A stretch of DNA of 64,000 nucleotides from Catenuloplanes niger (GTDB lineage: Bacteria; Actinomycetota; Actinomycetes; Mycobacteriales; Micromonosporaceae): NCBI RefSeq assembly GCF_031458255.1, contig NZ_JAVDYC010000001.1, forward strand, positions 744,001-808,000. Reading direction: 5' to 3'. The notes under the pieces were generated by a model that had not been told where the DNA came from, made no database searches, and saw only the letters and a program-made list of their open reading frames with translations. Of this stretch, positions 1 to 64,000 are shown in pieces (position 1 is the first letter of the stretch; each line of letters starts with the position of its first letter). A program made the position numbers and the translations under genes.

Positions 1-692
1 TGCGTCAGCTGGCGGACCGGCGGCCGTACCGGGCGTGGCTGGCCCGGGCCGGGGACGAGCTGACCGCGCCACCGCCCTCGCTGCGTGAGCCGCTGCTCGA
101 CTGGGGCAGCCCGCCGCGGCTGCCGCCGTGGACCACGCCGGATACGGTCGCGGCCGTCCGGGCACTGCTGCACGCGACGGCCGCGCACGCGGAGCCGCTC
201 GCGCCGTCCCGGGGCCGGCACCGGGAGCTGGAGGCGATCCGGTCGCTGTCCCGCACCACCCGGCAACTGCGCCAGATGGCCGCGCCGCTGGGCCTGGACT
301 ACGCGGCACCGTACTACGACGACCGGGTGGTCGAGGCCGCGCTGCGCACCGATCCGGCGGACCGGATCACGCCCTGGCGGTACAAGCCGCTGATCGTCGA
401 GGCGATGCGCGGCGTGGTCCCGGAGGCCAGCCGCGAACGCGCCACCAAGGCGAACGCGATGGTGGAGGAGGAGAACGGCCTGCGCCGGCACCGCGCCGAC
501 CTGCTGACGCTCTGCGACTACTCCCGGCTGGCCCGGCTCGGGCTGATCGACGCGGTCGCGTTCCGGGCGGCGTGTGCCCGGCCACCCGCCAGTGACCTGC
601 AGATCGGCGTGCTGCACCAGACCCTCGCCTGCGAGGTCTGGCTGCGCGCGCTGGAGGAGACCACCGTTCCCGCCGGAGGAGGACCGAGATGA
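1..692 (+). CDS. Lasso peptide macrolactam synthetase (asparagine-synthase-like), C-terminal part
   Basis: The reading frame is already open at base 3 and ends at TGA 690-692, so only about the last 229 residues are present. In the asparagine synthetase B-like fold, lasso cyclases adenylate an Asp/Glu side chain of the core peptide and close the ring on its N-terminal amine. Visible features are APYYDDRVVEAAL, a hallmark of the synthase domain, and the following PWRYKPLIVEAMRG and KANAMVEEENG segments. The assignment rests mainly on the neighbours: an RRE protein, a transglutaminase-like leader peptidase and an ABC exporter follow in the order usual for actinobacterial lasso clusters. The stop overlaps the next start (ATGA), which suggests translational coupling. 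The N-terminal glutaminase-like half and the precursor gene lie left of the window. Confidence 0.8.
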   Translation, partial: RQLADRRPYRAWLARAGDELTAPPPSLREPLLDWGSPPRLPPWTTPDTVAAVRALLHATAAHAEPLAPSRGRHRELEAIRSLSRTTRQLRQMAAPLGLDYAAPYYDDRVVEAALRTDPADRITPWRYKPLIVEAMRGVVPEASRERATKANAMVEEENGLRRHRADLLTLCDYSRLARLGLIDAVAFRAACARPPASDLQIGVLHQTLACEVWLRALEETTVPAGGGPR

Positions 693-946
693 CCACCATG
701 TTGCGCAACGGCATCCTGATGACCGAGACCGAGTACGGCGTCGTGCTGCTGGACGAGCACACCGGCGCCTACTACACACTCAACCCGACGGCCGCGCTCG
801 TGGTGCGCACGCTGGACTCCGGCGGCGACGACGAGGCCGCCGCCGCGGCGCTGGTCGCCCAGTTCGGCGCGGACCCGGGGACCGCGGGCACGGACGTGGC
901 CGAGCTGGTCGGTTCGCTGCGCACGGCGGGGCTGCTGCGCCGATGA
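689..946 (+). CDS. Lasso peptide RRE (PqqD-like) leader-binding protein, B1
   Basis: An 85-residue protein of the PqqD/RRE type. Such proteins bind the leader of a RiPP precursor and present it to the peptidase and cyclase. The segment GVVLLDEHTGAYYTLNPTAA, followed by a helical C-terminal half, matches the small winged-helix family, in which a strand pair is followed by a 'xLNxTA' turn. The ATG overlaps the cyclase stop by 4 nt, and its own stop overlaps the next start in the same way (ATGA at 943), so cyclase, B1 and B2 look translationally coupled. As in other actinobacteria, the RRE is a separate protein and is not fused to the peptidase as in McjB. Confidence 0.85.
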   Translation: MTTMLRNGILMTETEYGVVLLDEHTGAYYTLNPTAALVVRTLDSGGDDEAAAAALVAQFGADPGTAGTDVAELVGSLRTAGLLRR

Positions 947-1359
947 GCATGCCGGAGACCATCCCGTACAACCCGGCGTCGTTGCCCTTCACCACCCGAT
1001 GGGCCGCGCGCGTCGCCGTGACGGCGGCCCGGTTGCTGGCCCGCCGCCGCCCGGACCGGGTCCGGCGGGTGATGGGCGTGCTGCACCGCGGCACCCGCCC
1101 GGCCGGCGCCGCCCAGGCACTGGCCGCGTACCGGGCGGTGACCGCGGCGAGCCTGTACTGCGCGGGACGGGAGGGCTGCCTGCCCCGGTCGATCGCGGTC
1201 GCGCTGCTCTGCCGCGCGCGCGGCAGCTGGCCGACCTGGTGCGTGGGTGTGCGGCGGCTGCCGCCGTTCGCCGCGCACGCCTGGGTGCAGGTGGACGGCG
1301 AGCCGGTCGGCGAGGAGTTCCCCGCCGACTACTTCCGGCTGTTCTACTCGGTCGGATGA
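943..1359 (+). CDS. Lasso peptide leader peptidase (transglutaminase-like, McjB C-terminal family), B2
   Basis: A 138-residue protein of the cysteine-protease family that removes the leader from lasso precursors. The start is the ATG overlapping the B1 stop; upstream codons in this frame belong to B1 coding sequence read in another frame. The family pattern is visible: Cys79 in GCLPRSIA (nucleophile), His112 in AAHAWVQVDGE, with Asp118 in the same segment as the likely third member. It should act with the RRE protein on the precursor in the cytoplasm. The exporter starts 7 nt after its stop, so all four genes form one operon. Confidence 0.85.
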   Translation: MSMPETIPYNPASLPFTTRWAARVAVTAARLLARRRPDRVRRVMGVLHRGTRPAGAAQALAAYRAVTAASLYCAGREGCLPRSIAVALLCRARGSWPTWCVGVRRLPPFAAHAWVQVDGEPVGEEFPADYFRLFYSVG

Positions 1360-1365
1360 CGCCGG

Positions 1366-3099
1366 ATGCGTGCCGACCTGGCTCGCTGGCGCGACGTACG
1401 GCGGCTGACCGTGGGACACCGGCGCGCGATCGCGGTCGCGGCCACACTCAGCCTGGCCGGTTCCGCGCTGGCCCTGGCGCAGCCGATCCTGGCGCGCGAC
1501 GCGGTCGACACGGCCGCGGCCGGTACCGTGCCGTGGCCGGTGCTCGGCGCGCTGGTGCTGCTGTTCACGGCGCAGGCCGGCACGATGGCGCTCGCCCGTT
1601 ACGTGCAGGCGCGCACCGGCGAGACCATGATGCTGCGGCTGCGCCGCGCCCTGATCGACCACCTGCTGCGGGTCCGGATCCGGGACCTGGACCGGCACCG
1701 GGTCGGTGACCTGATCGCCCGCGCCGGCGGCGACACGGCCGTGGTGCGCACGCTCATCGCGCAGAGCCTCGGCTCCGGCATCGCCGGCGTCGCGGGCCTG
1801 GCCGGGACCGTGGCGCTGCTGGCCTGGCTGGATCCGTGGCTGCTGATCGCGGTCAGCGTGATGTTCGCGATCGCGGTGGCGGCGCTGCTGGCGATCGTGC
1901 GGCGGCTGCGGACGGCCTCGCGTGGCGCGCAGGAGGCGGAGGGAGCGCTGGTCGCGGACCTGGAGCGGGCGCTCGGCGCGATCCGCACGGTCCGCGCCGG
2001 CCGCGCCGAGGCGTGCGAGAGCGCGCGGGCGGCCGGGGTCGCGCGCCGGGTCCGGGACGCGAACGTGCGGATGGCCCGCCTCGCCGCGGTCAGCGGGCCC
2101 GCCAACGACCTGGCGGTCAGCGGCGCGTTCCTGGTGGTGCTGCTGATCGGCGCCACCCGGGTCGCGGCCGGGCAGACCAGCCTCGGCCAGCTCGTGGCGT
2201 TCACGCTGGCCATGACGTACCTGGCCGCGCCGATCGGGGAGATCTTCCTGGCGGTGACCGCGATCCAGCAGGGCTCGGGTGCGCTGCACCGGATCAACGA
2301 GGTGCTGGCGCTGCCCCGGGAGACCGATCCGGTGCCGGCCCGGCCGCACACCCCGGCCGGGCCGGTGCTGGAGTTGCGCGACGTCTGGTTCGGCTACCAC
2401 CCGGACCGGCCGGTGCTGCGCGGCGTCGACCTGGTGGTGCCGGCTCGCGGGCACCTCGCGCTGGTCGGCCCGTCCGGTGCCGGCAAGTCCACGATCTTCG
2501 CGCTGGTGGAGCGCTTCTACGACCCGGACCGCGGCACGGTGCTGCTGCACGGGCAGAGCGTCGCGTCCGTCCCGTACGGGCGGCTGCGCGCCACGGTCGG
2601 CCTGGTCGAGCAGGACTGCCCGTTGCTGCACGGCACGCTGCGCGACAACCTGCTCTACGGCAGCGGCCCGGTCGGCGACGACGAGCTGCACCGCATGCTG
2701 GCACTGACCAGCCTGACCGGCGTGGTCGCCGCGCTGCCCCGGGGACTGGACACCGACGTCGGCGAGCACGGCCGGCTGCTCTCCGGTGGACAGCGGCAGC
2801 GGGTCGCGATCGCCCGCTGCCTGCTGAGCCGTCCGCGCCTCATCCTGCTCGACGAACCCACCGCCCACCTGGACCCGGACAGTGAGCGCGCACTGGCCGA
2901 CACGATCCGCGACGTCTCCCGGGTCTGCGCGCTGATCGTCATCGCGCACCGCTTCTCCACCGTCCGCGGCGCCGACCGGGTCGTGGTCCTCGACGGCGGC
3001 CGGGTGGTCGCCGACGGCACCCACGCGGAGCTGCTGCGCCGCGACGCGTACTACCGCCGGCTGGCCGCCTCCGCCGAGCCCCTCCGGGTCAGCCGGTGA
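1366..3099 (+). CDS. ABC exporter of the lasso cluster (McjD-like), TMD-NBD
   Basis: A 577-residue half-transporter, the usual size for a homodimeric type IV ABC exporter. The N-terminal 310 residues hold the transmembrane helices. The NBD has Walker A GPSGAGKST (about residue 368), the signature LSGGQRQRVAIARC (about 472), Walker B LILLDEPTAHLD and the switch region IAHR. It sits 7 nt after the leader peptidase, so it probably exports the mature lasso peptide and gives self-immunity, as McjD does for microcin J25. The 3' end overlaps the convergent RidA gene by 11 nt. No peptidase C39 domain is present, in line with a separate leader peptidase. Confidence 0.88.
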   Translation: MRADLARWRDVRRLTVGHRRAIAVAATLSLAGSALALAQPILARDAVDTAAAGTVPWPVLGALVLLFTAQAGTMALARYVQARTGETMMLRLRRALIDHLLRVRIRDLDRHRVGDLIARAGGDTAVVRTLIAQSLGSGIAGVAGLAGTVALLAWLDPWLLIAVSVMFAIAVAALLAIVRRLRTASRGAQEAEGALVADLERALGAIRTVRAGRAEACESARAAGVARRVRDANVRMARLAAVSGPANDLAVSGAFLVVLLIGATRVAAGQTSLGQLVAFTLAMTYLAAPIGEIFLAVTAIQQGSGALHRINEVLALPRETDPVPARPHTPAGPVLELRDVWFGYHPDRPVLRGVDLVVPARGHLALVGPSGAGKSTIFALVERFYDPDRGTVLLHGQSVASVPYGRLRATVGLVEQDCPLLHGTLRDNLLYGSGPVGDDELHRMLALTSLTGVVAALPRGLDTDVGEHGRLLSGGQRQRVAIARCLLSRPRLILLDEPTAHLDPDSERALADTIRDVSRVCALIVIAHRFSTVRGADRVVVLDGGRVVADGTHAELLRRDAYYRRLAASAEPLRVSR

Positions 3100-3496
3100 T
3101 GGCGGTGGCCTCGACCTCGACCAGGTGTTCGGGGACGTCGAGCGTGGTGATGCCGAACAGCGACGCCGGTGGGGTGGCGGTGACGCCGAGGCGGGCGGTG
3201 GCCCGGGCGATGCCGTCGAGCAGCAGCGGCATCTTGTCCGGGGTCCAGTCGACGACGTGCACGACGAGCTTGACGACGTCGTCGAAGGTGGCGCCGGCCG
3301 CGGCGAGCGCGGTCGCGACGTTGAGGTAGGCCTGCTCGACCTGGCCGGCCAGGTCACCGACCGCGATGTTCGTGCCCTCGGCGTCCCAGGAGACCTGGCC
3401 GGCGACGTGGACGAAGCGGGAGCCGGTCGCCACGGAGACCTGGTGGTAGACGGGGATCTCCGGCAGGCCGGCCGGGTTGATCAGGGTGACGGTCAT
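3089..3496 (-). CDS. RidA family (YjgF/YER057c/UK114) protein
   Basis: A 135-residue protein matching RidA-type enamine/imine deaminases. These hydrolyse reactive 2-aminoacrylate-like intermediates from PLP enzymes and form trimers. Evidence includes an N-terminal NPAGLPEIPVYHQVSVATG-like segment, FVHVAGQVSWD, GDLAGQVEQAYLNVATALA and the C-terminal LVEVEATA. The canonical catalytic Arg of RidA is not obvious, so this may be another Rid subgroup. ATG 3496 is preferred because AAAGAGAGTGAG lies just upstream; the frame stays open further upstream but loses all family similarity. The 3' end overlaps the ABC exporter gene. Confidence 0.85.
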   Translation of the reverse strand: MTVTLINPAGLPEIPVYHQVSVATGSRFVHVAGQVSWDAEGTNIAVGDLAGQVEQAYLNVATALAAAGATFDDVVKLVVHVVDWTPDKMPLLLDGIARATARLGVTATPPASLFGITTLDVPEHLVEVEATAITG

Positions 3497-3515
3497 CGGA
3501 AAGCTCACTCTCTTT

Positions 3516-3531
3516 CGGTTACCGGGAAACC
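3516..3531 (-). promoter_or_regulatory. Near-palindromic site upstream of the RidA gene
   Basis: GGTTACCGGGAAACC is close to its own reverse complement and lies about 20 nt before the RidA start. The 8-mer CGGTTACC (3516-3523) recurs as an exact inverted copy, GGTAACCG, at 3590-3597 inside the end of the epimerase gene. A repressor site or part of the RidA promoter is possible. The regulator is unknown. Confidence 0.25.
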
Positions 3532-3551
3532 GTAAGAGATCGCCGCCGGGA

Positions 3552-3574
3552 CTGGAAGAAGGCACTTTTTCCAG
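3552..3574 (-). terminator. Hairpin immediately after the epimerase gene
   Basis: CTGGAA and TTCCAG face each other across about 11 nt, with further A/T pairing beside the arms. The hairpin starts 2 nt after the epimerase stop on the minus strand and ends about 55 nt before the RidA start. It is a plausible intergenic terminator without a classical U-tract. Confidence 0.35.
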
Positions 3575-3575
3575 C

Positions 3576-4577
3576 TCAAGGAACCTTTTGGTAACCGGCG
3601 GAACGCGGCGTCGCGGTCCGCACGGCGCGACGGGTGGCGAGGAGCGTGAGGCGGCCGTCGTGGCCGGGGCGCCAGCCGAGCTCGGTGCGGGCACGCGTGC
3701 AGTCCAGCAGCGGGCTGTCGATCAGCAGGTCGGCCCAGGACGGGTCGAGCGGTTGCAGGCGCAGGCGCCAGGCCACGTCGAGCAGCCGCCGCAGTGCCGA
3801 ACGCGGGATCGGGACGTGCCGGCCGCCCATCAGCCGGGCCAGTACGGCGGCGCGCATCGCCGGCTCGTCGGTCACGTTGAACGCGCCGGTGGCGCGCGCC
3901 AGCAGCACCCGCCCGACCAGGTCCGCGACGTCCTGGGCGGCCACCACCTGGGTGATCGTCGCGGACGGCAGCGGCAGGACCGGGAGCCGGCCGATCAGCG
4001 GGGCCAGCGGGGCGGACCGGCCCAGCGCGAGGCGGGCCAGGTCGCGCGCCGCGCCGGGCTGGATGACCGCGAGCGGCCGGATGCGGGCCACGCGCAGGCG
4101 CGGCCGGTCCCGTTCGAGGCGGTCCAGCAGATCCTCGACCGCGACCTTGTCCTGGCTGTACGTGGAGCCGGGCACGCCGCGCCGAGGCCAGTCCTCGGCG
4201 ACCCGGGTGTCGTCGTCGCCGCGCGAGTAGACCGCGGCGGACGACAGGTGGACCAGGTGCGGGACCCGGGCGCGGTGCAGCGCGGTGAGCACCGCCCGCG
4301 ACCCGGTCAGGTTCGTGCGGGCCTGGGCCGCCCGGTCGTGCCCGGCCACGATGTGCCAGGCGAGGTGGACGACCGCGTCCGCGCCGGCGAACGCCTCGGT
4401 CAGCGCGTCGGCCGCGCCGGGCGCGCCCACGTCCACCGCGCGCCAGTCGATGCCGCGCCGGTCCGCCGGGACGCGCCGGGCGATGCCGGTCACGTCACGG
4501 ATCTCCGGCCGGCCGGAGAGCCACTCCACCACCGCGGACCCGATGTTGCCACTCGCACCCGTCACCACGATCCGCAC
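3576..4577 (-). CDS. NAD-dependent epimerase/dehydratase (extended SDR)
   Basis: A 333-residue extended short-chain dehydrogenase. The N-terminal Rossmann motif VVTGASGNIGSA binds NAD(P), DAVVHLAW follows at about residue 70, and HLSSAAVYSRG then STYSQDKVA supply the Ser/Tyr/Lys catalytic triad. The C-terminal half would bind the substrate, probably a nucleotide sugar or sterol-like molecule. The start is ATG 4577, preceded by GTGGAG at good spacing. RidA follows 79 nt downstream on the same strand with a hairpin between, so they are probably separate transcripts. The substrate cannot be told from sequence. Confidence 0.85.
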   Translation of the reverse strand: MRIVVTGASGNIGSAVVEWLSGRPEIRDVTGIARRVPADRRGIDWRAVDVGAPGAADALTEAFAGADAVVHLAWHIVAGHDRAAQARTNLTGSRAVLTALHRARVPHLVHLSSAAVYSRGDDDTRVAEDWPRRGVPGSTYSQDKVAVEDLLDRLERDRPRLRVARIRPLAVIQPGAARDLARLALGRSAPLAPLIGRLPVLPLPSATITQVVAAQDVADLVGRVLLARATGAFNVTDEPAMRAAVLARLMGGRHVPIPRSALRRLLDVAWRLRLQPLDPSWADLLIDSPLLDCTRARTELGWRPGHDGRLTLLATRRAVRTATPRSAGYQKVP

Positions 4578-4607
4578 TCCACGGAGCTTTCCCCGGAATC
4601 CGGCGGA

Positions 4608-5321
4608 CTACACCCGTGGCGACGGCAGCGCGCCGGTGTCGAGCAGGAAGCGGGCGACCTCGGCGACCTTGCGGCGGCGGCCCCGGGCGGTCCGGCGCAG
4701 CAGTTCGAACGCGGCAGCCGGGCCGAGGCGGCGCTGCGCCATCAGGTACCCGATCGCACGCTCGATCACGATCCGGTAGTCGAGCGCGTACTGCAGCTGC
4801 CCGGCCAGGTCACCGGCCCGCTGCGCGGCGAGCGCGGCGGCCAGCGTGGCACCGATGACGTCCGCGTAGCGGGACAGCGCCGCGACCTCCGAGTCGTCCC
4901 ACTCGTGCGGGCCGGTGAAGAACACGTCCAGCGTGCCGACCGGCGTGCGGTCCAGCCGGACCGGGACGCCGAGCACCGAGACGACGTCGTGGTGCAGGAA
5001 GTCCTCGCGGACGCCGGGAAAGCGCGGATCCGTCCGCATGTCGGCCGCCCGGATCACCTGGTTGTCCACGAACGCGGACACGCACGGCCCCTCGCCGGTC
5101 TTGCTCTGGATCTCCTCCATCGCCTGGCTGGCCGCGTTGCTGGCCGCGACGTAGTGCAGCGTGTGCTCCTCGTCGGCGATCATCAGACCGCTGCCGGACA
5201 CCCGGAACAGGCCCACGACCGCGTCGACGGTCTCGCCGACCGCGGTGGCGACGTCGGTGCCGGCACTCCCGCCGAGGCTGCGCAGGCTGTCAGTGAGTCG
5301 TTCGGAGTCTATGTTCGGCAC
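4608..5321 (-). CDS. GAF-ANTAR domain RNA-binding antiterminator
   Basis: A 237-residue protein. An N-terminal GAF sensor domain covers about residues 20-165, with GEGPCVSAFVDNQVIRAADM and DVVSVLGVPVRL typical of actinobacterial GAF-ANTAR proteins. A C-terminal ANTAR domain covers about 170-225 (IERAIGYLMAQRRLGPAAAFELLRRTA). ANTAR domains bind paired RNA hexaloop stem-loops and prevent premature termination. The start is GTG 5321 with GAGG 9-12 nt upstream. It is divergent from the sigma/STAS protein across a 158-nt gap, which makes a shared stress-response role plausible. No obvious ANTAR target pair was identified here. Confidence 0.88.
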   Translation of the reverse strand: MPNIDSERLTDSLRSLGGSAGTDVATAVGETVDAVVGLFRVSGSGLMIADEEHTLHYVAASNAASQAMEEIQSKTGEGPCVSAFVDNQVIRAADMRTDPRFPGVREDFLHHDVVSVLGVPVRLDRTPVGTLDVFFTGPHEWDDSEVAALSRYADVIGATLAAALAAQRAGDLAGQLQYALDYRIVIERAIGYLMAQRRLGPAAAFELLRRTARGRRRKVAEVARFLLDTGALPSPRV

Positions 5322-5479
5322 GCCGCCATCCTCGCCGCAACGGAAACGGACGGCGATGCCATTCCCCTGATCGGGGGCGACGGAAACCGGACATGTTTGA
5401 AACCTGCACCATCGGTGACATTACGTGGTACCGACCGTTTCCGCCCTGTGTCCGCGGACCGACCTCGTGAGGATGCCTC

Positions 5480-6010
5480 ATGCCCGCGGACACCCGTACC
5501 CCCGTCACCGCCGCCCAGGTCTCCGCGCTGGTCCGGCGGCTGCCGGCGCAGGAGCGGCGGCTGCTCGCGCTGCGCTGCCGGGCGGACCTGACCGAGGCGG
5601 AGATCGCCGGACGGCTGCACGTCCCCCCGGCGTACGTGTCCCGCGCGCTCGCCCGGACGTTCGGCTCGCTGCGCCGGGGCGTGCTGGCCGCGCCCGCACC
5701 GGCCCGGCCGGACGCCGCCCGGCCCGGGATCACCTCCCGGGTGCTCCGCTCCGGCGAGGTGCGCGTGCGGGTGACCGGCGAGATCGACCGCGACAACGCA
5801 CCGGAACTGCGGCACCGGCTGCTCGACGCGCTCGGCGGGAACCCGCCGGCGATGACGCTGGACCTGGCCGGCGTGCCGCTGCTGGACGCGGCCGGCGCCC
5901 GGGCGCTTCGGGACGTCCTCGCGGCGGCCCGGACGCGGGGCGTCCGGATCAGCGTCGCGCGGGTCCAGCCGGCCGCGCGGACCGTCCTCGACGTCTGCGG
6001 GGTGGGCTGA
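5480..6010 (+). CDS. Sigma region 4-like HTH fused to a STAS anti-anti-sigma domain
   Basis: A 176-residue fusion. Residues about 10-65 (RLPAQERRLLALRCRADL then TEAEIAGRLHVPPAYVSRAL) resemble sigma-70 region 4, the -35-binding helix-turn-helix. Residues about 85-176 are a STAS domain, with VRVTGEIDRDNAPELRHRLL and LDLAGVPLLDAAGARALRDV. In canonical SpoIIAA proteins this last loop carries a Ser phosphorylated by an anti-sigma kinase (D-S-x-G); here it reads LLDAAGA, so the Ser is replaced by Ala. ATG 5480 is preceded by GAGG at 8 nt. No region 2 is present, so it cannot be a full sigma factor. It may couple partner switching to DNA or RNA polymerase binding. Confidence 0.75.
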   Translation: MPADTRTPVTAAQVSALVRRLPAQERRLLALRCRADLTEAEIAGRLHVPPAYVSRALARTFGSLRRGVLAAPAPARPDAARPGITSRVLRSGEVRVRVTGEIDRDNAPELRHRLLDALGGNPPAMTLDLAGVPLLDAAGARALRDVLAAARTRGVRISVARVQPAARTVLDVCGVG

Positions 6011-6039
6011 GCCGGGGACACCGCACCGGTGCCCCCGGC
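6011..6039. terminator. Bidirectional hairpin between convergent genes
   Basis: GCCGGGG (6011-6017) pairs with CCCCGGC (6033-6039), and CACC pairs with GGTG inside. The hairpin begins directly after the sigma/STAS stop and lies 6 nt from the stop of the convergent MT0933-like gene. Confidence 0.55.
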
Positions 6040-6045
6040 CGCCGA

Positions 6046-6228
6046 CTACCCGTTCGTGTCGCCGGCGCCGGTGCGCTTCTGCGCCTCGTCGACGCCGCGG
6101 TCGATCTGGTCGGCGTGCTTGCCGCCGGTGCGCTGGTCGACCGCGTCACCGGCCTTCTCCAGACCCTGGTCGACCTGCTCGTCGTGCTTGTCGGCGAAGT
6201 CGTCCGCCTTCTTCAGGAAGTCGCTCAT
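6046..6228 (-). CDS. MT0933-like antitoxin family small protein
   Basis: A 60-residue, highly charged, probably helical protein. MSDFLKKADDFADKHDEQVD and the later GGKHADQIDRGVDEAQKRTG match the Pfam MT0933_antitox family, named after a Mycobacterium tuberculosis protein but common and often stress-induced in actinobacteria. No toxin gene is recognisable beside it, so a true antitoxin role is doubtful. The RBS is GGAG at 8 nt. A GTGT-N15-GGGTAG stress-sigma-like promoter lies 36 nt upstream. Confidence 0.8.
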   Translation of the reverse strand: MSDFLKKADDFADKHDEQVDQGLEKAGDAVDQRTGGKHADQIDRGVDEAQKRTGAGDTNG

Positions 6229-6238
6229 GTTCCGGCTC

Positions 6239-6406
6239 CTAATCCTCGTGCTCTGCGTATCGGCTACCCGGGCCGGCCGTGGTCACACGTGCGGCCGGGC
6301 GCCGGCTCAGGAATACCCGCGGGCGTGACACGCCGCCGCGGCCGGACCAGGACCGGGATCGGACCACCGGCACCGAGGCGGCCCGCCAGACGGTGATGCG
6401 TTTCAT
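6239..6406 (-). CDS. Possible small Arg-rich protein (55 aa), uncertain
   Basis: A 55-codon frame beginning MKRITVWRAASVPVV and ending at TAG 6239-6241, 10 nt before the MT0933-like start. In its favour, AAGGAGG sits at ideal spacing before the ATG and a GGGTAC box lies about 30 nt upstream. Against it, codon use has less G/C at third positions than neighbouring genes, the Arg/Ser-rich sequence has no recognisable domain, and a likely promoter for the next gene lies inside it. It could be a leader peptide or a chance frame. Confidence 0.35.
   Translation of the reverse strand: MKRITVWRAASVPVVRSRSWSGRGGVSRPRVFLSRRPAARVTTAGPGSRYAEHED
6264..6288 (-). promoter_or_regulatory. Stress-sigma-like promoter for the MT0933-like gene
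   Basis: GTGT (6288-6285), a 15-nt spacer and GGGTAG (6269-6264) resemble the GTTT-N14/16-GGGTA promoters used by SigB/SigF-type factors in actinobacteria. The box ends 36 nt before the start codon at 6228. Confidence 0.35.
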
Positions 6407-6481
6407 CGGTTCGCCTCCTTCACGGACGACACCGCGTACCCGCTCCCCCGGCGGCCATGCGCGCCGGAGCCGAGGCGCGCC

Positions 6482-7375
6482 TCACACGTAGCGCCGGGCG
6501 GTGGACGCGCGCTGGGCGGCGTCCAGCGGGGCCAGCCGGGCCTCCACGTGGTGCGGGCGGGTGCGCCGGCGGGCCAGCACCCAGGGCAGGCCGCGCACCG
6601 CGTCCCAGCAGGCCAGCGCGGAGACGCTGTCGCGCGGCACGGTGCCGGCCAGGAACGCGGTGCGGCGCAGCGCGGGCAGCACCGGCCGGCGCAGCCAGGT
6701 GAACCACAGCGTGTTGCGCAGGCCGACCCGGCGCCGCAGGACCGAGTCGCGCACCACCGACGCGTGGTGGTGCACCACCAGGTGGTCCAGGTAGCAGATC
6801 TCCCAGCCCGCGGTGATCAGGTCGGTGGCCAGCAGCTCCTCCTCGCCGCCGAGCCACAGCCGCGGGCTGAACCCACCGGCGGCCAGGAACGCGTCCCGGC
6901 GGACCACGGACGCGCCGGCCAGGAAGCTGCCGAGCGCGGGCCCGGGCAGCCAGTCCGGGCCGGGCACCGGCGAGTCGCGCAGCTCGGCTACGATCGGGTC
7001 GTCGTGCCCGCCCGGCTCGACGACGATCCGCGCGTTGACCACCGCGACGCCCGGACAGGCGTCCAGCGCGTCCGCGGCGGCGCGCAGGCTGCCCGGCTCC
7101 CACCAGGTGTCGTCGTCGCAGAACGCCACGTACGGCGTGTGCAGCCGGGCCACGCCGGCGTTGCGGCCGGCGGCACCCCGGTTCTCCCGGAGCGCGAGCA
7201 CCGCGACCTGCGGGAATCGCGCCCGGAGCGACTCCGCCGTACCGTCGGTCGAGCCGTTGTCGACCACCACGACCGCGGGCCGTTCCGGCAGGCTCACCAG
7301 ACGCGCGACCGCGTCCAGCACTTCGGGCCGCCGCTGATGGGTGACCACCACGACGCCGATGCGGGAATCCTCCAT
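6482..7375 (-). CDS. Family 2 glycosyltransferase
   Basis: A 297-residue inverting GT-A glycosyltransferase. The N-terminal IGVVVVTHQRRPEVLDAVAR and VVVDNGSTDGTAESL segments bind the nucleotide sugar. CDDDTWWEPGSL (about residue 90) carries the metal-binding D-x-D-type motif, and WLGGEEELLATDL (about 180) holds the catalytic-base E-E-D region. There are no clear transmembrane helices, so it probably works at the inner membrane face on a polysaccharide or glycolipid. It stands alone between stress-type genes and its acceptor is unknown. GGGTAC lies close upstream of the start. Confidence 0.88.
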   Translation of the reverse strand: MEDSRIGVVVVTHQRRPEVLDAVARLVSLPERPAVVVVDNGSTDGTAESLRARFPQVAVLALRENRGAAGRNAGVARLHTPYVAFCDDDTWWEPGSLRAAADALDACPGVAVVNARIVVEPGGHDDPIVAELRDSPVPGPDWLPGPALGSFLAGASVVRRDAFLAAGGFSPRLWLGGEEELLATDLITAGWEICYLDHLVVHHHASVVRDSVLRRRVGLRNTLWFTWLRRPVLPALRRTAFLAGTVPRDSVSALACWDAVRGLPWVLARRRTRPHHVEARLAPLDAAQRASTARRYV

Positions 7376-7471
7376 GCGGCCGCGGGTACCCGCTTCGACG
7401 TCGTGATCACCTGCTCGTTCGTGGGATGTCCGCGCGCGGCGAAACCGGCGCGGCGGCGATCACCCGGCCCG

Positions 7472-7594
7472 GCAGCGGTCGCGGCGGTCGCCCGGCGCTG
7501 GGGGCTCACGGACGCGGCGCACTACAGCAAGGCGTTCCGGGCCGCGTACGGGCTGAGCCCGCGGGAGTGGCGGGCCGTGCGCCGGGCGGTCTGA
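7472..7594 (+). pseudogene. AraC-family regulator remnant (C-terminal HTH only)
   Basis: The last 40 codons before TGA 7592-7594 read AVAAVARRWGLTDAAHYSKAF followed by RAAYGLSPREWRAVRRAV. This is the second helix-turn-helix and tail of an AraC/XylS regulator. No start codon or upstream domain exists in frame before the divergent GT2 gene at 7375, so this is a truncated leftover of a lost gene. Confidence 0.7.
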
Positions 7595-7603
7595 GCCGGG
7601 GCG

Positions 7604-8170
7604 TCACTTCGTGGCGCGGCCGGTCAGTTTGTCGCGGAGGCGGTCGACCAGTCCGACGCCGGGGCCGACGGTCTTGTGGAACAGCTCGCTGTTCGGCGCG
7701 GCCGGGTGCGGCCGGGTCGGTGCCAGCTTCTTCGCGGTCTCCACCTTGCCCGCGAGCTCCACCAGCTCCTCGCGGGGGACGCGGCGGCGCAGCTCGGGGA
7801 ACTGTTCGGTCTCCTCGTCCGTGACGTGGTCGGCGAGGATCGCCTCCAGCCGGCCGAGCTCCTCCTCGAAGCGCGGGTCGGAGACGTCCAGGTCCTCGAG
7901 CCGCTTCATCGCCTGCTCGAGTTCCTCGTGTTCCTCGACGTCGTGGGCGACCGCCTTGTCGCCGTCGTCGAGGTACTTGCGCATGGCCGGGTAGACGTAC
8001 ATCTCCTCGGCCACGGCGTGCCGCACCAGCTCGCTGATCGCGGTGTCGGTGAGGTCCCGGCGGATCATCGGGTCGGCGACGGTACGGATCTCGCCGATCA
8101 GCGCGGTCACGTCACGGTGGTCGGCCGTCAGCACGTCGACGACGTCCCGGCCGGTTCCGGTGCTGCTCAC
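7604..8170 (-). CDS. Hemerythrin HHE cation-binding domain protein
   Basis: A 188-residue four-helix-bundle protein. The iron-binding His/Glu pattern is visible: ADHRDVTALI (about residue 18), VRHAVAEEMYVYPAM (about 50), EEHEELEQAM (about 77) and LADHVTDEETEQFPEL (about 110). Hemerythrin-like proteins bind a diiron centre and respond to O2, NO or H2O2. GTG 8170 is preferred because GGAGGG lies 5-6 nt upstream; the frame runs open to 8551 without family similarity. A GTTA-N14-GGGTAC promoter 40 nt upstream suggests general-stress control. The C-terminal 45 residues are basic and outside the domain. Confidence 0.88.
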   Translation of the reverse strand: MSSTGTGRDVVDVLTADHRDVTALIGEIRTVADPMIRRDLTDTAISELVRHAVAEEMYVYPAMRKYLDDGDKAVAHDVEEHEELEQAMKRLEDLDVSDPRFEEELGRLEAILADHVTDEETEQFPELRRRVPREELVELAGKVETAKKLAPTRPHPAAPNSELFHKTVGPGVGLVDRLRDKLTGRATK

Positions 8171-8209
8171 AATGCCCTCCAGGGTGGGAACTTCGCTGTC
8201 CCGCACCGC

Positions 8210-8233
8210 GTACCCAGGTGTGACCCGGGTAAC
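8210..8233 (-). promoter_or_regulatory. Stress-sigma-like promoter for the hemerythrin gene
   Basis: GTTA (8233-8230), a 14-nt spacer and GGGTAC (8215-8210) fit the -35/-10 consensus of SigB/SigF-type promoters. The -10 box lies 40 nt before the GTG start. Confidence 0.5.
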
Positions 8234-8357
8234 CAGCCCGTTTTGTTCACGCACCCGACCGGTGAAGATCATCTTCTGTGGCCTGTGCGGTCGCGCGGAC
8301 ATCGCCAGACTGGGCGCCGTTCCGTACCACCGCACCACCCAGGAAGACGATCCCCCC

Positions 8358-9029
8358 GTGAGCTCCATGAGTACCCGCACGCTGGTGGCGCTGGCCGTCA
8401 TCGGCGTCGCGGCCGGGACCGCCGTGTTCACGCCACGGCCGGCGGCGGCCCATCCGTTCGGCGACCCGCAGACCGTGGTCATCACGCCCGACGGGCAACG
8501 ACCCGACGTGGTGTACGTGAAGTGGCGGGTCGGCGGCCCGGACGACCTCACCGTGCTCGGCGTCTCGCTCGGGCTGCTGCCCGCGGACCGGGTCCGCGCG
8601 GACGGGACCGTCGACTACCGGTACAACGACCCGGGCGTGGTCGGCGCGTCGCCCGCGTTCACCGGCTACCTGCTCGACCGGATCACGGTCACCGGCGGCG
8701 GCCGTCCGTGCACCGGCGCGGTCGAGCCGATCGCGGCGCTCGCGTTGAAGGGCGCGACCGCCGGGTTCACCTGCCCCGGGCCGGTCACCTCGGTGACCGT
8801 GGCCGTGCGCACGCTGACCGACCTGCACCCGGCGTACCGGACGATGGCCACCGGGCCGGGCGGGCAGCGCGCGGTGTACGAGGGCGCGGACGACACCCAC
8901 ACGTGGTCGCTGACCGGGTCCGGCGCCGGGCTCGGGCGCAGCGCGCTGGTGCAGATCGCGGCCGTCCTCGGCGCGCTGCTGCTGGTCGCCGCCGCCGGGC
9001 TCGCGGTGAAGCGCCGGGTGACCCGATGA
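8358..9029 (+). CDS. Secreted, C-terminally membrane-anchored protein beside a nickel/cobalt exporter
   Basis: A 223-residue protein. A signal peptide ends near AAAHPFGDPQT (RTLVALAVIGVAAGTAVF then PRPAAA), the extracytoplasmic domain covers about residues 30-185, and a final membrane helix (VQIAAVLGALLLVAAAGLAV) is followed by a basic tail. The mature chain starts with His, as in metal-linked secreted proteins, and has two Cys (in GRPCTG and FTCPGP) that could form a disulfide. The start is GTG 8358 (AGGAAG about 11 nt upstream) or ATG 8367. The stop overlaps the exporter start (ATGA), so the two are made together. The family is probably the unnamed partner often found with NicO exporters; the function is inferred. 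Confidence 0.75.
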   Translation: MSSMSTRTLVALAVIGVAAGTAVFTPRPAAAHPFGDPQTVVITPDGQRPDVVYVKWRVGGPDDLTVLGVSLGLLPADRVRADGTVDYRYNDPGVVGASPAFTGYLLDRITVTGGGRPCTGAVEPIAALALKGATAGFTCPGPVTSVTVAVRTLTDLHPAYRTMATGPGGQRAVYEGADDTHTWSLTGSGAGLGRSALVQIAAVLGALLLVAAAGLAVKRRVTR

Positions 9030-9841
9030 ACCTCGGCGCGCTCTCCGACCGCCTCCAGGACCTGATCCACGCGCCCGGGGTGGCGCCGCTCGCGTTCGTG
9101 TTCGCGTTCCTCGCCGGTGCCGGGCACGCGCTCGCGCCCGGCCACGGCAAGACGCTGGCCGCCGCGTACCTGGCGTGCTCGCGCGGCCGGATCCGCGACG
9201 CGGCCTGGCTGGGCGGGTCGGTCGCGGCCATGCACACCGTGTCGGTGCTGGTCATCGGCGTGGCGTGGACGTTCTTCGCGCTCTCCGACCTGATCCGGAT
9301 GGAGGAGCTGACCACCTGGCTGCAGATCGCGGCCGGCGTCCTGGTGCTGGGCACCGGCCTCTGGATGCTGCGCCGCCACCTGCGCGGCGGCCACGGCCAC
9401 TCGCACCCGCACGATCACGGCCACTCGCACTCCCATGATCACGGGCCGTCCGGCGCCCACGACCACGATCACGCCCACGACCACGGGCATCCGCATCAGC
9501 ACGGCGACGGGAAGCGGCCGGGTCTGCTCCTGCTCGGCATCTCCGGCGGCCTGACCCCCTCCCCCGCCGCGTTCCTGGTGCTGGCCACCGGCCTGTTCCT
9601 CGGCCGGGCCGGCTTCGCGCTGCTGCTGGTGCTCACGTTCGGCGCCGGCATGGCCGTGGTCCTCTTCGGCATCGGCGTACTCGCGGTCGCCGGCAGCGCG
9701 CTGGTCACCCGCAACGCCCGCACCCACGCCACGCTGCGCCTGGCCACCCGCTTCACCCCGATGCTGGCCGCCGGCGGCATCACCGCGTTCGGCGCCGGCA
9801 TGATCACGGTCGCCGCCGTCCACCTGGCCGCGCTGGCCTGA
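9026..9841 (+). CDS. NicO/RcnA-like nickel-cobalt exporter
   Basis: A 271-residue integral membrane protein with six or so helices. GAGHALAPGHGKTLAAAYL (about residue 30) is the conserved first motif of the NicO family. A His/Asp-rich cytoplasmic loop of about 40 residues (GHSHPHDHGHSHSHDHG and onward, coded at 9390-9515) is followed by GISGGLTPSPAAFLVLATG, the second motif. RcnA-type proteins expel Ni(II)/Co(II), and the His loop supports divalent-metal handling. Translation is coupled to the upstream secreted protein. No metal-responsive repressor (RcnR/NmtR) is adjacent. Confidence 0.88.
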   Translation: MNLGALSDRLQDLIHAPGVAPLAFVFAFLAGAGHALAPGHGKTLAAAYLACSRGRIRDAAWLGGSVAAMHTVSVLVIGVAWTFFALSDLIRMEELTTWLQIAAGVLVLGTGLWMLRRHLRGGHGHSHPHDHGHSHSHDHGPSGAHDHDHAHDHGHPHQHGDGKRPGLLLLGISGGLTPSPAAFLVLATGLFLGRAGFALLLVLTFGAGMAVVLFGIGVLAVAGSALVTRNARTHATLRLATRFTPMLAAGGITAFGAGMITVAAVHLAALA

Positions 9842-10004
9842 CGCACGCACCAGCACGATCACCGTCGGTCCGCGCGGCCGGAAACAGCACCGCGGGCCGC
9901 ACCGGGCCACCGGGCCACCGCGGATCTCACGCCGCGGCGTGGGTGCCGCGGTGCGGCGGTGGTGGCGTGGGTGTTTCCCGGCACCGCGCGGCACCGGCTC
10001 CGAA

Positions 10005-10047
10005 GCCGGCCGGCAAGCGGAGCGCCGGCGGAGTCTTGCCGGCCGGC
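10005..10047. terminator. Strong hairpin in the 9.8-10.2 kb gap
   Basis: GCCGGCCGGCAAG (10005-10017) and CTTGCCGGCCGGC (10035-10047) form a perfect 13-bp stem with a 17-nt loop. It lies between the convergent exporter and GH92 genes and could end transcripts from either side. The rest of the 363-nt gap shows no coding signal. Confidence 0.5.
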
Positions 10048-10054
10048 GAGGTTG

Positions 10055-10096
10055 GCCCGCGGGAGCATGCGGGCCGCACCACGCCGGAAGCGGGAA
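10055..10096 (+). repeat. Dispersed 42-43 bp element, copy 1
   Basis: GCCCGCGGGAGCA, a short variable spacer and CCACGCCGGAAGCGGGAA. The same arrangement and orientation recurs at 50093-50134 and 62719-62761. This copy lies 109 nt downstream of the minus-strand GH92 stop. Confidence 0.75.
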
Positions 10097-10141
10097 AGCA
10101 AGGATTGGCACCCTCACCGGCCGGGACGTGGGCTCCCGAAG

Positions 10142-10176
10142 CGGGAAGACCGGGAACCGCGTCCCCGATCTTCCCG
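10142..10176 (-). terminator. Hairpin downstream of the GH92 gene
   Basis: CGGGAAGA (10142-10149) pairs with TCTTCCCG (10169-10176). It starts 29 nt after the GH92 stop on the minus strand, so it is a plausible terminator for that gene. Confidence 0.35.
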
Positions 10177-10204
10177 GCGCCGGTCGGAGCGTGCGGCCGG
10201 GGCG

Positions 10205-13200
10205 TCAGCGGAGGGTGATCGCGTACACCTGGATGCGGTTGTCGTCCGGGAGTGTGAGCGAGCGGATCTGTTTGCCCGGGGTGAGCGGCACGCTGATCGC
10301 GAACAGGCTGACCGGTGGGCCGTCGACGCCCTGGCCGGCCTTGATCCGGTGCGGCATGGCGAGCGCGGTGGTGGAGCCGGCCGCGGGTGCGCCGCACCAG
10401 TCCGCGACCGTGACCGCGCGGGTGTCGGTGCCGCCGTCCGCGTAGCCGATGGTGAACGCGCCGGTCACCGGGCCGTTGTGGCTGGTCGCGACCAGTTCCA
10501 GGGCGTTGTGCGCGCCCTGCGGCAGCACCAGCGACTGGCCGGTCGCGGTGACGAGGTTGGGTGCGGTGCCGGCCGGGTCCGGTGCCTGGTAGGTGACGCC
10601 GTTCCAGGTGACCGGGCCGGCCGGCGGGAGCAGCGCGGCGTCGTAGCTCCAGCCGACGGTGTCGAAGTTGCCCTCCGTGGTCGCCGCGACGGTGGCGGTG
10701 CCGTCCCGGGTCAGTTCCGGGGTCAGGTCGACGGCGCAGGACGTGCCGGGCGCGCAGGTCAGCGCGGGTCGGACCGCGACCGAGGCGGTCCGGGTGACCG
10801 TGTTCGCCCCGCCCACGGTGACCTGCACCGGGTACGTCCCGTCGGCGACCCCGGCCGGTGCGGTGACCGTGACGGTGGCGGTCGTCGCGACCGGCAGATG
10901 CGACGACCGCAGCGCCGGCAACCGCGTGGGGCTGACCGCGACGGTCCAGCCGGCCGGGCCGGTCGCGGTGATCGTGGGCCGCAGCGTGGTCGGCGACTGG
11001 GCCACCACGTCGACGGTGAACGTGGTGGTGCCGCCGGCCGGCAGCGCGGCCGACGCGGGCCGCAGCGACGCGTCGACGTGGCGGCGGCCGTCCTGCGGCG
11101 CCCGGTTCACCGACGGCGGCTCCGCCTGCGGCGCGGTGCCCCAGCGGGACGGGCGGCTGCCGACCGCGTGGGCGAGCGTGCCGCCGTCCGCCACCGCGTC
11201 CCACGTCACCCAGTTCCGGGTGAGCCGGCCGCCGTCCAGCCGGACGTCCTGCACGTAGCGCGCGGTGTCGGAGACGCCCGGCGCGGTGATGCGCAGCGTG
11301 CCGGTGCCGGTCCGCACGGTCGCGCCCGGGAAGACCGGGCTGGACACCGTGAGGAAGTCCGCGCCGCTCATCGTCGGGTAGAGGCCCAGCGCGGAGAAGA
11401 CGTACCAGGCGCTCATCGTGCCGAGGTCGTCGTTGCCGGTCATGCCGTCCGGCCCGGTGGTGAACAGCGTCATCGCGGCCCGGACCACGGTCGCGGCCTT
11501 CGCGGGCGCGCCGGCCCAGTGGTACATGTACGGCGCGAGCAGGTCCGGCTCGTTGTTCGGGTTGTAGGTCGGCTTGGCGTAGTAGTCGTACGGCGCGGCG
11601 ATCCAGTCGGTGCGCGCGGTGCCGGCCGGGTCGGTGAGCAGCTTGTCGTGCACGAAGAACTCGTCCAGCCGTTGCTCGGCGGCGCGCCGGCCGCCCATCA
11701 GCGAGACCAGCCCGGCCGGGTCCTGCGGCACCAGCCACTGGTACTGGTGGGCGCCGCCCTCGTGGAACTGGTGCGACGCCGCGACCGGGTCGTACGGCGT
11801 GAGCCAGGTGCCGTCGACCGTGCGCGGGCGGAACTGCCGGGTCGCGGAGTCCCACAGGTTGCGGTACCACTGGCCGCGGGCCGCGAACATCCGCGCGTCC
11901 TGGGTCTTGCCGAGCCCCTGGGCCATCAGCGCGAGCGCGGCGTCGGCGGCGGAGTACTCGAGCGTGGCGGACGCCGGGTGGACGCAGTCGTTGTCGCCGC
12001 CCTTGTGCACGCAGTCGGTGCCGAGCCGCAGCCCGGACGGGATGTAGCCGCGGTCGGCGTAGAAGTCCTGCCCGGTGCGCCCGTTGTACGGCGAGTCGGC
12101 CGGCGGCTGGCTGGTGGCGTTCGCCCGGAGCAGCGCATAGGCCTCCTCCTCGTGCCCCTCGAGCAGGCCCTTCGACCAGTTCTCGACGAGGAACGGGGTG
12201 ACCGGGTCGCCGGTCATGATGTTGGTCTCGCTGTTCGCCAGCGCCCACCGGGGCAGCCAGCCGCCGTCCCGGCCGATCGCCAGCACGGAGAGCGCGACGT
12301 CGCGGGCCACGTCCGGTGCGATCAGCTCGAGCAGCTGGTTCTGCGGGCGGTACGTGTCCCACAGCGAGAAGTTCTGGTACGGCGTGTACCCGTCCGCGGT
12401 GTGCACCCGCCGGTCGAAGCCGACGTAGCGGCCGTCCACGTCGCCGGCCACGTTCGGGTGCAGCAGCGAGTGGTAGAGCGCGGTGTAGAAGACCGCGCGG
12501 CGCTCCTCCGTACCGCCGTCGATCGTGATCCTGCGCAGGGCGTCGGCCCACTCGGCGCGCAGCGCGTCGCGGACCGCGTCGAAGTCGAAGCCGTCGCCGG
12601 TCTCCGCGGTCAGGTTCTTCCGCGCTCCGTCCGCGCCGGTGTAGGACAGCCCGACCTTGACCACTACGTCCCGGTCGGTACGGGTGTCGAACGTGACGTA
12701 GGCGCCGTTACCGCCCGCGCCGGCCGCGTCCCGGCTGCCGGCCGTCAGGTCCGCGCCGCGCCAGGTGCCGAACGCGGTGAACGGCCGGTCGAACTCGGCC
12801 GTGAACCACACGGTGTGGTCGTCCTTGCCGGCGCAGAAGTTGCCCGCGTTCACCCGGCCGGTCAGCGTCCGGTCGCCGACCACGTGGATCTCCGAGCCGA
12901 ACACGTTCTGGTTCGCCTTGCCGGTGTTGAACAGCACGTTCGCCTGCTCGGTGGCCGGGAACGAATAGCGCTGCCAGCCGGTGCGCGCGGTCGCGGTCAG
13001 TTCCGCGTCGATGCCGTAGCGGCTCAGCCCGACCCGGTAGTAGCCCGGGCTCGCCTCCTCGTCGTCGTGCGAGAACGCGGACCGGTACGCGGTGTGGTCG
13101 GTACTGCCGACCGCGCCGGTGGTCGGCATGATCGGCAGCTCACCGGCGACGCCGCAGCCGACGCCGGACAGGTGCGTCTGACTGAAGCCGTAGATCGAGT

Positions 13201-13402
13201 CGGCGAGGTAGTCGTAGCCGCCCTGACCGCCGGTGTCCGGGCTGACCTGCACCATGCCGAACGGCGCGGCGGCGCCGGGGAACGTGTTGCCGAAGTTCTG
13301 CGTGCCGACGAACGGCCGGACCAGATCGACGGGCTCGGGCGGTGCGGCCACCGGCGCCTCCGGAACGAGCAACAGCGCGGCCACCAGCACATTGCGAATC
13401 AT
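10205..13402 (-). CDS. Secreted GH92 family glycosidase (alpha-mannosidase type)
   Basis: A 1065-residue secreted enzyme. Signal peptide MIRNVLVAALLLVPEAPVAA is followed by VRPFVGTQNFGNTFPGAAAP, the start of the GH92 beta-sandwich. The catalytic (alpha/alpha)6 domain includes SLWDTYRPQNQL and, at about residue 650, GNDDLGTMSAWYVFSALGLY, a family hallmark. GH92 enzymes are calcium-dependent exo-alpha-mannosidases acting on N-glycans or fungal/yeast mannans. From about residue 790 there is an Ig-like NEW3 domain, then a C-terminal beta domain ending IQVYAITLR that resembles an NPCBM-type module. ATG 13402 is preferred over the start 5 codons upstream because CGGGAG precedes it. Confidence 0.9.
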   Translation of the reverse strand: MIRNVLVAALLLVPEAPVAAPPEPVDLVRPFVGTQNFGNTFPGAAAPFGMVQVSPDTGGQGGYDYLADSIYGFSQTHLSGVGCGVAGELPIMPTTGAVGSTDHTAYRSAFSHDDEEASPGYYRVGLSRYGIDAELTATARTGWQRYSFPATEQANVLFNTGKANQNVFGSEIHVVGDRTLTGRVNAGNFCAGKDDHTVWFTAEFDRPFTAFGTWRGADLTAGSRDAAGAGGNGAYVTFDTRTDRDVVVKVGLSYTGADGARKNLTAETGDGFDFDAVRDALRAEWADALRRITIDGGTEERRAVFYTALYHSLLHPNVAGDVDGRYVGFDRRVHTADGYTPYQNFSLWDTYRPQNQLLELIAPDVARDVALSVLAIGRDGGWLPRWALANSETNIMTGDPVTPFLVENWSKGLLEGHEEEAYALLRANATSQPPADSPYNGRTGQDFYADRGYIPSGLRLGTDCVHKGGDNDCVHPASATLEYSAADAALALMAQGLGKTQDARMFAARGQWYRNLWDSATRQFRPRTVDGTWLTPYDPVAASHQFHEGGAHQYQWLVPQDPAGLVSLMGGRRAAEQRLDEFFVHDKLLTDPAGTARTDWIAAPYDYYAKPTYNPNNEPDLLAPYMYHWAGAPAKAATVVRAAMTLFTTGPDGMTGNDDLGTMSAWYVFSALGLYPTMSGADFLTVSSPVFPGATVRTGTGTLRITAPGVSDTARYVQDVRLDGGRLTRNWVTWDAVADGGTLAHAVGSRPSRWGTAPQAEPPSVNRAPQDGRRHVDASLRPASAALPAGGTTTFTVDVVAQSPTTLRPTITATGPAGWTVAVSPTRLPALRSSHLPVATTATVTVTAPAGVADGTYPVQVTVGGANTVTRTASVAVRPALTCAPGTSCAVDLTPELTRDGTATVAATTEGNFDTVGWSYDAALLPPAGPVTWNGVTYQAPDPAGTAPNLVTATGQSLVLPQGAHNALELVATSHNGPVTGAFTIGYADGGTDTRAVTVADWCGAPAAGSTTALAMPHRIKAGQGVDGPPVSLFAISVPLTPGKQIRSLTLPDDNRIQVYAITLR

Positions 13403-13499
13403 CGACACTCCCGTCACCGATGTGTGATCACGTTGCCATCACCGAGCGACGAAAGTCAATGATCCTCAGGTTCGGGCCGCACCGGCCGATGAGCACCGG

Positions 13500-15080
13500 G
13501 TGGGTACGTCGCGGAGGCGCTGGACCAGCGTCCTGCTCGTCGCGCTCGTGCTGGCCGGCGGTCTGGTGATGACCGTGGCCGCGCACTCGGTGGTCCGGGC
13601 CGGCGACGCCCGGTACACCGCCGCGGCCATGGACGCCAGCGCCGGGGACGTGACCGCCGCGGTCACGCACGCGGCCACCGACTACGGCAGCGTGCTGACC
13701 GATCTGGCCTACTCGCTGGCCTCGCAGACCGACCTGTACCGCGACGACTTCGTCCGGATCACGGCCGGGCTGACCAACGTCCGGCTGCACGGCGCCACCC
13801 GGATCGGCTTCGTCGTGCCCGCCACCACCGCGCAGATCCCGGACCTGCAGCGGCGCTGGCGCGGGTACGGCGCGGACGGGCTGACGTTGCGCCCGGCGGA
13901 CGGCGCGGACAACCACTCGTTCGTGATCTACGACAAGGTCTTCGACGGGTACCCGGACCAGCAGGGCGTCGACCTGGCCGGGAACCCGGCCGCGGCCGAG
14001 GTGCTGCGGCAGGCCCGCAGCCGGCGCGCGCTGGCGATCAGCCCGGCGTTCCAGCCCGTCCTGGACAACGAGACCGCGACCGGGTCCCGGCGCACGTTCG
14101 TGCTGCTCGCGGCGCCGGTCCTGTCGTTCGCGGACAGCGCGGACGCGTTCCGCGGCTGGGCCGTGATGAAGCTGCGCACCCAGGACTTCCTGGCCCAGAC
14201 GCTGCTCGACCGCGGCGAGAACGCGGTGCAGGCCACGGTCGTCGACCCGGACGCCGGCATCGAACTGGCCTCGGTCGCGCCCGGCCGGCGCGCGGCCGGC
14301 ACCACGCTGGACCGCCGGCACGAACTGACGGTCGGCGGGCGGCGGTGGCGGGTCTCGATGGCGCCGACCACGCGCCTGGTCTCGGACGCGGAGGGCGGCC
14401 TGAGCGAACTCACGCTCGCGTCCGGGGCCGCGCTGACCGTGATGCTCGCCGCGATGACCGGCATCCTGGCCGGCAGCCGGGGGCGCGCGCTGGACCAGGT
14501 CGACCGGGCCACCACCGCGCTGCGCCTCGACATCGCGCGGCGCGAGCAGGTCGAGGCGCAGCTGCGCGAGCGGGAGCAGGAGCTGCAGCACCTCGCGTTC
14601 CACGATCCGCTGACCGGGCTGGCGAACCGGCTGCTGTTCTACGACCGGCTGACCCACGCGTGGCACACCCACGCGCGGGAGGGGCGGGCGTTCGCGGTGC
14701 TGTTCATCGACCTGGACGGCTTCAAGGAGATCAACGACCGGCACGGTCACCAGGCGGGCGACACGGTGCTGCGCACGGTCGCGGACCGGCTGCGGACCGG
14801 GCTGCGGGCGGCGGACACGGTCGCGCGGTTCGGCGGCGACGAGTACGCCATCATCCTCGAGTCCCTCGCCGGCCCGGCCGACGCCCGGGTCGCGGCCGAA
14901 CGGGTGGTCACGGCGGTGCAGGCGCCGATCACGCTGGAGGACGGCACCGTCGCGACGGTGTCGGCCAGCGTCGGGATCGCCGTCAACCGGCCCGGAGCCG
15001 ACGTCGACGACATCATCCGCGACGCGGACACCGCGATGTACACGGCGAAGACCGCCGGCAAGAACCGCTTCGCCTTCTGA
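13500..15080 (+). CDS. Membrane diguanylate cyclase with CHASE-type sensor (CHASE-GGDEF)
   Basis: A 526-residue protein. Transmembrane helix 1 (SVLLVALVLAGGLVMTVAAH) precedes an extracytoplasmic region of about 240 residues. The stretch RLHGATRIGFVVPAT and the later YDKVFDGYPDQQGVDLAGNP are CHASE-like. A second helix (about residues 300-322) and a short linker helix are followed by a GGDEF domain: FHDPLTGLANRLLFYDRL, FIDLDGFKEINDRHGHQAGD, and at residue 445 the active-site signature GGDEY, a tolerated form of GGDEF. It probably makes c-di-GMP in response to a small external ligand. No EAL domain is present. The GTG start is weakly supported. Its stop abuts a fold-back repeat. Confidence 0.87.
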   Translation: MGTSRRRWTSVLLVALVLAGGLVMTVAAHSVVRAGDARYTAAAMDASAGDVTAAVTHAATDYGSVLTDLAYSLASQTDLYRDDFVRITAGLTNVRLHGATRIGFVVPATTAQIPDLQRRWRGYGADGLTLRPADGADNHSFVIYDKVFDGYPDQQGVDLAGNPAAAEVLRQARSRRALAISPAFQPVLDNETATGSRRTFVLLAAPVLSFADSADAFRGWAVMKLRTQDFLAQTLLDRGENAVQATVVDPDAGIELASVAPGRRAAGTTLDRRHELTVGGRRWRVSMAPTTRLVSDAEGGLSELTLASGAALTVMLAAMTGILAGSRGRALDQVDRATTALRLDIARREQVEAQLREREQELQHLAFHDPLTGLANRLLFYDRLTHAWHTHAREGRAFAVLFIDLDGFKEINDRHGHQAGDTVLRTVADRLRTGLRAADTVARFGGDEYAIILESLAGPADARVAAERVVTAVQAPITLEDGTVATVSASVGIAVNRPGADVDDIIRDADTAMYTAKTAGKNRFAF

Positions 15081-15177
15081 TCAGGCCCGGTGTTCGACGT
15101 GGATGGCCGGGCTGCGGCGCGGTCCGGGCGCCGCCCGGCCGCACGTCACAAAAGCCCACACACAGCACCGGGCCTAA
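15081..15177. repeat. Fold-back element A between convergent genes
   Basis: AGGCCCGGTG (15083-15092) and CACCGGGCCT (15166-15175) are exact inverted ends of a roughly 97-bp element. Read on the minus strand, about 88 bp align with 55473-55561 at around 80 identical positions, including the exact core TGTGGGCTTTTGTGACGTGC. The right end supplies the TAG stop of the GntR gene, and the left end directly follows the GGDEF stop. It could act as a bidirectional terminator or be a MITE remnant. Confidence 0.75.
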
Positions 15178-16100
15178 CGGGCCTGGGTCTTCGTGAGCTG
15201 GAGGTCGCGCATCACCTCGCCGGCCATCCGGACCGAGGCCGCGTCCAGCACGTTGCCGAACTCGATCACCCGGGCCCGGCCGGCCAGGCGGCGGGCCAGG
15301 TCGGGGCTCTCGCTCGGGACCACCACCAGATCGACGTCGCGCAGGTCCTCGTCCGTGGTGCCGGTCAGCACCTCGATGTTGGTCACGCCGGCCTGGGTCA
15401 GCGAGTCGCGGATGCTGACCGCCTGGTCCTCGGTGGAGTAGAGCAGCCCGACCGTGCGGTCCTTCGGCACCTGGGCGATCTGCACCAGCGTCTGGATGTG
15501 CGGTGCCGCCACGATCGCGACCACCTCGGTCTCCGGCCGCCGCAGCAGCGTGCGGACCTCGGACAGGTGGAAGAACGTGGTCAGCACCAGGTCAGGCCGC
15601 TCCGCCGCGGCGTCGAACGCGCCGAGCACCAGCGGCTTGACCGTGACGCCGAGCCGCGTGCCGAGCTCGGTCGCGAAGTATCGCGCGCGCTCGTCGTTGC
15701 ACTCCACGAACGAGACCGCGAGCGTCCGGTCGACCTCCCACGCGGCCAGGCCGGCGATCAGGTCGCGGATCTCGGCGGCGGTGAGCCCGAGCTCGAGGCA
15801 CTCGCGGGCCGCGGCGGAAAGGATCTCGCGCGCCCGGTTGCGGGCCTCGGACGTGGTGCGGGCCCGGCCGCCGCCGACGACCACCATGCCGTTGCGGCCG
15901 CGTGGCTCGATCAGCCCGAGTTCGCGCAGCTCACCGTAGGCGTGGGCGACGGTGTTGCGGTTGATGCCGAGGTTGCTGGCCAGCAGCCGCGAGCCCGGCA
16001 GCCGTTCGCCGTCGCCCAGCAGACCCATCTCGATCATGAGCGTCACCTGGGAGACGATCTGACGGTAGACCGGCACGTCGGACTGCCGGCTGACAGTCAT
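15174..16100 (-). CDS. GntR-family transcriptional regulator with a C-terminal effector domain
   Basis: A 308-residue regulator. The N-terminal winged helix (VPVYRQIVSQVTLMIEMGLL, then LLASNLGINRNTVAHAYGELRELGLIEPRG across two motifs) is of the YtrA/GntR type. The C-terminal region (about residues 110-300) alternates strand and helix (TVGLLYSTEDQAVSIRDSLT, TDEDLRDVDLVVVPSESPDL) and looks like a periplasmic-binding-type or receiver-like ligand fold rather than a FadR or UTRA domain. ATG 16100 is chosen; TTG 16112 is possible. A TACAAT -10 box lies upstream at 16154-16159. It may regulate itself or the adjacent GNAT gene. Confidence 0.82.
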   Translation of the reverse strand: MTVSRQSDVPVYRQIVSQVTLMIEMGLLGDGERLPGSRLLASNLGINRNTVAHAYGELRELGLIEPRGRNGMVVVGGGRARTTSEARNRAREILSAAARECLELGLTAAEIRDLIAGLAAWEVDRTLAVSFVECNDERARYFATELGTRLGVTVKPLVLGAFDAAAERPDLVLTTFFHLSEVRTLLRRPETEVVAIVAAPHIQTLVQIAQVPKDRTVGLLYSTEDQAVSIRDSLTQAGVTNIEVLTGTTDEDLRDVDLVVVPSESPDLARRLAGRARVIEFGNVLDAASVRMAGEVMRDLQLTKTQAR

Positions 16101-16153
16101 GCTGGCGATCAAGGGCTCACACTTTCACGCTGCCGTGTCCTGGGGATGCAGCG

Positions 16154-16159
16154 ATTGTA
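16154..16159 (-). promoter_or_regulatory. -10 box for the GntR gene
   Basis: TACAAT on the minus strand, 13 nt past the stop of the upstream GNAT gene and 54 nt before ATG 16100. It stands out in GC-rich surroundings. Confidence 0.35.
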
Positions 16160-16171
16160 GTGGGCCGCTCG

Positions 16172-16699
16172 TCAGTCCAGCATCCGGCGCATCCGCAGGC
16201 TGACGATGTGGTCGTCGACCCGGGACAGCGCCGCCTGCACCGTGCTCACCGGCTGGAAGCCACGCGCCCGGTAGAAGGCGATGCCCGGGCTGTCGCCGAG
16301 GAACACCGACACCCACACCTCCCGGCCGCCGGCCTCGCGGATCTGCGTGACGACCCGGTCCAGCAGCAGGGTGCCCAGGCCACGGCCGCGCGCGGTCGCC
16401 TCCAGGTAGACCAGCGACAGCTCACCGGCGCGTGCGCTGATCATGCCGCCGCCGGCCGCGCCGAGCACCCGGCCGTGCTCCTCGACGACCTGATAGCCGA
16501 ACCACTGGGACGAGGCCGGGGCGATCTCCCTGGCCACCCGTCGCTGGTCGTAGAACGCGACGACGCTGCGCTCGATGTACCCCGCCGGCAGCAGCTCACG
16601 GTAGGTATCCCGGTACGCCGTGCTGCAGATCCGGGCGATCTCGGCGACGTCGGCATCGGTGGCTTGTCGGACAACGGCAGTCAACGACGATCGTGGCAC
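16172..16699 (-). CDS. GNAT family N-acetyltransferase
   Basis: A 175-residue acetyltransferase. AVVRQATDADVAEIARIC opens the fold. GELSLVYLEATARGRGLGTLLL carries the acetyl-CoA pyrophosphate-binding R-x-x-G-x-G/A motif (ARGRGLGT), and VSVFLGDSPGIAFYRARGFQ is the C-terminal motif B. The substrate is unknown. GTG 16699 is preferred because TAATCT stands exactly 7 nt upstream, as expected for a leaderless transcript; the frame is open to 16744 but lacks a ribosome site. The stop lies 72 nt before the GntR start. Confidence 0.83.
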   Translation of the reverse strand: MPRSSLTAVVRQATDADVAEIARICSTAYRDTYRELLPAGYIERSVVAFYDQRRVAREIAPASSQWFGYQVVEEHGRVLGAAGGGMISARAGELSLVYLEATARGRGLGTLLLDRVVTQIREAGGREVWVSVFLGDSPGIAFYRARGFQPVSTVQAALSRVDDHIVSLRMRRMLD

Positions 16700-16706
16700 G
16701 CCGGAT

Positions 16707-16712
16707 AGATTA
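16707..16712 (-). promoter_or_regulatory. Leaderless-type -10 box for the GNAT gene
   Basis: TAATCT followed by 7 nt and then GTG 16699. The spacing places the transcript start on or beside the start codon. Confidence 0.45.
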
Positions 16713-16751
16713 GCGGCCGGGGTCACACCGACCCCGGCCGCCACGGTGGTG

Positions 16752-18674
16752 CTACGGCCTGGAACGCGGGCCGCTGCCCGGCTCCAGCGTGTCGATGAAC
16801 TCGTGCGGGTTCTCCGCCTTCGCGGACACCCGCATGGCCTCCGCCTCGGCGTGCATCGCCCGGGCCGCGCTCGCCGGGTCGACGCCGGCCCGGCCGGCCG
16901 CCCGCACCACGCGGTCGTACGCCGCCTCGGCCAGCGTGTAGGCGAGCCGGTAGTCGTGCGCGGCGAACGCCTTCTTCGCCAGCCCGATCGTCACGTCCGC
17001 GGCGTGCAGGTCCGCGGTCGCCTTCCGGGCGTCCGGGTCGGCCAGCACGTCCGCGGCGAGCCGGTTGGCCGCCTCCACGTACGCCGCGGTGAGGAACCGG
17101 TCGCTGTTGTCCCGGTCGAACTGGCTGAAGTCCCAGTTCACGTCGATGTAGCTCATCATCGAGTTGGATTCGTCGCCGACCCAGGCGAAGTAGTGGTCAC
17201 CGGTCGGGTTGATCTCGGTCGCCGACTCGCTGTCCCACCCGTCGTGCGGGTGGTGCATGCCGAGGTGGTGACCGACCTCGTGGATCTGCGTGGTGGTCAG
17301 CCCGTAGCCGGCGGCCACGACCTGCGGGTTGAGGAACGAGTAGACGTAGCTGGCGGTGCCGTCCACCCAGTTGTCGTCCGCGTAGCCGAGCAGCCCGCTG
17401 GCGTTCGCCTCGGTCACGTAGTTGAACAGCGGCAGCTCGTAGTCGACCCGGCCGGCGTCGTCCTGGGTCCGCTCCAGGTTCTCCAGGTTGTAGAGGTACA
17501 GGTTCGCGGCCGGCGGCAGCGTCTGACCGGGGTAGCACGGTTCACCGGTCACGTACTGGCCGGTGTAGCAGGCCCGGTTCCGGTCGTCGAACGGCAGGTC
17601 CTGGTCGTCGAAGTCCAGCCGGTTGCGCCAGCGCAGCTCGGACAGCTCGTCCACCAGCAGGTCCGCCGAGATGTACGAGGAGCCGTCCACGCCCGGCCAG
17701 CCCTCGTACGTGTTGCTGTCCAGGTTGATCGACTTCGGCAACCGGGCGGGCAGCTCGACCGGGTAGATCGGCGACGTGGTCATCAGCAGGTCCAGCGCCA
17801 CGAACCGGGTGAGCTTGGCCAGGTCACCGGCGAGCGCGCCGGGCGCCCGGAAGCCGCCGTCGGCGTACTCCCAGGAGGTCGGCAGCCGGTAGTCCGGCTC
17901 GCCGTCGCCGTCCACGTCCTGCTCGTCGACGATGAAGTTGGTCATGTTCGCGTCCGGGCCGGCGGACAGGTCGGCGAACCAGACCCGGCGGGTGGCGCCC
18001 AGCCCGGTCTCCTCGTCGTCGGCCGTGGTGCCGCCCCAGGCCATCAGCTTGCGGCTGTCCCGGTTCGCGCCGAAGTCGAAGCCGGTGTCCGGGTCCGGCT
18101 CACCGGTCTTGGTGTAGACGTGGAACTTGAAGTCCGCCCGCCCGTACCAGTTGATCAGGAAGACCGTGTTGCGCCGGGTGTCGACACCGTGCGGCGGGTT
18201 GAACGCCAGGTACTTCTCCACCGTGGGCGCGTCGATGTAGTGGTTGTCCGTGACGTCCAGGACGTTGCGCTCCTGCGCGTTGTACGTCTCCTGGTACTCG
18301 GTCAGCGGCGCCGGGGTGGCGAGGCTGGACAGCTTCCGGAAGAAGCGGTCCTCGTACCCGCGGTCGGTGTAGGAGACCTTGTAGTCGTAGATGTACCTGA
18401 TGCCGAGCTTCTCCTGCTCGCCGTACCACCGGCGGGAGGTCACCTCCGGCTCGTACGTCCGGGCCAGGCCGGACGTGAACGCCGCCTGGTCCACCTCGGT
18501 CCGGTCGAACCCGAGGAACACCACGTTGACCGGCACCTTCTCCACGAGGTTCGGCTGGCCGCCGGGCACCAGATGGGTGAACCTCGGTGCCGGCGCCGCG
18601 GCGCTCGCCGGTGTCGCCGACGCCCCGATCATCGCCGCGATAAGCGCCGTGACTAGCGCTGCTCTCCGTCTCAT
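16752..18674 (-). CDS. Secreted metzincin-type zinc metalloprotease
   Basis: A 640-residue secreted protein. The signal peptide is RRRAALVTALIAAMIGASA ending at ASAAAPAP. At about residue 465 the zinc site HEVGHHLGMHH (HExxHxxGxxH) is complete, and SNSMMSYIDVNW about 40 residues later supplies the Met-turn, so this is a metzincin. The region before the zinc motif (about residues 40-450) is a long domain with conserved-looking stretches such as NVVFLGFDRTEVDQAAF and HVYTKTGEPDPDTGFDFG; I cannot name it. ATG 18674 is chosen because it starts the signal peptide; the frame is open to 18743. It is divergent from a glycosidase gene across 83 nt. Confidence 0.85.
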   Translation of the reverse strand: MRRRAALVTALIAAMIGASATPASAAAPAPRFTHLVPGGQPNLVEKVPVNVVFLGFDRTEVDQAAFTSGLARTYEPEVTSRRWYGEQEKLGIRYIYDYKVSYTDRGYEDRFFRKLSSLATPAPLTEYQETYNAQERNVLDVTDNHYIDAPTVEKYLAFNPPHGVDTRRNTVFLINWYGRADFKFHVYTKTGEPDPDTGFDFGANRDSRKLMAWGGTTADDEETGLGATRRVWFADLSAGPDANMTNFIVDEQDVDGDGEPDYRLPTSWEYADGGFRAPGALAGDLAKLTRFVALDLLMTTSPIYPVELPARLPKSINLDSNTYEGWPGVDGSSYISADLLVDELSELRWRNRLDFDDQDLPFDDRNRACYTGQYVTGEPCYPGQTLPPAANLYLYNLENLERTQDDAGRVDYELPLFNYVTEANASGLLGYADDNWVDGTASYVYSFLNPQVVAAGYGLTTTQIHEVGHHLGMHHPHDGWDSESATEINPTGDHYFAWVGDESNSMMSYIDVNWDFSQFDRDNSDRFLTAAYVEAANRLAADVLADPDARKATADLHAADVTIGLAKKAFAAHDYRLAYTLAEAAYDRVVRAAGRAGVDPASAARAMHAEAEAMRVSAKAENPHEFIDTLEPGSGPRSRP

Positions 18675-18757
18675 GCCGCTACGCTGCCACCGGACGGCCG
18701 AACAGTAAATGGCCGCATGTGGATATGTCCATTGTTGAATCACGGGGGTAACACGGG

Positions 18758-20245
18758 GTGAGACGCCTCATCGCGCTCGCCGTCGCCGTGCTCGTCACGG
18801 TGACACCGAGCCTGACCGCGGCACCGGCGGTGGCCGCGGCACCGGTCTTCTCCAACCAGGACGTCGGGCTGGGCGGCCCGGACCAGATCCCGGACCCGGC
18901 GGGCAAGCCGATCCGGATCGAGGTGTCCTGGTGGGGCGTGCAGGACCGGCCGGAGCTGGCCTACGATTTCGCGCGCTACGACCCGGCGATCGAACGCGCG
19001 CACGCGGCCGGCATGAAGATCCTGCTGCTGGTCACCTACTCGCCGCCGTGGGCGAGCGGCGGGCACGGCGCGGCGGACGGTCTGGACCACTGGTTCCCGC
19101 TGCCCGAGTGGGACGACGAGTGGGCCGCGTTCGTCACGGCCCTGACCCGGCGGTACGCGGGGAAGGTCTACGCCTACGAGATCTGGAACGAGCCGAACCA
19201 CGCCGCGTTCGGCAACTACGGCGACGGCTCCGACCTCGCCCGCCGGACCCGCTACTGGGAGGTGGTCCGGCTCAGCAACGCGCGGATCAAGGCGGAGTGC
19301 GCGGACTGCACCGTGCTCGCCGGCGGTTCCGCGGCCGGCACCCGGCCCGCCAACCAGCCCGCCGTGCCGGCCACCGTGCCCAACCCGAACTCCCCCGCGG
19401 CGTGGCTGACCTGGGCGTACGCGAACGGGTTCGGCGACGACTTCGACGCGGTGGCGCACCACCCGTACCCCATCTGGCATCAGCGCCAGGGCCCGGCGCA
19501 GTCGGACTGCGCACGCCCGGACCGGGTGCTGTTCGGGCCGCGCTACCAGCCCGGGGCGGCGCCGTGCGGGCAGCTGGCCGCGCTGCGCAAGGTGCTGGTC
19601 GACAACGGTGACGCGGGCAAGAAGATCTGGGGCACCGAGTGGGGCTACCCCACCGCGTCCGGCCTCGGCACGAACCACCCGTCGCTGGAGCTGATCCGCG
19701 ACTTCGACGTCGAGGGCGTGCACATGTGGCGCGAACTGGACTACGCCGGGCCGCTGTTCCTCTACCAGTACCGGGACTGGGCCGCGTGCACGGACGCGAA
19801 CCAGGACCCGGAGTGCCACTACGGCATCGTCCACCGCGACGGCACGCCGAAGGAACCGCGCTACAGCGAGCTGGTGAACAAGGTGGCCAACCACATGCCG
19901 GCCGGCCTGACCACCGGGCAGAGCATCCGGAAGCTGTCCGCCATGCGGTCGCCGAACGGGCGCTTCTACCTGTGGATGCAGGCCGACGGGAACCTGGTGC
20001 TCTACGACTCGTCGAACGGCCGGGCACTGTGGAGCGTCACGAACACCGGCGGGCGGCGGCTGCTCAACCAGCCGGACGGCAACCTGGTCCTCTACAAGAA
20101 CCCGGACGGCCCGGTCGCGGTCTGGGACACGAAGACCTGGACGGCCGGGGCGAGCACGCTGCGCCTGCAGGACGACGGCAACCTGGTGCTCTACCGCAAC
20201 GCCACCGGCAAGGCGATCTGGGCGAGCAACACAGTGGTTCGCTGA
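18758..20245 (+). CDS. Secreted glycoside hydrolase (GH39/GH5-like clan A) with C-terminal bulb-type lectin domain
   Basis: A 495-residue secreted enzyme. After the signal peptide (RRLIALAVAVLVTVTPSLTA then APAVAAAP) comes a TIM barrel with VYAYEIWNEPNHAAFGNYGD (acid/base Glu in W-N-E-P-N, about residue 148) and KIWGTEWGYPTASG (nucleophile Glu, about 293), the clan GH-A pair. From about residue 385 there is a bulb-type (mannose-binding) lectin domain with three Q-x-D-x-N-x-V-x-Y-type sites: MQADGNLVLYDSS, NQPDGNLVLYKNP and LQDDGNLVLYRNA. The lectin probably targets mannose-rich material, which suits the nearby GH92 mannosidase. The start is GTG 18758, preceded by CACGGGGG. Confidence 0.85.
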   Translation: MRRLIALAVAVLVTVTPSLTAAPAVAAAPVFSNQDVGLGGPDQIPDPAGKPIRIEVSWWGVQDRPELAYDFARYDPAIERAHAAGMKILLLVTYSPPWASGGHGAADGLDHWFPLPEWDDEWAAFVTALTRRYAGKVYAYEIWNEPNHAAFGNYGDGSDLARRTRYWEVVRLSNARIKAECADCTVLAGGSAAGTRPANQPAVPATVPNPNSPAAWLTWAYANGFGDDFDAVAHHPYPIWHQRQGPAQSDCARPDRVLFGPRYQPGAAPCGQLAALRKVLVDNGDAGKKIWGTEWGYPTASGLGTNHPSLELIRDFDVEGVHMWRELDYAGPLFLYQYRDWAACTDANQDPECHYGIVHRDGTPKEPRYSELVNKVANHMPAGLTTGQSIRKLSAMRSPNGRFYLWMQADGNLVLYDSSNGRALWSVTNTGGRRLLNQPDGNLVLYKNPDGPVAVWDTKTWTAGASTLRLQDDGNLVLYRNATGKAIWASNTVVR

Positions 20246-20249
20246 GCCC

Positions 20250-20255
20250 TAAGCT
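20250..20255 (+). promoter_or_regulatory. Leaderless-type -10 box for the FAD monooxygenase gene
   Basis: TAAGCT followed by 7 nt and ATG 20263. It overlaps the end of the 17-nt gap after the lectin glycosidase. No ribosome-binding site is visible. Confidence 0.45.
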
Positions 20256-20262
20256 GGCCCGC

Positions 20263-21330
20263 ATGGAGCGGACCCAGGCACTGATCATCGGTGGCGGCGT
20301 CGCCGGCGCCGCCACCGCGCTCGCGCTGCACCGGGCCGGCATCGCGTCCGCGGTCTTCGAGGCGCACCGGTCCGGTGGCGACGACGCCGGCGCGTTCCTC
20401 ACCGTGATGGCGAACGGCATGGCCGCGCTCGACTCGATCGGCGCGGCGCAGGCCGTGATCGAGGCGTCCCACCCGGCGCGGGCCGTGGCCCTGTTCGACG
20501 CGGCCGGCCGCCGCCTCGGGGAACGCCCGATCGAGGGGCCGGCCCGCACGATGCGCCGCGCCGCGCTCTACCGCGTGCTGCAGGAACAGGTGGCGGCGCA
20601 CGGCATCCCGATCCACCACGGCCGGCGGCTGACCGGCGCGACCGCGGGCCTCGACGCTCGTGCCACCGACGGCGGCACGGCCGCGGGGGTCCGGGCCGGT
20701 TTCGAGGACGGCGGCGCGGCCGAGGGCACGTTCCTGGTCGGCGCGGACGGCATCCACTCCCGCGTCCGCGGCCTGATCGACCCGGACGCGCCGCGCCCGC
20801 GCTTCACCGGCCGGCACGTGGTCTACGGCTATGCCGACGGCAACCCCGGCGACGTGCCGCCGGACACGTACCACATGATCAGCGGCGGTCGGGCGTCCTT
20901 CGGCTGCACCGCGCCCGGCGACGGCCGCACCTGGTGGTTCGCCCGGATCCCCGGTGCGCCCGGCGGCGGTGGCGCCACCCCGGCCGGGTGGCGGGAACTG
21001 GCACTGGCCGCGTTCCGTGACGACGCCACGCCGGCGGCCGCGATCATCGCGGCGACCGGCGCCGAGGTGGTCGGCGGCGACTCCTACGACATCCCGACCA
21101 CACCCCGCTGGCACGACGGCCGGATGGTGCTGACCGGCGACGCGGCCCACGCGGCCTCGCCGGCGGCGGCCCAGGGCGCGTCGATGGCGCTCGCGGACGC
21201 GGTCGCGCTGGCCGCCGCGCTCACCGCGCACGGCGACGACCTCCCGGCCGCGTTCGCCGCCTACGAGCTGCGGCGCCGCGCCGAGACCGAGGAGACCGTC
21301 GCCGCCAGCGCCCGCCTGAACGCGCGCTGA
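20263..21330 (+). CDS. FAD-dependent monooxygenase (PHBH/UbiH-type)
   Basis: A 355-residue class A flavoprotein monooxygenase. ALIIGGGVAGAATALALHRA (residue 6) is the GxGxxG FAD-binding motif, FLVGADGIHSRVRG (about 160) is the DG fingerprint, and RMVLTGDAAHAASPAAAQGA (about 288) is the GD motif. Such enzymes hydroxylate aromatic or polyketide-like substrates using NAD(P)H and O2. It has no neighbouring pathway genes, so the substrate is unknown. ATG 20263 follows a TAAGCT box by 7 nt and lacks a ribosome site. The gene is convergent with the next one across 5 nt. Confidence 0.87.
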   Translation: MERTQALIIGGGVAGAATALALHRAGIASAVFEAHRSGGDDAGAFLTVMANGMAALDSIGAAQAVIEASHPARAVALFDAAGRRLGERPIEGPARTMRRAALYRVLQEQVAAHGIPIHHGRRLTGATAGLDARATDGGTAAGVRAGFEDGGAAEGTFLVGADGIHSRVRGLIDPDAPRPRFTGRHVVYGYADGNPGDVPPDTYHMISGGRASFGCTAPGDGRTWWFARIPGAPGGGGATPAGWRELALAAFRDDATPAAAIIAATGAEVVGGDSYDIPTTPRWHDGRMVLTGDAAHAASPAAAQGASMALADAVALAAALTAHGDDLPAAFAAYELRRRAETEETVAASARLNAR

Positions 21331-21335
21331 GCGGA

Positions 21336-22862
21336 TCAGCTGGTCTTGGTCACCACGACGGAGCTGACCGGCGTCTTGTTGAGCCGGTCGATCGGGGTGG
21401 TGACCCCGGCGCCCCACGTGCCCTCCTCGGTCGCCTTCCGCTTGTGGTCGGCCAGGAACGTGTAGTCGGCCTGGGACAGCCGGTCGACGCGCACGGTCCA
21501 CTTCTCACCGATGCCCTCGCCGTCCTTGGGGCCGAGCGTGACCGTGTAGTCCTCCGCGACACCGTTCTTGATCGTGATCGGGCCGTCGAGGAAGCACCAC
21601 TCCTTGACGCAGACGGTCAGCGCGAGCTTCGTGCCGGTGGCGGCCGCGTCCGCGCCGGAGACCGCGAACGAGACCGTGAAGTCGCGGGAGACGCCGGCGC
21701 CGTTCCTCGGCGAGACGATCTGGGTGGTGGTGGCCGGCGGGTTGGCCGGCGCGGCCGTCGTCGCCGCCGGTGCCGGCGGGGGTGGCGCGGCCGTGGTGCC
21801 GGCCGGGGCAGGCGAGGCGGAGGGCGCCGGCGACGGCAGCGCGCCGAGCGCGGCGTCACCGGTGCCGGAGGTCCCCGCCGTGGTGGCCGGCTCGCCCGTC
21901 GGGCCGGCCACCGGCGTCGCCGGATCGGCACCGGGCCGGACCAGCACGACAACCAGCATGAGCACGGCGAAGACGGTGGCGGCCGCGGCGATCACCCAGG
22001 GCGTACGGTGCGGCTTCCGCCCCTCGCCCGGCGCCCCGAACGGCGACGACGACACCGGCGTGCCGGAGACCGGCACCCCGAACATCGGCGATCCCGACAC
22101 CGGCGGCCCGTAGCCGGGCCCACCGGAGACGGGCTGACCCGGCACACCGGACACCGGCTGGCCGTAGCCCGCCGCACCCGACACCGGCTGGCCGTAGCCC
22201 GCCGCACCCGACACCGGCTGGCCATAGCCCGCCGCACCCGATACCGGCTGACCCGGCACGCCGGACACCGGCTGGCCGTAGCCGGGGACGCCGGAGACGG
22301 CCCGGCCCGGCACGCCGGAGACCGGCTGCCCGTAACCCGGCCCGGCGACCGGCGTCGCGAACGGCGCCGGCGGGGCCGTGGGCGTCTCCGCCGGAACCGG
22401 CGACATCCGGGTGGTCGGGAAACCGTCCTCGGTCGCGGCCGGGGTGCCCGCCGCCACGTAGTCGCGGGCGTGCGTCACCGCCGGGTGCCCGTCGCCGAGC
22501 GCGGCCGGGCCGTGCTCCGCGACCAGCGCGAAGTTCTTCTTCGCCACCAGCCGGTTGGCCAGCTCGTCCGCGACCACGGCCAGGTCGTACGCCAACAGCA
22601 CCATCACCGGGTCGACCGGCTGGATCCGCTGCTGACCGGCCGCGTACGCCTCCTCCAGCAGCCGGCGCGCGCCGGTGTGGTCGCCGGCCTGCGCGTACAG
22701 CCCCGCGAGCTGGCGCATGGTGGTAAGCAGCTCCGGGTCACCCGTGGCGAGCCCGGGCCGGCCCCGGTCGACGACGTTCTCCAGCAGGGCCCGGGCCGCG
22801 GCCGGGTCCCCGCCGTCCGCGATCCGCTGGGCCTGCTGCCGGGCTTCAGAATACGAGTGCAC
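21336..22862 (-). CDS. Membrane protein with TPR-like N-terminus and PVSG-G-YGQ repeats
   Basis: A 508-residue protein I cannot assign to a named family. The N-terminal 130 residues are helical and TPR-like (ARQQAQRIADGGDPAAARAL, TTMRQLAGLYAQAGDHTGAR). A low-complexity region of about 110 residues repeats PVSG with GYGQ or GVPGQ. One membrane helix follows (PWVIAAAATVFAVLMLVVVL, about residue 285), then a Pro/Ala/Thr-rich stalk of about 70 residues and an extracytoplasmic beta-rich domain (about 385-508) with two Cys (TVCVKEWCF). GTG 22862 is chosen because AGGAA lies upstream and the TPR region starts there. It is probably an N-in, C-out surface protein. Confidence 0.75.
   Translation of the reverse strand: MHSYSEARQQAQRIADGGDPAAARALLENVVDRGRPGLATGDPELLTTMRQLAGLYAQAGDHTGARRLLEEAYAAGQQRIQPVDPVMVLLAYDLAVVADELANRLVAKKNFALVAEHGPAALGDGHPAVTHARDYVAAGTPAATEDGFPTTRMSPVPAETPTAPPAPFATPVAGPGYGQPVSGVPGRAVSGVPGYGQPVSGVPGQPVSGAAGYGQPVSGAAGYGQPVSGAAGYGQPVSGVPGQPVSGGPGYGPPVSGSPMFGVPVSGTPVSSSPFGAPGEGRKPHRTPWVIAAAATVFAVLMLVVVLVRPGADPATPVAGPTGEPATTAGTSGTGDAALGALPSPAPSASPAPAGTTAAPPPPAPAATTAAPANPPATTTQIVSPRNGAGVSRDFTVSFAVSGADAAATGTKLALTVCVKEWCFLDGPITIKNGVAEDYTVTLGPKDGEGIGEKWTVRVDRLSQADYTFLADHKRKATEEGTWGAGVTTPIDRLNKTPVSSVVVTKTS
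22151..22240. repeat. Three 30-bp tandem repeats coding YGQPVSGAAG
   Basis: Units at 22151-22180 and 22181-22210 are identical and 22211-22240 differs at one base. More divergent PVSG units extend the array over about 22040-22345. This is in-frame coding microsatellite expansion, not a CRISPR array: there are no unique spacers. Confidence 0.85.
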
Positions 22863-23040
22863 CCGGACATGGTTCCTGATCGCCGCAACGGCCCGCCACC
22901 CCGGTCCGGCGGTTCGCGCCCAGGTCACGCTCCACCCGGACGCGCCGCGAACCGCGGCCGTCCCGGCGCGGGGACCGCCGTGGCCCGCGCCCGGCCGGCC
23001 GTGGACCGCTCACCGGGCGACCCCGGCGCCGCCGATCGCG

Positions 23041-23046
23041 TATCGT
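23041..23046 (+). promoter_or_regulatory. Leaderless-type -10 box for the 33-aa membrane peptide gene
   Basis: TATCGT followed by 8 nt and ATG 23055. No Shine-Dalgarno sequence is visible. Confidence 0.4.
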
Positions 23047-23054
23047 CCCAGCTC

Positions 23055-23156
23055 ATGATTGCCGTGCGCCCCTGGCACCTGCTCCTGCTGCTGCTCTGCC
23101 TGGGCGGAACCGCCGCCCTCGCCGCCGCGGCGGTCGCGCTGAGCCGCCGGAGGTAG
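23055..23156 (+). CDS. 33-residue single-helix membrane peptide
   Basis: MIAVRPWHLLLLLLCLGGTA begins a short protein that continues with an Ala-rich helix and ends SRRR. A single hydrophobic helix flanked by basic ends suggests a membrane peptide with its C-terminus inside. A TATCGT box 8 nt before ATG points to leaderless expression. Short proteins of the form MxxxRPWHLLLLLLC are, from memory, recurrent in Micromonosporaceae; this should be checked by search. Function unknown. Confidence 0.55.
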   Translation: MIAVRPWHLLLLLLCLGGTAALAAAAVALSRRR

Positions 23157-23528
23157 CCGCGGGGTGGTGATCGCCGACGCCGGCGAGTTCGCCACGGGCA
23201 GCCGCGTCGAGGTGCAGCGGGCCGGCGAGGTCGCGTACCGGCCGCACCGGTGGTATGCCGTCGACGCCGCGCTCCTCACGCCGTTCTGCGGCGCGTTGCC
23301 GGCCGCCCCGATCCCGAGGGCGCTCCATGCCCGGGCGGTGCGGTGGGGGCGCCGGCACCGCGGTGCCGCGCGGCCGGAAACGGTGAGCGGGGTGCCACCG
23401 GCCGGCTCGACACGCAAAGTCACCACAAAACTACCCAAAAAATTCTCGAATCCGTGGCAGCAGCGGCGCCGGGTGACCGCGTTCAGGGGGTGGAGAACAA
23501 CCGGCGAGGCCCGAGGAGAACAACACCG
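23157..23528 (+). other. 372-nt gap with a coding-like first part and an AT-rich promoter-like end
   Basis: From GTG 23164 to about 23400 the plus-strand frame has strong G/C third positions (VVIADAGEFATGSRVEVQRA and onward), as real genes here do. The signal stops abruptly at about 23405, and the frame then runs into the start of the GH114 gene. It may be a decayed or truncated gene. Positions 23412-23457 are unusually AT-rich for the window and probably hold the GH114 promoter. Confidence 0.25.
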
Positions 23529-24557
23529 ATGGCATCCAAGCGCAGGCGGATCACAGTGGGAGTGACGGTCACCGCGACCGTGGCAGTGCTCCTCGGGGTC
23601 GGCATCGGCACCGCGAACGCGGGCACCCGCCCCTGGTGGGACCGCTGGAAGCCGCGGCCCAAGCCGGTCGCGACCGCGCCCGCGACGCCGACGCCCACGC
23701 CGTCCGCCGCGGCCACCACGACCGCGCCCGCGCCGAGCGTGTCGCCGTCGCGGAGCACGCCCGGCACGACGCCGTCCGCGTCGAAGCCGGCCGGCACGCC
23801 GGCGGCCGCCCCGACGACCGGCGCACCCACCGGCACCTGGACGCCGCCGCCGGCGAACGCGGGCTTCGACTACCAGATCGGCGGGGTCTACCCGCCGCCG
23901 GCCGGCGTGACCGTGGTCAGCCGGGACAGTGAGGCCAGCCCGGCCGCGGGCATCTACAACATCTGCTACATCAACGCGTTCCAGGTGCAGCCCGGCGCGC
24001 AGTCGTGGTGGGAGAAGAACCACAACGACCTGCTGCTGCGCGACAAGGGCGGCAACCTCGTGATCGACGAGGACTGGGACGAGGCGATGCTCGACTTCTC
24101 CACCGCGGCCAAGCGCACCGCGCTGACCAAGGTCGCGGCCGAGTGGATCGACCGGTGCAAGGCGAAGGGCTTCCAGGCCATCGAGCCGGACAACCTCGAC
24201 TCGTACACGCGGTCCAACGGCCTGCTGACCCAGGCGCAGGCGGTGGAGTACGCGGCGGCGCTGTCCGCCTACGCACACGGCAAGGGCCTGGCCGTCGGGC
24301 AGAAGAACCTGGCCGAGCTGTCCACCGCGAACGCGCGGAAGGCCGGTTTCGACTTCGCGGTCGCGGAGGAGTGCGGGGCCTGGAACGAGTGCGACCGCTA
24401 CACCGCCACGTACGGTAACAACGTCGTCGTGATCGAATACACTCAGAGCGGCTTCACGAAGGCGTGCAACGGGTTCGGCAGCAAGCTCTCCATCGTCCTG
24501 CGCGACGTCGACGTGACGGCCCCAGGGTCTCGTTCGTACGTATTCAAGGGTTGCTGA
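23529..24557 (+). CDS. Secreted GH114-type glycosidase (endo-alpha-1,4-polygalactosaminidase family)
   Basis: A 342-residue secreted protein. A signal peptide (RRRITVGVTVTATVAVLLGV ending at TANAG) and a Pro/Thr/Ala-rich linker to about residue 108 precede a TIM-barrel domain. GFDYQIGGVYPPPAGVTVVS, CYINAFQVQP, DEDWDEAMLDFS and KGFQAIEPDNLDSYTRSNG are typical of GH114, whose first-studied member cleaves alpha-1,4-galactosaminan, an exopolysaccharide of fungal and bacterial biofilms. The Asp/Glu pair in EPDNLD is the likely active-site region. The RBS GAGGAGAA lies 8 nt before ATG. A hairpin follows the stop. Confidence 0.87.
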   Translation: MASKRRRITVGVTVTATVAVLLGVGIGTANAGTRPWWDRWKPRPKPVATAPATPTPTPSAAATTTAPAPSVSPSRSTPGTTPSASKPAGTPAAAPTTGAPTGTWTPPPANAGFDYQIGGVYPPPAGVTVVSRDSEASPAAGIYNICYINAFQVQPGAQSWWEKNHNDLLLRDKGGNLVIDEDWDEAMLDFSTAAKRTALTKVAAEWIDRCKAKGFQAIEPDNLDSYTRSNGLLTQAQAVEYAAALSAYAHGKGLAVGQKNLAELSTANARKAGFDFAVAEECGAWNECDRYTATYGNNVVVIEYTQSGFTKACNGFGSKLSIVLRDVDVTAPGSRSYVFKGC

Positions 24558-24585
24558 GCTGGTTTCCCTATTCCGCTACGCCCTC

Positions 24586-24621
24586 GAGATCTCCGGTGCC
24601 CCTCGCGGGCCCGGAGATCTC
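24586..24621. terminator. Hairpin between the GH114 and sigma factor genes
   Basis: GAGATCTCCGG (24586-24596) pairs with CCGGAGATCTC (24611-24621). It starts 28 nt after the GH114 stop and ends 24 nt before the sigma-factor ATG, so it may end one transcript or shape the leader of the next. Confidence 0.45.
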
Positions 24622-24645
24622 CGGCGTCGAGGCGAACAGGCCACG

Positions 24646-25179
24646 ATGACCACCAACGAGTCGACGACGGCCGTCACCGGCCGTGCGGAGGACTTCGACG
24701 ACTTCGTGCACGGCCGCGGGCGGGCACTGCTGCGGTTCGCGTACGTGTTGTCCGGTGACGCGCACCTCGCGGAGGACCTGGTCCAGGAGGTGCTGGCGCG
24801 CATGCACCGGCGCTGGCCCAAGGTCACCGCGATGGACAGCCCGGAGGCGTACGTGCGTACCGCGATCGTGCGCCAGTTCGTCTCCTGGCGGCGGCGCTTC
24901 TCCGCCCGGGAGGCGATCCTCGCGGACGTGCCGGAGCCGGCCGGCTTCGACGAACCGCAGGCGCGGGTGGCCGCCCGCGACCAGATGTGGCAGCTGATGG
25001 CCGGGCTGCCGCGCTCCCAGCGCGCGGTGCTGGTGCTGCGCTTCTACGAGGACCTGCCGGACGACGAGATCGCCGCGCTGCTGGGCTGCGGGCAGTCCAC
25101 GGTCCGGTCCCAGGCGGCCCGCGCGCTGGCCAAGATGCGGACCATGTTGAGTGAGAGAGGAGTGGGCGGCGATGGATGA
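24646..25179 (+). CDS. SigE-family ECF-type RNA polymerase sigma factor
   Basis: A 177-residue sigma factor of the actinobacterial SigE subfamily. Region 2 is FDDFVHGRGRALLRFAYVLS with GDAHLAEDLVQEVLARMHRRW. Region 4 is LPRSQRAVLVLRFYEDLPDD then EIAALLGCGQSTVRSQAARAL, the helix-turn-helix that contacts the -35 element. It overlaps the next gene by 8 nt. That gene encodes a membrane protein with a short cytoplasmic N-terminus, which makes a sigma/anti-sigma pair likely. The target regulon is unknown. Confidence 0.9.
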   Translation: MTTNESTTAVTGRAEDFDDFVHGRGRALLRFAYVLSGDAHLAEDLVQEVLARMHRRWPKVTAMDSPEAYVRTAIVRQFVSWRRRFSAREAILADVPEPAGFDEPQARVAARDQMWQLMAGLPRSQRAVLVLRFYEDLPDDEIAALLGCGQSTVRSQAARALAKMRTMLSERGVGGDG

Positions 25180-26236
25180 ACTGGACCGGTTGCTGGCGGA
25201 GACGATGCACGACGCGGCCGGCCGCGCCCCCTCCGACGACAACCTGCTGCGCGGCGTGCACGCGCGCTCCCGGGTGATCCGCCGGCGCCGCACGATCACC
25301 ACCGGCGTGTCCGCGGTGGTGGCCGTGGTCGCGGTCGGCGTGCCGGTCGTGGCCGTGCTGGCCGTCCGCCCGGAGCCGGTGGTGCCGCCGGCCGCCACCG
25401 CACCGGCCGTGCCGCCCTCCCCCACCGCCGCGGCCACCACGTCCCCGTCGCCGTCGGCCGCGCCGCCGTCGAGCAGCCCGCCGTCGTCGGTCGCGCCGCC
25501 GCCGGAGAGCGAGGCGCCGGCCGCCACCGCGGTGACGCTGACCGAGGGGTGGACCGCGCCGGTGTTCCCGTACGCGCTGCCGGCCGCGGACGACCGGCGC
25601 GCGCCGGTGGCCACGATGAGCGGCGGCGACCTGATCGGGTTCTTCGAGACCACCGACCCGGAGCGGGAGGCGGACATCACGGTCACGGTGTCCGGTGCGC
25701 GGCCGTCGTTCGGCACGCCCGGCACGGAGACCACGCGGCAGGTGCGCGGCCGGGCCGGCACGCTGCGGACCGTCGACGTGCAGCCGGCCCGGCAGCTCAC
25801 GCTCTACTGGCAGGAGTCGCCGAACCGGTGGGTCACGCTGACCACCGACGACACGTACACGCCGGACGAGGTGGTCGAGTGGGCCGGCGCGCTGGTCGAG
25901 GCGTCGATCGAGGTGCAGCCGCCGTTCCGGCTCGGCCTGTCCCCGGCCGGCCTGACCACCACGACGGTCACCAAGTCTCGGATGATCTTCACGGGTCCCG
26001 GTGACGTCAGCCTGATCCTGCGGAAGCGGCAGCAGCTGACCGGCGCCGACCGGACCGTCAACGGGTACGCCGCGGCGCTGACCCGGGACGACGCAGGGGC
26101 CCGGCTCACCGTCGACGTGCGCGACTGGGACGCCACGCTGGAGATCACCGTCACCGGCGACCTCACCGTCTCCGACGCGGACCTGCTCCGCCTCGGCACC
26201 GGCGTGCAGCTGCTGACCCGCTCCGACCCGGAGTAG
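25172..26236 (+). CDS. Membrane protein, probable anti-sigma or sigma-partner
   Basis: A 354-residue protein with a cytoplasmic N-terminus (MDELDRLLAETMHDAAGRAP, about 40 residues), one membrane helix (TTGVSAVVAVVAVGVPVVAV), a Pro/Thr/Ser stalk to about residue 120 and an extracytoplasmic domain rich in beta strands. The layout and the 8-nt overlap with the sigma gene are those of SigE-family partners. No zinc anti-sigma H-x3-C-x2-C motif is visible, so an anti-sigma function is inferred from position only. The start is ATG 25172, after AGAGGAG. The stop is followed by a perfect-stem hairpin. Confidence 0.7.
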   Translation: MDELDRLLAETMHDAAGRAPSDDNLLRGVHARSRVIRRRRTITTGVSAVVAVVAVGVPVVAVLAVRPEPVVPPAATAPAVPPSPTAAATTSPSPSAAPPSSSPPSSVAPPPESEAPAATAVTLTEGWTAPVFPYALPAADDRRAPVATMSGGDLIGFFETTDPEREADITVTVSGARPSFGTPGTETTRQVRGRAGTLRTVDVQPARQLTLYWQESPNRWVTLTTDDTYTPDEVVEWAGALVEASIEVQPPFRLGLSPAGLTTTTVTKSRMIFTGPGDVSLILRKRQQLTGADRTVNGYAAALTRDDAGARLTVDVRDWDATLEITVTGDLTVSDADLLRLGTGVQLLTRSDPE

Positions 26237-26256
26237 CGAGCCTTTCCCCAGGGGGG

Positions 26257-26294
26257 TCCCGCCCGTCCGCTGACGCCTCAGCGGACGGGCGGGA
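26257..26294. terminator. Perfect 17-bp hairpin between convergent genes
   Basis: TCCCGCCCGTCCGCTGA (26257-26273) pairs exactly with 26278-26294 around a CGCC loop. The stop codon of the minus-strand SARP fusion lies in the stem (26278-26280). A bidirectional terminator is very likely. Confidence 0.75.
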
Positions 26295-28296
26295 ACTGAC
26301 CGTAGTCCTGCACGATGCCGGACGTCAGCGTCATCAGCTCGGGCGACTCGCGTTGCAGGTCCGGGTCCTTGAAACTGAACGCGAACAGCCCGTCCGCGAC
26401 CAGCCGGGCCAGCACGTCCGGCGGGAACGTGCGGTGCAGGTCGTCCCGGTAGACCGCGAGCGAGTCCTCGTGCGGGCCGTAGTGGGAGACCATCACCGGG
26501 CCGTGCTCGCCGAGCACGCCGACCATCTGCGCGATGTGCTCCGCGTTGCCGTCCTCGGTGAACGCGCCGAAGCTCTGGAAGTCGGACGCGCGCATGACCT
26601 CCACGAAGTACTGGAACATCGACCGACCCGCGCCGTTCTCCGGGTCGTCGTGCGAGGCGTTCCAGCCGTCCCAGTTCAGCGCGATCCGCAGGTTCGGCGC
26701 GGCGGCCCGCATCACGCGCATCAGCTCGGTGTACCGCTCCTTCAGCGCCAGGTAGTAGTTCGTGGTCGCCGGATCGTCGAGATAGCCGTTGTCCGCGCAC
26801 GTGAGGTGCTGCAGGCCGGAGAACATCGACACGTAGAGCGGCGGGCCGTCCGCCGGGCCCGCGAACGCCGCCGCCAGCCGCCGCATGTCCGGCACGAACT
26901 CGTCGGACAGCGGGTAGGGCTGGCCGCACGCGTGCCCGAACCGGGTGTCCACCGACTCGCCGTCCTCCCAGGTCCCGACGATCACGTGCATCGCGAGCCC
27001 GGACGCGTACGTCTGCGGGATCACGTCCGCCCGCCAGCCCTCGAAGCGGTCCAGGTCGCCCTGCTTGTGGTACCACGTGGTGACCATGCCGACACCGGAC
27101 TGCATCAGCGGTGACTTGCGGGCCCGCACCGGGTCCGGCCCGAGCCCGAAGAGGATCTTCGGCGCGGCCGCCGCGCCGCCCGCGACGCCACCGGTCTGCG
27201 GGAGACCGCGGCCGGCCACCGTGGCCGAGCCGCCGGCCAGCACCAGCACCCCGGCCACCACCAGCGCGAGCAGCGCGGCCGGCACCCGCCGGCCGTCCGT
27301 CCCCGCCGGCCGCCGGCGGGGCGCGGCCGGGACCGGCGACGGCACGGCCGGCGCACCCGGACCGGGCACGCGCGACACCGGCGCGCCCGAACCGGAACCG
27401 TTGGACGCCGGCACGCCCGGACCGGAAGGCCGGGACCCGGACGGGCCGGCGGCGTGCGGTGCCGGCGCCGGGTGGGCCCGCACCGGGGCGTCCGCCACCG
27501 CGACCGCGGACCGCGGGCCGGACGCCGGGACCGGCCGGTCGGCCGTCTCGGCGAGCAGGGCACGGTACGCCTCGCGCAGCCGGCTGCCCGGTTCCGCACC
27601 GAACGTGTCGAGCAGCAGCACGCGCGCCGCCTCGTAGCTGGCCAGCGCGTCCACCTGCCAGCCGGCCGCCCGCTGCGCGACGACCAGCCGCTCCCAGGCC
27701 GGCTCGCGCAGCCGGTCCTCGGTGAGCATGGCGCGGGCCAGCGCGATCGCCTCGGCCGGCTCGCCGGTTGCGATCAGCGCGTCGGCCAGCGCGTACCGCG
27801 CGGTCCAGCGCAGCTCGTCCAGGTGCCGGACGGTGACCGTGTCGAGCGCGTCCTCCTCCGGGTCGCCGCGCCACAGCGCCAGCGCGCGCTGCTCCAGCAG
27901 CGCGGCCTCGGCCGGGTCACCCCGGCCGAGCGCGGCCACGCCGGCCTCGGCCAGCGCGGTGAACACGTCCGCGTCCAGCTCACCGTCCGCGACCGTGAGC
28001 CGGTAGGCGCCACCACGGCCGGCCAGGCGCGCCTCCCCGTCCGTACCCGGTGGAAGGATCTTGCGCAGTTGGTGGATGTAGGTCTTGATGCTGCCGCTGA
28101 TCGAGCTGGGATAGTCGGTGCGCTCCCAGAGCGCCGCGGCCAGCGTGTCGTTGTCGACCCAGCGGTTGCGCCCGCGCAGCAGCGCGGCGAGCAGCGTGCG
28201 GCGGCGGCCCGGCGGCAGCGGCACGACGGTTCCGTCCGTGCCGGTCACGGCGAGCGGGCCCAGCACGGCGAACAACGGCTCCACGGGATGAGGCAA
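26278..28296 (-). CDS. SARP/BTAD regulator fused through a membrane helix to an extracytoplasmic glycosidase-like domain
   Basis: About 672 residues from the preferred TTG (28296, AGGAG at 6 nt); GTG 28299 or 28329 are alternatives. Order: OmpR-type winged helix (FAVLGPLAVTG, then GRRRTLLAALLRGRNRWVDN, SGSIKTYIHQLRKILPPG); BTAD helical domain to about residue 255 (LDADVFTALAEAGVAALGRG, ALASYEAARVLLLDTFGAEP); a Pro/Gly/Ala linker; one membrane helix at about 334-355 (PAALLALVVAGVLVLAGGS) preceded by Arg-rich residues, giving N-in/C-out; then about 290 residues outside (PKILFGLGPDPVRARKSPLM, MHVIVGTWEDGE, LRIALNWDGWNASHDD). The outer part looks like a TIM-barrel glycosidase, but I cannot name its family or catalytic residues. 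It is divergent from a secreted GH16 enzyme, so a membrane glucan-sensing activator is the working idea. Confidence 0.8.
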   Translation of the reverse strand: MPHPVEPLFAVLGPLAVTGTDGTVVPLPPGRRRTLLAALLRGRNRWVDNDTLAAALWERTDYPSSISGSIKTYIHQLRKILPPGTDGEARLAGRGGAYRLTVADGELDADVFTALAEAGVAALGRGDPAEAALLEQRALALWRGDPEEDALDTVTVRHLDELRWTARYALADALIATGEPAEAIALARAMLTEDRLREPAWERLVVAQRAAGWQVDALASYEAARVLLLDTFGAEPGSRLREAYRALLAETADRPVPASGPRSAVAVADAPVRAHPAPAPHAAGPSGSRPSGPGVPASNGSGSGAPVSRVPGPGAPAVPSPVPAAPRRRPAGTDGRRVPAALLALVVAGVLVLAGGSATVAGRGLPQTGGVAGGAAAAPKILFGLGPDPVRARKSPLMQSGVGMVTTWYHKQGDLDRFEGWRADVIPQTYASGLAMHVIVGTWEDGESVDTRFGHACGQPYPLSDEFVPDMRRLAAAFAGPADGPPLYVSMFSGLQHLTCADNGYLDDPATTNYYLALKERYTELMRVMRAAAPNLRIALNWDGWNASHDDPENGAGRSMFQYFVEVMRASDFQSFGAFTEDGNAEHIAQMVGVLGEHGPVMVSHYGPHEDSLAVYRDDLHRTFPPDVLARLVADGLFAFSFKDPDLQRESPELMTLTSGIVQDYGQFPPVR

Positions 28297-28312
28297 CACA
28301 CACTCCTGGAAA

Positions 28313-28322
28313 TCGATATCGA
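28313..28322. promoter_or_regulatory. Palindrome TCGATATCGA upstream of the SARP fusion
   Basis: A perfect 10-bp palindrome 17 nt before the preferred TTG start, in the region divergent from the GH16 gene. It is AT-rich for the window. It would be inside the coding region if GTG 28329 were the start. Confidence 0.3.
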
Positions 28323-28488
28323 CCGTCACAGCCTAGGACAAGAGGTGCCGCCTGCGTCACCCGTCCGTACGCGTTCTGAACTGCGGTTTCACCATTTGCT
28401 CACCGCGACCTGACCGGAGCGCGGGCACAGTGGACGGCCCGCGGGTGTCCCCTGTTCCCGGGTCATGACGCCCGGCCGCGTGCGTCCC

Positions 28489-28494
28489 TAGCGT
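28489..28494 (+). promoter_or_regulatory. -10 box for the GH16 gene
   Basis: TAGCGT, 39 nt before ATG 28534. The same hexamer lies on the minus strand upstream of the five-module secreted protein at 62330. Confidence 0.35.
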
Positions 28495-28533
28495 GACCTG
28501 CGCCGAGCTTCACAGCTAACAGAGGGAGGGATC

Positions 28534-29868
28534 ATGCGGACTTATCTGGCGGCCGCGGCCGCCGGGCTCGTGGTGATCACCGGAACCGGGATCACCGTCG
28601 CCCAGGCGGCACCCGCGGCCGACGGCGGCGTGCGCACCGGGTCGCTGATCAACACGTGCGCGAATCCGGTCGTCGACCGGGACATCACCGGCTGGGGCCG
28701 GCACGGCACCGGCGCGACCGGCTCGCGGGTCGCGGTCGGCGCGCACGTCGCGGCCGACCACGCCTACCGGCAGCCGTCCACGAACGGCGTCAACCCGGAG
28801 ATGTACCTGCCGCAGAAGGACGTCACCGAGGCCGAGCGGTGGCTGTTCGCGATGGACACCTGGGTCAGCGGCACCACCGCGGCCGTGACCGCGCGGATGC
28901 AGGTGGACTGGTACGGCGCGGGGAGCGTCTACCTCGGGCACTCGAACGGCACCGAGGTCGGCGTCGAACCGAACGCGGCGGAGACATGGACGCGGGTCGC
29001 CGGCGAGTTCACCGCGCCGGGCGGCGCCACCCGGGCGAACGTGACCGCGCGGCTGACCGGGCCGGCCGGCATGACCTGGTCCGCGACCGCCTGCGACTAC
29101 CAGCCGATATCGCTGCCCGGACCGGACCCGACCACGCCGCCCCCGACCACGCCGCCGCCCACCGGCGCGGACACCGCGGCGCAGCGGTTCAACTGGGGCA
29201 CCGCGCTACCCGCGTCCGACGAGTTCAACTACGGCAGCACGGCCGCGCCCGCGAAGCCGGACGCGACGAAGTGGACGCTGGCCGGCAGCGAGGCGAGCGG
29301 CTGCTGGGAGGGGCACAACGGCAACGGCCGCCGCTGCGAGGAGAACAGCCGCGTGCTCGGCGGCATCATGCGGATGACCGGCGAGGCCGGCGGCGACACC
29401 GGGCTACTGGGCAGCACGTTCGCCCAGAAGTACGGCCGGTGGGAGGTGCGGGCCCGTTCGCAGGCCACGTCCGCGAACAACGGCAAGCAGTACCACCCGG
29501 TGCTGCTGCTCTGGCCGGACAACGAGCAGTGGCCGGCCGGCGCGGAGTACGACTACCTGGAGAACGGCGCACCCGGTGAGCAGTGCGCGGAGGCGTTCAT
29601 GCACTACCCGAACCACCAGCCCAAGGTGCAGGAGCACGCGCAGAAGTGCACCGTGGACCTGACCCAGTGGCACAACTTCGGGTTCGAGTGGACGCCGCAG
29701 CACGTCAAGGGCTTCATCGACGGTCAGCAGTGGTTCGTGTTCAGCGCGGACTGCATCCAGTGCGCGCCGGGCCCGATGTTCCAGACGATCCAGCTGGACA
29801 ACTTCCACGGCACCGGCCTGCAGACCGCGATCTTCGAGGTGGACTGGGCGCGGGTCTACTCGCTGTGA
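28534..29868 (+). CDS. Secreted GH16 family endo-beta-glucanase-like enzyme with N-terminal carbohydrate-binding-like domain
   Basis: A 444-residue secreted enzyme. The signal peptide is RTYLAAAAAGLVVITGTGIT ending at AQAAPAAD. Residues about 30-190 form a beta-sandwich resembling a CBM4/9-type module, followed by a Pro-Thr linker (about 195-212). The GH16 jelly roll runs about 215-444: DEFNYGS, WEGHNGNGRRCEENSRV, YGRWEVRARSQATSANNG, and the catalytic E-x-D-x-x-E as GAEYDYLENG (about residue 340). GH16 enzymes cut beta-1,3(4)-glucans, agar-type or xyloglucan chains; the exact specificity is not readable. Four Cys in the catalytic domain suggest disulfides. The RBS is AGAGGGAGGG. It overlaps the convergent LuxR gene by 13 nt. 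Confidence 0.88.
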   Translation: MRTYLAAAAAGLVVITGTGITVAQAAPAADGGVRTGSLINTCANPVVDRDITGWGRHGTGATGSRVAVGAHVAADHAYRQPSTNGVNPEMYLPQKDVTEAERWLFAMDTWVSGTTAAVTARMQVDWYGAGSVYLGHSNGTEVGVEPNAAETWTRVAGEFTAPGGATRANVTARLTGPAGMTWSATACDYQPISLPGPDPTTPPPTTPPPTGADTAAQRFNWGTALPASDEFNYGSTAAPAKPDATKWTLAGSEASGCWEGHNGNGRRCEENSRVLGGIMRMTGEAGGDTGLLGSTFAQKYGRWEVRARSQATSANNGKQYHPVLLLWPDNEQWPAGAEYDYLENGAPGEQCAEAFMHYPNHQPKVQEHAQKCTVDLTQWHNFGFEWTPQHVKGFIDGQQWFVFSADCIQCAPGPMFQTIQLDNFHGTGLQTAIFEVDWARVYSL

Positions 29869-30377
29869 GACCGGTGGCCGGCGAGCCCCTCCGTGGTGTA
29901 GAGCCCGTCGGCCACCGCCCGCACCAGCAGGTCCGCCTTCGTCGGCAGGTGGTGGCCCAGCTCCGCGTACTTCTGCCGGATCCGTTTGATGTACATCTCC
30001 ACGGTGTGCGGGGAGATGCCCATCCGGCGGGCCACCGACGCCTTGGTCAGCGAACCGAGCCACCAGCACAGCGCCGCGTGCTCGCGCGCGGACAGCTGCG
30101 GAACGGTCCTGGGAGCCGTGCCCCGCCCGTGTGGCACGGCCTCCAGGATCTCGGCGATCAGCTCGCGCCGGTCCCGGTCCACGGTGAACACCACGACCGG
30201 GCGGTGGTGCAGGCCGAGAACGCGCGCGCCGGAGTCGCACACCAGCACGTCGGCGTCGTCGGCCTCGGCCACCACCAGCCGCGGATCCTGCCGCAGCCAG
30301 GACCGCACACCCTCGGCAACCACCGGCCGCATGCCGGCGACCCCGACGCGGATCGTCACCACATCCATGACAACCAT
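29856..30377 (-). CDS. LuxR-family regulator with degenerate receiver-like N-terminus
   Basis: A 173-residue protein. Residues 1-90 follow the outline of a receiver domain (VTIRVGVAGMRPVVAEGVRS, DADVLVCDSG, VVVFTVDRDRRELIAEILE) but lack the acidic pocket and a convincing phosphoacceptor context, so phosphorylation is doubtful. Residues 100-165 are a LuxR HTH (LSAREHAALCWWLGSLTKAS, VARRMGISPHTVEMYIKRIR). ATG 30377 or 30368 could start it. The 3' end overlaps the GH16 gene, so antisense effects are possible. It has no partner kinase. Confidence 0.82.
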   Translation of the reverse strand: MVVMDVVTIRVGVAGMRPVVAEGVRSWLRQDPRLVVAEADDADVLVCDSGARVLGLHHRPVVVFTVDRDRRELIAEILEAVPHGRGTAPRTVPQLSAREHAALCWWLGSLTKASVARRMGISPHTVEMYIKRIRQKYAELGHHLPTKADLLVRAVADGLYTTEGLAGHRSHSE

Positions 30378-30435
30378 CGTGGGTACGCCGGTGAGCGCCC
30401 GGTCAGAATCGAGTGAATCCGGGTGAATCCGCCGG

Positions 30436-32646
30436 TCAGCGCGGCGCCGGCGGCCGGGGTGACGGCGGCGCGGGCCGGTCCTCGACCGGCGCCAGGGGGA
30501 ACGTGGCGGTGTCCCCGTCCGCGACCGTCACCTCCGTACCCTCGTGGTCGAACGTCACGGCGTCGCCGCGCGCGGTGTAGGTGACCTCACCCGGCGTGAC
30601 GGTCACGGTCAGCCGCGCCCGCCGCCAGCGGACCCGGAAGCGCAGCCGGGACAGGCCCGGAGCCAGCCGGGGCGCGAAGGACAGCCGCCCGCCGCAGTCG
30701 CGCAGCCCGCCGAAGCCCATCACCAGCGCCATCCACGCGCCCGCGCACGCGGCGATGTGCAGGCCGTCGCCGCCGGACTCGCCGTCGCCGCGCAGATCGA
30801 GGAGCGCGGCCTCGGCCAGGTACGCGTGGGCCAGCGACAGGTACCCGGTCTCGGCCGCGAGCACGGCCTGGACCGGCGCGGAGAGCGAGGAGTCCCGTAC
30901 CGTGCGGGCCTCGTAGTAGTCGAAGTTCCGCCGCTTCTGCTCCGGCGTGAACACGTCACCGCGCATCAGCATCGCCAGCACCAGGTCCGCCTGCTTGACC
31001 ACCTGACGGCGGTAGAGGTTGAGGTACGGGTGGTGCAGCATCAGCGGGAACCGGTCGCCGGGGAAGTTCCACTCCTCCAGGCGGGTGAACCCGGCCGACT
31101 GGTCGTGCACGTCGTGCCGCTCGTCGTACGGGATCGCGATCCGGTCCGCGATCTCCAGCGAGTGCTCGTCGAGCGCGGCCGCGCGCAGGTTCTGCTGCGC
31201 CATCAGGTTCGTGTAGACGTTGTCGTCCATCAGCGCGCTGTACTCGTCCGGCCCGGTCACGCCCACGATGTGCGCGACGCCGTCCGCGTCCAGGTGCGAC
31301 ACGCTCACCCACAGCCGCGCGGTCTCGTCGATCAGCTCCCGGCCGGCCTCGCGCATGAACGTCTCGTCGCCGGTGGCCGCGTGGTAGCGCAGCACCGCAC
31401 CGGCGATGTCCGCGTTGACGTGCAGGCCCGCGGTGCCGGCCGGCCAGTAGCCGGAGCACTCCGGGCCGGAGATCGTCCGCCAGGCGAACGCGGCGCCGGA
31501 CAGACCCAGCTCACGGGCCCGGTCCCGGGCGTGGCCGAGCGTGTGGTGCCGCCAGCGGAGCGCGCGCTCGGCGTACTCCGGGTGGGTGTAGGTGAGCACC
31601 GGGAGCACGTAGATCTCGGTGTCCCAGAGCGTGTGGCCGTCGTACCCGTTGCCGGTCAGGCCCTTGGCCGGGACCGGGCCGGGCACGGACAGCGCGCCGG
31701 CCTGCAGCACGTGGAACAGCCCGAACCGGACCGCCTGCTGCACCTCCGGGTCACCGTCGATCTCCACGTCCGCGTCCGCCCAGAACGCCTCCAGGTGCCG
31801 GCACTGCTCGTCGGCGAGCACGTCGAACCCGGCCTCGGCGGCCGCGTCCCGCTCCTGCAGCGCGGCCGCGCGCACGTCCTCGTCGCCACCCCACCGGTAC
31901 GCCACTATCTTGTCGAAGCGCAGCTCACCGTGGCCCTCGGCGGTCCACCGCAGCAGGTCGGGCTCCGACGTGGCGGTTCCGTCCGCGCCGACGTGCGTGG
32001 CCGCGACCGCCACCGTGATCTTCGAGCGGCGGGTGTGGTGCACCAGCGCGTCCCGGTCGTGCGACACCGACTCGAACGGCCGCGGGATGATCTCGCTGGC
32101 CCGCGGATCGTCCCGCTGCTCCGGCGGCTCCTCGTTGACCCGCAGGTCCGACTCGGCCCGCAGCGGCGCGTCGGCGCGCGCCACGTACCGGATCGCCGCG
32201 ATCGACGGCCGGGTGAACGAGACCAGCCGCTCGGTGCGCAGGCTCAGGCGCACGCCGTTCGGCGAGACCCACTCGACCTCCCGGACCAGCGTGCCGCGCC
32301 GCAGGTCGAGCACCCGCTCGTGCCGGGTGACGGTGCCGGTCCGCACGTCGAAGCGCTCACCGCCGACGGTCAGCGTGATCGGTTTGGCGTTCGGCGCGTC
32401 CACGATCGTCTCGGTGCGCTTCGGGAACGCGTACCCCTCCTCGGGGTAGCTGAGGTCCCGCTCCTCGAACAGCGAGTTCAGGTAGGTGCCCGGCATGCCG
32501 CAGATCTCCGGCTCGTCCAGGTTGCCACGCAAGCCGATGTGGCCGTTGGCCAGCGCGAACACGGATTCCCGCTGGCGCAGCCGGTCGTCGTCCGGCACGC
32601 CGGTCTCGCGTACCGCCCACGGCTCCGCCGCCCCGATCTCAGACAT
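30436..32646 (-). CDS. GH65 family glycoside hydrolase/phosphorylase (maltose/trehalose phosphorylase type)
   Basis: A 736-residue cytoplasmic enzyme of usual GH65 length. The N-terminal beta-sandwich begins WAVRETGVPDDDRLRQRESV then FALANGHIGLRGNLDEP, with GMPGTYLNSLFEERDLSY. The catalytic (alpha/alpha)6 barrel includes GYDGHTLWDTEIYVLPVLTY and, at about residue 475, VTGPDEYSALMDDNVYTNLM, where the Glu of PDEY is the general acid. Most family members phosphorolyse maltose, trehalose or kojibiose to beta-glucose-1-phosphate. The beta-phosphoglucomutase gene that usually accompanies them is absent. ATG 32646 has GAGAGG at 6 nt and is preferred to GTG 32652. Confidence 0.9.
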   Translation of the reverse strand: MSEIGAAEPWAVRETGVPDDDRLRQRESVFALANGHIGLRGNLDEPEICGMPGTYLNSLFEERDLSYPEEGYAFPKRTETIVDAPNAKPITLTVGGERFDVRTGTVTRHERVLDLRRGTLVREVEWVSPNGVRLSLRTERLVSFTRPSIAAIRYVARADAPLRAESDLRVNEEPPEQRDDPRASEIIPRPFESVSHDRDALVHHTRRSKITVAVAATHVGADGTATSEPDLLRWTAEGHGELRFDKIVAYRWGGDEDVRAAALQERDAAAEAGFDVLADEQCRHLEAFWADADVEIDGDPEVQQAVRFGLFHVLQAGALSVPGPVPAKGLTGNGYDGHTLWDTEIYVLPVLTYTHPEYAERALRWRHHTLGHARDRARELGLSGAAFAWRTISGPECSGYWPAGTAGLHVNADIAGAVLRYHAATGDETFMREAGRELIDETARLWVSVSHLDADGVAHIVGVTGPDEYSALMDDNVYTNLMAQQNLRAAALDEHSLEIADRIAIPYDERHDVHDQSAGFTRLEEWNFPGDRFPLMLHHPYLNLYRRQVVKQADLVLAMLMRGDVFTPEQKRRNFDYYEARTVRDSSLSAPVQAVLAAETGYLSLAHAYLAEAALLDLRGDGESGGDGLHIAACAGAWMALVMGFGGLRDCGGRLSFAPRLAPGLSRLRFRVRWRRARLTVTVTPGEVTYTARGDAVTFDHEGTEVTVADGDTATFPLAPVEDRPAPPSPRPPAPR

Positions 32647-32728
32647 CCGCACCCTCTCGACGCTCCGGTATGCATTGTCCTTACCCAGCGCACCACGGTT
32701 GGCACGAGTGATCTCCGCGACCGGTCGT

Positions 32729-32734
32729 TACCCT
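32729..32734 (+). promoter_or_regulatory. Leaderless-type -10 box for the 32743 gene
   Basis: TACCCT followed by 8 nt and ATG 32743. No ribosome-binding site is visible before the start. Confidence 0.4.
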
Positions 32735-32742
32735 TGATCACC

Positions 32743-33849
32743 ATGAGCGCACCCGATGATCGCCCGGCTCCGCGCGTCCGGCGGTACGCGCCGGACGCAC
32801 CGGCCGCGCCGGTCGCGCCGCGGGAGCGGTCGCCGTCCCGCCGGAGGCCCTCGGCCGTGCCGGAGACGTCGGCCGTGCCGCAGCCGTCGGCCGTGCCGCA
32901 GACGCCGCCGGCCCGCCGGGTGCCGCCCGTCGTCGGCGCGCTGCGGCTGACCGCGTCGATCGCCGGGATCGTGGCCGGCGGCGTGGCCGCGTTCCGCCTC
33001 GGCCCGCTCGCGGACGCGTTCGAGCCGTTCGCGTCGATCCGGGACGCGCTGCGCGACGACGGATACCTGGTCGTCATGGTCAGCACAATCTGGGTGCTGG
33101 CCGGCGCGCTGCTGCAGACGCCGGTCGCGGTGCTGCGGCGGGCGCCGCTCGCGCCCGGCCTGCTCGGCCTGGCGGCGGTGCTCGGATATCACCTGCTCAT
33201 CGCGCTGCTGGCGGTCCCGGTCGCCACCTACTGGCCGGACTGGGATCCCGAGTACGCCGGCGACGACCCCGCCGCCTCGTACCCCGCGTTCCTCGCGCTC
33301 GTGCTCTTCGGGTTCTCGCTGCTCGCCGTGACGGGTGCGACGTTCGTGTCACCCGCGCCGGAGAAGGACCCGGACGCCGTTCACCGGGGCCGCCCGCGGT
33401 CGACGGGGGCCGAGGCGCCCGGGCTCGGCCCGCGACTCGGCATGGTCGCGGCGCTGAGCTGGCTGTGCGGCCTCCTCTTCGTACCCGCGATGGTCTTCTA
33501 CGTCGTCACCGGCGCGGGCGTGCCGTTCGTGCCGGCGGCGCAGACCTGGATCGTGGCCTGCGGCATCGTCCTGGCCACGCCGGTCGCCCTGATCGCGCTG
33601 GCCGTCGTGGCCGGCGGCCGGTTCCGCGGCTGGACGGCCGCCGCCTCGATGACGAGACACGGCTACGGCCCCGCCTTCCTGCTCACCACGGCCGCCGTGC
33701 TCCTGGGCGGCGCCACGGCCCTGAGCCAGCTCGGCCGCGTCCTCCCCAGGGGCATGGTCACCGGCCTCACGCTCGCCGCCGCACTGATCTTCGGCCTGAC
33801 CGTCTGGCGCCTCCTCGTGCGCCGGACCCGCCGCGCCGCCCGCCGGTAG
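32743..33849 (+). CDS. Multi-pass membrane protein of unknown function
   Basis: A 368-residue protein. The first 65 residues are basic and Pro/Arg-rich with three SAVP-type repeats, and are probably cytoplasmic. About seven membrane helices follow, for example LRLTASIAGIVAGGVAAFRL, VVMVSTIWVLAGALLQTPVA, FLALVLFGFSLLAVTGATFV, IVACGIVLATPVALIALAVV and a final helix before an RRTRRAARR tail. I do not recognise the family. It is expressed divergently from GH65 and is probably leaderless. No conserved catalytic motif is visible. Confidence 0.75.
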   Translation: MSAPDDRPAPRVRRYAPDAPAAPVAPRERSPSRRRPSAVPETSAVPQPSAVPQTPPARRVPPVVGALRLTASIAGIVAGGVAAFRLGPLADAFEPFASIRDALRDDGYLVVMVSTIWVLAGALLQTPVAVLRRAPLAPGLLGLAAVLGYHLLIALLAVPVATYWPDWDPEYAGDDPAASYPAFLALVLFGFSLLAVTGATFVSPAPEKDPDAVHRGRPRSTGAEAPGLGPRLGMVAALSWLCGLLFVPAMVFYVVTGAGVPFVPAAQTWIVACGIVLATPVALIALAVVAGGRFRGWTAAASMTRHGYGPAFLLTTAAVLLGGATALSQLGRVLPRGMVTGLTLAAALIFGLTVWRLLVRRTRRAARR

Positions 33850-33950
33850 TCACGCCGCCGGCGGGCGCACACCGCGCACCACGGCGAGCGGCGGTGCCGG
33901 GCGAGGCTGCTGAAGATCCACGCCGGTGGCCCCCGCCCGCGACGGCGTGG

Positions 33951-35693
33951 TCAGGAGGACACGCTGGATTCGTCGCCGTGCCACGAACGCCAGAGGTCGG
34001 CGTAGGGGCCGCCGGCGGCCAGCAGGGCGTCGTGCGGGCCGATCTCGATGATCCGGCCGGCGTGCATGACCGCGACCCGGTCCGCGTCGTGTGCGGTCTG
34101 CAGGCGGTGGGCGATCGCGATGACCGTGCGCTCGTGCAGGACGGCGGCGAGCGCGCGTTCGGCCGTGCGGGCCGCGGTCGGGTCGAGCAGCGCGGTGGCC
34201 TCGTCCAGGATGACGGTGTGCGGGTCGGCCAGCAGCACCCGGGCCAGCGCGAGCTGCTGGGCCTGGGCGCCGTCGAGCGGCGCCGCGCCGAGGTCACGGT
34301 CGAGGTCGTCGGCCCAGTCCGCGCCGACCGTACGCAGCGCGCGGTGCAGCTCCGCGTCCGGCGCGGCGCTCATCAGGTTGGCGCGCAGCGTGTCCCGGAA
34401 GACGTGGTGCTCCTGGGTGACCAGCACGACCTGGCGGCGCAGCAGGTCCGGTGGCAGGTCCGCGATCGGCACGCCACCGGCCAGCACGGAGCCGGCGGTG
34501 GGCCGGTCGACGCCGGCGAGGAGGCGGCCGAGCGTGGACTTCCCGGCGCCGGACAGGCCGACCACGGCGAGGCGCTCCCCCGGCCGTACCGTCAGGTCGA
34601 CGTCGTGCAGCACGTCGGGGCCGGTGCCGTAGGCGTAGCGGACGCCGATCACCTCGATCCGGTCGCCGTCCGGCGTCGCGGCGGTCACCGCGGGCGGCGC
34701 CGGGATGGTGGCCACGCCCTCGATCCGGGCGAACGCGGCGCCGCTGCTCTGCACCTGCTCCACGTAGATCAGGACGGTGTCCAGCGGATTGACCAGCTGT
34801 CGCAGGTAGAGCACGGCGGCGGCGACCGTGCCGAGCGTGACCTGGCCGGCCCCGTAGAGCACGCCGCCGAGCAGCAGGACCAGCACCGCGGGTACGGCGT
34901 AGATGCTCTCCGCGGCCGGGAAGAACACGCTGCGCAACGCCAGTGACCGCAGCCGGGTGCGGCGGGTCTCCGCGATCGCGGCCTGTCCCGCGTCGAGCCG
35001 GCGCCGGTGCAGGCCGAGTGCCTCGACGGTGCGCGCGCCGGCCGTGGTCGCGGACAGCTCCTCGGCCAGCCGCGAGTTGGCCCGGCCCTCGGCGAGGTAG
35101 ACGTCGCGGGCGCGGCGCAGGTAGTAGCGGGTGACGAACCAGATGCCGGACAGGCCGAGGACGCCGCTGACGCCGAGCACCGGGTCGAGGACGACCACGG
35201 CGGCGACCAGGAAGATCATCTGCACCAGGCTCAGGAAGACGCCGGGCAGCACGTCGCGCAGCGTGGTGGCGACCACGTCGACGTCGGTGGTGCCGCGGGC
35301 GACCAGGTCGCCGGTGGGCACGCGTTCGGCGACGGACGCGGGCAGCGCGAGCACCCGGCGCAGGAACGTCTCCCGGATCCGGGCCGCCGTGCGCTCGCCG
35401 AAGCGGTAGGCGGCGCCCAGCGCGTACCGGTTGAGCAGGGTCTGTGCGACGGCGCAGCCGACGACCGCGAGCGCGAGCCGGTCGACGTCACGGACGCCGC
35501 CGCCGGCCGCGACCGTGTCGATCACCCGGCCGAGCAGGTAGGGCGCGCCCAGTCCGGCGAGCGCGGCCAGCGAACTCAGCGCCAGCATCACCGCGACGGT
35601 ACGGCGGTCCGCGCCGACCAGGCGGGCGGCGGCCCGGGCCACCTGCCGCTGATCCGCGATCATGCGATCCTCCCGGGCGCCGGGGACGGTCAT
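33951..35693 (-). CDS. ABC exporter half with intact Walker motifs but degenerate signature
   Basis: A 580-residue TMD-NBD half-transporter. Walker A VVGLSGAGKSTLGRLLAG and Walker B HTVILDEATALLDP are complete, with IAIAHRL as the switch. The ABC signature, normally LSGGQ, reads LDGAQAQQLALARVL. Its start overlaps the stop of the partner gene (35690-37339) by 4 nt, so they form a heterodimer. The pattern predicts that its Walker A/B complete the single active ATP site with the partner's intact signature. The substrate is unknown; family relatives export lipids, drugs or siderophores. Confidence 0.88.
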   Translation of the reverse strand: MTVPGAREDRMIADQRQVARAAARLVGADRRTVAVMLALSSLAALAGLGAPYLLGRVIDTVAAGGGVRDVDRLALAVVGCAVAQTLLNRYALGAAYRFGERTAARIRETFLRRVLALPASVAERVPTGDLVARGTTDVDVVATTLRDVLPGVFLSLVQMIFLVAAVVVLDPVLGVSGVLGLSGIWFVTRYYLRRARDVYLAEGRANSRLAEELSATTAGARTVEALGLHRRRLDAGQAAIAETRRTRLRSLALRSVFFPAAESIYAVPAVLVLLLGGVLYGAGQVTLGTVAAAVLYLRQLVNPLDTVLIYVEQVQSSGAAFARIEGVATIPAPPAVTAATPDGDRIEVIGVRYAYGTGPDVLHDVDLTVRPGERLAVVGLSGAGKSTLGRLLAGVDRPTAGSVLAGGVPIADLPPDLLRRQVVLVTQEHHVFRDTLRANLMSAAPDAELHRALRTVGADWADDLDRDLGAAPLDGAQAQQLALARVLLADPHTVILDEATALLDPTAARTAERALAAVLHERTVIAIAHRLQTAHDADRVAVMHAGRIIEIGPHDALLAAGGPYADLWRSWHGDESSVSS

Positions 35694-37339
35694 GAGTCCT
35701 CCCCGAAGGCCCGGGTGACGAGGGCGCGGTAGCCGGCCGACTCGGCCAGCAGCTCGCGATGCGTGCCGGTCGCCGCCACCCGGCCGTCGACCAGGTAGAA
35801 CACCGTGTCGGCGCGGTCCAGCAGGACCGGTGAGGTGGTCGCGACGACCGTGCCGCGACCGGCGCGGGCCGTGCTCAGCCGCTCCGCGATCGCGGCCTCG
35901 GTGTGCGCGTCCACCGCGGAGGTCGGCTCGACGGCCAGCAGCATCTCCGGGTCGGCGTGCACCGCACGGGCCAGCCGGACCCGCTGGCGCTGCCCGCCGG
36001 AGAGATTCCGGCCACCCCAGTCGACCGGCCGGCTCAGGTCGTCGCCGACGTCGTGCGCGACCGCGGTGTCCAGCGCGGCCCGCACGTCACCGTCGTGCCG
36101 CCCGGCGACCACCTCGCCCAGCGACCCGGCGAAGAGCGCGGCGTCGTTGTCCGCGACCAGGATCCGCCGCCGGACCTCGTCGCGGTCCACCGTGGACAGC
36201 GGCGTGCCGTTCCAGGTGGCCGCGGACGGCGCGTACCGGCCGAGCCGGTCGATGATCTCGCGCGCGTCCGCGGGCCGGGACCCGGCGAGCGCGGTCAGCC
36301 GACCGGGGGCGGCGGTCACCCCGGACTCCGGGTCGTGCAGCGCGGCCGGGCGGTCCGGGCCGGGCACCCCGGCCGGGTCCTCCACCGGTACACCGAGGAA
36401 CGTCACCACGCGGCGGGCCGCGACCACGCCGTGCGCCAGGTCCCGGCCGCAGAGGATCAGCACGTCGACCGGGATGACCAGCATCGCCGTGTAGCCGTAG
36501 ACCGCGACCAACTGGCCCGGCGTCAGGTCACCGGCGACGGCGAGCCGGGCGGCCAGCCAGATGACCACCGCGAGGAAGACGATCGGCAGGCCACCGCCGA
36601 GCGCGCCGATCCAGCTGGACGGCCGGCCCACCCGGTAGCCCTGCTCGCGGAGCAGCGCGGACTCCCGCTCGTACCGTCGCTGGTGGCTGTCCTTGCCGCC
36701 GAGCCCGTTGAGGATCCGCAGGCCGCCGACGATGTCGGTGAGCCGGGTGTTCAGCGCGCCCTGCCGTTCGCGGTAGCGGCCGCCGGCGTCGCGGGTGCGG
36801 GCCAGCAGCGGCACGATCAGCAGTGCCAGCACCGGCACGCCGACCAGCACCACCGCGGCGAGCAGCGGCGAGATGTCCCGGAGCAGCAGCGCGACCGCGA
36901 GACAGGCCACACCGGAGGCGACGCCGACACCGGCGACGTTCAGCGCGCGGCCGATCGTCCACACGTCGGAGATGCCGATCGTGACCACCTCGCCCGCGGT
37001 GATCCGGCGGGGCAGCGCGGCACCGAGCCGGGTCGCGTGCCGCAGCACCAGGTCCGCGGTCTCCAGCGCCGCGGCCAGCCGCATCTTGGTCATGGTGCGG
37101 TGCCGCATGATGCCGAGCCCGGCGCTGAGCACGCCGACGGCCAGCAGGATCACGGCCCAGGCGGCCAGCGCGGACGGCCGGCGTGGTGCGAGGCCACGGT
37201 CGATCGCCTGCGCGATCAGCCACGGCGTGGCGGCCAGGCTCAGGAACCACGCCGACCCGAAGAACGCGCCGAGCGCGACGCGCCGTTTCAGACGCCGGGT
37301 CAGCCACCACAGGTATCGCCACGGTCCGCGCGTGTCCAT
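35690..37339 (-). CDS. ABC exporter half with lost Walker A and intact signature
   Basis: A 549-residue TMD-NBD protein. The TMD has six helices, starting WRYLWWLTRRLKRRVALGAF. In the NBD the P-loop is gone: the expected GxxGxGK[ST] reads LTALAGSRPADAREIIDRL. Walker B is also altered (EMLLAVEPTSAVDAHTEA, with Val for the Asp before the catalytic Glu), and the H-switch reads VATTSPV instead of IAHR. The signature NLSGGQRQRVRLARAVHAD is perfect. It is translated with the downstream half (4-nt overlap) and forms the catalytically silent partner of an asymmetric heterodimer. Confidence 0.87.
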   Translation of the reverse strand: MDTRGPWRYLWWLTRRLKRRVALGAFFGSAWFLSLAATPWLIAQAIDRGLAPRRPSALAAWAVILLAVGVLSAGLGIMRHRTMTKMRLAAALETADLVLRHATRLGAALPRRITAGEVVTIGISDVWTIGRALNVAGVGVASGVACLAVALLLRDISPLLAAVVLVGVPVLALLIVPLLARTRDAGGRYRERQGALNTRLTDIVGGLRILNGLGGKDSHQRRYERESALLREQGYRVGRPSSWIGALGGGLPIVFLAVVIWLAARLAVAGDLTPGQLVAVYGYTAMLVIPVDVLILCGRDLAHGVVAARRVVTFLGVPVEDPAGVPGPDRPAALHDPESGVTAAPGRLTALAGSRPADAREIIDRLGRYAPSAATWNGTPLSTVDRDEVRRRILVADNDAALFAGSLGEVVAGRHDGDVRAALDTAVAHDVGDDLSRPVDWGGRNLSGGQRQRVRLARAVHADPEMLLAVEPTSAVDAHTEAAIAERLSTARAGRGTVVATTSPVLLDRADTVFYLVDGRVAATGTHRELLAESAGYRALVTRAFGEDS

Positions 37340-37380
37340 TCACGCATCTTTCCGTACCCGTTCCGCCCCGGTCTTCCGGT

Positions 37381-38295
37381 TTATCCGGCCGCGCGCTCGC
37401 CGGCCGGGCCCGCGGCCTCGCCCCGCTCGCCGGGCGGGCCCGTGACCTGCCGGTGTTCCTCGGCCGGGGGCGCGAGGTGTGCGCGGGCCAGCGTGGCGAA
37501 CTCGGCCGGGCGTTCCAGCTGGGGCATGTGGCCGGTGCGCGGGAACAGGTGCCAGCGGGCGTGCGGCAGGGCCGCGCGGGCGGCCGCCAGGTGCGCGGCC
37601 GGCAGGATCAGGTCCCGTTCACCCCAGACGATCAAGGTCGGTCTCGGGGTACGGGACACCCGCGCCAGCAGCTCCGACCGCCACGGCCCGGCGATACCCC
37701 GGAAGCCGCCCAGTTCCCGTGCGATCTCCAGGTAGACCGCGGCGAAGTCGGGCTGCCGGGCGAGCCGGATCGCGGTGGCGACGCGTTCCTCGGTGACCAG
37801 CGACCGGTCCGCGAAGATCGACGCCTCCGCGCGCCGGGCGATCCGCGGGCGGACCCGGCCGAGCAGCGGCCGGCCCAGACCGGGCACCGCCAGCAGCCGC
37901 ATCGCGAACGTGACCTCCCGGCCGAAGCCGGCGCTGTTGACCAGCGTCAGCGTGCGTACCCGGGCGGGGTCCCCGGTCAGCATCCGCATCGACACGGCCC
38001 CGCCCAGCGAGTTGCCGATCAGGTGGACCGGCCGGGTCTCGCCGAGCGCGTCCAGCGTCGCCCAGACGCCGCCGGCCAGCGATGCCAGCGTGACCGGCTC
38101 GCGCAGTCGCCGGGACAGCCCGAAGCCGGGCAGGTCCACGCTGATCACCCGGTACGCGTCGTCGAGCAGCGGATGCTGCGGCGACCAGTCCTCCAGGCTG
38201 CGGCCGATGCCGTGCAGCAGCACGACCGGCGGCGCGTCCGGCGCACCGGTCGCGTGGTAGCGGATCCGGCTGCCGCGCACGTCGATCCAGCTCAT
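37381..38295 (-). CDS. Alpha/beta-hydrolase, end of the mymA-like operon
   Basis: A 304-residue hydrolase. VVLLHGIGRSLEDWSPQ gives the oxyanion loop (H-G), LIGNSLGGAVSMRM holds the nucleophile Ser in G-N-S-L-G, VWGERDLILP the acid Asp and FPRTGHMPQLERP the catalytic His. The last 20 residues are Gly/Glu/Pro-rich and look dispensable. The ATG overlaps the stop of the FMO-SDR gene by 4 nt. An esterase or lipase step after oxidation is suggested by comparison with LipR in the mycobacterial mymA operon. ATG 38295 is the first in-frame start with family similarity. Confidence 0.85.
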   Translation of the reverse strand: MSWIDVRGSRIRYHATGAPDAPPVVLLHGIGRSLEDWSPQHPLLDDAYRVISVDLPGFGLSRRLREPVTLASLAGGVWATLDALGETRPVHLIGNSLGGAVSMRMLTGDPARVRTLTLVNSAGFGREVTFAMRLLAVPGLGRPLLGRVRPRIARRAEASIFADRSLVTEERVATAIRLARQPDFAAVYLEIARELGGFRGIAGPWRSELLARVSRTPRPTLIVWGERDLILPAAHLAAARAALPHARWHLFPRTGHMPQLERPAEFATLARAHLAPPAEEHRQVTGPPGERGEAAGPAGERAAG

Positions 38296-40595
38296 CGGGG
38301 TGCTCCCGCGGCCGCCCGCCGGCCGTACGCCGCGGCGGCCGAGGTGATCGCGTGCATGAGGCGCGCGTGGCCGTTCGGCAGCAGCCGGGCCAGCAGGTCC
38401 GGCACGGCCGCGTCCGCGCCGATCAGCAGCCGGGCCCGGCGCCGGGCGACCGCGTCCAGGATCCGGGCGGCGGCCCGTTCCGGCGGGTGGCGCAGCAGCG
38501 CGGCGAACAGTCGCCGGTTCGGCTCCACCTCCGCCGCCGGCACGTCGGCGCCGGTCAGCGCGCGCGCCGCGATGCCGGTCCGCACGCCGCCGGGGTGCAC
38601 CGTGGTCACGCCGACGCCGCGGTCCGCCAGTTCGCTGTGCAGCACCTGGCTGAGCCCGCGCAGCGCGAACTTGCTGGCCGTGTACGCGCTGTGCCCGGCC
38701 GGGGCGATCAGCCCGAACAGGCTGGACACGTTGACCAGGTGGCCGCCCGGCTCCGCGGTGAGCGCGGGCAGCAGCGCGTGGGTGAGCAGCATCGGCGCGC
38801 GGAAGTTCACGTTCATCACGGTCTCGAACTGTTCCACGGTGACCTGGTCGAACCGGCCGCCGAGCGCGACGCCGGCGTTGTTGACCAGCAGCCCGATCGC
38901 CGGGTGCGCGGCCAGCACCTCGGCCGCGACGCGCCGCACCTCGTCCCGGTCCGCGAGGTCGGCGACGATCGCCGCCACGGTCAGGCCGGGGCGGGCGGCG
39001 CGGAGGCGGGCGGCCAGCGCGGCGAGCCGGGCGGCGTCCACGTCGACCAGTACCAGGTGGCTGCCGCGCGCGGCGAGGCCGTGCGCGAGGTGCGCGCCGA
39101 TGCCGCCGGCCGCGCCGGTGACCACGGCGGTGCGGCCGGCGAACCGGTAGTGCCGAAGGCGGGTCATCGGTCGTCTCCCTTCGAAACGCATGTCCGCGGT
39201 GACGTCGGCGTACGGCAGCGTGAGCCGGTCGCGCAGGTAGTCCTGCCGGACCAGCCACGGGTCGCGGTCGCCCTGCCGGGGGAAGAGGTCGAGCGAGCGC
39301 CGTACGTACCCGGAGCTGAGGTCGAGCAGCGGGCGGCCGCGGACACCGGGTTCGGCGGGCGTGGCCGTGCGCAGGCCGTGCCGGTCCAGGTGGCGGAGCA
39401 GCCGGCACACGTACCGGTGGCACAGGTCGGCGCGCAGCGTCCAGGACGCGTTGACGTAGCCGATGCAGTACGCCAGGTTCGGCACGCCGCTGAGCATCAG
39501 TCCGCGGTACGCGGCCCGCTCCCCGATCGTCACGGGCGTGCCGTCGACGCGCAGCCGCACGCCGCCGAGCGGCCGCAGGCGCAGCCCGGTCGCGGACACC
39601 ACGACGTCCGCCTGGATCACCCGGCCGTCGCGCAGCCGGACACCGTCCGGCACCAGCCGGTCGACGTGCCCGGTCCGCACGGAGACCCGCCCGGCCCGGA
39701 TCTCCCGGTAGAGGTCGCCGCCGGGGATCACGCAGAGCCGCTGGTCCCACGGCTGGTAGGCGGGCGTGAAGTGCGCGTCGACGGCGGCGGGGTCGCGCAG
39801 GTAGGCGAGCGCGGCCCGGCGCAGCGCGGCCCGGACCAGGTGGGGGTGCCGCCGGGAGACCCGGTAGAGGCCCTGGGTCAGCGCGGCCCAGGTGGTGCGG
39901 ATGACCGCGTCGGCGGCGCGGGCGGGCAGCAGCCGCCGGACCGGCCGGCCGATCGGGTCCCGGCGGGGCAGCGGGATCAGGTACCCGGGTGACCGCTGCA
40001 CCATGGTGACGTGCGCGGCGTCGCGGGCCATGGCCGGCACCAGCGTCACCGCGGTCGCGCCGCTGCCGATCACCACCACTCGCTTGCCGGCGTGGTCCAG
40101 GTCCGCCGGCCAGAACTGCGGGTGCACCAGCCGCCCGCCGAAGTCGCCGCCGAAGTCGGGCCGGTGCCCGGCGTCGTAGTCGTAGTAGCCCGCGCAGGCA
40201 TAGAGGAAACCGCAGGTCAGCTCCGTGCCGTCGGCCAGCCGGACGGTCCACCGCGCGTCCGGGGAGGACCAGTCCGCCGCGACCACGCGCGCACCGAACC
40301 GGATGTGCGGGGTGATGCCGCCCTCGTCCGCCAGGTCCTGGACGTAGGCGCGGATCCGGTCGCCGGACACCAGCGCCTCCGGGCCGCGCCACGGCCGGAA
40401 CGGATAGCTGAACGTGACCATGTCGGAGTCGGACCGCACGCCCGGGTACCGGAACAGGTCCCAGGTGCCGCCGATCGCGTCCCGCGCCTCGAGGATCGCG
40501 TACGTCCGGTGCGGCAGCGCCGCCCGCAGCCGCCAGGCCGCGCCGATGCCGGAGAGCCCGGCGCCGATGATCAGCACGTCGTAGTGGCCGGTCAC
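38292..40595 (-). CDS. FAD monooxygenase (FMO/BVMO type) fused in frame to a short-chain dehydrogenase
   Basis: A 767-residue protein. Residues 1-475 form a flavin monooxygenase: DVLIIGAGLSGIGAAWRL (FAD), FRYPGVRSDSDMVTFSYPFR (FMO/BVMO fingerprint region), VVVIGSGATAVTLVPAM (NADP). Residues about 480-767 form a classical SDR: GRTAVVTGAAGGIGAHLAHG (cofactor), LLVNNAGVALGG, VNVSSLFGLI and SAYTASKFAL (catalytic Ser-Tyr-Lys). No stop separates the halves. Between them GAAGGGAG precedes an in-frame ATG at 39167 (MTRLRHYRFAG), so the SDR may also be made alone. GTG 40595 overlaps the upstream stop (GTGA). The separate genes correspond to mymA- and sadH-like enzymes. The fusion would need resequencing to exclude an assembly error. 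Confidence 0.82.
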   Translation of the reverse strand: MTGHYDVLIIGAGLSGIGAAWRLRAALPHRTYAILEARDAIGGTWDLFRYPGVRSDSDMVTFSYPFRPWRGPEALVSGDRIRAYVQDLADEGGITPHIRFGARVVAADWSSPDARWTVRLADGTELTCGFLYACAGYYDYDAGHRPDFGGDFGGRLVHPQFWPADLDHAGKRVVVIGSGATAVTLVPAMARDAAHVTMVQRSPGYLIPLPRRDPIGRPVRRLLPARAADAVIRTTWAALTQGLYRVSRRHPHLVRAALRRAALAYLRDPAAVDAHFTPAYQPWDQRLCVIPGGDLYREIRAGRVSVRTGHVDRLVPDGVRLRDGRVIQADVVVSATGLRLRPLGGVRLRVDGTPVTIGERAAYRGLMLSGVPNLAYCIGYVNASWTLRADLCHRYVCRLLRHLDRHGLRTATPAEPGVRGRPLLDLSSGYVRRSLDLFPRQGDRDPWLVRQDYLRDRLTLPYADVTADMRFEGRRPMTRLRHYRFAGRTAVVTGAAGGIGAHLAHGLAARGSHLVLVDVDAARLAALAARLRAARPGLTVAAIVADLADRDEVRRVAAEVLAAHPAIGLLVNNAGVALGGRFDQVTVEQFETVMNVNFRAPMLLTHALLPALTAEPGGHLVNVSSLFGLIAPAGHSAYTASKFALRGLSQVLHSELADRGVGVTTVHPGGVRTGIAARALTGADVPAAEVEPNRRLFAALLRHPPERAAARILDAVARRRARLLIGADAAVPDLLARLLPNGHARLMHAITSAAAAYGRRAAAGAPR

Positions 40596-40870
40596 GACGC
40601 CACCCGCCAGGGCGGCCGGCCGGTGCCGGTGAGCCGCACGGCGCCCCACGGGTCCGGCTCGCTCAGCCGGACCGGCACCGCCGGCGCTCCGGGGAGGACC
40701 AGCCGGGCCTCGCCGAGCCGCGCGCGCAGTGCGGTGTGCGGTGCGGTCCGGCCGGCCCAGCGGAACCGGCCCTCGACCGGCTCGAACCGGGCCGACAACC
40801 GGATCTCCACCGGGTACGCGGTGCCGCCCGCCTGCACCACGGCCGGCCCGCGGTACTCCTCGTCGGTCAT
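40592..40870 (-). CDS. DUF4873 protein
   Basis: A 92-residue protein beginning MTDEEYRGPAVVQAGGTAY. The charged start, the beta-rich pattern (YPVEIRLSARFEPVEGRFRW) and the GAVRLTGTGRPPW end fit DUF4873, a small domain usually found beside or fused to FMO-type monooxygenases in actinobacteria. It overlaps TetR upstream (4 nt) and the FMO-SDR gene downstream (4 nt). The role is unknown; it may bind lipid or assist the oxygenase. Confidence 0.8.
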   Translation of the reverse strand: MTDEEYRGPAVVQAGGTAYPVEIRLSARFEPVEGRFRWAGRTAPHTALRARLGEARLVLPGAPAVPVRLSEPDPWGAVRLTGTGRPPWRVAS

Positions 40871-41550
40871 GTCCGCTCTCCCTCTCCTCGCACCGCGGCC
40901 AGTCCGCCCGGGACGTCGGCGGCCTGCCGGATCCCGGCGACGCCGCCCCAGAGGAACGTGGTCAGGTAGTCGGCCAGCGCCTCCCGGCTGATCGGCTGTC
41001 GCTGGCGCAGCCACCAGTCGCCGGCCGCCTGGACGTAACCGACGACGCCGTACGACCAGGGCAGCGCGGCGCCGGAGTCGAGGCCGAGCGCGCGCAGCCG
41101 GTCGCCGAAGATGCGGGCGAGCCCGCTGGCGACCGTGTCGACCACGTCGGCGACCACGTCACGGCGCCGGGTTATCTCCGGTTGGTGCACCACGAACCGG
41201 TAGAGGTGCGGGTCGGCCGCGATGTGCGCCAGATACGCGTCGATCGCCGCGTTGATCGCGGCCCGTTCCTCGCGGACCGCCGCGACCGCCGGGACGATCG
41301 CGGCCAGCACCAGTTCGGCCGCGCGCTGCCCGACCGCGAGCCACAGCTCGGACTTGTCCGCGAAGTACCGGTAGAGCACTGGTTTGCTCACCCCGGCGTG
41401 CGTCGCGATCGCGTCCATCCCCACCTCCGGCCCGAGTGCCCGGATCGCCGCGATCGCGGCCTCGGTCAGCTCGGATCGTCGCTGCTCACGGTGGCCGGCC
41501 CAGCGTCCGCGCCGGCCGTCGGTATTGACCGGTGTCTCATCAACGGGCAT
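40867..41550 (-). CDS. TetR-family repressor of the mymA-like operon
   Basis: A 227-residue regulator. The N-terminal HTH is LTEAAIAAIRALGPEVGMDA then IATHAGVSKPVLYRYFADKSE; the C-terminal ligand domain is helical (LYRFVVHQPEITRRRDVVAD). It is the first gene of the operon and faces the diiron oxygenase gene. The 49-nt gap holds three GTAAC/GTTAC half-sites, so it probably controls both directions. ATG 41550 is chosen because upstream codons lie in the promoter region. The inducer may be a fatty acid or aromatic lipid, by analogy only. Confidence 0.87.
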   Translation of the reverse strand: MPVDETPVNTDGRRGRWAGHREQRRSELTEAAIAAIRALGPEVGMDAIATHAGVSKPVLYRYFADKSELWLAVGQRAAELVLAAIVPAVAAVREERAAINAAIDAYLAHIAADPHLYRFVVHQPEITRRRDVVADVVDTVASGLARIFGDRLRALGLDSGAALPWSYGVVGYVQAAGDWWLRQRQPISREALADYLTTFLWGGVAGIRQAADVPGGLAAVRGEGERT

Positions 41551-41560
41551 GGTACTAGAA

Positions 41561-41581
41561 GTAACCGTTACCTCACGTAAC
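41561..41581. promoter_or_regulatory. Probable TetR operator in the divergent promoter
   Basis: Half-sites GTAAC (41561-41565), GTTAC (41567-41571) and GTAAC (41577-41581) give two overlapping inverted pairs: GTAACCGTTAC and GTTACCTCACGTAAC. They lie 11-31 nt from the TetR start and 19-39 nt from the diiron oxygenase start. Confidence 0.6.
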
Positions 41582-41599
41582 GTCAAGAGGGGGTACGCC

Positions 41600-42496
41600 A
41601 TGACGCCGGATCGCGAGCGCACCGCCGCGCGGTTGCTGCGCTCCTCGGCCGCGCACTCGTACGACCCGGAGGTGGAGATCGACTGGGCGGCGCCGGCCGC
41701 GCCGGGCCTGTTCTACGTGCCGCCGCACCGGTCCAGCCTCTACGGCACGCCGTTCTGGGAGCGGCTCGACGACGCACAGCGGATCACGCTCACCCGGCAC
41801 GAGGCGGCCAGCATCGCCGGGCTCGGCATCTGGTTCGAGACGATCCTGATGCAGCTGCTGGTCCGCGCGTACCACCGCCAGGACCCGACCACCGGCCACG
41901 CGCAGTACGCGCTGACCGAGATCGCGGACGAGTGCCGGCACTCGATCATGTTCGGCAAGATGATCGAGAAGCTGGGCACGCCGGTCTACCGGCCCACGGG
42001 CGTGAACGCGGCGCTCGGCGCGTGGATCGGCGCGACCGGCACCGGGCCGCGGATGTTCGCCGCCATCCTGATCTGCGAGGAGATCCTCGACGCGCTGCAA
42101 CGCGAGGCGATGGCGGACGAGCGGGTGCAGCCACTGGTCCGCGCGGTGTCCCGGATCCACGTGGTCGAGGAGGCCCGGCACGTCCGCTACGCCCGGGAGG
42201 AGCTGGCCCGGCAGGTCCGCGCGGCCGGCCGCCACCGGCTCGCGTTCGACCGCCTGGTGATCGGGCGTGCCGCCCACCTGTGCGGCACCCACCTGATCCA
42301 TCCGGACGTCTACCGCGCGGTCGGCCTCGACCCGGCCGTCGGCCGCCGCGCCGCCCGGGCCAATCCGCGGTTCCGCGAGACGATCCGGTGGGCGGGCGAG
42401 CGGGTGGTGTCCTATCTCGACGATCTCGATCTGATCTCCGGCCCGGGCCTGCCGTTCTGGCGCCGCTCCGGGTTGCTGCCCACCTGCGGGAGATAA
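41600..42496 (+). CDS. AurF-like diiron oxygenase (p-aminobenzoate N-oxygenase family)
   Basis: A 298-residue helical protein. Metal-ligand motifs of the family appear in order: a Glu in RHEAASIAGLG, E and H in EIADECRHSIMFGKM, E in ILICEEILDALQRE and E-x-x-H in HVVEEARHVRYAREEL. AurF uses a diiron centre and O2 to oxidise arylamines; relatives near lipid genes may act as desaturases or hydroxylases. The RBS is AGAGGGG. It is divergent from the TetR-led operon and shares its control region, so it probably joins the same oxidative pathway. Confidence 0.83.
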   Translation: MTPDRERTAARLLRSSAAHSYDPEVEIDWAAPAAPGLFYVPPHRSSLYGTPFWERLDDAQRITLTRHEAASIAGLGIWFETILMQLLVRAYHRQDPTTGHAQYALTEIADECRHSIMFGKMIEKLGTPVYRPTGVNAALGAWIGATGTGPRMFAAILICEEILDALQREAMADERVQPLVRAVSRIHVVEEARHVRYAREELARQVRAAGRHRLAFDRLVIGRAAHLCGTHLIHPDVYRAVGLDPAVGRRAARANPRFRETIRWAGERVVSYLDDLDLISGPGLPFWRRSGLLPTCGR

Positions 42497-42498
42497 AG

Positions 42499-42542
42499 CG
42501 GCTCCGCGGCGATCTCACGCCGTCGCGCAGCCGGCGGAGCCG
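42499..42542. terminator. Hairpin after the diiron oxygenase gene
   Basis: CGGCTCCGC (42499-42507) pairs with GCGGAGCCG (42534-42542). It starts 3 nt after the stop. The rest of the 217-nt gap shows no gene. Confidence 0.5.
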
Positions 42543-42713
42543 GACCGGCCGGCGTGGGCGGGTGATCGAGCCGGTGCTGCGGGAGTCCCTCGCCCGGCCG
42601 CTGCCCGACGACGAGGCGCCCCGAGCCACTGGACGCCTGGCGGCCGCGGAACCGGTAGCCGGTGACCGTTCGTGGACAGCCCGCCGCCCCGGGAAAACCC
42701 GTAGGAAGACTAC

Positions 42714-43412
42714 ATGTCATTCCGGATGTCATCGGCTCGGCGCACGGCCACGATGGGCGGCGTGGGACATCGAAGAAGCTGGCGCCAGCTGACCGTCTGG
42801 CTGCACGTACTGAGCTCGGCCGGGTGGATGGCGCAGGCGATGGCGCTGTGCGTCATGCTGACCACCGGGCTGGTGACCGACGATCCGGCCGTGCGCACGG
42901 CGGCCACCACCATGTCGCTGGCCACGGACGGGCGGCTGCTCGGGCCGATGGCCGACGTCTCCGCGTTCACCGGGATCATGCTGGCGGCCGCGACGCCGTG
43001 GGGCTTCTTCCGGCACTGGTGGGTCCTGGTCAAGTTCGCCGTCACGATCGTCCAGCTCTACGCCGGCATCTTCCTGCTCTCGCCGCAGCTGCAGGCGTCG
43101 GCCGCCACCGGGCCGGTGCCGGTGCAGGTGGTGGCGACCGCGCTGATGGCCTCGGCGATCGCGTTCCAGGCCTGGCTGTCGATCGCGAAGCCGTGGGGCC
43201 CGGTCGGCCGCCGGCGGCGCGGGGGCACCGGCCCGGCCTGGGTCTTCGTCGCCGCCGTGCTGGGCGGGGCCCTCGATCTCGGCCTCGGCCTGGTCCTCGG
43301 TCACCCGATGCCGCTGCTGTCGATCGTCCTGATCGTGGTGGTCCTGGCGCGCCGCCGCACGTGGTCCGCACCGGCGGCGGGATCCCGCACCGCCGCCGGT
43401 GAGCCTGGGTGA
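42714..43412 (+). CDS. Small multi-pass membrane protein, DUF2269-like
   Basis: A 232-residue protein with four or five membrane helices: WLHVLSSAGWMAQAMALCVM, FTGIMLAAATPWGFF, WWVLVKFAVTIVQLYAGIFL, VVATALMASAIAFQAWLSIA and a final WVFVAAVLGGALDLGLGLVL. The conserved-looking H-x3-S-x-G-W-M start and WWVLVKF motif resemble a recurrent actinobacterial membrane family; DUF2269 is a guess. AGGAAG stands 5 nt before ATG 42714, supporting that start. Function unknown. Confidence 0.7.
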   Translation: MSFRMSSARRTATMGGVGHRRSWRQLTVWLHVLSSAGWMAQAMALCVMLTTGLVTDDPAVRTAATTMSLATDGRLLGPMADVSAFTGIMLAAATPWGFFRHWWVLVKFAVTIVQLYAGIFLLSPQLQASAATGPVPVQVVATALMASAIAFQAWLSIAKPWGPVGRRRRGGTGPAWVFVAAVLGGALDLGLGLVLGHPMPLLSIVLIVVVLARRRTWSAPAAGSRTAAGEPG

Positions 43413-43422
43413 CCGGTGCTGA

Positions 43423-45003
43423 TCAGTTCGCGTACGCCTCGAGCTCGTTGACGCGGACGTGGAGTTGCTGGTGTGCCGGGCCGCTGCGGCCGAGGATCCG
43501 GACCAGCCGCGTGTTGCGGAGCGAGAACGTGGACGTGACCTGCAGCGCGGTGTTGCCGCGTACCTCCGCGACGGTCAGGTAGTTCAGGCCGTTCCACACC
43601 TGCACGTCGTAGTCCCGGATCGGGTATCCCTGGCTGGTGTGCACGACCACCCGCCGGATCGTCCGCTCCACCCCGAAGTCGGCCTGCACCCACTGCGGGT
43701 TGCTCGGCGGGTAGACGGTGGCCGCGTTCGACCAGCTGTAGGCGCCGCCGAGCCGGGTGTCCCGGTTGCAGTCGGTGACCCGGGACGGCGCGTAGCCCTC
43801 GTACGGGTACGTGGAGGAGGCGGACGCGAGCGCGCCGCAGGCGACGTTCTGCTCATCGCCGCTGCCGCCCTCGCCGCCCTGGCTGCACACCTCGAACGCC
43901 ACCCGGGACGTGTCGTACGTCAGGTAGGTCGACTCGGCGAAGTAGACGACGGCCGTGCCGGCCTCGTCGTCCCGCTCCTGCTTGGAGATGGTGGTGCTGA
44001 TCGACCCGCCGCCCTGCAACGGCGTGCTGATCGTGCCGCTGATCGTCTCGCCGCCGTCGACCTCGTACCACGTGTACGCCATCACGGTGCCGTAGACGGC
44101 CTGGTCCCAGGTGGTGACGAACGTTTCGGTGTCCTGCCAGTTCTTGACGTGCTTCTTCTTCACCTTGGCGAAGTAGTGGTTGCGCAGCACGAACCCGGTG
44201 CTGGTGATGATGACCAGGCGCATCTCCCGCTTGCCCTCGAAGAGCTCGCCGAAGTTGTCGTTCGTGACCTTCCAGCGCCGCAGGTACTCGGCACCCTTCG
44301 GGTTGCGCAGGCCGGTCGGGTTGCAGACCGCGTTCGCGCCCATCCCGGCGCCGGCGGCCGGAGCCTCCGGGCCGGACCTGGCGGCCGGCGCGTCCGGGAG
44401 CGCGTGCTCGATCCCGCCGCCGAGCGTGATCCGCTCGTTGACGGACAGCACCCACACCTCGTTGGTCTCCGCGTACGCCTCGTTCACGGTGACCTGGGAG
44501 ACGTTGCCGTACTGGTCGACGCGGTGACCGACGGCGGCGGTGGCGGTCTCGGCGGCCGGGGCGACGGTCACGGTCACGGCCGAGCCGGCGTAGACGCCCT
44601 CGCCCCAGTTCGGGATGTAGATCTGCGGCGCGTAGTCGTACCCGAGCACGTTCTGGAAGCTCGCGACCGCGGACTTGAGCTGGTACCAGCCCGGCGCGTT
44701 CGGGTCGGCGACGCCGGCCTCCTCCGCCTCCTGGATGACGGTCGTCCACAGCGCGTTGGTGTCGCCGTCGAACTGCCGGGCGACGGCGTTGCGGACCAGC
44801 ACCCGCATCTGGGTGTCGATCGCCACCTCGATCGCCGGGTTGAGCACGCCCAGCATCCGGTTGTGGAGCTCTCGGTCGATGAGCGGGACGGGCGGCACCG
44901 AGGTGGGCGGGGCGGTGGCCGCGTGTGCGGGCAGCACCGGGAACGCGGCCACCAGGGCCACGCCGAGCAGGGCGACGAGCGCCCCGCGATTGACGGTACG
45001 CAC
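43423..45003 (-). CDS. Secreted protein with C-terminal discoidin (F5/8 type C, CBM32-like) domain
   Basis: A 526-residue secreted protein. The signal peptide is RTVNRGALVALLGVALVAAF ending at AHAATAPP. Residues 35-380 form a domain I do not recognise (PNWGEGVYAGSAVTVTVAPA, YLRRWKVTNDNFGELFEGKR, VYGTVMAYTWYEVDGGETIS). Residues about 386-526 are a discoidin module (ACGALASASSTYPYEGYAPS, WVQADFGVERTIRRVVVHTS), usually a carbohydrate- or surface-binding beta-sandwich. GTG 45003 has AAGGGG at 5 nt. It is divergent from a STAND regulator, which might control it. Confidence 0.78.
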   Translation of the reverse strand: MRTVNRGALVALLGVALVAAFPVLPAHAATAPPTSVPPVPLIDRELHNRMLGVLNPAIEVAIDTQMRVLVRNAVARQFDGDTNALWTTVIQEAEEAGVADPNAPGWYQLKSAVASFQNVLGYDYAPQIYIPNWGEGVYAGSAVTVTVAPAAETATAAVGHRVDQYGNVSQVTVNEAYAETNEVWVLSVNERITLGGGIEHALPDAPAARSGPEAPAAGAGMGANAVCNPTGLRNPKGAEYLRRWKVTNDNFGELFEGKREMRLVIITSTGFVLRNHYFAKVKKKHVKNWQDTETFVTTWDQAVYGTVMAYTWYEVDGGETISGTISTPLQGGGSISTTISKQERDDEAGTAVVYFAESTYLTYDTSRVAFEVCSQGGEGGSGDEQNVACGALASASSTYPYEGYAPSRVTDCNRDTRLGGAYSWSNAATVYPPSNPQWVQADFGVERTIRRVVVHTSQGYPIRDYDVQVWNGLNYLTVAEVRGNTALQVTSTFSLRNTRLVRILGRSGPAHQQLHVRVNELEAYAN

Positions 45004-45136
45004 AGGTTCCCCTTCCGGGAATGACGAGGGACGCCAGAGATGATGGCGATCCGGGCGCCCGCGCACCCCCGATCCTGAACGGGGCTGAACACCACTGAAC
45101 CGTGGGACTCGGACTCCCAGTATCGAGAAGATTGCA

Positions 45137-45142
45137 TATAGT
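45137..45142 (+). promoter_or_regulatory. Leaderless-type -10 box for the STAND regulator
   Basis: TATAGT followed by 8 nt and GTG 45151. It is the best -10 match in the divergent gap. Confidence 0.5.
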
Positions 45143-45150
45143 GATCGAAC

Positions 45151-47544
45151 GTGACGTCCGAACCGGCATCCATCCCGGGACTCGAGCTCCCGGACTCCGG
45201 CACGCCCGTCGAACGACTCGCCCACCTGCTCCGGCAGCTGCGCCGGCGTCAGGCGCGGCGGCGCGGCGCCCCGGAGACCACCTACCGCGAGCTCTCCGCG
45301 CGGACCGGCTGGTCGATCGGCGCGATCTCCGGCTACTTCGCCGGACGCATCCTGCCGCCGACCGACCGCTTCGACATCCTCGTCACGCTGCTCGGCGCCA
45401 CCCAGGCCGAGCGCGGCCCGCTCGCCACCGCCCGCGACCTCGCCCACGAGAGCCGCCGCGCCCACACCCACGAGAGCCGCCGTGCCGACACCCACGAGGG
45501 CCGCCGTGCCCGTGCCCACGAGGGCCGCGGGGACGGCCCGCCGGAGGCTCCGCCGCCCTGGCTGCTGCCGGCGGTCTGCGCGCCGTTCGCCGGCCGCGCC
45601 CACGAGCTCGCCGAGCTGGACGCGGCACCGCCGGGCGGGATCGTCACGATCACCGGTGGCGCCGGCGTCGGCAAGACCGCGCTCGCGGTCCACTGGGGAC
45701 ACGACCGGGCCGGCCGGTTCCCGGACGGGCAGCTCTTCGTGGGCCTGCGCGGCTTCGTCCCCGGGCGCCCGCCGGCCGCGCCCGCCGAGGTGGTCCGCGA
45801 CCTGCTGGAGGCGCTGGGCGCGGCGCCGGCCGCGATCCCGCCCGGCGTGACCGCGCGCGTCAACCTCTATCGCAGCCTGCTGGCCGGCCGCCGCATGCTC
45901 GTGGTGCTGGACGACGCGCGCGACGCCGAGCAGGCCCGGCCGCTGCTCCCCGGCGCCGCCGGCTGCCTGACCGTGATCACCAGCCGGAACCGGCTCACCG
46001 GCCTGACCGTGGTGGAGGGCGCGCATCCGCTGCCGCTCGGCGTGCTGCCGCCCGGCGAGGCCCGCGCGCTGCTGGCCGCGCGACTCGGCCCGGAGCGGGT
46101 GGCCGCGGAGCCGGGCCCGGTCGCCGAGCTGATCCACCGCTGCGCCCGGCTCCCGCTCGCGCTGGCCGTGGTCGCGGCGCGCGGCACGCTCCGGCCGGAC
46201 GCCACGCTGGACCGGCTCGCCCGCGAGCTGCGGGCCGCACAGGGCACGCTCGAGGGGTTCACCGGCGACGATCCGGCCGCGGACCCGCGCGTCGCGTTCG
46301 CCGGGTCGTACCGGCTGCTGAGCCCGCCCGCGGCCCGGCTGTTCCGCTGGATCGGCGCGCATCCGGGCCCGGACCTGAGCGTGGCGGCGGCGGCCGGGCT
46401 CACCGGCACCGCGGCCGACGCGGTCCGTCCCGCACTCGCCGAACTGCTCCGCGCGCACCTCGTCCAGGAACACCAGCCCGGCCGGTACGTGGTGCACGAC
46501 CTGCTCCGGGCGTACGCGCTGGAACAGTCCCGGCTCACCGACGGCCCGGCCCGGCGGCGGGCCGCCGTGCGCCGCGTCCTCGACCACTGTCTGCACAGCG
46601 CGCACGCCGCCGCCACACTGCTGCACCCGGACGACCGGACGCCGGTGCCGCCCGCACCCGCGCCCGGCGTCACCCCGGAGCTGCCCGCCGGCCGTGACGA
46701 GGCCCGGCGCTGGCTGGAGCGCGAGCACCGGGTGCTGGTCGGTGCCGTCAGCCACGCCGCACAGCACGGCTTCCCGCGCCACGCCTGGCAGCTGGCCCGC
46801 GCGCTCACCTCGTTCCTGGACTGGCGCGGTGACTGGCACGAGCTGGCCGAGATCCAGCGGGTCGCGCTCGCGGCCGCGGACGACGATCCCGGCCGCATCT
46901 CCGCGCACCGGCTGCTGGCCCGCGCGCTCAACCGCCTCGGCCGGTACGACGACGCCCGCACCCACCTCACCGCCGCGATCGCGCTCTGCCACGGCTCCGG
47001 CCTGCGCGCGGACGAGGCCCGCTGTCACCTCAATCTCTCGCTCACGCTGGAGCTGTCCGGGCAGCACCGGGCCGCGCTGGAGCACGGCCGCCGGGCCGCG
47101 GAACTGTTCGACGCGGCCGGGGACCGTGCCGGGCACGCGACCGCGCTGGGCGTGGTCGGCTGGTGCCACGCGCTGCTCGGCGAGTACGGCTCCGCGCTCG
47201 CCTGCTGCCGCCGCGCCGTGGACGAGCAGGCCGCGCTCGGCCAGGAGTCGCCGTCCACGCTGGACAGTCTCGGCTTCGCCCAGCACCGGCTGGGCCGGTA
47301 CGCGGCGGCCGGCACCGCGTACCGGCGGGCGGTCGCGCTCTACCGCGAGGCCGGCGACCGCTACCACGAGGCGGACACGCTGATCCACCTCGGCGACTGT
47401 CACCGCGACGACGGCGACGACCACGCGGCCCGCGCCGCCTGGGACCGCGCCCGGGAGATCCTCACCGAGCTGCGCCACCCCGCGGTCGCCGCCGTCACCG
47501 ACCGCGTCCGCACGCTCTCCGGCGTCCCCCGACCGGTGCGCTGA
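45151..47544 (+). CDS. STAND regulator: N-terminal HTH, NB-ARC ATPase, TPR tail
   Basis: A 797-residue signal-transduction ATPase. Residues 20-90 are an Xre-like HTH region typical of actinobacterial STAND proteins (LAHLLRQLRRRQARRRGAPE, TTYRELSARTGWSIGAISGY). A His/Glu/Arg repeat linker runs about 98-130. NB-ARC has a P-loop ITGGAGVGKTALAVH (about residue 168), Walker B RRMLVVLDDARD (about 250) and VITSRNRL. The C-terminal 300 residues are TPR-like helices (ALNRLGRYDDARTHLTAAIA, LEHGRRAAELFDAAGDRAGH). Such proteins oligomerise on ligand binding and activate nearby genes, here possibly the divergent discoidin protein. It probably starts leaderless. Confidence 0.87.
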   Translation: MTSEPASIPGLELPDSGTPVERLAHLLRQLRRRQARRRGAPETTYRELSARTGWSIGAISGYFAGRILPPTDRFDILVTLLGATQAERGPLATARDLAHESRRAHTHESRRADTHEGRRARAHEGRGDGPPEAPPPWLLPAVCAPFAGRAHELAELDAAPPGGIVTITGGAGVGKTALAVHWGHDRAGRFPDGQLFVGLRGFVPGRPPAAPAEVVRDLLEALGAAPAAIPPGVTARVNLYRSLLAGRRMLVVLDDARDAEQARPLLPGAAGCLTVITSRNRLTGLTVVEGAHPLPLGVLPPGEARALLAARLGPERVAAEPGPVAELIHRCARLPLALAVVAARGTLRPDATLDRLARELRAAQGTLEGFTGDDPAADPRVAFAGSYRLLSPPAARLFRWIGAHPGPDLSVAAAAGLTGTAADAVRPALAELLRAHLVQEHQPGRYVVHDLLRAYALEQSRLTDGPARRRAAVRRVLDHCLHSAHAAATLLHPDDRTPVPPAPAPGVTPELPAGRDEARRWLEREHRVLVGAVSHAAQHGFPRHAWQLARALTSFLDWRGDWHELAEIQRVALAAADDDPGRISAHRLLARALNRLGRYDDARTHLTAAIALCHGSGLRADEARCHLNLSLTLELSGQHRAALEHGRRAAELFDAAGDRAGHATALGVVGWCHALLGEYGSALACCRRAVDEQAALGQESPSTLDSLGFAQHRLGRYAAAGTAYRRAVALYREAGDRYHEADTLIHLGDCHRDDGDDHAARAAWDRAREILTELRHPAVAAVTDRVRTLSGVPRPVR
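45443..45538 (+). repeat. Four 24-bp tandem repeats coding T-H-E-S/G-R-R-A units
   Basis: Each unit begins CCCACGAG and codes a version of HESRRAHT. Divergence is low between units 1-3 and higher in unit 4. They form the linker between the HTH and NB-ARC domains of the STAND protein. Confidence 0.75.
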
Positions 47545-47718
47545 GCCGGGCGGTGACCGGGCCGGGCGGGTGATCGCCGCAGAGCGGCAGTTCCCGGGCA
47601 AAGCGCTCGCTCCCGGGCCTTTCGCCGATCGGCTCCGGCCGGCCCGGCGGCCGCCTATGGTGGGTCTGCCGGGCCTGGCACGTCACATTCACGAGCACGA
47701 TCGACGCAAGGACTGGTC

Positions 47719-48186
47719 ATGAAAGGCTCTCTCAAGGCTCGCCTGTTCTTCCTGGTGGTGACCACGGTCGCGGCGTTGCTGACCGCACCCGCGGCCGCGA
47801 GCGCGGCACCGCCCGGAACCATCCGCAGCGAGCTGAACAACCTGTGTGTGGACATCGAGGGCGGCAGCTACGCCGCCGGTGCCCGGGTCATCACCTGGAC
47901 CTGTCACGGCAACGCGAACCAGCGCTGGTACTGGGACGGTGACTCGATCCGCAGCCGGCTCAACAACCTGTGCCTGGACATCGCGGGCGGCGACTACGCC
48001 CGCGGCGCGGGGATCATCATGTGGCCGTGTCACGGCAACGCGAACCAGAGCTGGTACTGGTACGGCGACACGATCCGCAGCAGTCTCAACAACCTCTGCC
48101 TGGACATCGAGGGCGGCAGTTACGCCCGCGGTGCCCGGCTGATCACCTGGACCTGCCACGGCAACGCCAACCAGGCCTGGTACTGA
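47719..48186 (+). CDS. Small secreted three-repeat beta-trefoil (ricin B-like) lectin
   Basis: A 155-residue secreted protein. Signal peptide KARLFFLVVTTVAALLTAPA ending at AAASAAPPG precedes three near-identical 42-residue repeats: SELNNLCVDIEGGSYAAGAR, SRLNNLCLDIAGGDYARGAG and SSLNNLCLDIEGGSYARGAR, each ending with CHGNANQxWY, the Q-x-W motif. Three repeats make exactly one beta-trefoil. Each carries two Cys, giving three possible disulfides. The third repeat stops right at the QxW motif. No enzymatic domain is attached, so this is a free lectin. The RBS is weak (AAGGA). Confidence 0.85.
   Translation: MKGSLKARLFFLVVTTVAALLTAPAAASAAPPGTIRSELNNLCVDIEGGSYAAGARVITWTCHGNANQRWYWDGDSIRSRLNNLCLDIAGGDYARGAGIIMWPCHGNANQSWYWYGDTIRSSLNNLCLDIEGGSYARGARLITWTCHGNANQAWY
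47818..48186 (+). repeat. Three 126-bp tandem repeats in the lectin gene
   Basis: Units 47818-47943 and 47944-48069, and a shortened third from 48070. Units are very similar at the DNA level (for example repeated TGTCACGGCAACGCGAACCA), which suggests recent duplication or gene conversion. Confidence 0.8.
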
Positions 48187-48199
48187 GACACCGACGGGA

Positions 48200-48225
48200 A
48201 ACGGCCGGGCACCCGCCCGGCCGTT
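48200..48225. terminator. Hairpin between the lectin and SEC-C genes
   Basis: AACGGCCGGGC (48200-48210) pairs with GCCCGGCCGTT (48215-48225) around ACCC. The stem extends outward by GGG/CCC with one bulged base. It lies between convergent genes. Confidence 0.65.
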
Positions 48226-48245
48226 CCCGTGTCGTCCGCCGACCG

Positions 48246-49244
48246 TCAGCCGCGCGAGCGCGGCAGGCAGCACTTCTTGTACTTCTGGCCGGAACCGCAC
48301 CAGCACGGGCCGTTGCGCTCGACCGGCCAGGAGATCGCGGTCGACCGGGTCGCCTGGGTGCGCGCGTAACCGGCGCGGGTCCTCGGGTCGGCCGGGTCAC
48401 CGTCCGTACCGGCCGTGCGCACCAGCGCGTCCACCGAGCCGACGCCGAGCGTCAGGCCGACACCGCCGGCCGCGGCCAGCCGGACCAGCTCCTTCTCCAG
48501 GCGGGCGCGGTGCTCGTCCCAGGTCGCGCCGTACGCCTCGCCGAGCGCCGGCCACTCCGTCACCAGCCGGTCGAACTCGGCCTGCGGCCAGAACAGCAGC
48601 TCGGCCTCGGCCGCGTCGGCGGTCGCGGCGGCGCCGGCGTTCGCCAGCTTGGTCTCCAGCCGGTCGGCCAGGTTGTCGTGCCCGTCGTGCGGCAGGCCGA
48701 GCGCGTGCCGCAGCCGGTGCCGCTGCTGCAGCAGGAAGAACAGCTGGCCCGCCTCCTCGGCGCTGCCCGGGTCCGCGGACCCGCCGCGCTCGGCGAGCGC
48801 GGACCTCACGGCCTCGGTCAGCCACTGCTCGGCGATCTTGGCGCGGCCGCCCACGGCGAGCGCGGCGCTCACGTACGCCGGCGCGTCGGTGTATCGGGTC
48901 AGCAGCGGGCGCAGCGGCTCGAGCGCGGCCTCCGCCTCGTCGGCGCGCCCGGCCCGGAACAGGATCCGCGCCCGCAGCGCGCGGGCCGCGGCGACCTTCT
49001 CGTCGTCGCGCGTCCCGTACGCGTCGAGGCCCCGCTCCGCGTACCGCAGCGCGGCGTCGATCTTGTTCCGGCTCTCGGCGATCTCCGCGGCGAGCGTCAG
49101 CGCGAGCCCTGCGTCTTTCGCGTCCGCGAGCCGCCCGGCGTCCACCGCGTCCGCCAGCTCGGCGGCCACGCCGAGCGGGTCGGGGGCGCCCAGCGCGGAC
49201 TGCCGGATCTGGAGAAGGTCGTCGCTGGTCAAGTCAGCTTTCAT
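48246..49244 (-). CDS. Helical-repeat protein with C-terminal SEC-C zinc-binding motif
   Basis: A 332-residue protein. Most is helical and TPR-like (DALRYAERGLDAYGTRDDEK is similar in style to ALRARILFRAGRADEAEAAL). The last 22 residues are NGPCWCGSGQKYKKCCL, the SEC-C motif C-x-C-x8-C-C, which binds zinc and is best known from SecA. SEC-C proteins often link to translation or protein quality control; the partner here is unknown. ATG 49244 is preferred over the upstream open frame because similarity starts there. Confidence 0.8.
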   Translation of the reverse strand: MKADLTSDDLLQIRQSALGAPDPLGVAAELADAVDAGRLADAKDAGLALTLAAEIAESRNKIDAALRYAERGLDAYGTRDDEKVAAARALRARILFRAGRADEAEAALEPLRPLLTRYTDAPAYVSAALAVGGRAKIAEQWLTEAVRSALAERGGSADPGSAEEAGQLFFLLQQRHRLRHALGLPHDGHDNLADRLETKLANAGAAATADAAEAELLFWPQAEFDRLVTEWPALGEAYGATWDEHRARLEKELVRLAAAGGVGLTLGVGSVDALVRTAGTDGDPADPRTRAGYARTQATRSTAISWPVERNGPCWCGSGQKYKKCCLPRSRG

Positions 49245-49328
49245 CGGCACACCGCCACCGTACTGCGGGTGGTGCGCCGGAGCCGTTGATCTGGGTCTCA
49301 CTTCAGCTCTGGGCGTATCGCGCGAACG

Positions 49329-49525
49329 TCAGGTGACCAAGCCGTTGCGGTGGGCGTACACGACGGCCCGCACGCGGTCCCGGAGGCCGGGCGTGGTGAG
49401 GAACCGGGAGACGAACGTCTTCACCGGCTCCGGGCCGATCACGCGCCGCGGCGATCTCCGCGTCGGAGTGGCCGTTCGCGATCAGCGACGGCACCTCCCG
49501 TTCGCGCGGCGGCAGCGGCGTCTGC
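49329..49525 (-). pseudogene. Broken LuxR/NarL-type response regulator (C-terminal HTH, frameshifted)
   Basis: On the minus strand one frame reads PLPPREREVPSLIANGHSDA then EIAA, the first HTH half. The protein continues in another frame as GPEPVKTFVSRFLTTPGLRD then RVRAVVYAHRNGLVT and a stop at 49329-49331. The switch is near 49445, with several residues lost between the halves. No receiver domain is recognisable upstream. Altered core residues (PS for the usual AL/ML) suggest an old pseudogene. Confidence 0.7.
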
Positions 49526-49787
49526 GGCGCCGGCGTGCCGTCGGCCGGGCGATCCGGGCCGGAGCCGCTCCGTCGGCGGCTCGTCCGCCCCGTGCCGCCG
49601 CAGCACGACGGCCGCCGGCACGAACACCAGCAGCACCGCCGGAGGTGACGGACCGTGGCGTTCGAGCTCCGCCGGCGGGAGAGGGAGGACTCGCACGGCG
49701 CCACGGTGGTCCCCCGCTCCCGGGACCTTCGCCCCTGACCCCGGGATCGCCCCGGTCACTACCGTCGGTACGGAGAGGAGGCACGTC

Positions 49788-49955
49788 ATGCATCGCCAAC
49801 TCGTCATCCTCGGAGCCGTCGTCGCGTTCCCGGTCGTCGCCACCGCCGCCGGAGCCGCCGCCACCGCGCTGGCCGTCGGGGTCGCCGCCCGGCACGCCGT
49901 GCGGTCCCTGTCCACCGCCCGTCAGCCCACCGTCGTCCGCACCGCCCACCGCTGA
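49788..49955 (+). CDS. Small membrane protein (55 aa)
   Basis: A 55-residue protein, MHRQLVILGAVVAFPVVATA with a continuing Ala-rich hydrophobic helix to about residue 35, then a polar tail RSLSTARQPTVVRTAHR. The RBS GAGAGGAGG is nearly ideal at 7 nt. One helix, possibly a signal anchor. No family recognised. Confidence 0.6.
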   Translation: MHRQLVILGAVVAFPVVATAAGAAATALAVGVAARHAVRSLSTARQPTVVRTAHR

Positions 49956-50092
49956 CCGGAACCGCGCCCGCGACGTCCTTCCGAGGCCCGCGGGCGCTGC
50001 CGTCCGTGGCGGTGCCGGGCCGTCCACGGCGGAACCGGCGGGGAGCCCGTCCACGGCGGAACCGGCAGGGAGGCCGCCCGCGGCCGATCGGT

Positions 50093-50134
50093 GCCCGCGG
50101 GAGCACCGGGAGGCGACCACGCCGGAAGCGGGAA
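50093..50134 (+). repeat. Dispersed 42-43 bp element, copy 2
   Basis: GCCCGCGGGAGCA, spacer and GCGACCACGCCGGAAGCGGG. Similarity to copy 3 extends upstream to ACCGGCAGGGAGG (50060 onward). It lies 33 nt downstream of the minus-strand Fur-family stop. Confidence 0.75.
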
Positions 50135-50166
50135 GAAAGGTTGTCTGGTCCGGTTCTTCGCGCCGG

Positions 50167-50595
50167 TCAGCCGGCCGGCGGGGAAGCCGGCGGCGGGGAG
50201 GCGGCGCAGGAGGGGCAGGTGCCGAAGATCTCGACGTTGTGGTTGAGGTCGCGGAAGCCGTGGCGTTCCGCGACGGCGGTGGTCCAGCGCTCGATGGCGG
50301 GGCCCTCGACCTCGATGACGCGGGCGCAGGAGCGGCACATCAGGTGGTGATGGTGGCGCGGGCTGCAGTGCCGGTAGACCAGCTCGCCCGCCGGGGTGCG
50401 GGTGGCGTCGACGGCGCCCTCCTCGGCCATCGCCTGCATCGCCCGGTAGACCGTCGTCAGTCCGATGTGGATGCCCCGGTCGCGCAGGCCGGCGTGGATC
50501 CGCTGCGCGCTGAGGAACTCGGTGGTCTCGCGCAGCAGCGCGTCTATCGCGGCGCGATGGCGGGTGCGCCGCCGTGGCCGGTCGCCGTCGGTCAT
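50167..50595 (-). CDS. Fur-family metalloregulator (Zur-like)
   Basis: A 142-residue regulator. The winged helix is TTEFLSAQRIHAGLRDRGIH with IGLTTVYRAMQAMAEEGAVD. The dimerisation part has YRHCSPRHHHHLMCRSCARV, with the His cluster and C-x-x-C, and the terminal CPSC supplies the second Cys pair for structural zinc. The His-rich site and Cys4 arrangement fit Zur or Fur; Zur is favoured by the HHHHLxC motif, but this is uncertain. ATG 50595 has GGGGAGG upstream. No zinc transporter is beside it. Confidence 0.85.
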   Translation of the reverse strand: MTDGDRPRRRTRHRAAIDALLRETTEFLSAQRIHAGLRDRGIHIGLTTVYRAMQAMAEEGAVDATRTPAGELVYRHCSPRHHHHLMCRSCARVIEVEGPAIERWTTAVAERHGFRDLNHNVEIFGTCPSCAASPPPASPPAG

Positions 50596-50631
50596 GCCGG
50601 TGCCTCCCCGATCTCGAGCGGTAACCGACTA

Positions 50632-50648
50632 TAGAAGATGACTTTCAT
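50632..50648. promoter_or_regulatory. Possible Fur-family operator upstream of the regulator
   Basis: TAGAAGATGACTTTCAT has inverted GAA/TTC ends and is AT-rich, about 37-53 nt before the regulator start. It resembles a Zur box loosely; autoregulation is plausible. Confidence 0.3.
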
Positions 50649-50789
50649 TGCCGCTTAGGGTACGTCGCCCGGCGCCCGGCACGGCCACCCGGCGTCGATG
50701 GCACGGACGAAATTCGCCGTTAACCGGTATTGATCAATTCCGTTGTAGCGTGCGCGGGTCCACATCGGATCGAACCGAGGGAATATTCG

Positions 50790-53700
50790 GTGACGCTCTC
50801 GTTCCACGGCAGGTCGGTGTCGCTCATCGTCGCGACCGCGACCCTGCTGGCGGCAACCCCGCCGGCCGCCGCACTCGCCCGTCCCGCCCCACCGCCCGCA
50901 AGCTCCGTCCCGTCCCCCGCGGGCGCCGGCTCGCCGTTCGCGCGTCCCGCCGGCCCGGGTGCCGGTGAGGTCATCACGCTGATCACCGGTGACCGGGTGA
51001 CGGTCACGCCCGCCGCCACCACGGTGGCCGGCCCGGACGGTGAGCCGGTCGGCGCGCGGGTCACCACCGCCGGCGGTGACACGTTCGTCGTGCCGGACCG
51101 GGCCGCGCCGTATCTCGCGGCCGGCGTGCTGGACCGGCGGCTCTTCAACGTCTCCCTGCTGCTGCGCGACGGCTACCGCGACCAGCTCCCGCTGATCGTC
51201 GCCTACCGGGACGCGCCCGCGGCCCGGCGCTCCGGGTCGCCGCTGGACGGCAGCACGGAGGTGCGTGCGCTGCCCAGCGTCCGCGGCAGCGCCGTCACCA
51301 CGGACGCGGATCGCGCCGGCGACCTCTGGGCGTCGCTGACCGAGGGCGGTGCGGCGGCCCGCACCACGACGCCGGAACGCGCACCCGGTGCCCGGCAACT
51401 CGCGCACGGCGTCGAGAAGGTCTGGCTCGACGGCCGGATCCGGGCCGCGCTGGCGGACACCACCGCGCAGATCGGCGCGCCCGGCGTCTGGGCCGGCGGG
51501 AACACCGCGGAGGGCGTCGACGTGGCCGTGCTGGACACCGGCGTCGACGCGGACCACCCGGACCTGGCCGGGCAGATCGAGTCCAGCGTCAGCTTCGTGC
51601 CCGGCGAGGACGTCACCGACCGCAACGGTCACGGCACGCACGTCGCGTCCACGATCGCCGGCACCGGCGCCGCCTCGGACGGCCGGGAGCGCGGCGTCGC
51701 GCCCGGCGCGGACCTGCAGGTCGGCAAGGTCCTCAACAACGGCGGCGGTGGCCAGGAGTCATGGGCCGTGGCCGGCATGGAGTGGGCCGCCCTGGACCGC
51801 GGGGCGAAGGTGATCAGCATGAGCCTGGGCGGGTCACCGACGGACGGCACCGACCCGATGAGCGCCGCGGTCAACCGGCTCAGCGCGGAGACCGGCGCGC
51901 TGTTCGTGATCGCGGCCGGCAACGACGGCCCGTGGCAGACCACGGTCGGCACGCCCGGCGCCGCGGACGCGGCCCTGACGGTCGGCGCGGTCGACGCGGC
52001 CGACGCGATCGCGGACTTCTCCAGTCGCGGGCCGCGCCTGGCCGACCGCGCGCTCAAGCCGGAGATCACCGCGCCCGGTGTCGGCGTGCTGGCGGCCCGC
52101 TCGCAGTTCGACAACGGGGGCACGGGCGCGTACCGGGCGATGAACGGCACGTCGATGGCGACGCCGCACGTGGCCGGCGCGGCCGCGCTGCTCGCCGCGG
52201 AACACACCGGCTGGACCGGTGGGCAGCTCAAGGACGCGCTGGTCAGCACCGCGGCGGAGACGCCGGGGATCCCGCCGTACGAGGGCGGCAGCGGCCGGGT
52301 GGACATCGCCCGGACCACGGCCGCGACCGTGTTCGCCACGGGCACCGCGTACCTCGGCATCCACCCGCGCGGCGGCCGGGCCGAGCGCCCGGTCACGTAC
52401 ACCAACCTCGGCACCACGGACGTCACGCTGGGCCTGACGCTGGACGCGCCGGGCGTACCCGAGGGGCTGCTGTCGCTGTCCGCGCCGTCGGTGACGGTGC
52501 CGGCCGGCGGGACCGCCACGGTCACGGTCACGGCCGACCTCTCCCGGACCACGGCGAAGGGGTCGTGGACCGCGCGGGTCGCGGCGGGCGGACTCGCCGA
52601 CACGGTGATCGGCGTCAGCACCGAGGAGCAGCCCCGGCACCTGGTGATCACGTCGACCGGCCGGGACGGCGAACCGATGGCCGGCGAGATCACGCTGCTG
52701 CGCGAGGGCGACCCGGCCGGCCACTACCTCGCCTACCTGACCGGTGGCACGCTGGACGTGCTGGTGCCGGAGGGCCGCTACTCGGTGTGGATGTGGGGCG
52801 AGGTCGAGGGCGTGAACGGGCCGCACTCGCGCGGCGTGGCGCTGGTGACCGCGCCGGACGTGGTCGTCACCGGGAACACCGCGATCACGCTGGACGCGTC
52901 CCGCACTCAGCGGGTCGACGCGATCACGCCGCGGACCAGCGCGGACGCGGTGCTGCGCCTGGACTACCACCGGAAGATCGGCGACGCCAACGCGGTCACG
53001 GACGCGTTCGTGATCGACAACTTCTACGACAGCATGTGGGTCACGCCGGGCGAGACCGTGCCGGACGGTGAGATGTCGGTGACCGCGCGCTGGCGGAAGA
53101 CCGAGCCGGTGCTGCGGATCGCGCACGACGGCGACTGGTTCGACGACCTGCACGTGCTGCCCGGTTCGGCGCTGCCGCCGGCCGGCTCACGGCACCTGAA
53201 CGCGGTCTTCGCCGGCTCCGGCGACGCGGCCGGGTTCGCGGCGGTCGACGCCCGGCGGAAGATCGCGGTGGTTCGCCGCGGTGACATCGACGCCCAGGTG
53301 GAGGCCGCGGAGGCGGCCGGCGCGGCCATGCTGCTGATCGTCAACGACGAGCCCGGCCGGTACTTCGACGGCACCAGCCGCACGCCGGTCGCGGTGGCGT
53401 CGGTGACCAGGGACGCCGGTGAGCGGCTGATCGCCGCGCTCGGCCGGGCGGCCGGCAGCCTCCGGGTCGTCTCCGACCCGGTCACCGACTACACGTACGA
53501 CCTGGTGCGGCACTGGGACACCACGGTGCCGGCGTCGGTGACGTACCGGCCGGCCGAGCGGGAACTGGCCCGGGTCGACTCCGACTTCCGCAACGCGCCG
53601 GACGACCAGGCGTACGAGTACCGGTACGACCTGAACCCGCACCTGACCACCGGCGTGGGCTTCGCGGCGCCGCCGGTGCGGTCCGGCCGGTTCCGCACCG

Positions 53701-54479
53701 ACTGGGTCACGGTGCAGGACGGCGTGCGATGGATCTCCGAGGTGAACAACCGCTCGTCCGGCCAGTGGGGTGCCAGCACGGCCTACCGCGCCGGTACGAC
53801 CGTGGGTGAGCAGTGGTTCGGCGCGATCGTCCGGCCGCGGATCACCGACTTCGTGCGGATGCCGCACCGCACCGGCAACCGGCTCCGGGCGGAGATCATC
53901 GGCTGGGGCGATTCCGGCGCCGCCCACTCCGGCCTGTACGTGCCCGGCGTCGTCGACTGGTCCACCACGGTGTACCAGGGCGGCACGGTGGTCGACGGCA
54001 CGCCGGGCGGTTACCTCGACACCGGCGCGGAGCTGAGCCCGGCGCGCCTGCCGTACCGGATGGTGGTCGCCACCGAGCGTGACCCGGCCGCCGACCCGTA
54101 CTCCGTGACCACGCGCACGGCCTGGGACTTCGTCTCCGGCGCGGCGGACACGCGGCACCAGCTGCCGCTGATCCAGCTCGACTACGCGGTGGACACCGGG
54201 CTCGACCGGCGCGCGGCGCGGAACACGACGCTGACCGTCACGCCGTCGCACCTGCCCGGCGGCCCGGCCACGTCGTCGATCGGGTCGGTGACCGTCGCGG
54301 TCTCCTACGACGACGGCCGCACCTGGACCGAGCAGCGGGTGCGGCGCACCGCGGCCGGCTGGACCACCGAGCTGCGCGCGCCCGCCGGCGCCGAGGCCGT
54401 CACGATCCGGGCCGGTGCCCGGGACGCGCACGGCAACGCGGTGGAGCAGACCATCACCCGGGCGTTCGGCCTGCGGTGA
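50790..54479 (+). CDS. Large secreted subtilisin-like serine protease (S8) with PA domain
   Basis: A 1229-residue secreted protease. After a signal peptide (SFHGRSVSLIVATATLLAAT) and a propeptide-like region, the catalytic domain has Asp249 (VAVLDTGVDADHP), His281 (DRNGHGTHVAST) and Ser455 (NGTSMATPHVAGAAA), with the oxyanion Asn in AAGNDGP. The catalytic domain appears contiguous. A PA domain around residues 810-900 (KIAVVRRGDIDAQVEAAEAA, AAMLLIVNDEPGRYFDG) lies in the C-terminal half, followed by beta-rich regions to the end. GTG 50790 is preferred (CGAGGGAA upstream; signal peptide follows). A perfect-stem hairpin follows the stop. Confidence 0.9.
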   Translation: MTLSFHGRSVSLIVATATLLAATPPAAALARPAPPPASSVPSPAGAGSPFARPAGPGAGEVITLITGDRVTVTPAATTVAGPDGEPVGARVTTAGGDTFVVPDRAAPYLAAGVLDRRLFNVSLLLRDGYRDQLPLIVAYRDAPAARRSGSPLDGSTEVRALPSVRGSAVTTDADRAGDLWASLTEGGAAARTTTPERAPGARQLAHGVEKVWLDGRIRAALADTTAQIGAPGVWAGGNTAEGVDVAVLDTGVDADHPDLAGQIESSVSFVPGEDVTDRNGHGTHVASTIAGTGAASDGRERGVAPGADLQVGKVLNNGGGGQESWAVAGMEWAALDRGAKVISMSLGGSPTDGTDPMSAAVNRLSAETGALFVIAAGNDGPWQTTVGTPGAADAALTVGAVDAADAIADFSSRGPRLADRALKPEITAPGVGVLAARSQFDNGGTGAYRAMNGTSMATPHVAGAAALLAAEHTGWTGGQLKDALVSTAAETPGIPPYEGGSGRVDIARTTAATVFATGTAYLGIHPRGGRAERPVTYTNLGTTDVTLGLTLDAPGVPEGLLSLSAPSVTVPAGGTATVTVTADLSRTTAKGSWTARVAAGGLADTVIGVSTEEQPRHLVITSTGRDGEPMAGEITLLREGDPAGHYLAYLTGGTLDVLVPEGRYSVWMWGEVEGVNGPHSRGVALVTAPDVVVTGNTAITLDASRTQRVDAITPRTSADAVLRLDYHRKIGDANAVTDAFVIDNFYDSMWVTPGETVPDGEMSVTARWRKTEPVLRIAHDGDWFDDLHVLPGSALPPAGSRHLNAVFAGSGDAAGFAAVDARRKIAVVRRGDIDAQVEAAEAAGAAMLLIVNDEPGRYFDGTSRTPVAVASVTRDAGERLIAALGRAAGSLRVVSDPVTDYTYDLVRHWDTTVPASVTYRPAERELARVDSDFRNAPDDQAYEYRYDLNPHLTTGVGFAAPPVRSGRFRTDWVTVQDGVRWISEVNNRSSGQWGASTAYRAGTTVGEQWFGAIVRPRITDFVRMPHRTGNRLRAEIIGWGDSGAAHSGLYVPGVVDWSTTVYQGGTVVDGTPGGYLDTGAELSPARLPYRMVVATERDPAADPYSVTTRTAWDFVSGAADTRHQLPLIQLDYAVDTGLDRRAARNTTLTVTPSHLPGGPATSSIGSVTVAVSYDDGRTWTEQRVRRTAAGWTTELRAPAGAEAVTIRAGARDAHGNAVEQTITRAFGLR

Positions 54480-54486
54480 CCGTCGC

Positions 54487-54529
54487 CGGGAGGGCGGTCG
54501 CACCGGCTGCCGGCGTGGCCGCCCTCCCG
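54487..54529 (+). terminator. Hairpin after the subtilase gene
   Basis: CGGGAGGGCGG (54487-54497) and CCGCCCTCCCG (54519-54529) form a perfect 11-bp stem, starting 8 nt after the stop. Confidence 0.65.
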
Positions 54530-54597
54530 CCCCGGCCCGCGCGGTGATCATCCGGTGGGCTGGACGGTGAGCAGTCGCACCGGCCATCATCCGGATC

Positions 54598-55398
54598 ATG
54601 GATCCGATGGCGGCCGGTGAGGCGGTGGAGGGCGCGTTCCTCGCCGCGATCGCGGAGAACGCGCCGGTCGCACTGCGCGAGACGCTCGGCCTGGGCGTGA
54701 CCCGGGTCGACGGCGTCACCGTGCTGACCGTGCGCGCGGGCATTCCGATGTTCAACCGGGCGGTGGGGTTCGGGGCGCCGGTCACCGCCGGGCTGCTGGA
54801 CCGGATCCTCGACGTCTACCGCGCGGCCGGGGTGCCGGCCGCCGTGCTGAAACTCCCGCCGCCACTGCTGCCGGCCGACTGGGCGGAGCTGTGCGCCGCG
54901 CGCGGCCTGGTGCCGCTGCCGGACTCGGTCAAGGTGACCCGGTCGACCGCGGTCCCGCCGCCGATCCGCACCGCGCTGCGCGTCGGCCCGCTGCCCGCGG
55001 CCGAGGAGCGGGACTGGATCGACCTCGTCATGTCCGCGCTGGACCCGGTGCCGCACCTCGCCGAGCTGATGCCCGGCCCCGGCCGGGACCCGCGCGGCTC
55101 CCGGTTCGCGGCCTGGGACGGCGACGAGATGGTCGCGGCCGCGCAGTTGTTCACGCACGGCCCGGCCGGCGTGCTGAAGAGCGGCGTCACGCGCGCCTCC
55201 CACCGCGGGTGCGGCGCGCAGTCCGCGCTGATCGCGGCCCGGGTCACGGCGGCCCGGGCGGCCGGCTGCGAGTGGGTGGTCTCGGAGACCAGCGTGCCCG
55301 AGCCGGGCGAACGGCACACCTCGCTGCGCAACCTGGAGCGGCTGGGCTTCGCCCGGGCCTACGACTACCGCAGCGTGCGCTGGGAGAACCGCGCCTAG
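54598..55398 (+). CDS. GNAT-type acetyltransferase
   Basis: A 266-residue protein. The C-terminal half has the GNAT pattern: FAAWDGDEMVAAAQLFTHGP (beta strands), GVLKSGVTRASHRGCGAQSA (acetyl-CoA loop, S-H-R-G-C-G-A-Q in place of R-G-x-G-x-A) and TSLRNLERLGFARAYDY (N-L-x-R-L-G-F, common C-terminal motif). The N-terminal half (about 1-120) is a second, degenerate GNAT-like unit or a substrate domain. The substrate is unknown. Its TAG stop is part of a fold-back repeat shared with the convergent hydrolase gene. Confidence 0.8.
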   Translation: MDPMAAGEAVEGAFLAAIAENAPVALRETLGLGVTRVDGVTVLTVRAGIPMFNRAVGFGAPVTAGLLDRILDVYRAAGVPAAVLKLPPPLLPADWAELCAARGLVPLPDSVKVTRSTAVPPPIRTALRVGPLPAAEERDWIDLVMSALDPVPHLAELMPGPGRDPRGSRFAAWDGDEMVAAAQLFTHGPAGVLKSGVTRASHRGCGAQSALIAARVTAARAAGCEWVVSETSVPEPGERHTSLRNLERLGFARAYDYRSVRWENRA

Positions 55399-55561
55399 GC
55401 CCTGTACGAACTGGGGTCGGAGCGAGGCGCGGTCCAGGTGTTGTCCGGGTGCGCGGCGCGGAAGCCCTCATACCGGTGTTGTATGTGGGCTTTTGTGACG
55501 TGCGGCCGGGCGGCGCCTGGACCGCGCCGCAGTCCGGCCATCCACTTCGATACAGGGCCTA
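55396..55561. repeat. Fold-back element B between convergent genes
   Basis: A 165-bp element ends in perfect 11-bp inverted repeats: TAGGCCCTGTA (55397-55407 region) and TACAGGGCCTA (55551-55561). A second inverted pair, GGCGCGGTCCAGG (55426-55438) and CCTGGACCGCGCC (55516-55528), makes a long hairpin. Its right-hand half matches element A at 15081-15177 (inverted). Both flanking genes take their TAG stop from the element's ends. Confidence 0.8.
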
Positions 55562-56500
55562 AGCACCGCCGCACACCCGGTTCCGCGTGCTGGGACCGCG
55601 GCCGGCCGGGGGCGGTGCGGGTGCGGCCCGCAGGACGGACGCCGCGGCGGCGGCGAACGGGGCGGGCTGTTCGACGTGTGCGAAGTGGCCGCTGTCGCGC
55701 AGCAGGTGCAGGCGGGCCCGGGGGATGCCGTCGGCCAGCAGGGAGCCCCAGCGCGGACCGCACAGGAAGTCCCGCTCCCCGACGATCACCACCGTGGGTA
55801 CGGTGATCTCGCTCAGCCGGTCGGTCACGTCGAACGGCACCGGATCCGGCGCGCTCGCGGCCTGCCTGGACATCCGGATCGCGGCCCGGAAGGAGGCGAA
55901 GTCGGGCCGCCTCGCATAGAAGTCGGCGAAGTAGGCCGGCAACGCGGCCGCGAACTCCCGGGTCATGCTGTCGTCGTCGGGGGCGGTCACCGCCCGCCGG
56001 AACGCCTCCGGCACGTCCGCGGCCTCCGGCACGTCCGGATGACGTCGTGGATGGGCGTCCAGCGCGGCCGTCCCCTCCGCCCAGAACTCCGGCCCGGCCT
56101 GCGGTGACGTGGAGTACAACACCAGCCCGGACAGGGCCTCCGGATGCGCCAGCGCGTAGCTCTGGGTCACGAAACCGCCGTACGAATGGCCGAGGAGGTG
56201 GACCGGCCGGCCGAGACGCGCGATCAGCGCGGCCAGGAAACGCACGTGGACGTCCAGGCCGAGGCGGGGCGGCCGGCCGGAACGGCCGGTGCCGACCGGC
56301 TCCGGGTACACCACCGTGAAGTGTGCCTCGAGCTCCGGCGAACGCAGGTAGGCCCAGTCCAGGCCGGGCCCGCCCGGGTGGGCCACACACACCGGGCCGC
56401 GGCCGGCGACGTGGTAGACCTGCCGTACTCCCTCGATGCCGAGTTCGTGCGTGCCCGGCGCGAGCGGTCCCGTACCGGAGCCGGTGTCGTTGGCTGACAT
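55559..56500 (-). CDS. Alpha/beta-hydrolase (prolyl iminopeptidase/S33-like)
   Basis: A 313-residue hydrolase. VAHPGGPGLDWAYLRSPE is the oxyanion region of S33-like enzymes, HLLGHSYGGFVTQSYAL has nucleophile Ser in G-H-S-Y-G, and VIVGERDFLCGPRWGS with RDSGHFAHVEQP give the Asp/His. A proline iminopeptidase, epoxide hydrolase or esterase role is possible. ATG 56500 is chosen; the upstream 24 codons show no similarity. The stop lies in fold-back element B. It is divergent from an AraC regulator across 95 nt, which may control it. Confidence 0.83.
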   Translation of the reverse strand: MSANDTGSGTGPLAPGTHELGIEGVRQVYHVAGRGPVCVAHPGGPGLDWAYLRSPELEAHFTVVYPEPVGTGRSGRPPRLGLDVHVRFLAALIARLGRPVHLLGHSYGGFVTQSYALAHPEALSGLVLYSTSPQAGPEFWAEGTAALDAHPRRHPDVPEAADVPEAFRRAVTAPDDDSMTREFAAALPAYFADFYARRPDFASFRAAIRMSRQAASAPDPVPFDVTDRLSEITVPTVVIVGERDFLCGPRWGSLLADGIPRARLHLLRDSGHFAHVEQPAPFAAAAASVLRAAPAPPPAGRGPSTRNRVCGGA

Positions 56501-56582
56501 GCGTTCATTGGATCTCGGCGGGCGGCCGGGGACCATGTCGTGATGCGCCGGGCCGCATACGATTTCTGCCACCCGCGTTGGC

Positions 56583-56588
56583 TAGGGT
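56583..56588 (+). promoter_or_regulatory. Leaderless-type -10 box for the AraC gene
   Basis: TAGGGT followed by 7 nt and ATG 56596. No ribosome-binding site is visible. Confidence 0.5.
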
Positions 56589-56595
56589 CGTCCCG

Positions 56596-57492
56596 ATGGA
56601 CCTGATCAACGAGGTGGTGGCCAGTGCCCGGGCCGGCCGGGCCGTGGCCCGCCGCAGCCGGTACGCCGGCGCCTGGGCCACCCGCTTCCCGGCCGTGAAC
56701 GGCTCCGGTCTGCACGTGATCCGGCAGGGCTCGCTCTGGCTGATCCCCCGGGAGAGCGAGCCGGTGTTCCTGCGCGCCGGCGACGCGGTGTTCGTGCCGC
56801 ACGGGCCGCCGCACGGTTTCAGCCACGTCCCGGCCCCGTTCCCCACGCTGTCCGAGACCGGGACGTGGGTGCCGGGCGGAGACCCGTTCGAGGTCGAGTT
56901 CGTCTCCTGCTGTTATCACCTCGACCGCGGGCGGGTGCACGAGTCGCTGGCCGGCCTGCCGGAGGTGATCACGCTGACCGTCGACGGGCGGCGCCACCCC
57001 CAGCTGCCGGTCCTGGCGGATCTCCTGGGCGCGCACGCGGACGGAGCCGGCCCGGGCGACGACATCGGGCTGGCGGCCGTGGTCGACCTGCTGCTGGTGC
57101 ACCTGCTGCGCGCCTGGCGGGGACTGCGGGACGAGGAGACCTGGCGGCGGACGCCCGACCCGCAGATCGCACGGGTGCTCGAGGTGGTCCGGGACGAGCC
57201 GTACCGGACGTGGACCGTGCGGGAGCTGAGCGACCTGGCGCGGATGTCGCGCGCCGCGTTCACCCGCCGGTTCACCGCCGTGGTGCACGAGAGTCCCGGT
57301 GCCTACCTCACCCGCCGGCGGCTGGAGCAGGGCGCGCACCTGTTGCGCCACACCGAGTTGCCGCTGGCCGCCGTGGCGGAGCACGTCGGGTACGCCACGG
57401 AGTTCAGCTTCTCGGCCGCTTTCCGGCGGCACTACGGCATCGCGCCGGGGCGTTTCCGGCACCGGGACCGGGCGAGCGGCGGCGCGGGCTGA
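56596..57492 (+). CDS. AraC-family regulator with cupin sensor domain
   Basis: A 298-residue regulator. The N-terminal cupin-like domain (FLRAGDAVFVPHGPPHGFSH) is the type found in AraC proteins with the cupin_6 sensor. The C-terminal HTH pair is MSRAAFTRRFTAVVHESPGA and LPLAAVAEHVGYATEFSFSA then FRRHYGIAPGRFR. ATG 56596 is preferred because TAGGGT lies 7 nt upstream. It is divergent from the alpha/beta-hydrolase gene, its likely target. Confidence 0.87.
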   Translation: MDLINEVVASARAGRAVARRSRYAGAWATRFPAVNGSGLHVIRQGSLWLIPRESEPVFLRAGDAVFVPHGPPHGFSHVPAPFPTLSETGTWVPGGDPFEVEFVSCCYHLDRGRVHESLAGLPEVITLTVDGRRHPQLPVLADLLGAHADGAGPGDDIGLAAVVDLLLVHLLRAWRGLRDEETWRRTPDPQIARVLEVVRDEPYRTWTVRELSDLARMSRAAFTRRFTAVVHESPGAYLTRRRLEQGAHLLRHTELPLAAVAEHVGYATEFSFSAAFRRHYGIAPGRFRHRDRASGGAG

Positions 57493-57498
57493 CGACAT

Positions 57499-57543
57499 CG
57501 GCACGGTACGGCCCGCGTCGCGCAGGTGGGCCGTACCGTGCCG
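57499..57543. terminator. Perfect 16-bp hairpin between AraC and lcp genes
   Basis: CGGCACGGTACGGCCC (57499-57514) pairs exactly with GGGCCGTACCGTGCCG (57528-57543). It lies between convergent genes, so a bidirectional terminator is likely. Confidence 0.75.
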
Positions 57544-57573
57544 GAGGCGGGCGACGTCGATCCCGGGCTGCGC

Positions 57574-58788
57574 TCAGGTGCCGGGCCGGTTGCCGGTGGG
57601 GATGGTGATCGGGGTGTACGTCGGGGAGGTGCCGTTGTTGAGGAACAGCATCGCCAGCGCGCGCACGAACCGGTCGAAGGTGGCGAAGCCCTCCGGCACG
57701 ATCGGCGACAGGCCCTCACGGAACGCCACGTACGCCGGCCAGCCGACCTGGATCAGGCCGCGGGCCACCAGGTCGCGCCGCAGGCCCAGCCAGTCGCCGA
57801 TCCGGTCGCTGAGCACGTAGCGGACGAACTCGTTGAGGAAGCCGCGGGTGACGCCGAGGTCGATCTGCGCGGTCAGCCCGAGCAGGATCTCGGCCAGGTC
57901 GACGCCCTCCGGGGTCGGCGCGAGCAGTGGCGTCAACGCGTACTGCGACTGCTGGTGCGCGGCGGCCCAGGTCGCCGGGATGAAGTCGTCGCGCACGCCG
58001 AGCAGGTGCAGCGCGACCTGCCACTGGTGCAGGTACGCCGCTTCCTCCGCGGCCGACATCCGGATGCCCCAGCTCTTGAGCTTGCCGTGGACGAACGTGC
58101 CGAGACTGTGGAACGTGATCAGGATGTCGCCGTTGCTGATCGGGATGAAGTCCTGGTCGTCGGTGACCGCCCGCCACGGCGCCGACTGCGGCAGCAGGTG
58201 CCGCACGGCCGCGTGGGTGAGCCGCGTCTTGTTGGACGTGACCACGAAGTGCCCGGACGGCGTGAACGCGTCGGTCGCGCTCAGGTCGTAGCCGTACGTG
58301 AACGTCTTGGCCGCGCGCGCCTGCATGTCGGCGCCGCCCTCGGACCAGTAGACGTTGCGCGCCTCCCGCGGGATGACCGTGCTCATGATGCCGCTGCCCA
58401 GCCCGTACAGCAGGAACAGGTACAGCCCCATCCGCTCGTTGAACCGCGCGGCGCGGCGCAGGATCGCCGGGTCGGCCCAGGCCGGCAGCCGGTTGTGCTG
58501 CTGGAGGTAGGCGGTGAGGTCGGGCGGGAACGCGGCGGGCAGCGGGTCGCCGTTGCGCACCCACGACTCCATCGCGGCGTTGACGGCCGGGATCTCGCCG
58601 CGGGTGAGCAGCGACGCGACCAGCGGATCGGTGGCGTCGTCCCAGACGCCCCACGGGTCGTCGACCGCGTCCGTCCCGGTGATCGAGCCGGCGGAGGACC
58701 AGGCCCACGCGGTCGAGGGGGCGGCCACGCCGGCCAGGCCGAGCGCGGCGCCGAGGGTGAGGATTCGTCGACGGTTGAGATTCTCCAT
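57574..58788 (-). CDS. lcp: Latex-clearing protein-like rubber oxygenase (Lcp, DUF2236)
   Basis: A 404-residue secreted b-type heme dioxygenase-like protein. A Tat signal is visible (NRRRILTLGAALGLAGVAAP). The DUF2236 core has VVTSNKTRLTHAAVRHLLPQ and, about 40 residues later, DILITFHSLGTFVHGK. From memory, the K-T-R-x-x-H-A-A-V-R-H-L-L-P segment and the later His correspond to the heme pocket of Streptomyces LcpK30 (Lys167/Thr168 and His198). Lcp cleaves poly(cis-1,4-isoprene) to oligo-isoprenoid aldehydes/ketones outside the cell. ATG 58788 follows GCAGGTAAG. A single copy is visible, with no adjacent oxiAB genes. Confidence 0.85.
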   Translation of the reverse strand: MENLNRRRILTLGAALGLAGVAAPSTAWAWSSAGSITGTDAVDDPWGVWDDATDPLVASLLTRGEIPAVNAAMESWVRNGDPLPAAFPPDLTAYLQQHNRLPAWADPAILRRAARFNERMGLYLFLLYGLGSGIMSTVIPREARNVYWSEGGADMQARAAKTFTYGYDLSATDAFTPSGHFVVTSNKTRLTHAAVRHLLPQSAPWRAVTDDQDFIPISNGDILITFHSLGTFVHGKLKSWGIRMSAAEEAAYLHQWQVALHLLGVRDDFIPATWAAAHQQSQYALTPLLAPTPEGVDLAEILLGLTAQIDLGVTRGFLNEFVRYVLSDRIGDWLGLRRDLVARGLIQVGWPAYVAFREGLSPIVPEGFATFDRFVRALAMLFLNNGTSPTYTPITIPTGNRPGT

Positions 58789-58876
58789 TCGCTTACCTGC
58801 TTCCCTGAGTGACCGGATGTCGCCGTTGAACAACGGTCTTCGAGGGTGCGACGCGCATGTCACCACGGACACCGTC

Positions 58877-58896
58877 ATGTGATTTTCAATTAACAT
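58877..58896. promoter_or_regulatory. AT-rich inverted repeat upstream of lcp
   Basis: ATGT and ACAT face each other across an AT-rich 12 nt (ATGTGATTTTCAATTAACAT). It is by far the most AT-rich stretch nearby and sits about 90-110 nt before the lcp start, a possible operator or promoter. Confidence 0.3.
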
Positions 58897-58928
58897 AGCG
58901 GCGCCTAAGATCATCGGCAAGCACGAAT

Positions 58929-58966
58929 GTCCGCTCGTCCTCCCGGTGGCGGGAGGACGAGCGGAC
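58929..58966 (-). terminator. Perfect 17-bp hairpin after the five-module secreted gene
   Basis: Positions 58929-58945 (beginning GTCCGCTCG) pair exactly with 58950-58966 around a GTGG loop. It starts 17 nt after the minus-strand stop at 58983. Confidence 0.75.
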
Positions 58967-58982
58967 GGTGGACGGTGGACGG

Positions 58983-61900
58983 TCAGGCCGGTTCGATCCA
59001 GATGTTGCGGTAGCGGACGTTCGCGCCCGGATCGCCGTGGTCCTGGAGGCGGACCGGCAGCGCGGCCGGGCTCTCCGCCGCGCCCGCGCCGGTCGGCCCG
59101 TCGATCGCCACGTCGTTGTGCACGGTCACGCCGTTCCAGACCACGGTGACCCGCGCGTTCTCGGTCTTCGTGGTCCCGTTCCAGCGGGCCGCGCGGAACG
59201 TGACGTCGTACGTCTGCCACGTCTCCGGCGCGGTCGCGGCGTTCGACGACGGCGCCCGCTTGAGGTAGATCGCGCCGGCGTCGTCCGCGGCCGGCACCGC
59301 CTTGCCGTACGAGTCGAGCACCTGCAACTCGTACCGGTCCTGCAGGTAGATGCCGCTGTTCGCGCGCGCCTGCCCGGTCACGTTCGCCGGCAGGTTCGGC
59401 AGCCAGAACTCGACGTGCAGCTTGAAGTCGCCGTACGTCTGCTTGGTCCGGATGTCACCGCCGAGCACCTCGGCCGAACCACCGGACACCGGCCAGGTCA
59501 CCGCGCTGCCGTCCGCGTTGCGGAACGCGCCCAGGTTGCCGCCGTCGAACAGCGTGACCCGGCTCGGCCCGTTGTGCGTCCAGCGCTGTTGCGCCACGTT
59601 CGACCACGTCCACAGCTGCACCGGCGTGCCGTCCGCGGTCGCGCCGCCGGCCACGTCGAGCACCTTGCCGGACTGCGGGTTGACCAGCGCGCCGTCGGAC
59701 CGCGCCCGCCACGCCTGCGCGGCGCTGTTGTTGCAGGTCCACAGCTGCACCCGGGTCCCGTCCGCGGTGCCGGAGTTCGACACGTCCAGGCACTTTCCGA
59801 GCGCCCGCAACGAGTCGCCCTCCCGCGTCCAGCTCTGCGCGGACGAGTTGTTGCACGTGTAGAGCTGCACCTTGGCGCCGTCCGCGATGCTCGCGTTGTC
59901 CACGTCCAGGCACTTGCCGCCGAGCCCGGTGATCGTCCCGGTGCCGGCCACCGCGGCCGTGGCGCCGCCGACGGTCAGGCTGTCCAGGTTGACGTGCCCG
60001 GTGTCCGCGGTGTCGACGCGGTAGGAGACCGTGTTGGCACCGGCCCGCAGCGTCACGGAGTCGGCCAGCGTCGCCCAGGTGTCCCAGTTCGCGGTGCTGG
60101 GCAGGCTGACCTGTCTGACCCGCGCGCCGTTCACGTACAGACTCATGGTCTTGGTCGCCTGGGACGGGTTCGGCCCGTTGCTGTAGCGCAGCGAGACCGG
60201 GTACGCGCCGGCCGTCTGCACGTTCACGGTGAACGTGGTCGCGGATCCGGCCGCGCCGTGCCCGGCGGCGAAACCGCTGCCGGTGTAGCCGGGATGGTCG
60301 GTGGCGACCGACGTGCTGCCGGTCAGGCCGGACCACTCCGCCTCGACCAGGCCGGACTTCAGCGTGGTGCCGTCGGCCAGGCTGTTCAGCGTGTACCAGG
60401 CCTCGGTGCTCCACAGTGACTGGTTGGACGTGGAGGTGAACGGGCGCGGCGAGCGCAGGTGCACGACCCGGCCCGGCTTGAGCCCGGCCAGCTTGAGCGT
60501 CACCTTCAGCCGGTCCGCGGACAGCGTGGCGGACGTGACGGGCAGCGTCTCCTCGTCCACCTTCGGCCCGCCGTAGGCCGGCGTCGGCACGTACCGCCAC
60601 TGCTTCGCCCGGTAGCGCGCGGCCAGCTGCGCCGCGGTCGCGTCCGAGACCGGCTGGGTGTACTCCAGCTCGAAGCCGTCCGCGATCGCCTTCATCGACT
60701 TGATGTCGAAGACGCCGGTGTTGTTCGGGATGAGCTTCTGCAGGCCGTAGGTGAGTTTGCCCTCCTGCCCCCAGTTGCCGCCCGCGCCGAGCCCGCCGAC
60801 GTAGAGCGCGCCGTCCGGGCCCTGGCTCAGCCGCAGCACGCCCATCTCCAGGCCCTGCGTCATCCGGAACACCGCGCCCTGGTACTGGCCGCCGACCTTC
60901 TCCAGGAACCCGCGCTGGATGCCGCCGTAGGTGACGTCACCGAAGAGCATCTGTCCCGCGTACGGCCCGCCGTTGACCACGATCGGGGTGCTCGGCGAAT
61001 TGGCGATCTCGTTCTGCGGCAGCCACAGCACCGGCTGGGTGACCGGCTGCAGGTCGAACGGCCCGTCCGGGTTGGTGTAGTGGCCGAAGAACCGGTCCGG
61101 CTTGACCTGCACCAGCTTCGACGACGGCAGCCAGCCGCCCTGGTTGTCCAGCACGAAGATGTCGCCCTCCGGGCCCAAGTTCAGGCCGTTGGGGGTACGC
61201 AGCCCGCCCGCGATGTACTGCACCGCGCCCGTCGAGCGGTTGATCTTCACGGTGGTGCCCCGGTTCGGCGAGCCCTGCGGGTCCGTGGTCGCGCCGCCCA
61301 GGTTGATCGACACGGACAGGTTCAGGTAGAAGAACCCGTCCTGGTAGAGCAGCCCGAACGCGAACTCGTGGAAGTTGCCGTCGAACGGCCAGGTCGCCAC
61401 GCGCCGGTACTGGTCGATCGTGCCGTCGCCGTTCGTGTCGTTCAGCTCGGTCAACTCGTGCTTCTGCGACACGTAGATCTTTCCGTCGACGATCTTCAGC
61501 CCCATCGGCTCGCGCAGCCCGGTGGCGATCCGCCGGTAGGTGACCTGCGGGTTCGCGCCGGTCACACCGCTGAGCACGTAGACCTCGCCGGCCGTCGTCT
61601 CGCTGCCGCCCCAGGTCGCGATCGCCAGCCGCCCGTCCGGGAACCAGTCCATCGCGCTCACCTGCGGCTGGAACCCGGCCGGGCGCAGGTTCGCCAGCGT
61701 GTAGCCGGGGTGCACGCCGGTCAGCGGCAACCCGTCACCGGGAGAGTCGCCGGCGCTCTCGCACTCCTTGCGGCCCGGCGCGGTCACCCGCACCACGCCC
61801 GAGTCGGTGCTCAGCGCCGCGGTCGGCACCGGGGCGAACGCGGTCGCGCCCGGCGGCCGCCAGTCCAGCGTGAGCTGCTGGCCACCGTCCCGCTCGAAGT

Positions 61901-62330
61901 AGTCGATGTGCAGCGAGTGGTAGCCGGCGGTCAGCGCGACCGTGCCCTCCACCGGCGTCGGCCCGTGCGCGCCGTCGTTGTTGATCACGGTCGTGCCGTC
62001 GATCAGCAGCCGCGAGCCGTCGTCGCTGGTCAGCCGGAAACCGTACGTACCCGCGGCGGTGATGTTGATGTTTCCGATGACCTCGGACTGGAAGAAGTTG
62101 TCGACGCCGAAATCCGCCGCGGCCGACCAGTTGATCGTCGGCATCAGCTTGTCCACGTTCGGCGTCTGACCGGGCTTGAGCGTGCAGAGCGAGTCACGGG
62201 ACGTCTGCAGATCGAACGTCCGCAGCGTGACTCCCGGCTCCTGCGGTGGCACGTCGGCCGCGACGGCCGGTAAGGCGGGCAGCAGTCCCGCGAGCGTGGC
62301 GGCGGCGAGCAGCACTATCCGTGTCTTCAT
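58983..62330 (-). CDS. Secreted multi-domain protein: PA14, six-bladed propeller, CBM, ricin B lectin, DUF1080
   Basis: A 1115-residue secreted protein. The signal peptide is KTRIVLLAAATLAGLLPALP. Then in order: PA14 (about 60-175: GTYGFRLTSDDGSRLLIDG, HSLHIDYFERDGGQQL); a glucose/sorbosone dehydrogenase-like beta-propeller (about 200-560: MDWFPDGRLAIATWGGSETT, GLREPMGLKIVDGKIYVSQK); CBM6/35-type sandwich (about 660-795); ricin B trefoil (about 800-925, with QSW, QAW and QRW motifs); C-terminal DUF1080/3-keto-disaccharide-hydrolase-like domain (about 930-1115: FKLHVEFWLPNLPANVTGQA, NSGIYLQDRYELQVLDSYGK). The propeller and DUF1080 together may oxidise and then cleave a sugar chain through a 3-keto step; that is inference. 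Confidence 0.83.
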   Translation of the reverse strand: MKTRIVLLAAATLAGLLPALPAVAADVPPQEPGVTLRTFDLQTSRDSLCTLKPGQTPNVDKLMPTINWSAAADFGVDNFFQSEVIGNINITAAGTYGFRLTSDDGSRLLIDGTTVINNDGAHGPTPVEGTVALTAGYHSLHIDYFERDGGQQLTLDWRPPGATAFAPVPTAALSTDSGVVRVTAPGRKECESAGDSPGDGLPLTGVHPGYTLANLRPAGFQPQVSAMDWFPDGRLAIATWGGSETTAGEVYVLSGVTGANPQVTYRRIATGLREPMGLKIVDGKIYVSQKHELTELNDTNGDGTIDQYRRVATWPFDGNFHEFAFGLLYQDGFFYLNLSVSINLGGATTDPQGSPNRGTTVKINRSTGAVQYIAGGLRTPNGLNLGPEGDIFVLDNQGGWLPSSKLVQVKPDRFFGHYTNPDGPFDLQPVTQPVLWLPQNEIANSPSTPIVVNGGPYAGQMLFGDVTYGGIQRGFLEKVGGQYQGAVFRMTQGLEMGVLRLSQGPDGALYVGGLGAGGNWGQEGKLTYGLQKLIPNNTGVFDIKSMKAIADGFELEYTQPVSDATAAQLAARYRAKQWRYVPTPAYGGPKVDEETLPVTSATLSADRLKVTLKLAGLKPGRVVHLRSPRPFTSTSNQSLWSTEAWYTLNSLADGTTLKSGLVEAEWSGLTGSTSVATDHPGYTGSGFAAGHGAAGSATTFTVNVQTAGAYPVSLRYSNGPNPSQATKTMSLYVNGARVRQVSLPSTANWDTWATLADSVTLRAGANTVSYRVDTADTGHVNLDSLTVGGATAAVAGTGTITGLGGKCLDVDNASIADGAKVQLYTCNNSSAQSWTREGDSLRALGKCLDVSNSGTADGTRVQLWTCNNSAAQAWRARSDGALVNPQSGKVLDVAGGATADGTPVQLWTWSNVAQQRWTHNGPSRVTLFDGGNLGAFRNADGSAVTWPVSGGSAEVLGGDIRTKQTYGDFKLHVEFWLPNLPANVTGQARANSGIYLQDRYELQVLDSYGKAVPAADDAGAIYLKRAPSSNAATAPETWQTYDVTFRAARWNGTTKTENARVTVVWNGVTVHNDVAIDGPTGAGAAESPAALPVRLQDHGDPGANVRYRNIWIEPA

Positions 62331-62805
62331 CGGACCACCCCAGACCTCGACATAAATCGATGCCTCGGGACGCTAGACCCCTTTTGCTCACGCGTCCATA
62401 ACTTCCGCACGATTATCTAAAAGTTTGTTTCCAGTAACGGCGCGCGGCGTTGCCAACCGGCTACCGAACTACGCCGAACCGCCGAAAACGGGCGTACGTC
62501 GGGCCCGACCACGACGTGCGCGGCGCCGGACACCGTCGTGCGTGGACGCTCGCGGGGTGGACCACGCCGCCGCATCGACCGTGCCGCCGCACCGACCGCG
62601 GCGTCGAAGCCGGCCGAGCGGCCGATCGGGCCCGGCGCCCGCGGCGTTCCGTCGCGTGCGGGTGCGGGGTTGGCCGACCGCCCGACCGGCAGGGAGGAGC
62701 CCCTGGGCGACGACCGGTGCCCGCGGGAGCACTCGGGACGCGACCACGCCGGAAGCGGGAAACGGGGTTTCGTGGTGTGCGGGGTGGGGTTTCGTGGTGT
62801 GCGGG
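62331..62805. other. 475-nt intergenic region with promoter and repeat copy 3
   Basis: No open frame here carries coding signal. The right end of the 58983-62330 gene has a minus-strand TAGCGT box about 40 nt before its start (near 62373). 62395-62440 is AT-rich. Repeat copy 3 (62719-62761) and a direct pair of GGGTTTCGTGGTGTGCGG (62765 and 62786 region) lie near the TetR stop. Confidence 0.5.
62719..62761 (+). repeat. Dispersed 42-43 bp element, copy 3
   Basis: GCCCGCGGGAGCA, spacer and GCGACCACGCCGGAAGCGGG, with one extra spacer base. It lies 45 nt downstream of the minus-strand tandem TetR stop. Confidence 0.75.
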
Positions 62806-64000
62806 TCAGCTCAGCGCGCCGGCGGCGAGCGCGGTGACGGTGTCGCGGTTGGCGGGGGTGTCGTGCCAGCGCAGCGCGCGGCCGGCCTCGACGACGACGC
62901 CGAACGCCGCGTGGGTGAGCACGCGGGCCGCGCGGGCGTCCAGGCCGGGACGGGCGGCGCGGATCTGGTGTTCCCAGACCGCGATGTGCTCGCGCTGAGC
63001 GATGATCAGCGGGCGGCGCAGGGCATCCGGCAGGCCGCGGACCTCGGCCTCGGCCACGCTGTTGAGGGCGTTGTGCTCGAAGCTGTAGGCGACGTAGGCC
63101 GCGACCAGCGCCGTGTGCGGGCCGACCGCCGTGTGCGGGCCGGCCGCCGTGTGCGGGCCGGCCGGCGAGCGCGGGCCGGCCGGCGAGCGCGGGCCGGCCG
63201 GCGAGCGCGGGCCGCGGTCGACCGCCTGGGCGAGCAGGCCGGCCGCCTGCAGGCAGGCGGCGACCAGGATGTCGACCTTGCCGGGGTAGTGCCGGTAGAT
63301 CGCGGACGGGGCCAGGCCGACCGCCTGGGCGATCTGGCCGTTCGTGACGTTCGCGAACCCGTCCCGGGCGAACAGCGGCACGGCCGCGGCCAGGATCTCG
63401 GCGCGCCGGGTGCGCGGCACCGGCCGGCCGGGCAGCTCGACCCGGGCCGCGCTGCCGGCGGCCGACGCCGGATCGGTGGTGGCCACGCGCGTCGCGGACG
63501 CCAGCACCAGCTCCTCGATCCGGCGCGGCGCGATCGAGGTGTGGTGCATGGTGACCGAGCCGATCGCGCCGAGCGCGGCCACGGCCCGCAGGCGCGGCTC
63601 CGGCAGCGGGGCGGCCCGGTGTACCGCCTCGGTCACCCGGTCCACGACGTGCGCGAACTTCGCGCGCAGGCGCCGCCGGTCGTCCCGGGCGAGGTAGCGG
63701 GCCTCCCACCGGTATAGGCCGCCGGACGCGCGGTGCGCGACCGTGACCCGGACCAGCGCGGCCAGCAGGTCCCGCAGGGAAGCGTCCGGCGGCACCGTGT
63801 CCAGCGCCGCGACCAGGCCGTCGACCATGACGTCGGCGCACGCGGCGAACAGCGCGTACTTGTTCGGGAAGTGCCGGTAGAGCGCGGCCGCGCTGATCCC
63901 GACGCCACCGGCGATCTCCTCCATCGACGCCGCGTGGTACCCGCGCTCGCTGAACACCGCGCCGGCCGCGTCGACGATGAGCTGCCTGCGGTTGTGCGGC
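62806..64000 (-). CDS. Tandem TetR regulator (two TetR units in one chain), N-terminus beyond the window
   Basis: The frame is open to the window edge; codons before 63957 continue the first HTH helix (NRRQLIVDAAGAVFSERG), so the start is to the right. Unit 1 has HTH MEEIAGGVGISAAALYRHFP and a ligand domain to about 63430. Unit 2 begins RTRRAEILAAAVPLFARDGF with IAQAVGLAPSAIYRHYPGKV and a second ligand domain. Two complete HTHs in one chain suggest a pseudo-dimeric repressor that recognises two half-sites or two operators. A repeat-coded insertion of about 36 residues separates helix 4 and helix 5 of unit 2. The target may be the divergent upstream gene outside the window. Confidence 0.82.
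   Translation of the reverse strand, partial: PHNRRQLIVDAAGAVFSERGYHAASMEEIAGGVGISAAALYRHFPNKYALFAACADVMVDGLVAALDTVPPDASLRDLLAALVRVTVAHRASGGLYRWEARYLARDDRRRLRAKFAHVVDRVTEAVHRAAPLPEPRLRAVAALGAIGSVTMHHTSIAPRRIEELVLASATRVATTDPASAAGSAARVELPGRPVPRTRRAEILAAAVPLFARDGFANVTNGQIAQAVGLAPSAIYRHYPGKVDILVAACLQAAGLLAQAVDRGPRSPAGPRSPAGPRSPAGPHTAAGPHTAVGPHTALVAAYVAYSFEHNALNSVAEAEVRGLPDALRRPLIIAQREHIAVWEHQIRAARPGLDARAARVLTHAAFGVVVEAGRALRWHDTPANRDTVTALAAGALS
63109..63216. repeat. Six 18-bp tandem repeats inside the tandem TetR gene
   Basis: Three units CGCCGTGTGCGGGCCGRC and three units CGGCGAGCGCGGGCCGGC (last with one change) code GPHTA(A/V) x3 and GPRSPA x3. In-frame slippage array within the second TetR unit. 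Confidence 0.85.

Follow-up and report, generated by a model that had tools for sequence, protein, structure and literature searches.

The gene at 26278..28296 on the minus strand of the window, that is, of the 64,000-nucleotide stretch of Catenuloplanes niger DNA that was analysed, encodes a SARP-type regulator in which a winged helix and a BTAD domain are followed by a predicted membrane helix and a glycosidase-like outer barrel, and this barrel has lost a glutamate that its relatives outside the SARP fusions keep. The preliminary description of a membrane-anchored SARP with a glycosidase-like outer domain was confirmed in this respect, and its interpretation was supported. We consider it probable that the protein acts as a single-protein transmembrane switch, the outer barrel of which binds a glycan and the SARP half of which drives a neighbouring GH16-like gene.

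Architecture and predicted topology of the fusion protein

The gene starts with a TTG at 28296, preceded by AGGAG, and stops at 26278. In the sister genome G003, the TTG is kept, and a CTG replaces the upstream GTG. Large overlapping frames, such as 24824-27874 on the minus strand, were discarded, as their codon-position GC was not gene-like. The N-terminal half has the features of SARP/AfsR proteins, namely an OmpR-type winged helix and a BTAD domain. The winged helix (Trans_reg_C; 28039..28206, minus strand) fell just short of the Pfam cut-off with 25.2 versus 26.2 bits and is indicated by matches to EmbR and AfsR in sequence and model, and the BTAD domain (27553..27978, minus strand) was detected with 84.3 bits at a cut-off of 22.1 (E 1.4e-23). 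EmbR and AfsR were the best sequence matches of residues 1-251, and Foldseek comparison of the full-length model returned EmbR at 2.3e-13 and AfsR at 1e-12. This model reached a pTM of 0.47, with pLDDT values below 50 for residues 254-376, which comprise linker and helix, and the relative placement of the two halves is therefore not predicted. The Pro-rich linker itself (27286..27540, minus strand; pLDDT below 50) varies in length among the relatives in the alignment and has a dN/dS of 0.56 to 1.08.

An Arg-flanked membrane helix after the DNA-binding and BTAD domains had been proposed from the sequence, and a hydropathy scan indeed predicted such a helix at 27229..27285 (minus strand), with a hydropathy of 2.43, a basic N side, and a net charge of +4 before the helix. 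The scan detected one strongly hydrophobic stretch ahead of the barrel in all nine intact SARP fusions, as well as in a kinase fusion described below, with mean hydropathies of 1.89 to 2.92 and net charges between +2 and +6 over the 15 residues N-terminal to it, and no second segment of at least 1.6 was found in any of these proteins. The standalone rows L017, L023, and L024 were left out of the hydropathy and selection comparisons. By prediction, winged helix, membrane helix, and outer domain are united in one polypeptide, and the homologous outer domains are found behind a membrane helix or a lipobox and not as cytoplasmic domains unrelated to glycosidases. All 26 full-length copies of the domain alignment (9 SARP fusions, 16 standalone copies, and 1 kinase fusion) share two invariant barrel cysteines, which would suit an extracellular disulfide.

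To place the protein among the BTAD proteins of its own genome, we can compare 27 BTAD frames, 12 of which are complete and 15 of which are cut at the stretch end, so that a more distant helix would escape detection. A clear helix after the BTAD domain is present in two of the 12 complete frames, namely in the SARP fusion gene and in L042 (G000:C1, BTAD at 8703232-8703663), which has a linker rich in Pro, a single membrane helix, and an outer part of about 140 residues without Pfam match. As this example suggests, membrane SARPs may form a wider group. Weak segments after the BTAD domains of L046 and L054 (1.69 and 1.62) were rejected, as they look like parts of an ATPase-like domain.

The outer barrel, its relatives, and its gene neighbours

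The outer domain (26287..27162, minus strand), which had been taken for a TIM-barrel glycosidase, is a beta/alpha barrel of clan GH-A according to the structure model, the structure comparison, and the alignment. In the ranking of Foldseek itself, glycosidases were mixed with pyruvate kinase and methionine synthase, and the VIA ranking of the structure matches favours glycosidases. The rows of GH26, GH1, and GH5 are only 1-2 Z apart, and we therefore do not claim a nearest family. Pfam families were not detected for the barrel in any of 19 members at E up to 10. Among solved structures, the best phmmer match was a halogenase with an E of 0.75, and a profile search matched an AI-designed barrel (E 0.006), in which none of the matching stretches passed by itself.

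Relatives of the outer domain are rare. Whole-genome searches detected it in seven of 61 relatives; a further candidate, L008 in G056 (E 5e-4), was excluded, since its frame reads as a DinG-type helicase and the match covers about 80 residues. In overlapping search sets of genus, family, order, and phylum, in which the best 6 or 7 candidates per genome were scored in the large sets, the domain was found in 4/5, 8/350, 5/397, and 2/396 genomes, respectively. It was also present in two of three genomes of the family of G040 and, again among the best 6 or 7 candidates per genome, in 1/341 genomes of the family of Nonomuraea guangzhouensis. A pattern-seeded scan of species genomes contributed 19 loci.

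Three architectures of the outer domain were observed. The SARP fusion is represented by nine intact copies in eight genomes, which span three families, and by one frame-broken copy (G766). The Ser/Thr kinase fusion was found once, in Actinophytocola algeriensis (L025 6981-8897; Pkinase E 7.2e-40), where the kinase is followed by a helix and then the barrel, an arrangement that a portable receptor would be expected to show. The standalone copies comprise 16 full-length ones, one with a broken frame, and one fragment; most of them follow an N-terminal helix or a lipobox, and Frankia and Saccharibacteria bins are among their sources. The Saccharibacteria label of the bins with L020, L026, and L028 denotes a lineage distant from Actinomycetota, and transfer or mis-binning may be involved. 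In the tree, the SARP copies are together across a branch with 89/75 support and the standalone copies across a branch with 100/99, and the placement of L007, L009, and the kinase copy is unsure due to their long branches.

The gene neighbourhood points to glycans. The divergent neighbour of the SARP gene (28534..29868, plus strand) encodes a GH16-like secreted protein (PF00722, E 4.8e-6) that keeps an EYDYLE sequence, and a LuxR-type (GerE) HTH protein is encoded at 29856..30377 on the minus strand (PF00196, E 8.8e-8). Of the 10 SARP fusion loci, 8 have an adjoining GH16-like gene. These loci belong to two families, and the gene is divergent in G000, G001, G003, G004, G649, and G631 and convergent in G040 (contig 2) and G766. 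EYDYLE or EYDYFE, which we take to be a form of the GH16 motif ExDxxE, is present in all eight of these neighbours. No GH16 gene was found in the available DNA around the Nonomuraea copy or the other G040 copy. The LuxR-type gene is near the SARP fusion in 7/10 loci, and in Nonomuraea it lies immediately upstream of the SARP gene on the same strand. The four genus copies sit in a wider shared synteny and hence are not independent, so that the linkage is supported by two families for GH16 and by two for the LuxR-type gene. No GH16 or LuxR-type neighbour was detected at E 1e-4 in 17 standalone loci (L011-L024, L026-L028) or at the kinase locus, with flanks that vary and are in part short.

Several other genes of the window were noted. 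At 23250-26236, a GH114 protein (E 3.6e-55), a SigE-family ECF sigma factor, and a 361-residue protein without Pfam match are kept together in the genus. A GH92 protein is encoded beside a CHASE-GGDEF diguanylate cyclase at 10205-15080, parts resembling a flavin monooxygenase and a short-chain dehydrogenase share one frame at 38292-40649, and a large protein at 58983-62330 has PA14, CBM35, ricin-type lectin, and 3-keto-disaccharide hydrolase parts.

It is in principle conceivable that the barrel of a transmembrane SARP senses wall material, a protein partner, or stress, with the GH16 enzyme acting on the wall of the producing cell or of a rival, and the occurrence of standalone copies in lineages of so different lifestyle as Frankia and the Saccharibacteria bins would be in line with this. 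However, the GH16 adjacency and the glycosidase fold both point to glycans, and we regard wall or stress sensing as unlikely.

In clan GH-A enzymes, strands 4 and 7 each end in a catalytic glutamate. We located these positions in the barrel from the DSSP assignment of the model together with the alignment, and not from a superposition. In the window, the codon at the end of strand 4 (26815..26817, minus strand) encodes Gly. All 16 standalone copies and the kinase copy have Glu at this position, whereas the SARP fusions have Gly (8/9) or Arg (1/9). At the end of strand 7, Glu is absent from all 26 copies: the standalone copies have His throughout (16/16), the SARP fusions His (4), Tyr (3), Asn (1), or Gln (1), and the kinase fusion Ala. 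The strand-4 sequence of the latter is HEVN, which is presumably like the GH26 motif. The usual pair of glutamates is thus missing from all nine SARP fusions, for which a check for conserved catalytic Asp/Glu pairs had been suggested.

The barrel has nevertheless not decayed, as its dN/dS is 0.14 to 0.62 against five relatives, in comparison to 0.56 to 1.08 for the linker, and it stays under purifying selection despite the missing strand-4 Glu. Loss of this residue in a conserved barrel fits a receptor that derives from an enzyme fold, as has been described for the GH10 domain of RsgI6 (PMC4711584). One could argue that the barrel is still an enzyme with an unusual residue set and that the SARP half reports turnover or product, given the clan GH-A fold, the Asp at strand 6 (position 195) that is invariant in 26/26 copies, and the Asp or Glu at strand 5 (position 166) in 9/9 SARP fusions. 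With neither of the usual glutamates in any SARP fusion, we consider this distinctly unlikely. Of the earlier idea of a polysaccharide-binding or -cleaving sensor, the binding part is retained as a hypothesis, and cleavage is improbable for the SARP-fused form. As the standalone copies keep the strand-4 Glu, the barrel family may include enzymes.

Operator-like repeats at the locus

Alignment of six SARP/GH16 intergenic regions yielded the pattern GGTSA-N6-GGTSA-N6-GGTSA, with three units at 11-bp spacing. SARPs bind direct repeats of heptamers. Units of 11 bp are classical for them according to the available text of PMC10972967. The predicted operator of the window is at 28389..28415 (minus strand), between the SARP and GH16 starts, and it is the only exact match in the window (0 in 100 shuffles) and in the 9.74 Mb genome. 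In nine genomes, there were 19 exact matches, 12 of them at the SARP fusion locus, in comparison to 4 matches with a reversed control. The locus accounted for 1/1 matches in G000, 3/5 in G001, 2/2 in G003, 2/2 in G004, 2/4 in G649, 1/1 in G631, 1/3 in Nonomuraea, and 0/1 in G040, and G002, which belongs to the genus of the window but lacks the fusion, had no match anywhere. Since the intergenic regions served to derive the pattern, exact matches in them are in part a matter of construction. Independent of this derivation is the site in front of the LuxR-type gene, which is exact in G001, G003, G004, G649, and Nonomuraea; it has one mismatch in the window (30390..30416, plus strand), and no exact copy was found in G631. 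With up to one mismatch, the own genome contains 8 sites versus 2 in the control. Two of them lie at the SARP fusion locus, 2 kb apart, and three of the other six are inside likely coding frames.

An unsupervised scan for 11-bp periodicity gave a strong signal only in G649 and G631 (0/300 shuffles each), weak or borderline signals in G000 (0.07) and G003 (0.04), and unremarkable ones in G001 (0.31) and G004 (0.17, with the best at a different spot). The Nonomuraea SARP gene, the G040 genes, and the G766 copy had no signal in their upstream regions, and the GGTSA-type repeat is missing at the G040 and G766 loci, although GH16 adjoins two of these three. Just upstream of the SARP start of G631 (L085, about 7160-7240) lie tandem repeats with units of about 13 bp, which were not observed in the five other aligned intergenic regions.

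A distance of 53 bases separates the intergenic site from a TAGGCT that resembles a -10 element of the SARP gene, and the GH16 ATG lies 118 bases downstream of this site. The second site is 12 bases from the listed start of the LuxR-type gene. Distances of 12 and 53 bases are not the usual activator spacing; they are compatible with an activator or a repressor and do not settle the matter. A fusion that represses GH16 and its own gene until it is relieved by ligand would be in line with these distances. However, the repeats are oriented alike with respect to GH16 and the LuxR-type gene, the BTAD domain is kept, and SARPs are usually activating according to the available text of PMC10972967, and a repressor therefore seems quite improbable to us.

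A proposed switch and its relation to known regulators

In the glycan-sensing switch that we favour, the SARP half would reside in the cytoplasm and be connected by the flexible linker and the single membrane helix to the outer barrel. Binding of a glycan or oligosaccharide to the barrel without strand-4 Glu would change the oligomeric state of the SARP half or release it, and the SARP half would then act on the 11-bp-spaced repeats upstream of GH16, of the fusion gene itself, and of the LuxR-type gene. The output of secreted GH16 enzyme would be raised as the main effect, accompanied by autoregulation and control of a LuxR-type co-regulator. Of this scheme, the domain order, the barrel fold, the missing Glu, the linkage of the genes, and the repeats come from the computation itself, and the location in the membrane, the ligand, the binding of DNA at the repeats, the sign of regulation, and the route of the signal are inferred. 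The signal could cross the membrane by dimerisation or by cleavage in the helix, and the long disordered linker would permit either. In ToxR-like proteins, the signal is held to cross by dimerisation. Cleavage within the helix is described for RsgI in the available text of PMC12203970. A reading as an ordinary SARP without sensing, in which the C-terminal fusion is accidental or degenerate and for which the rarity of the domain in the family (8/350 genomes, best candidates scored) might speak, is very improbable indeed in view of the low dN/dS of the barrel and the nine intact fusions in three families.

AfsR, EmbR, DnrI, and the small, medium, and large SARPs have the winged helix and the BTAD domain in common with the protein described here, and its putative operator shows the 11-bp spacing of SARP repeats. 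The SARP groups in the available text of PMC10972967 carry NB-ARC, TPR, or LAL-like parts, whereas here a membrane helix and an outer barrel follow the BTAD domain; the main text of that paper never uses the word "membrane". Among the open-licence papers listed by literature searches, none dealt with a membrane-helix SARP. ToxR/CadC-like regulators likewise combine a cytoplasmic winged helix, one membrane helix, and an outer sensor in one chain, as predicted here, and differ in that the present protein has a BTAD domain between the DNA-binding domain and the membrane and a GH-A barrel outside. The main text of the survey PMC10269533 contains neither BTAD, SARP, nor "glyco". The ToxR/CadC-like logic suggested in the preliminary description was strengthened by the kinase fusion of the same outer module and by the SARP-type repeat beside the adjacent GH16 gene.

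A membrane sensor with a glycosidase-type outer domain is known from RsgI6 of Clostridium thermocellum, an anti-sigma factor, the outer GH10 domain of which has very low activity, still binds polysaccharide, and controls glycosidase genes, as stated in the available text of PMC4711584. The barrel family is different, and RsgI6 holds a sigma factor, whereas here the DNA-binding protein itself bears the sensor. GH26 and other clan GH-A glycosidases differ from the barrel by their identity of only about 10%, by the lack of a Pfam match in 19/19 members, and by the glutamate pair that the SARP fusions miss. Transmembrane one-component regulators and the SARP output family are both known; their combination and the barrel family are apparently unnamed, as no name for either was found in profile libraries and open-licence papers, in agreement with the earlier impression.

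There is, in our judgement, an even chance that this unnamed clan GH-A pseudo-glycosidase is a portable glycan receptor of Actinomycetota, employed on a SARP and on a kinase, and that the SARP form constitutes a membrane-anchored class with its own operator and a regulon of itself, GH16, and the LuxR-type gene. SARPs are the textbook activators of antibiotic clusters and are regarded as cytoplasmic. If true, a membrane SARP with an outer barrel would let this family read extracellular signals directly and would tie a SARP to glycan breakdown, with an enzyme fold turned into a receptor on two outputs. Both the predicted operator and its target are concrete enough for a direct test, and the module could become a glycan biosensor.
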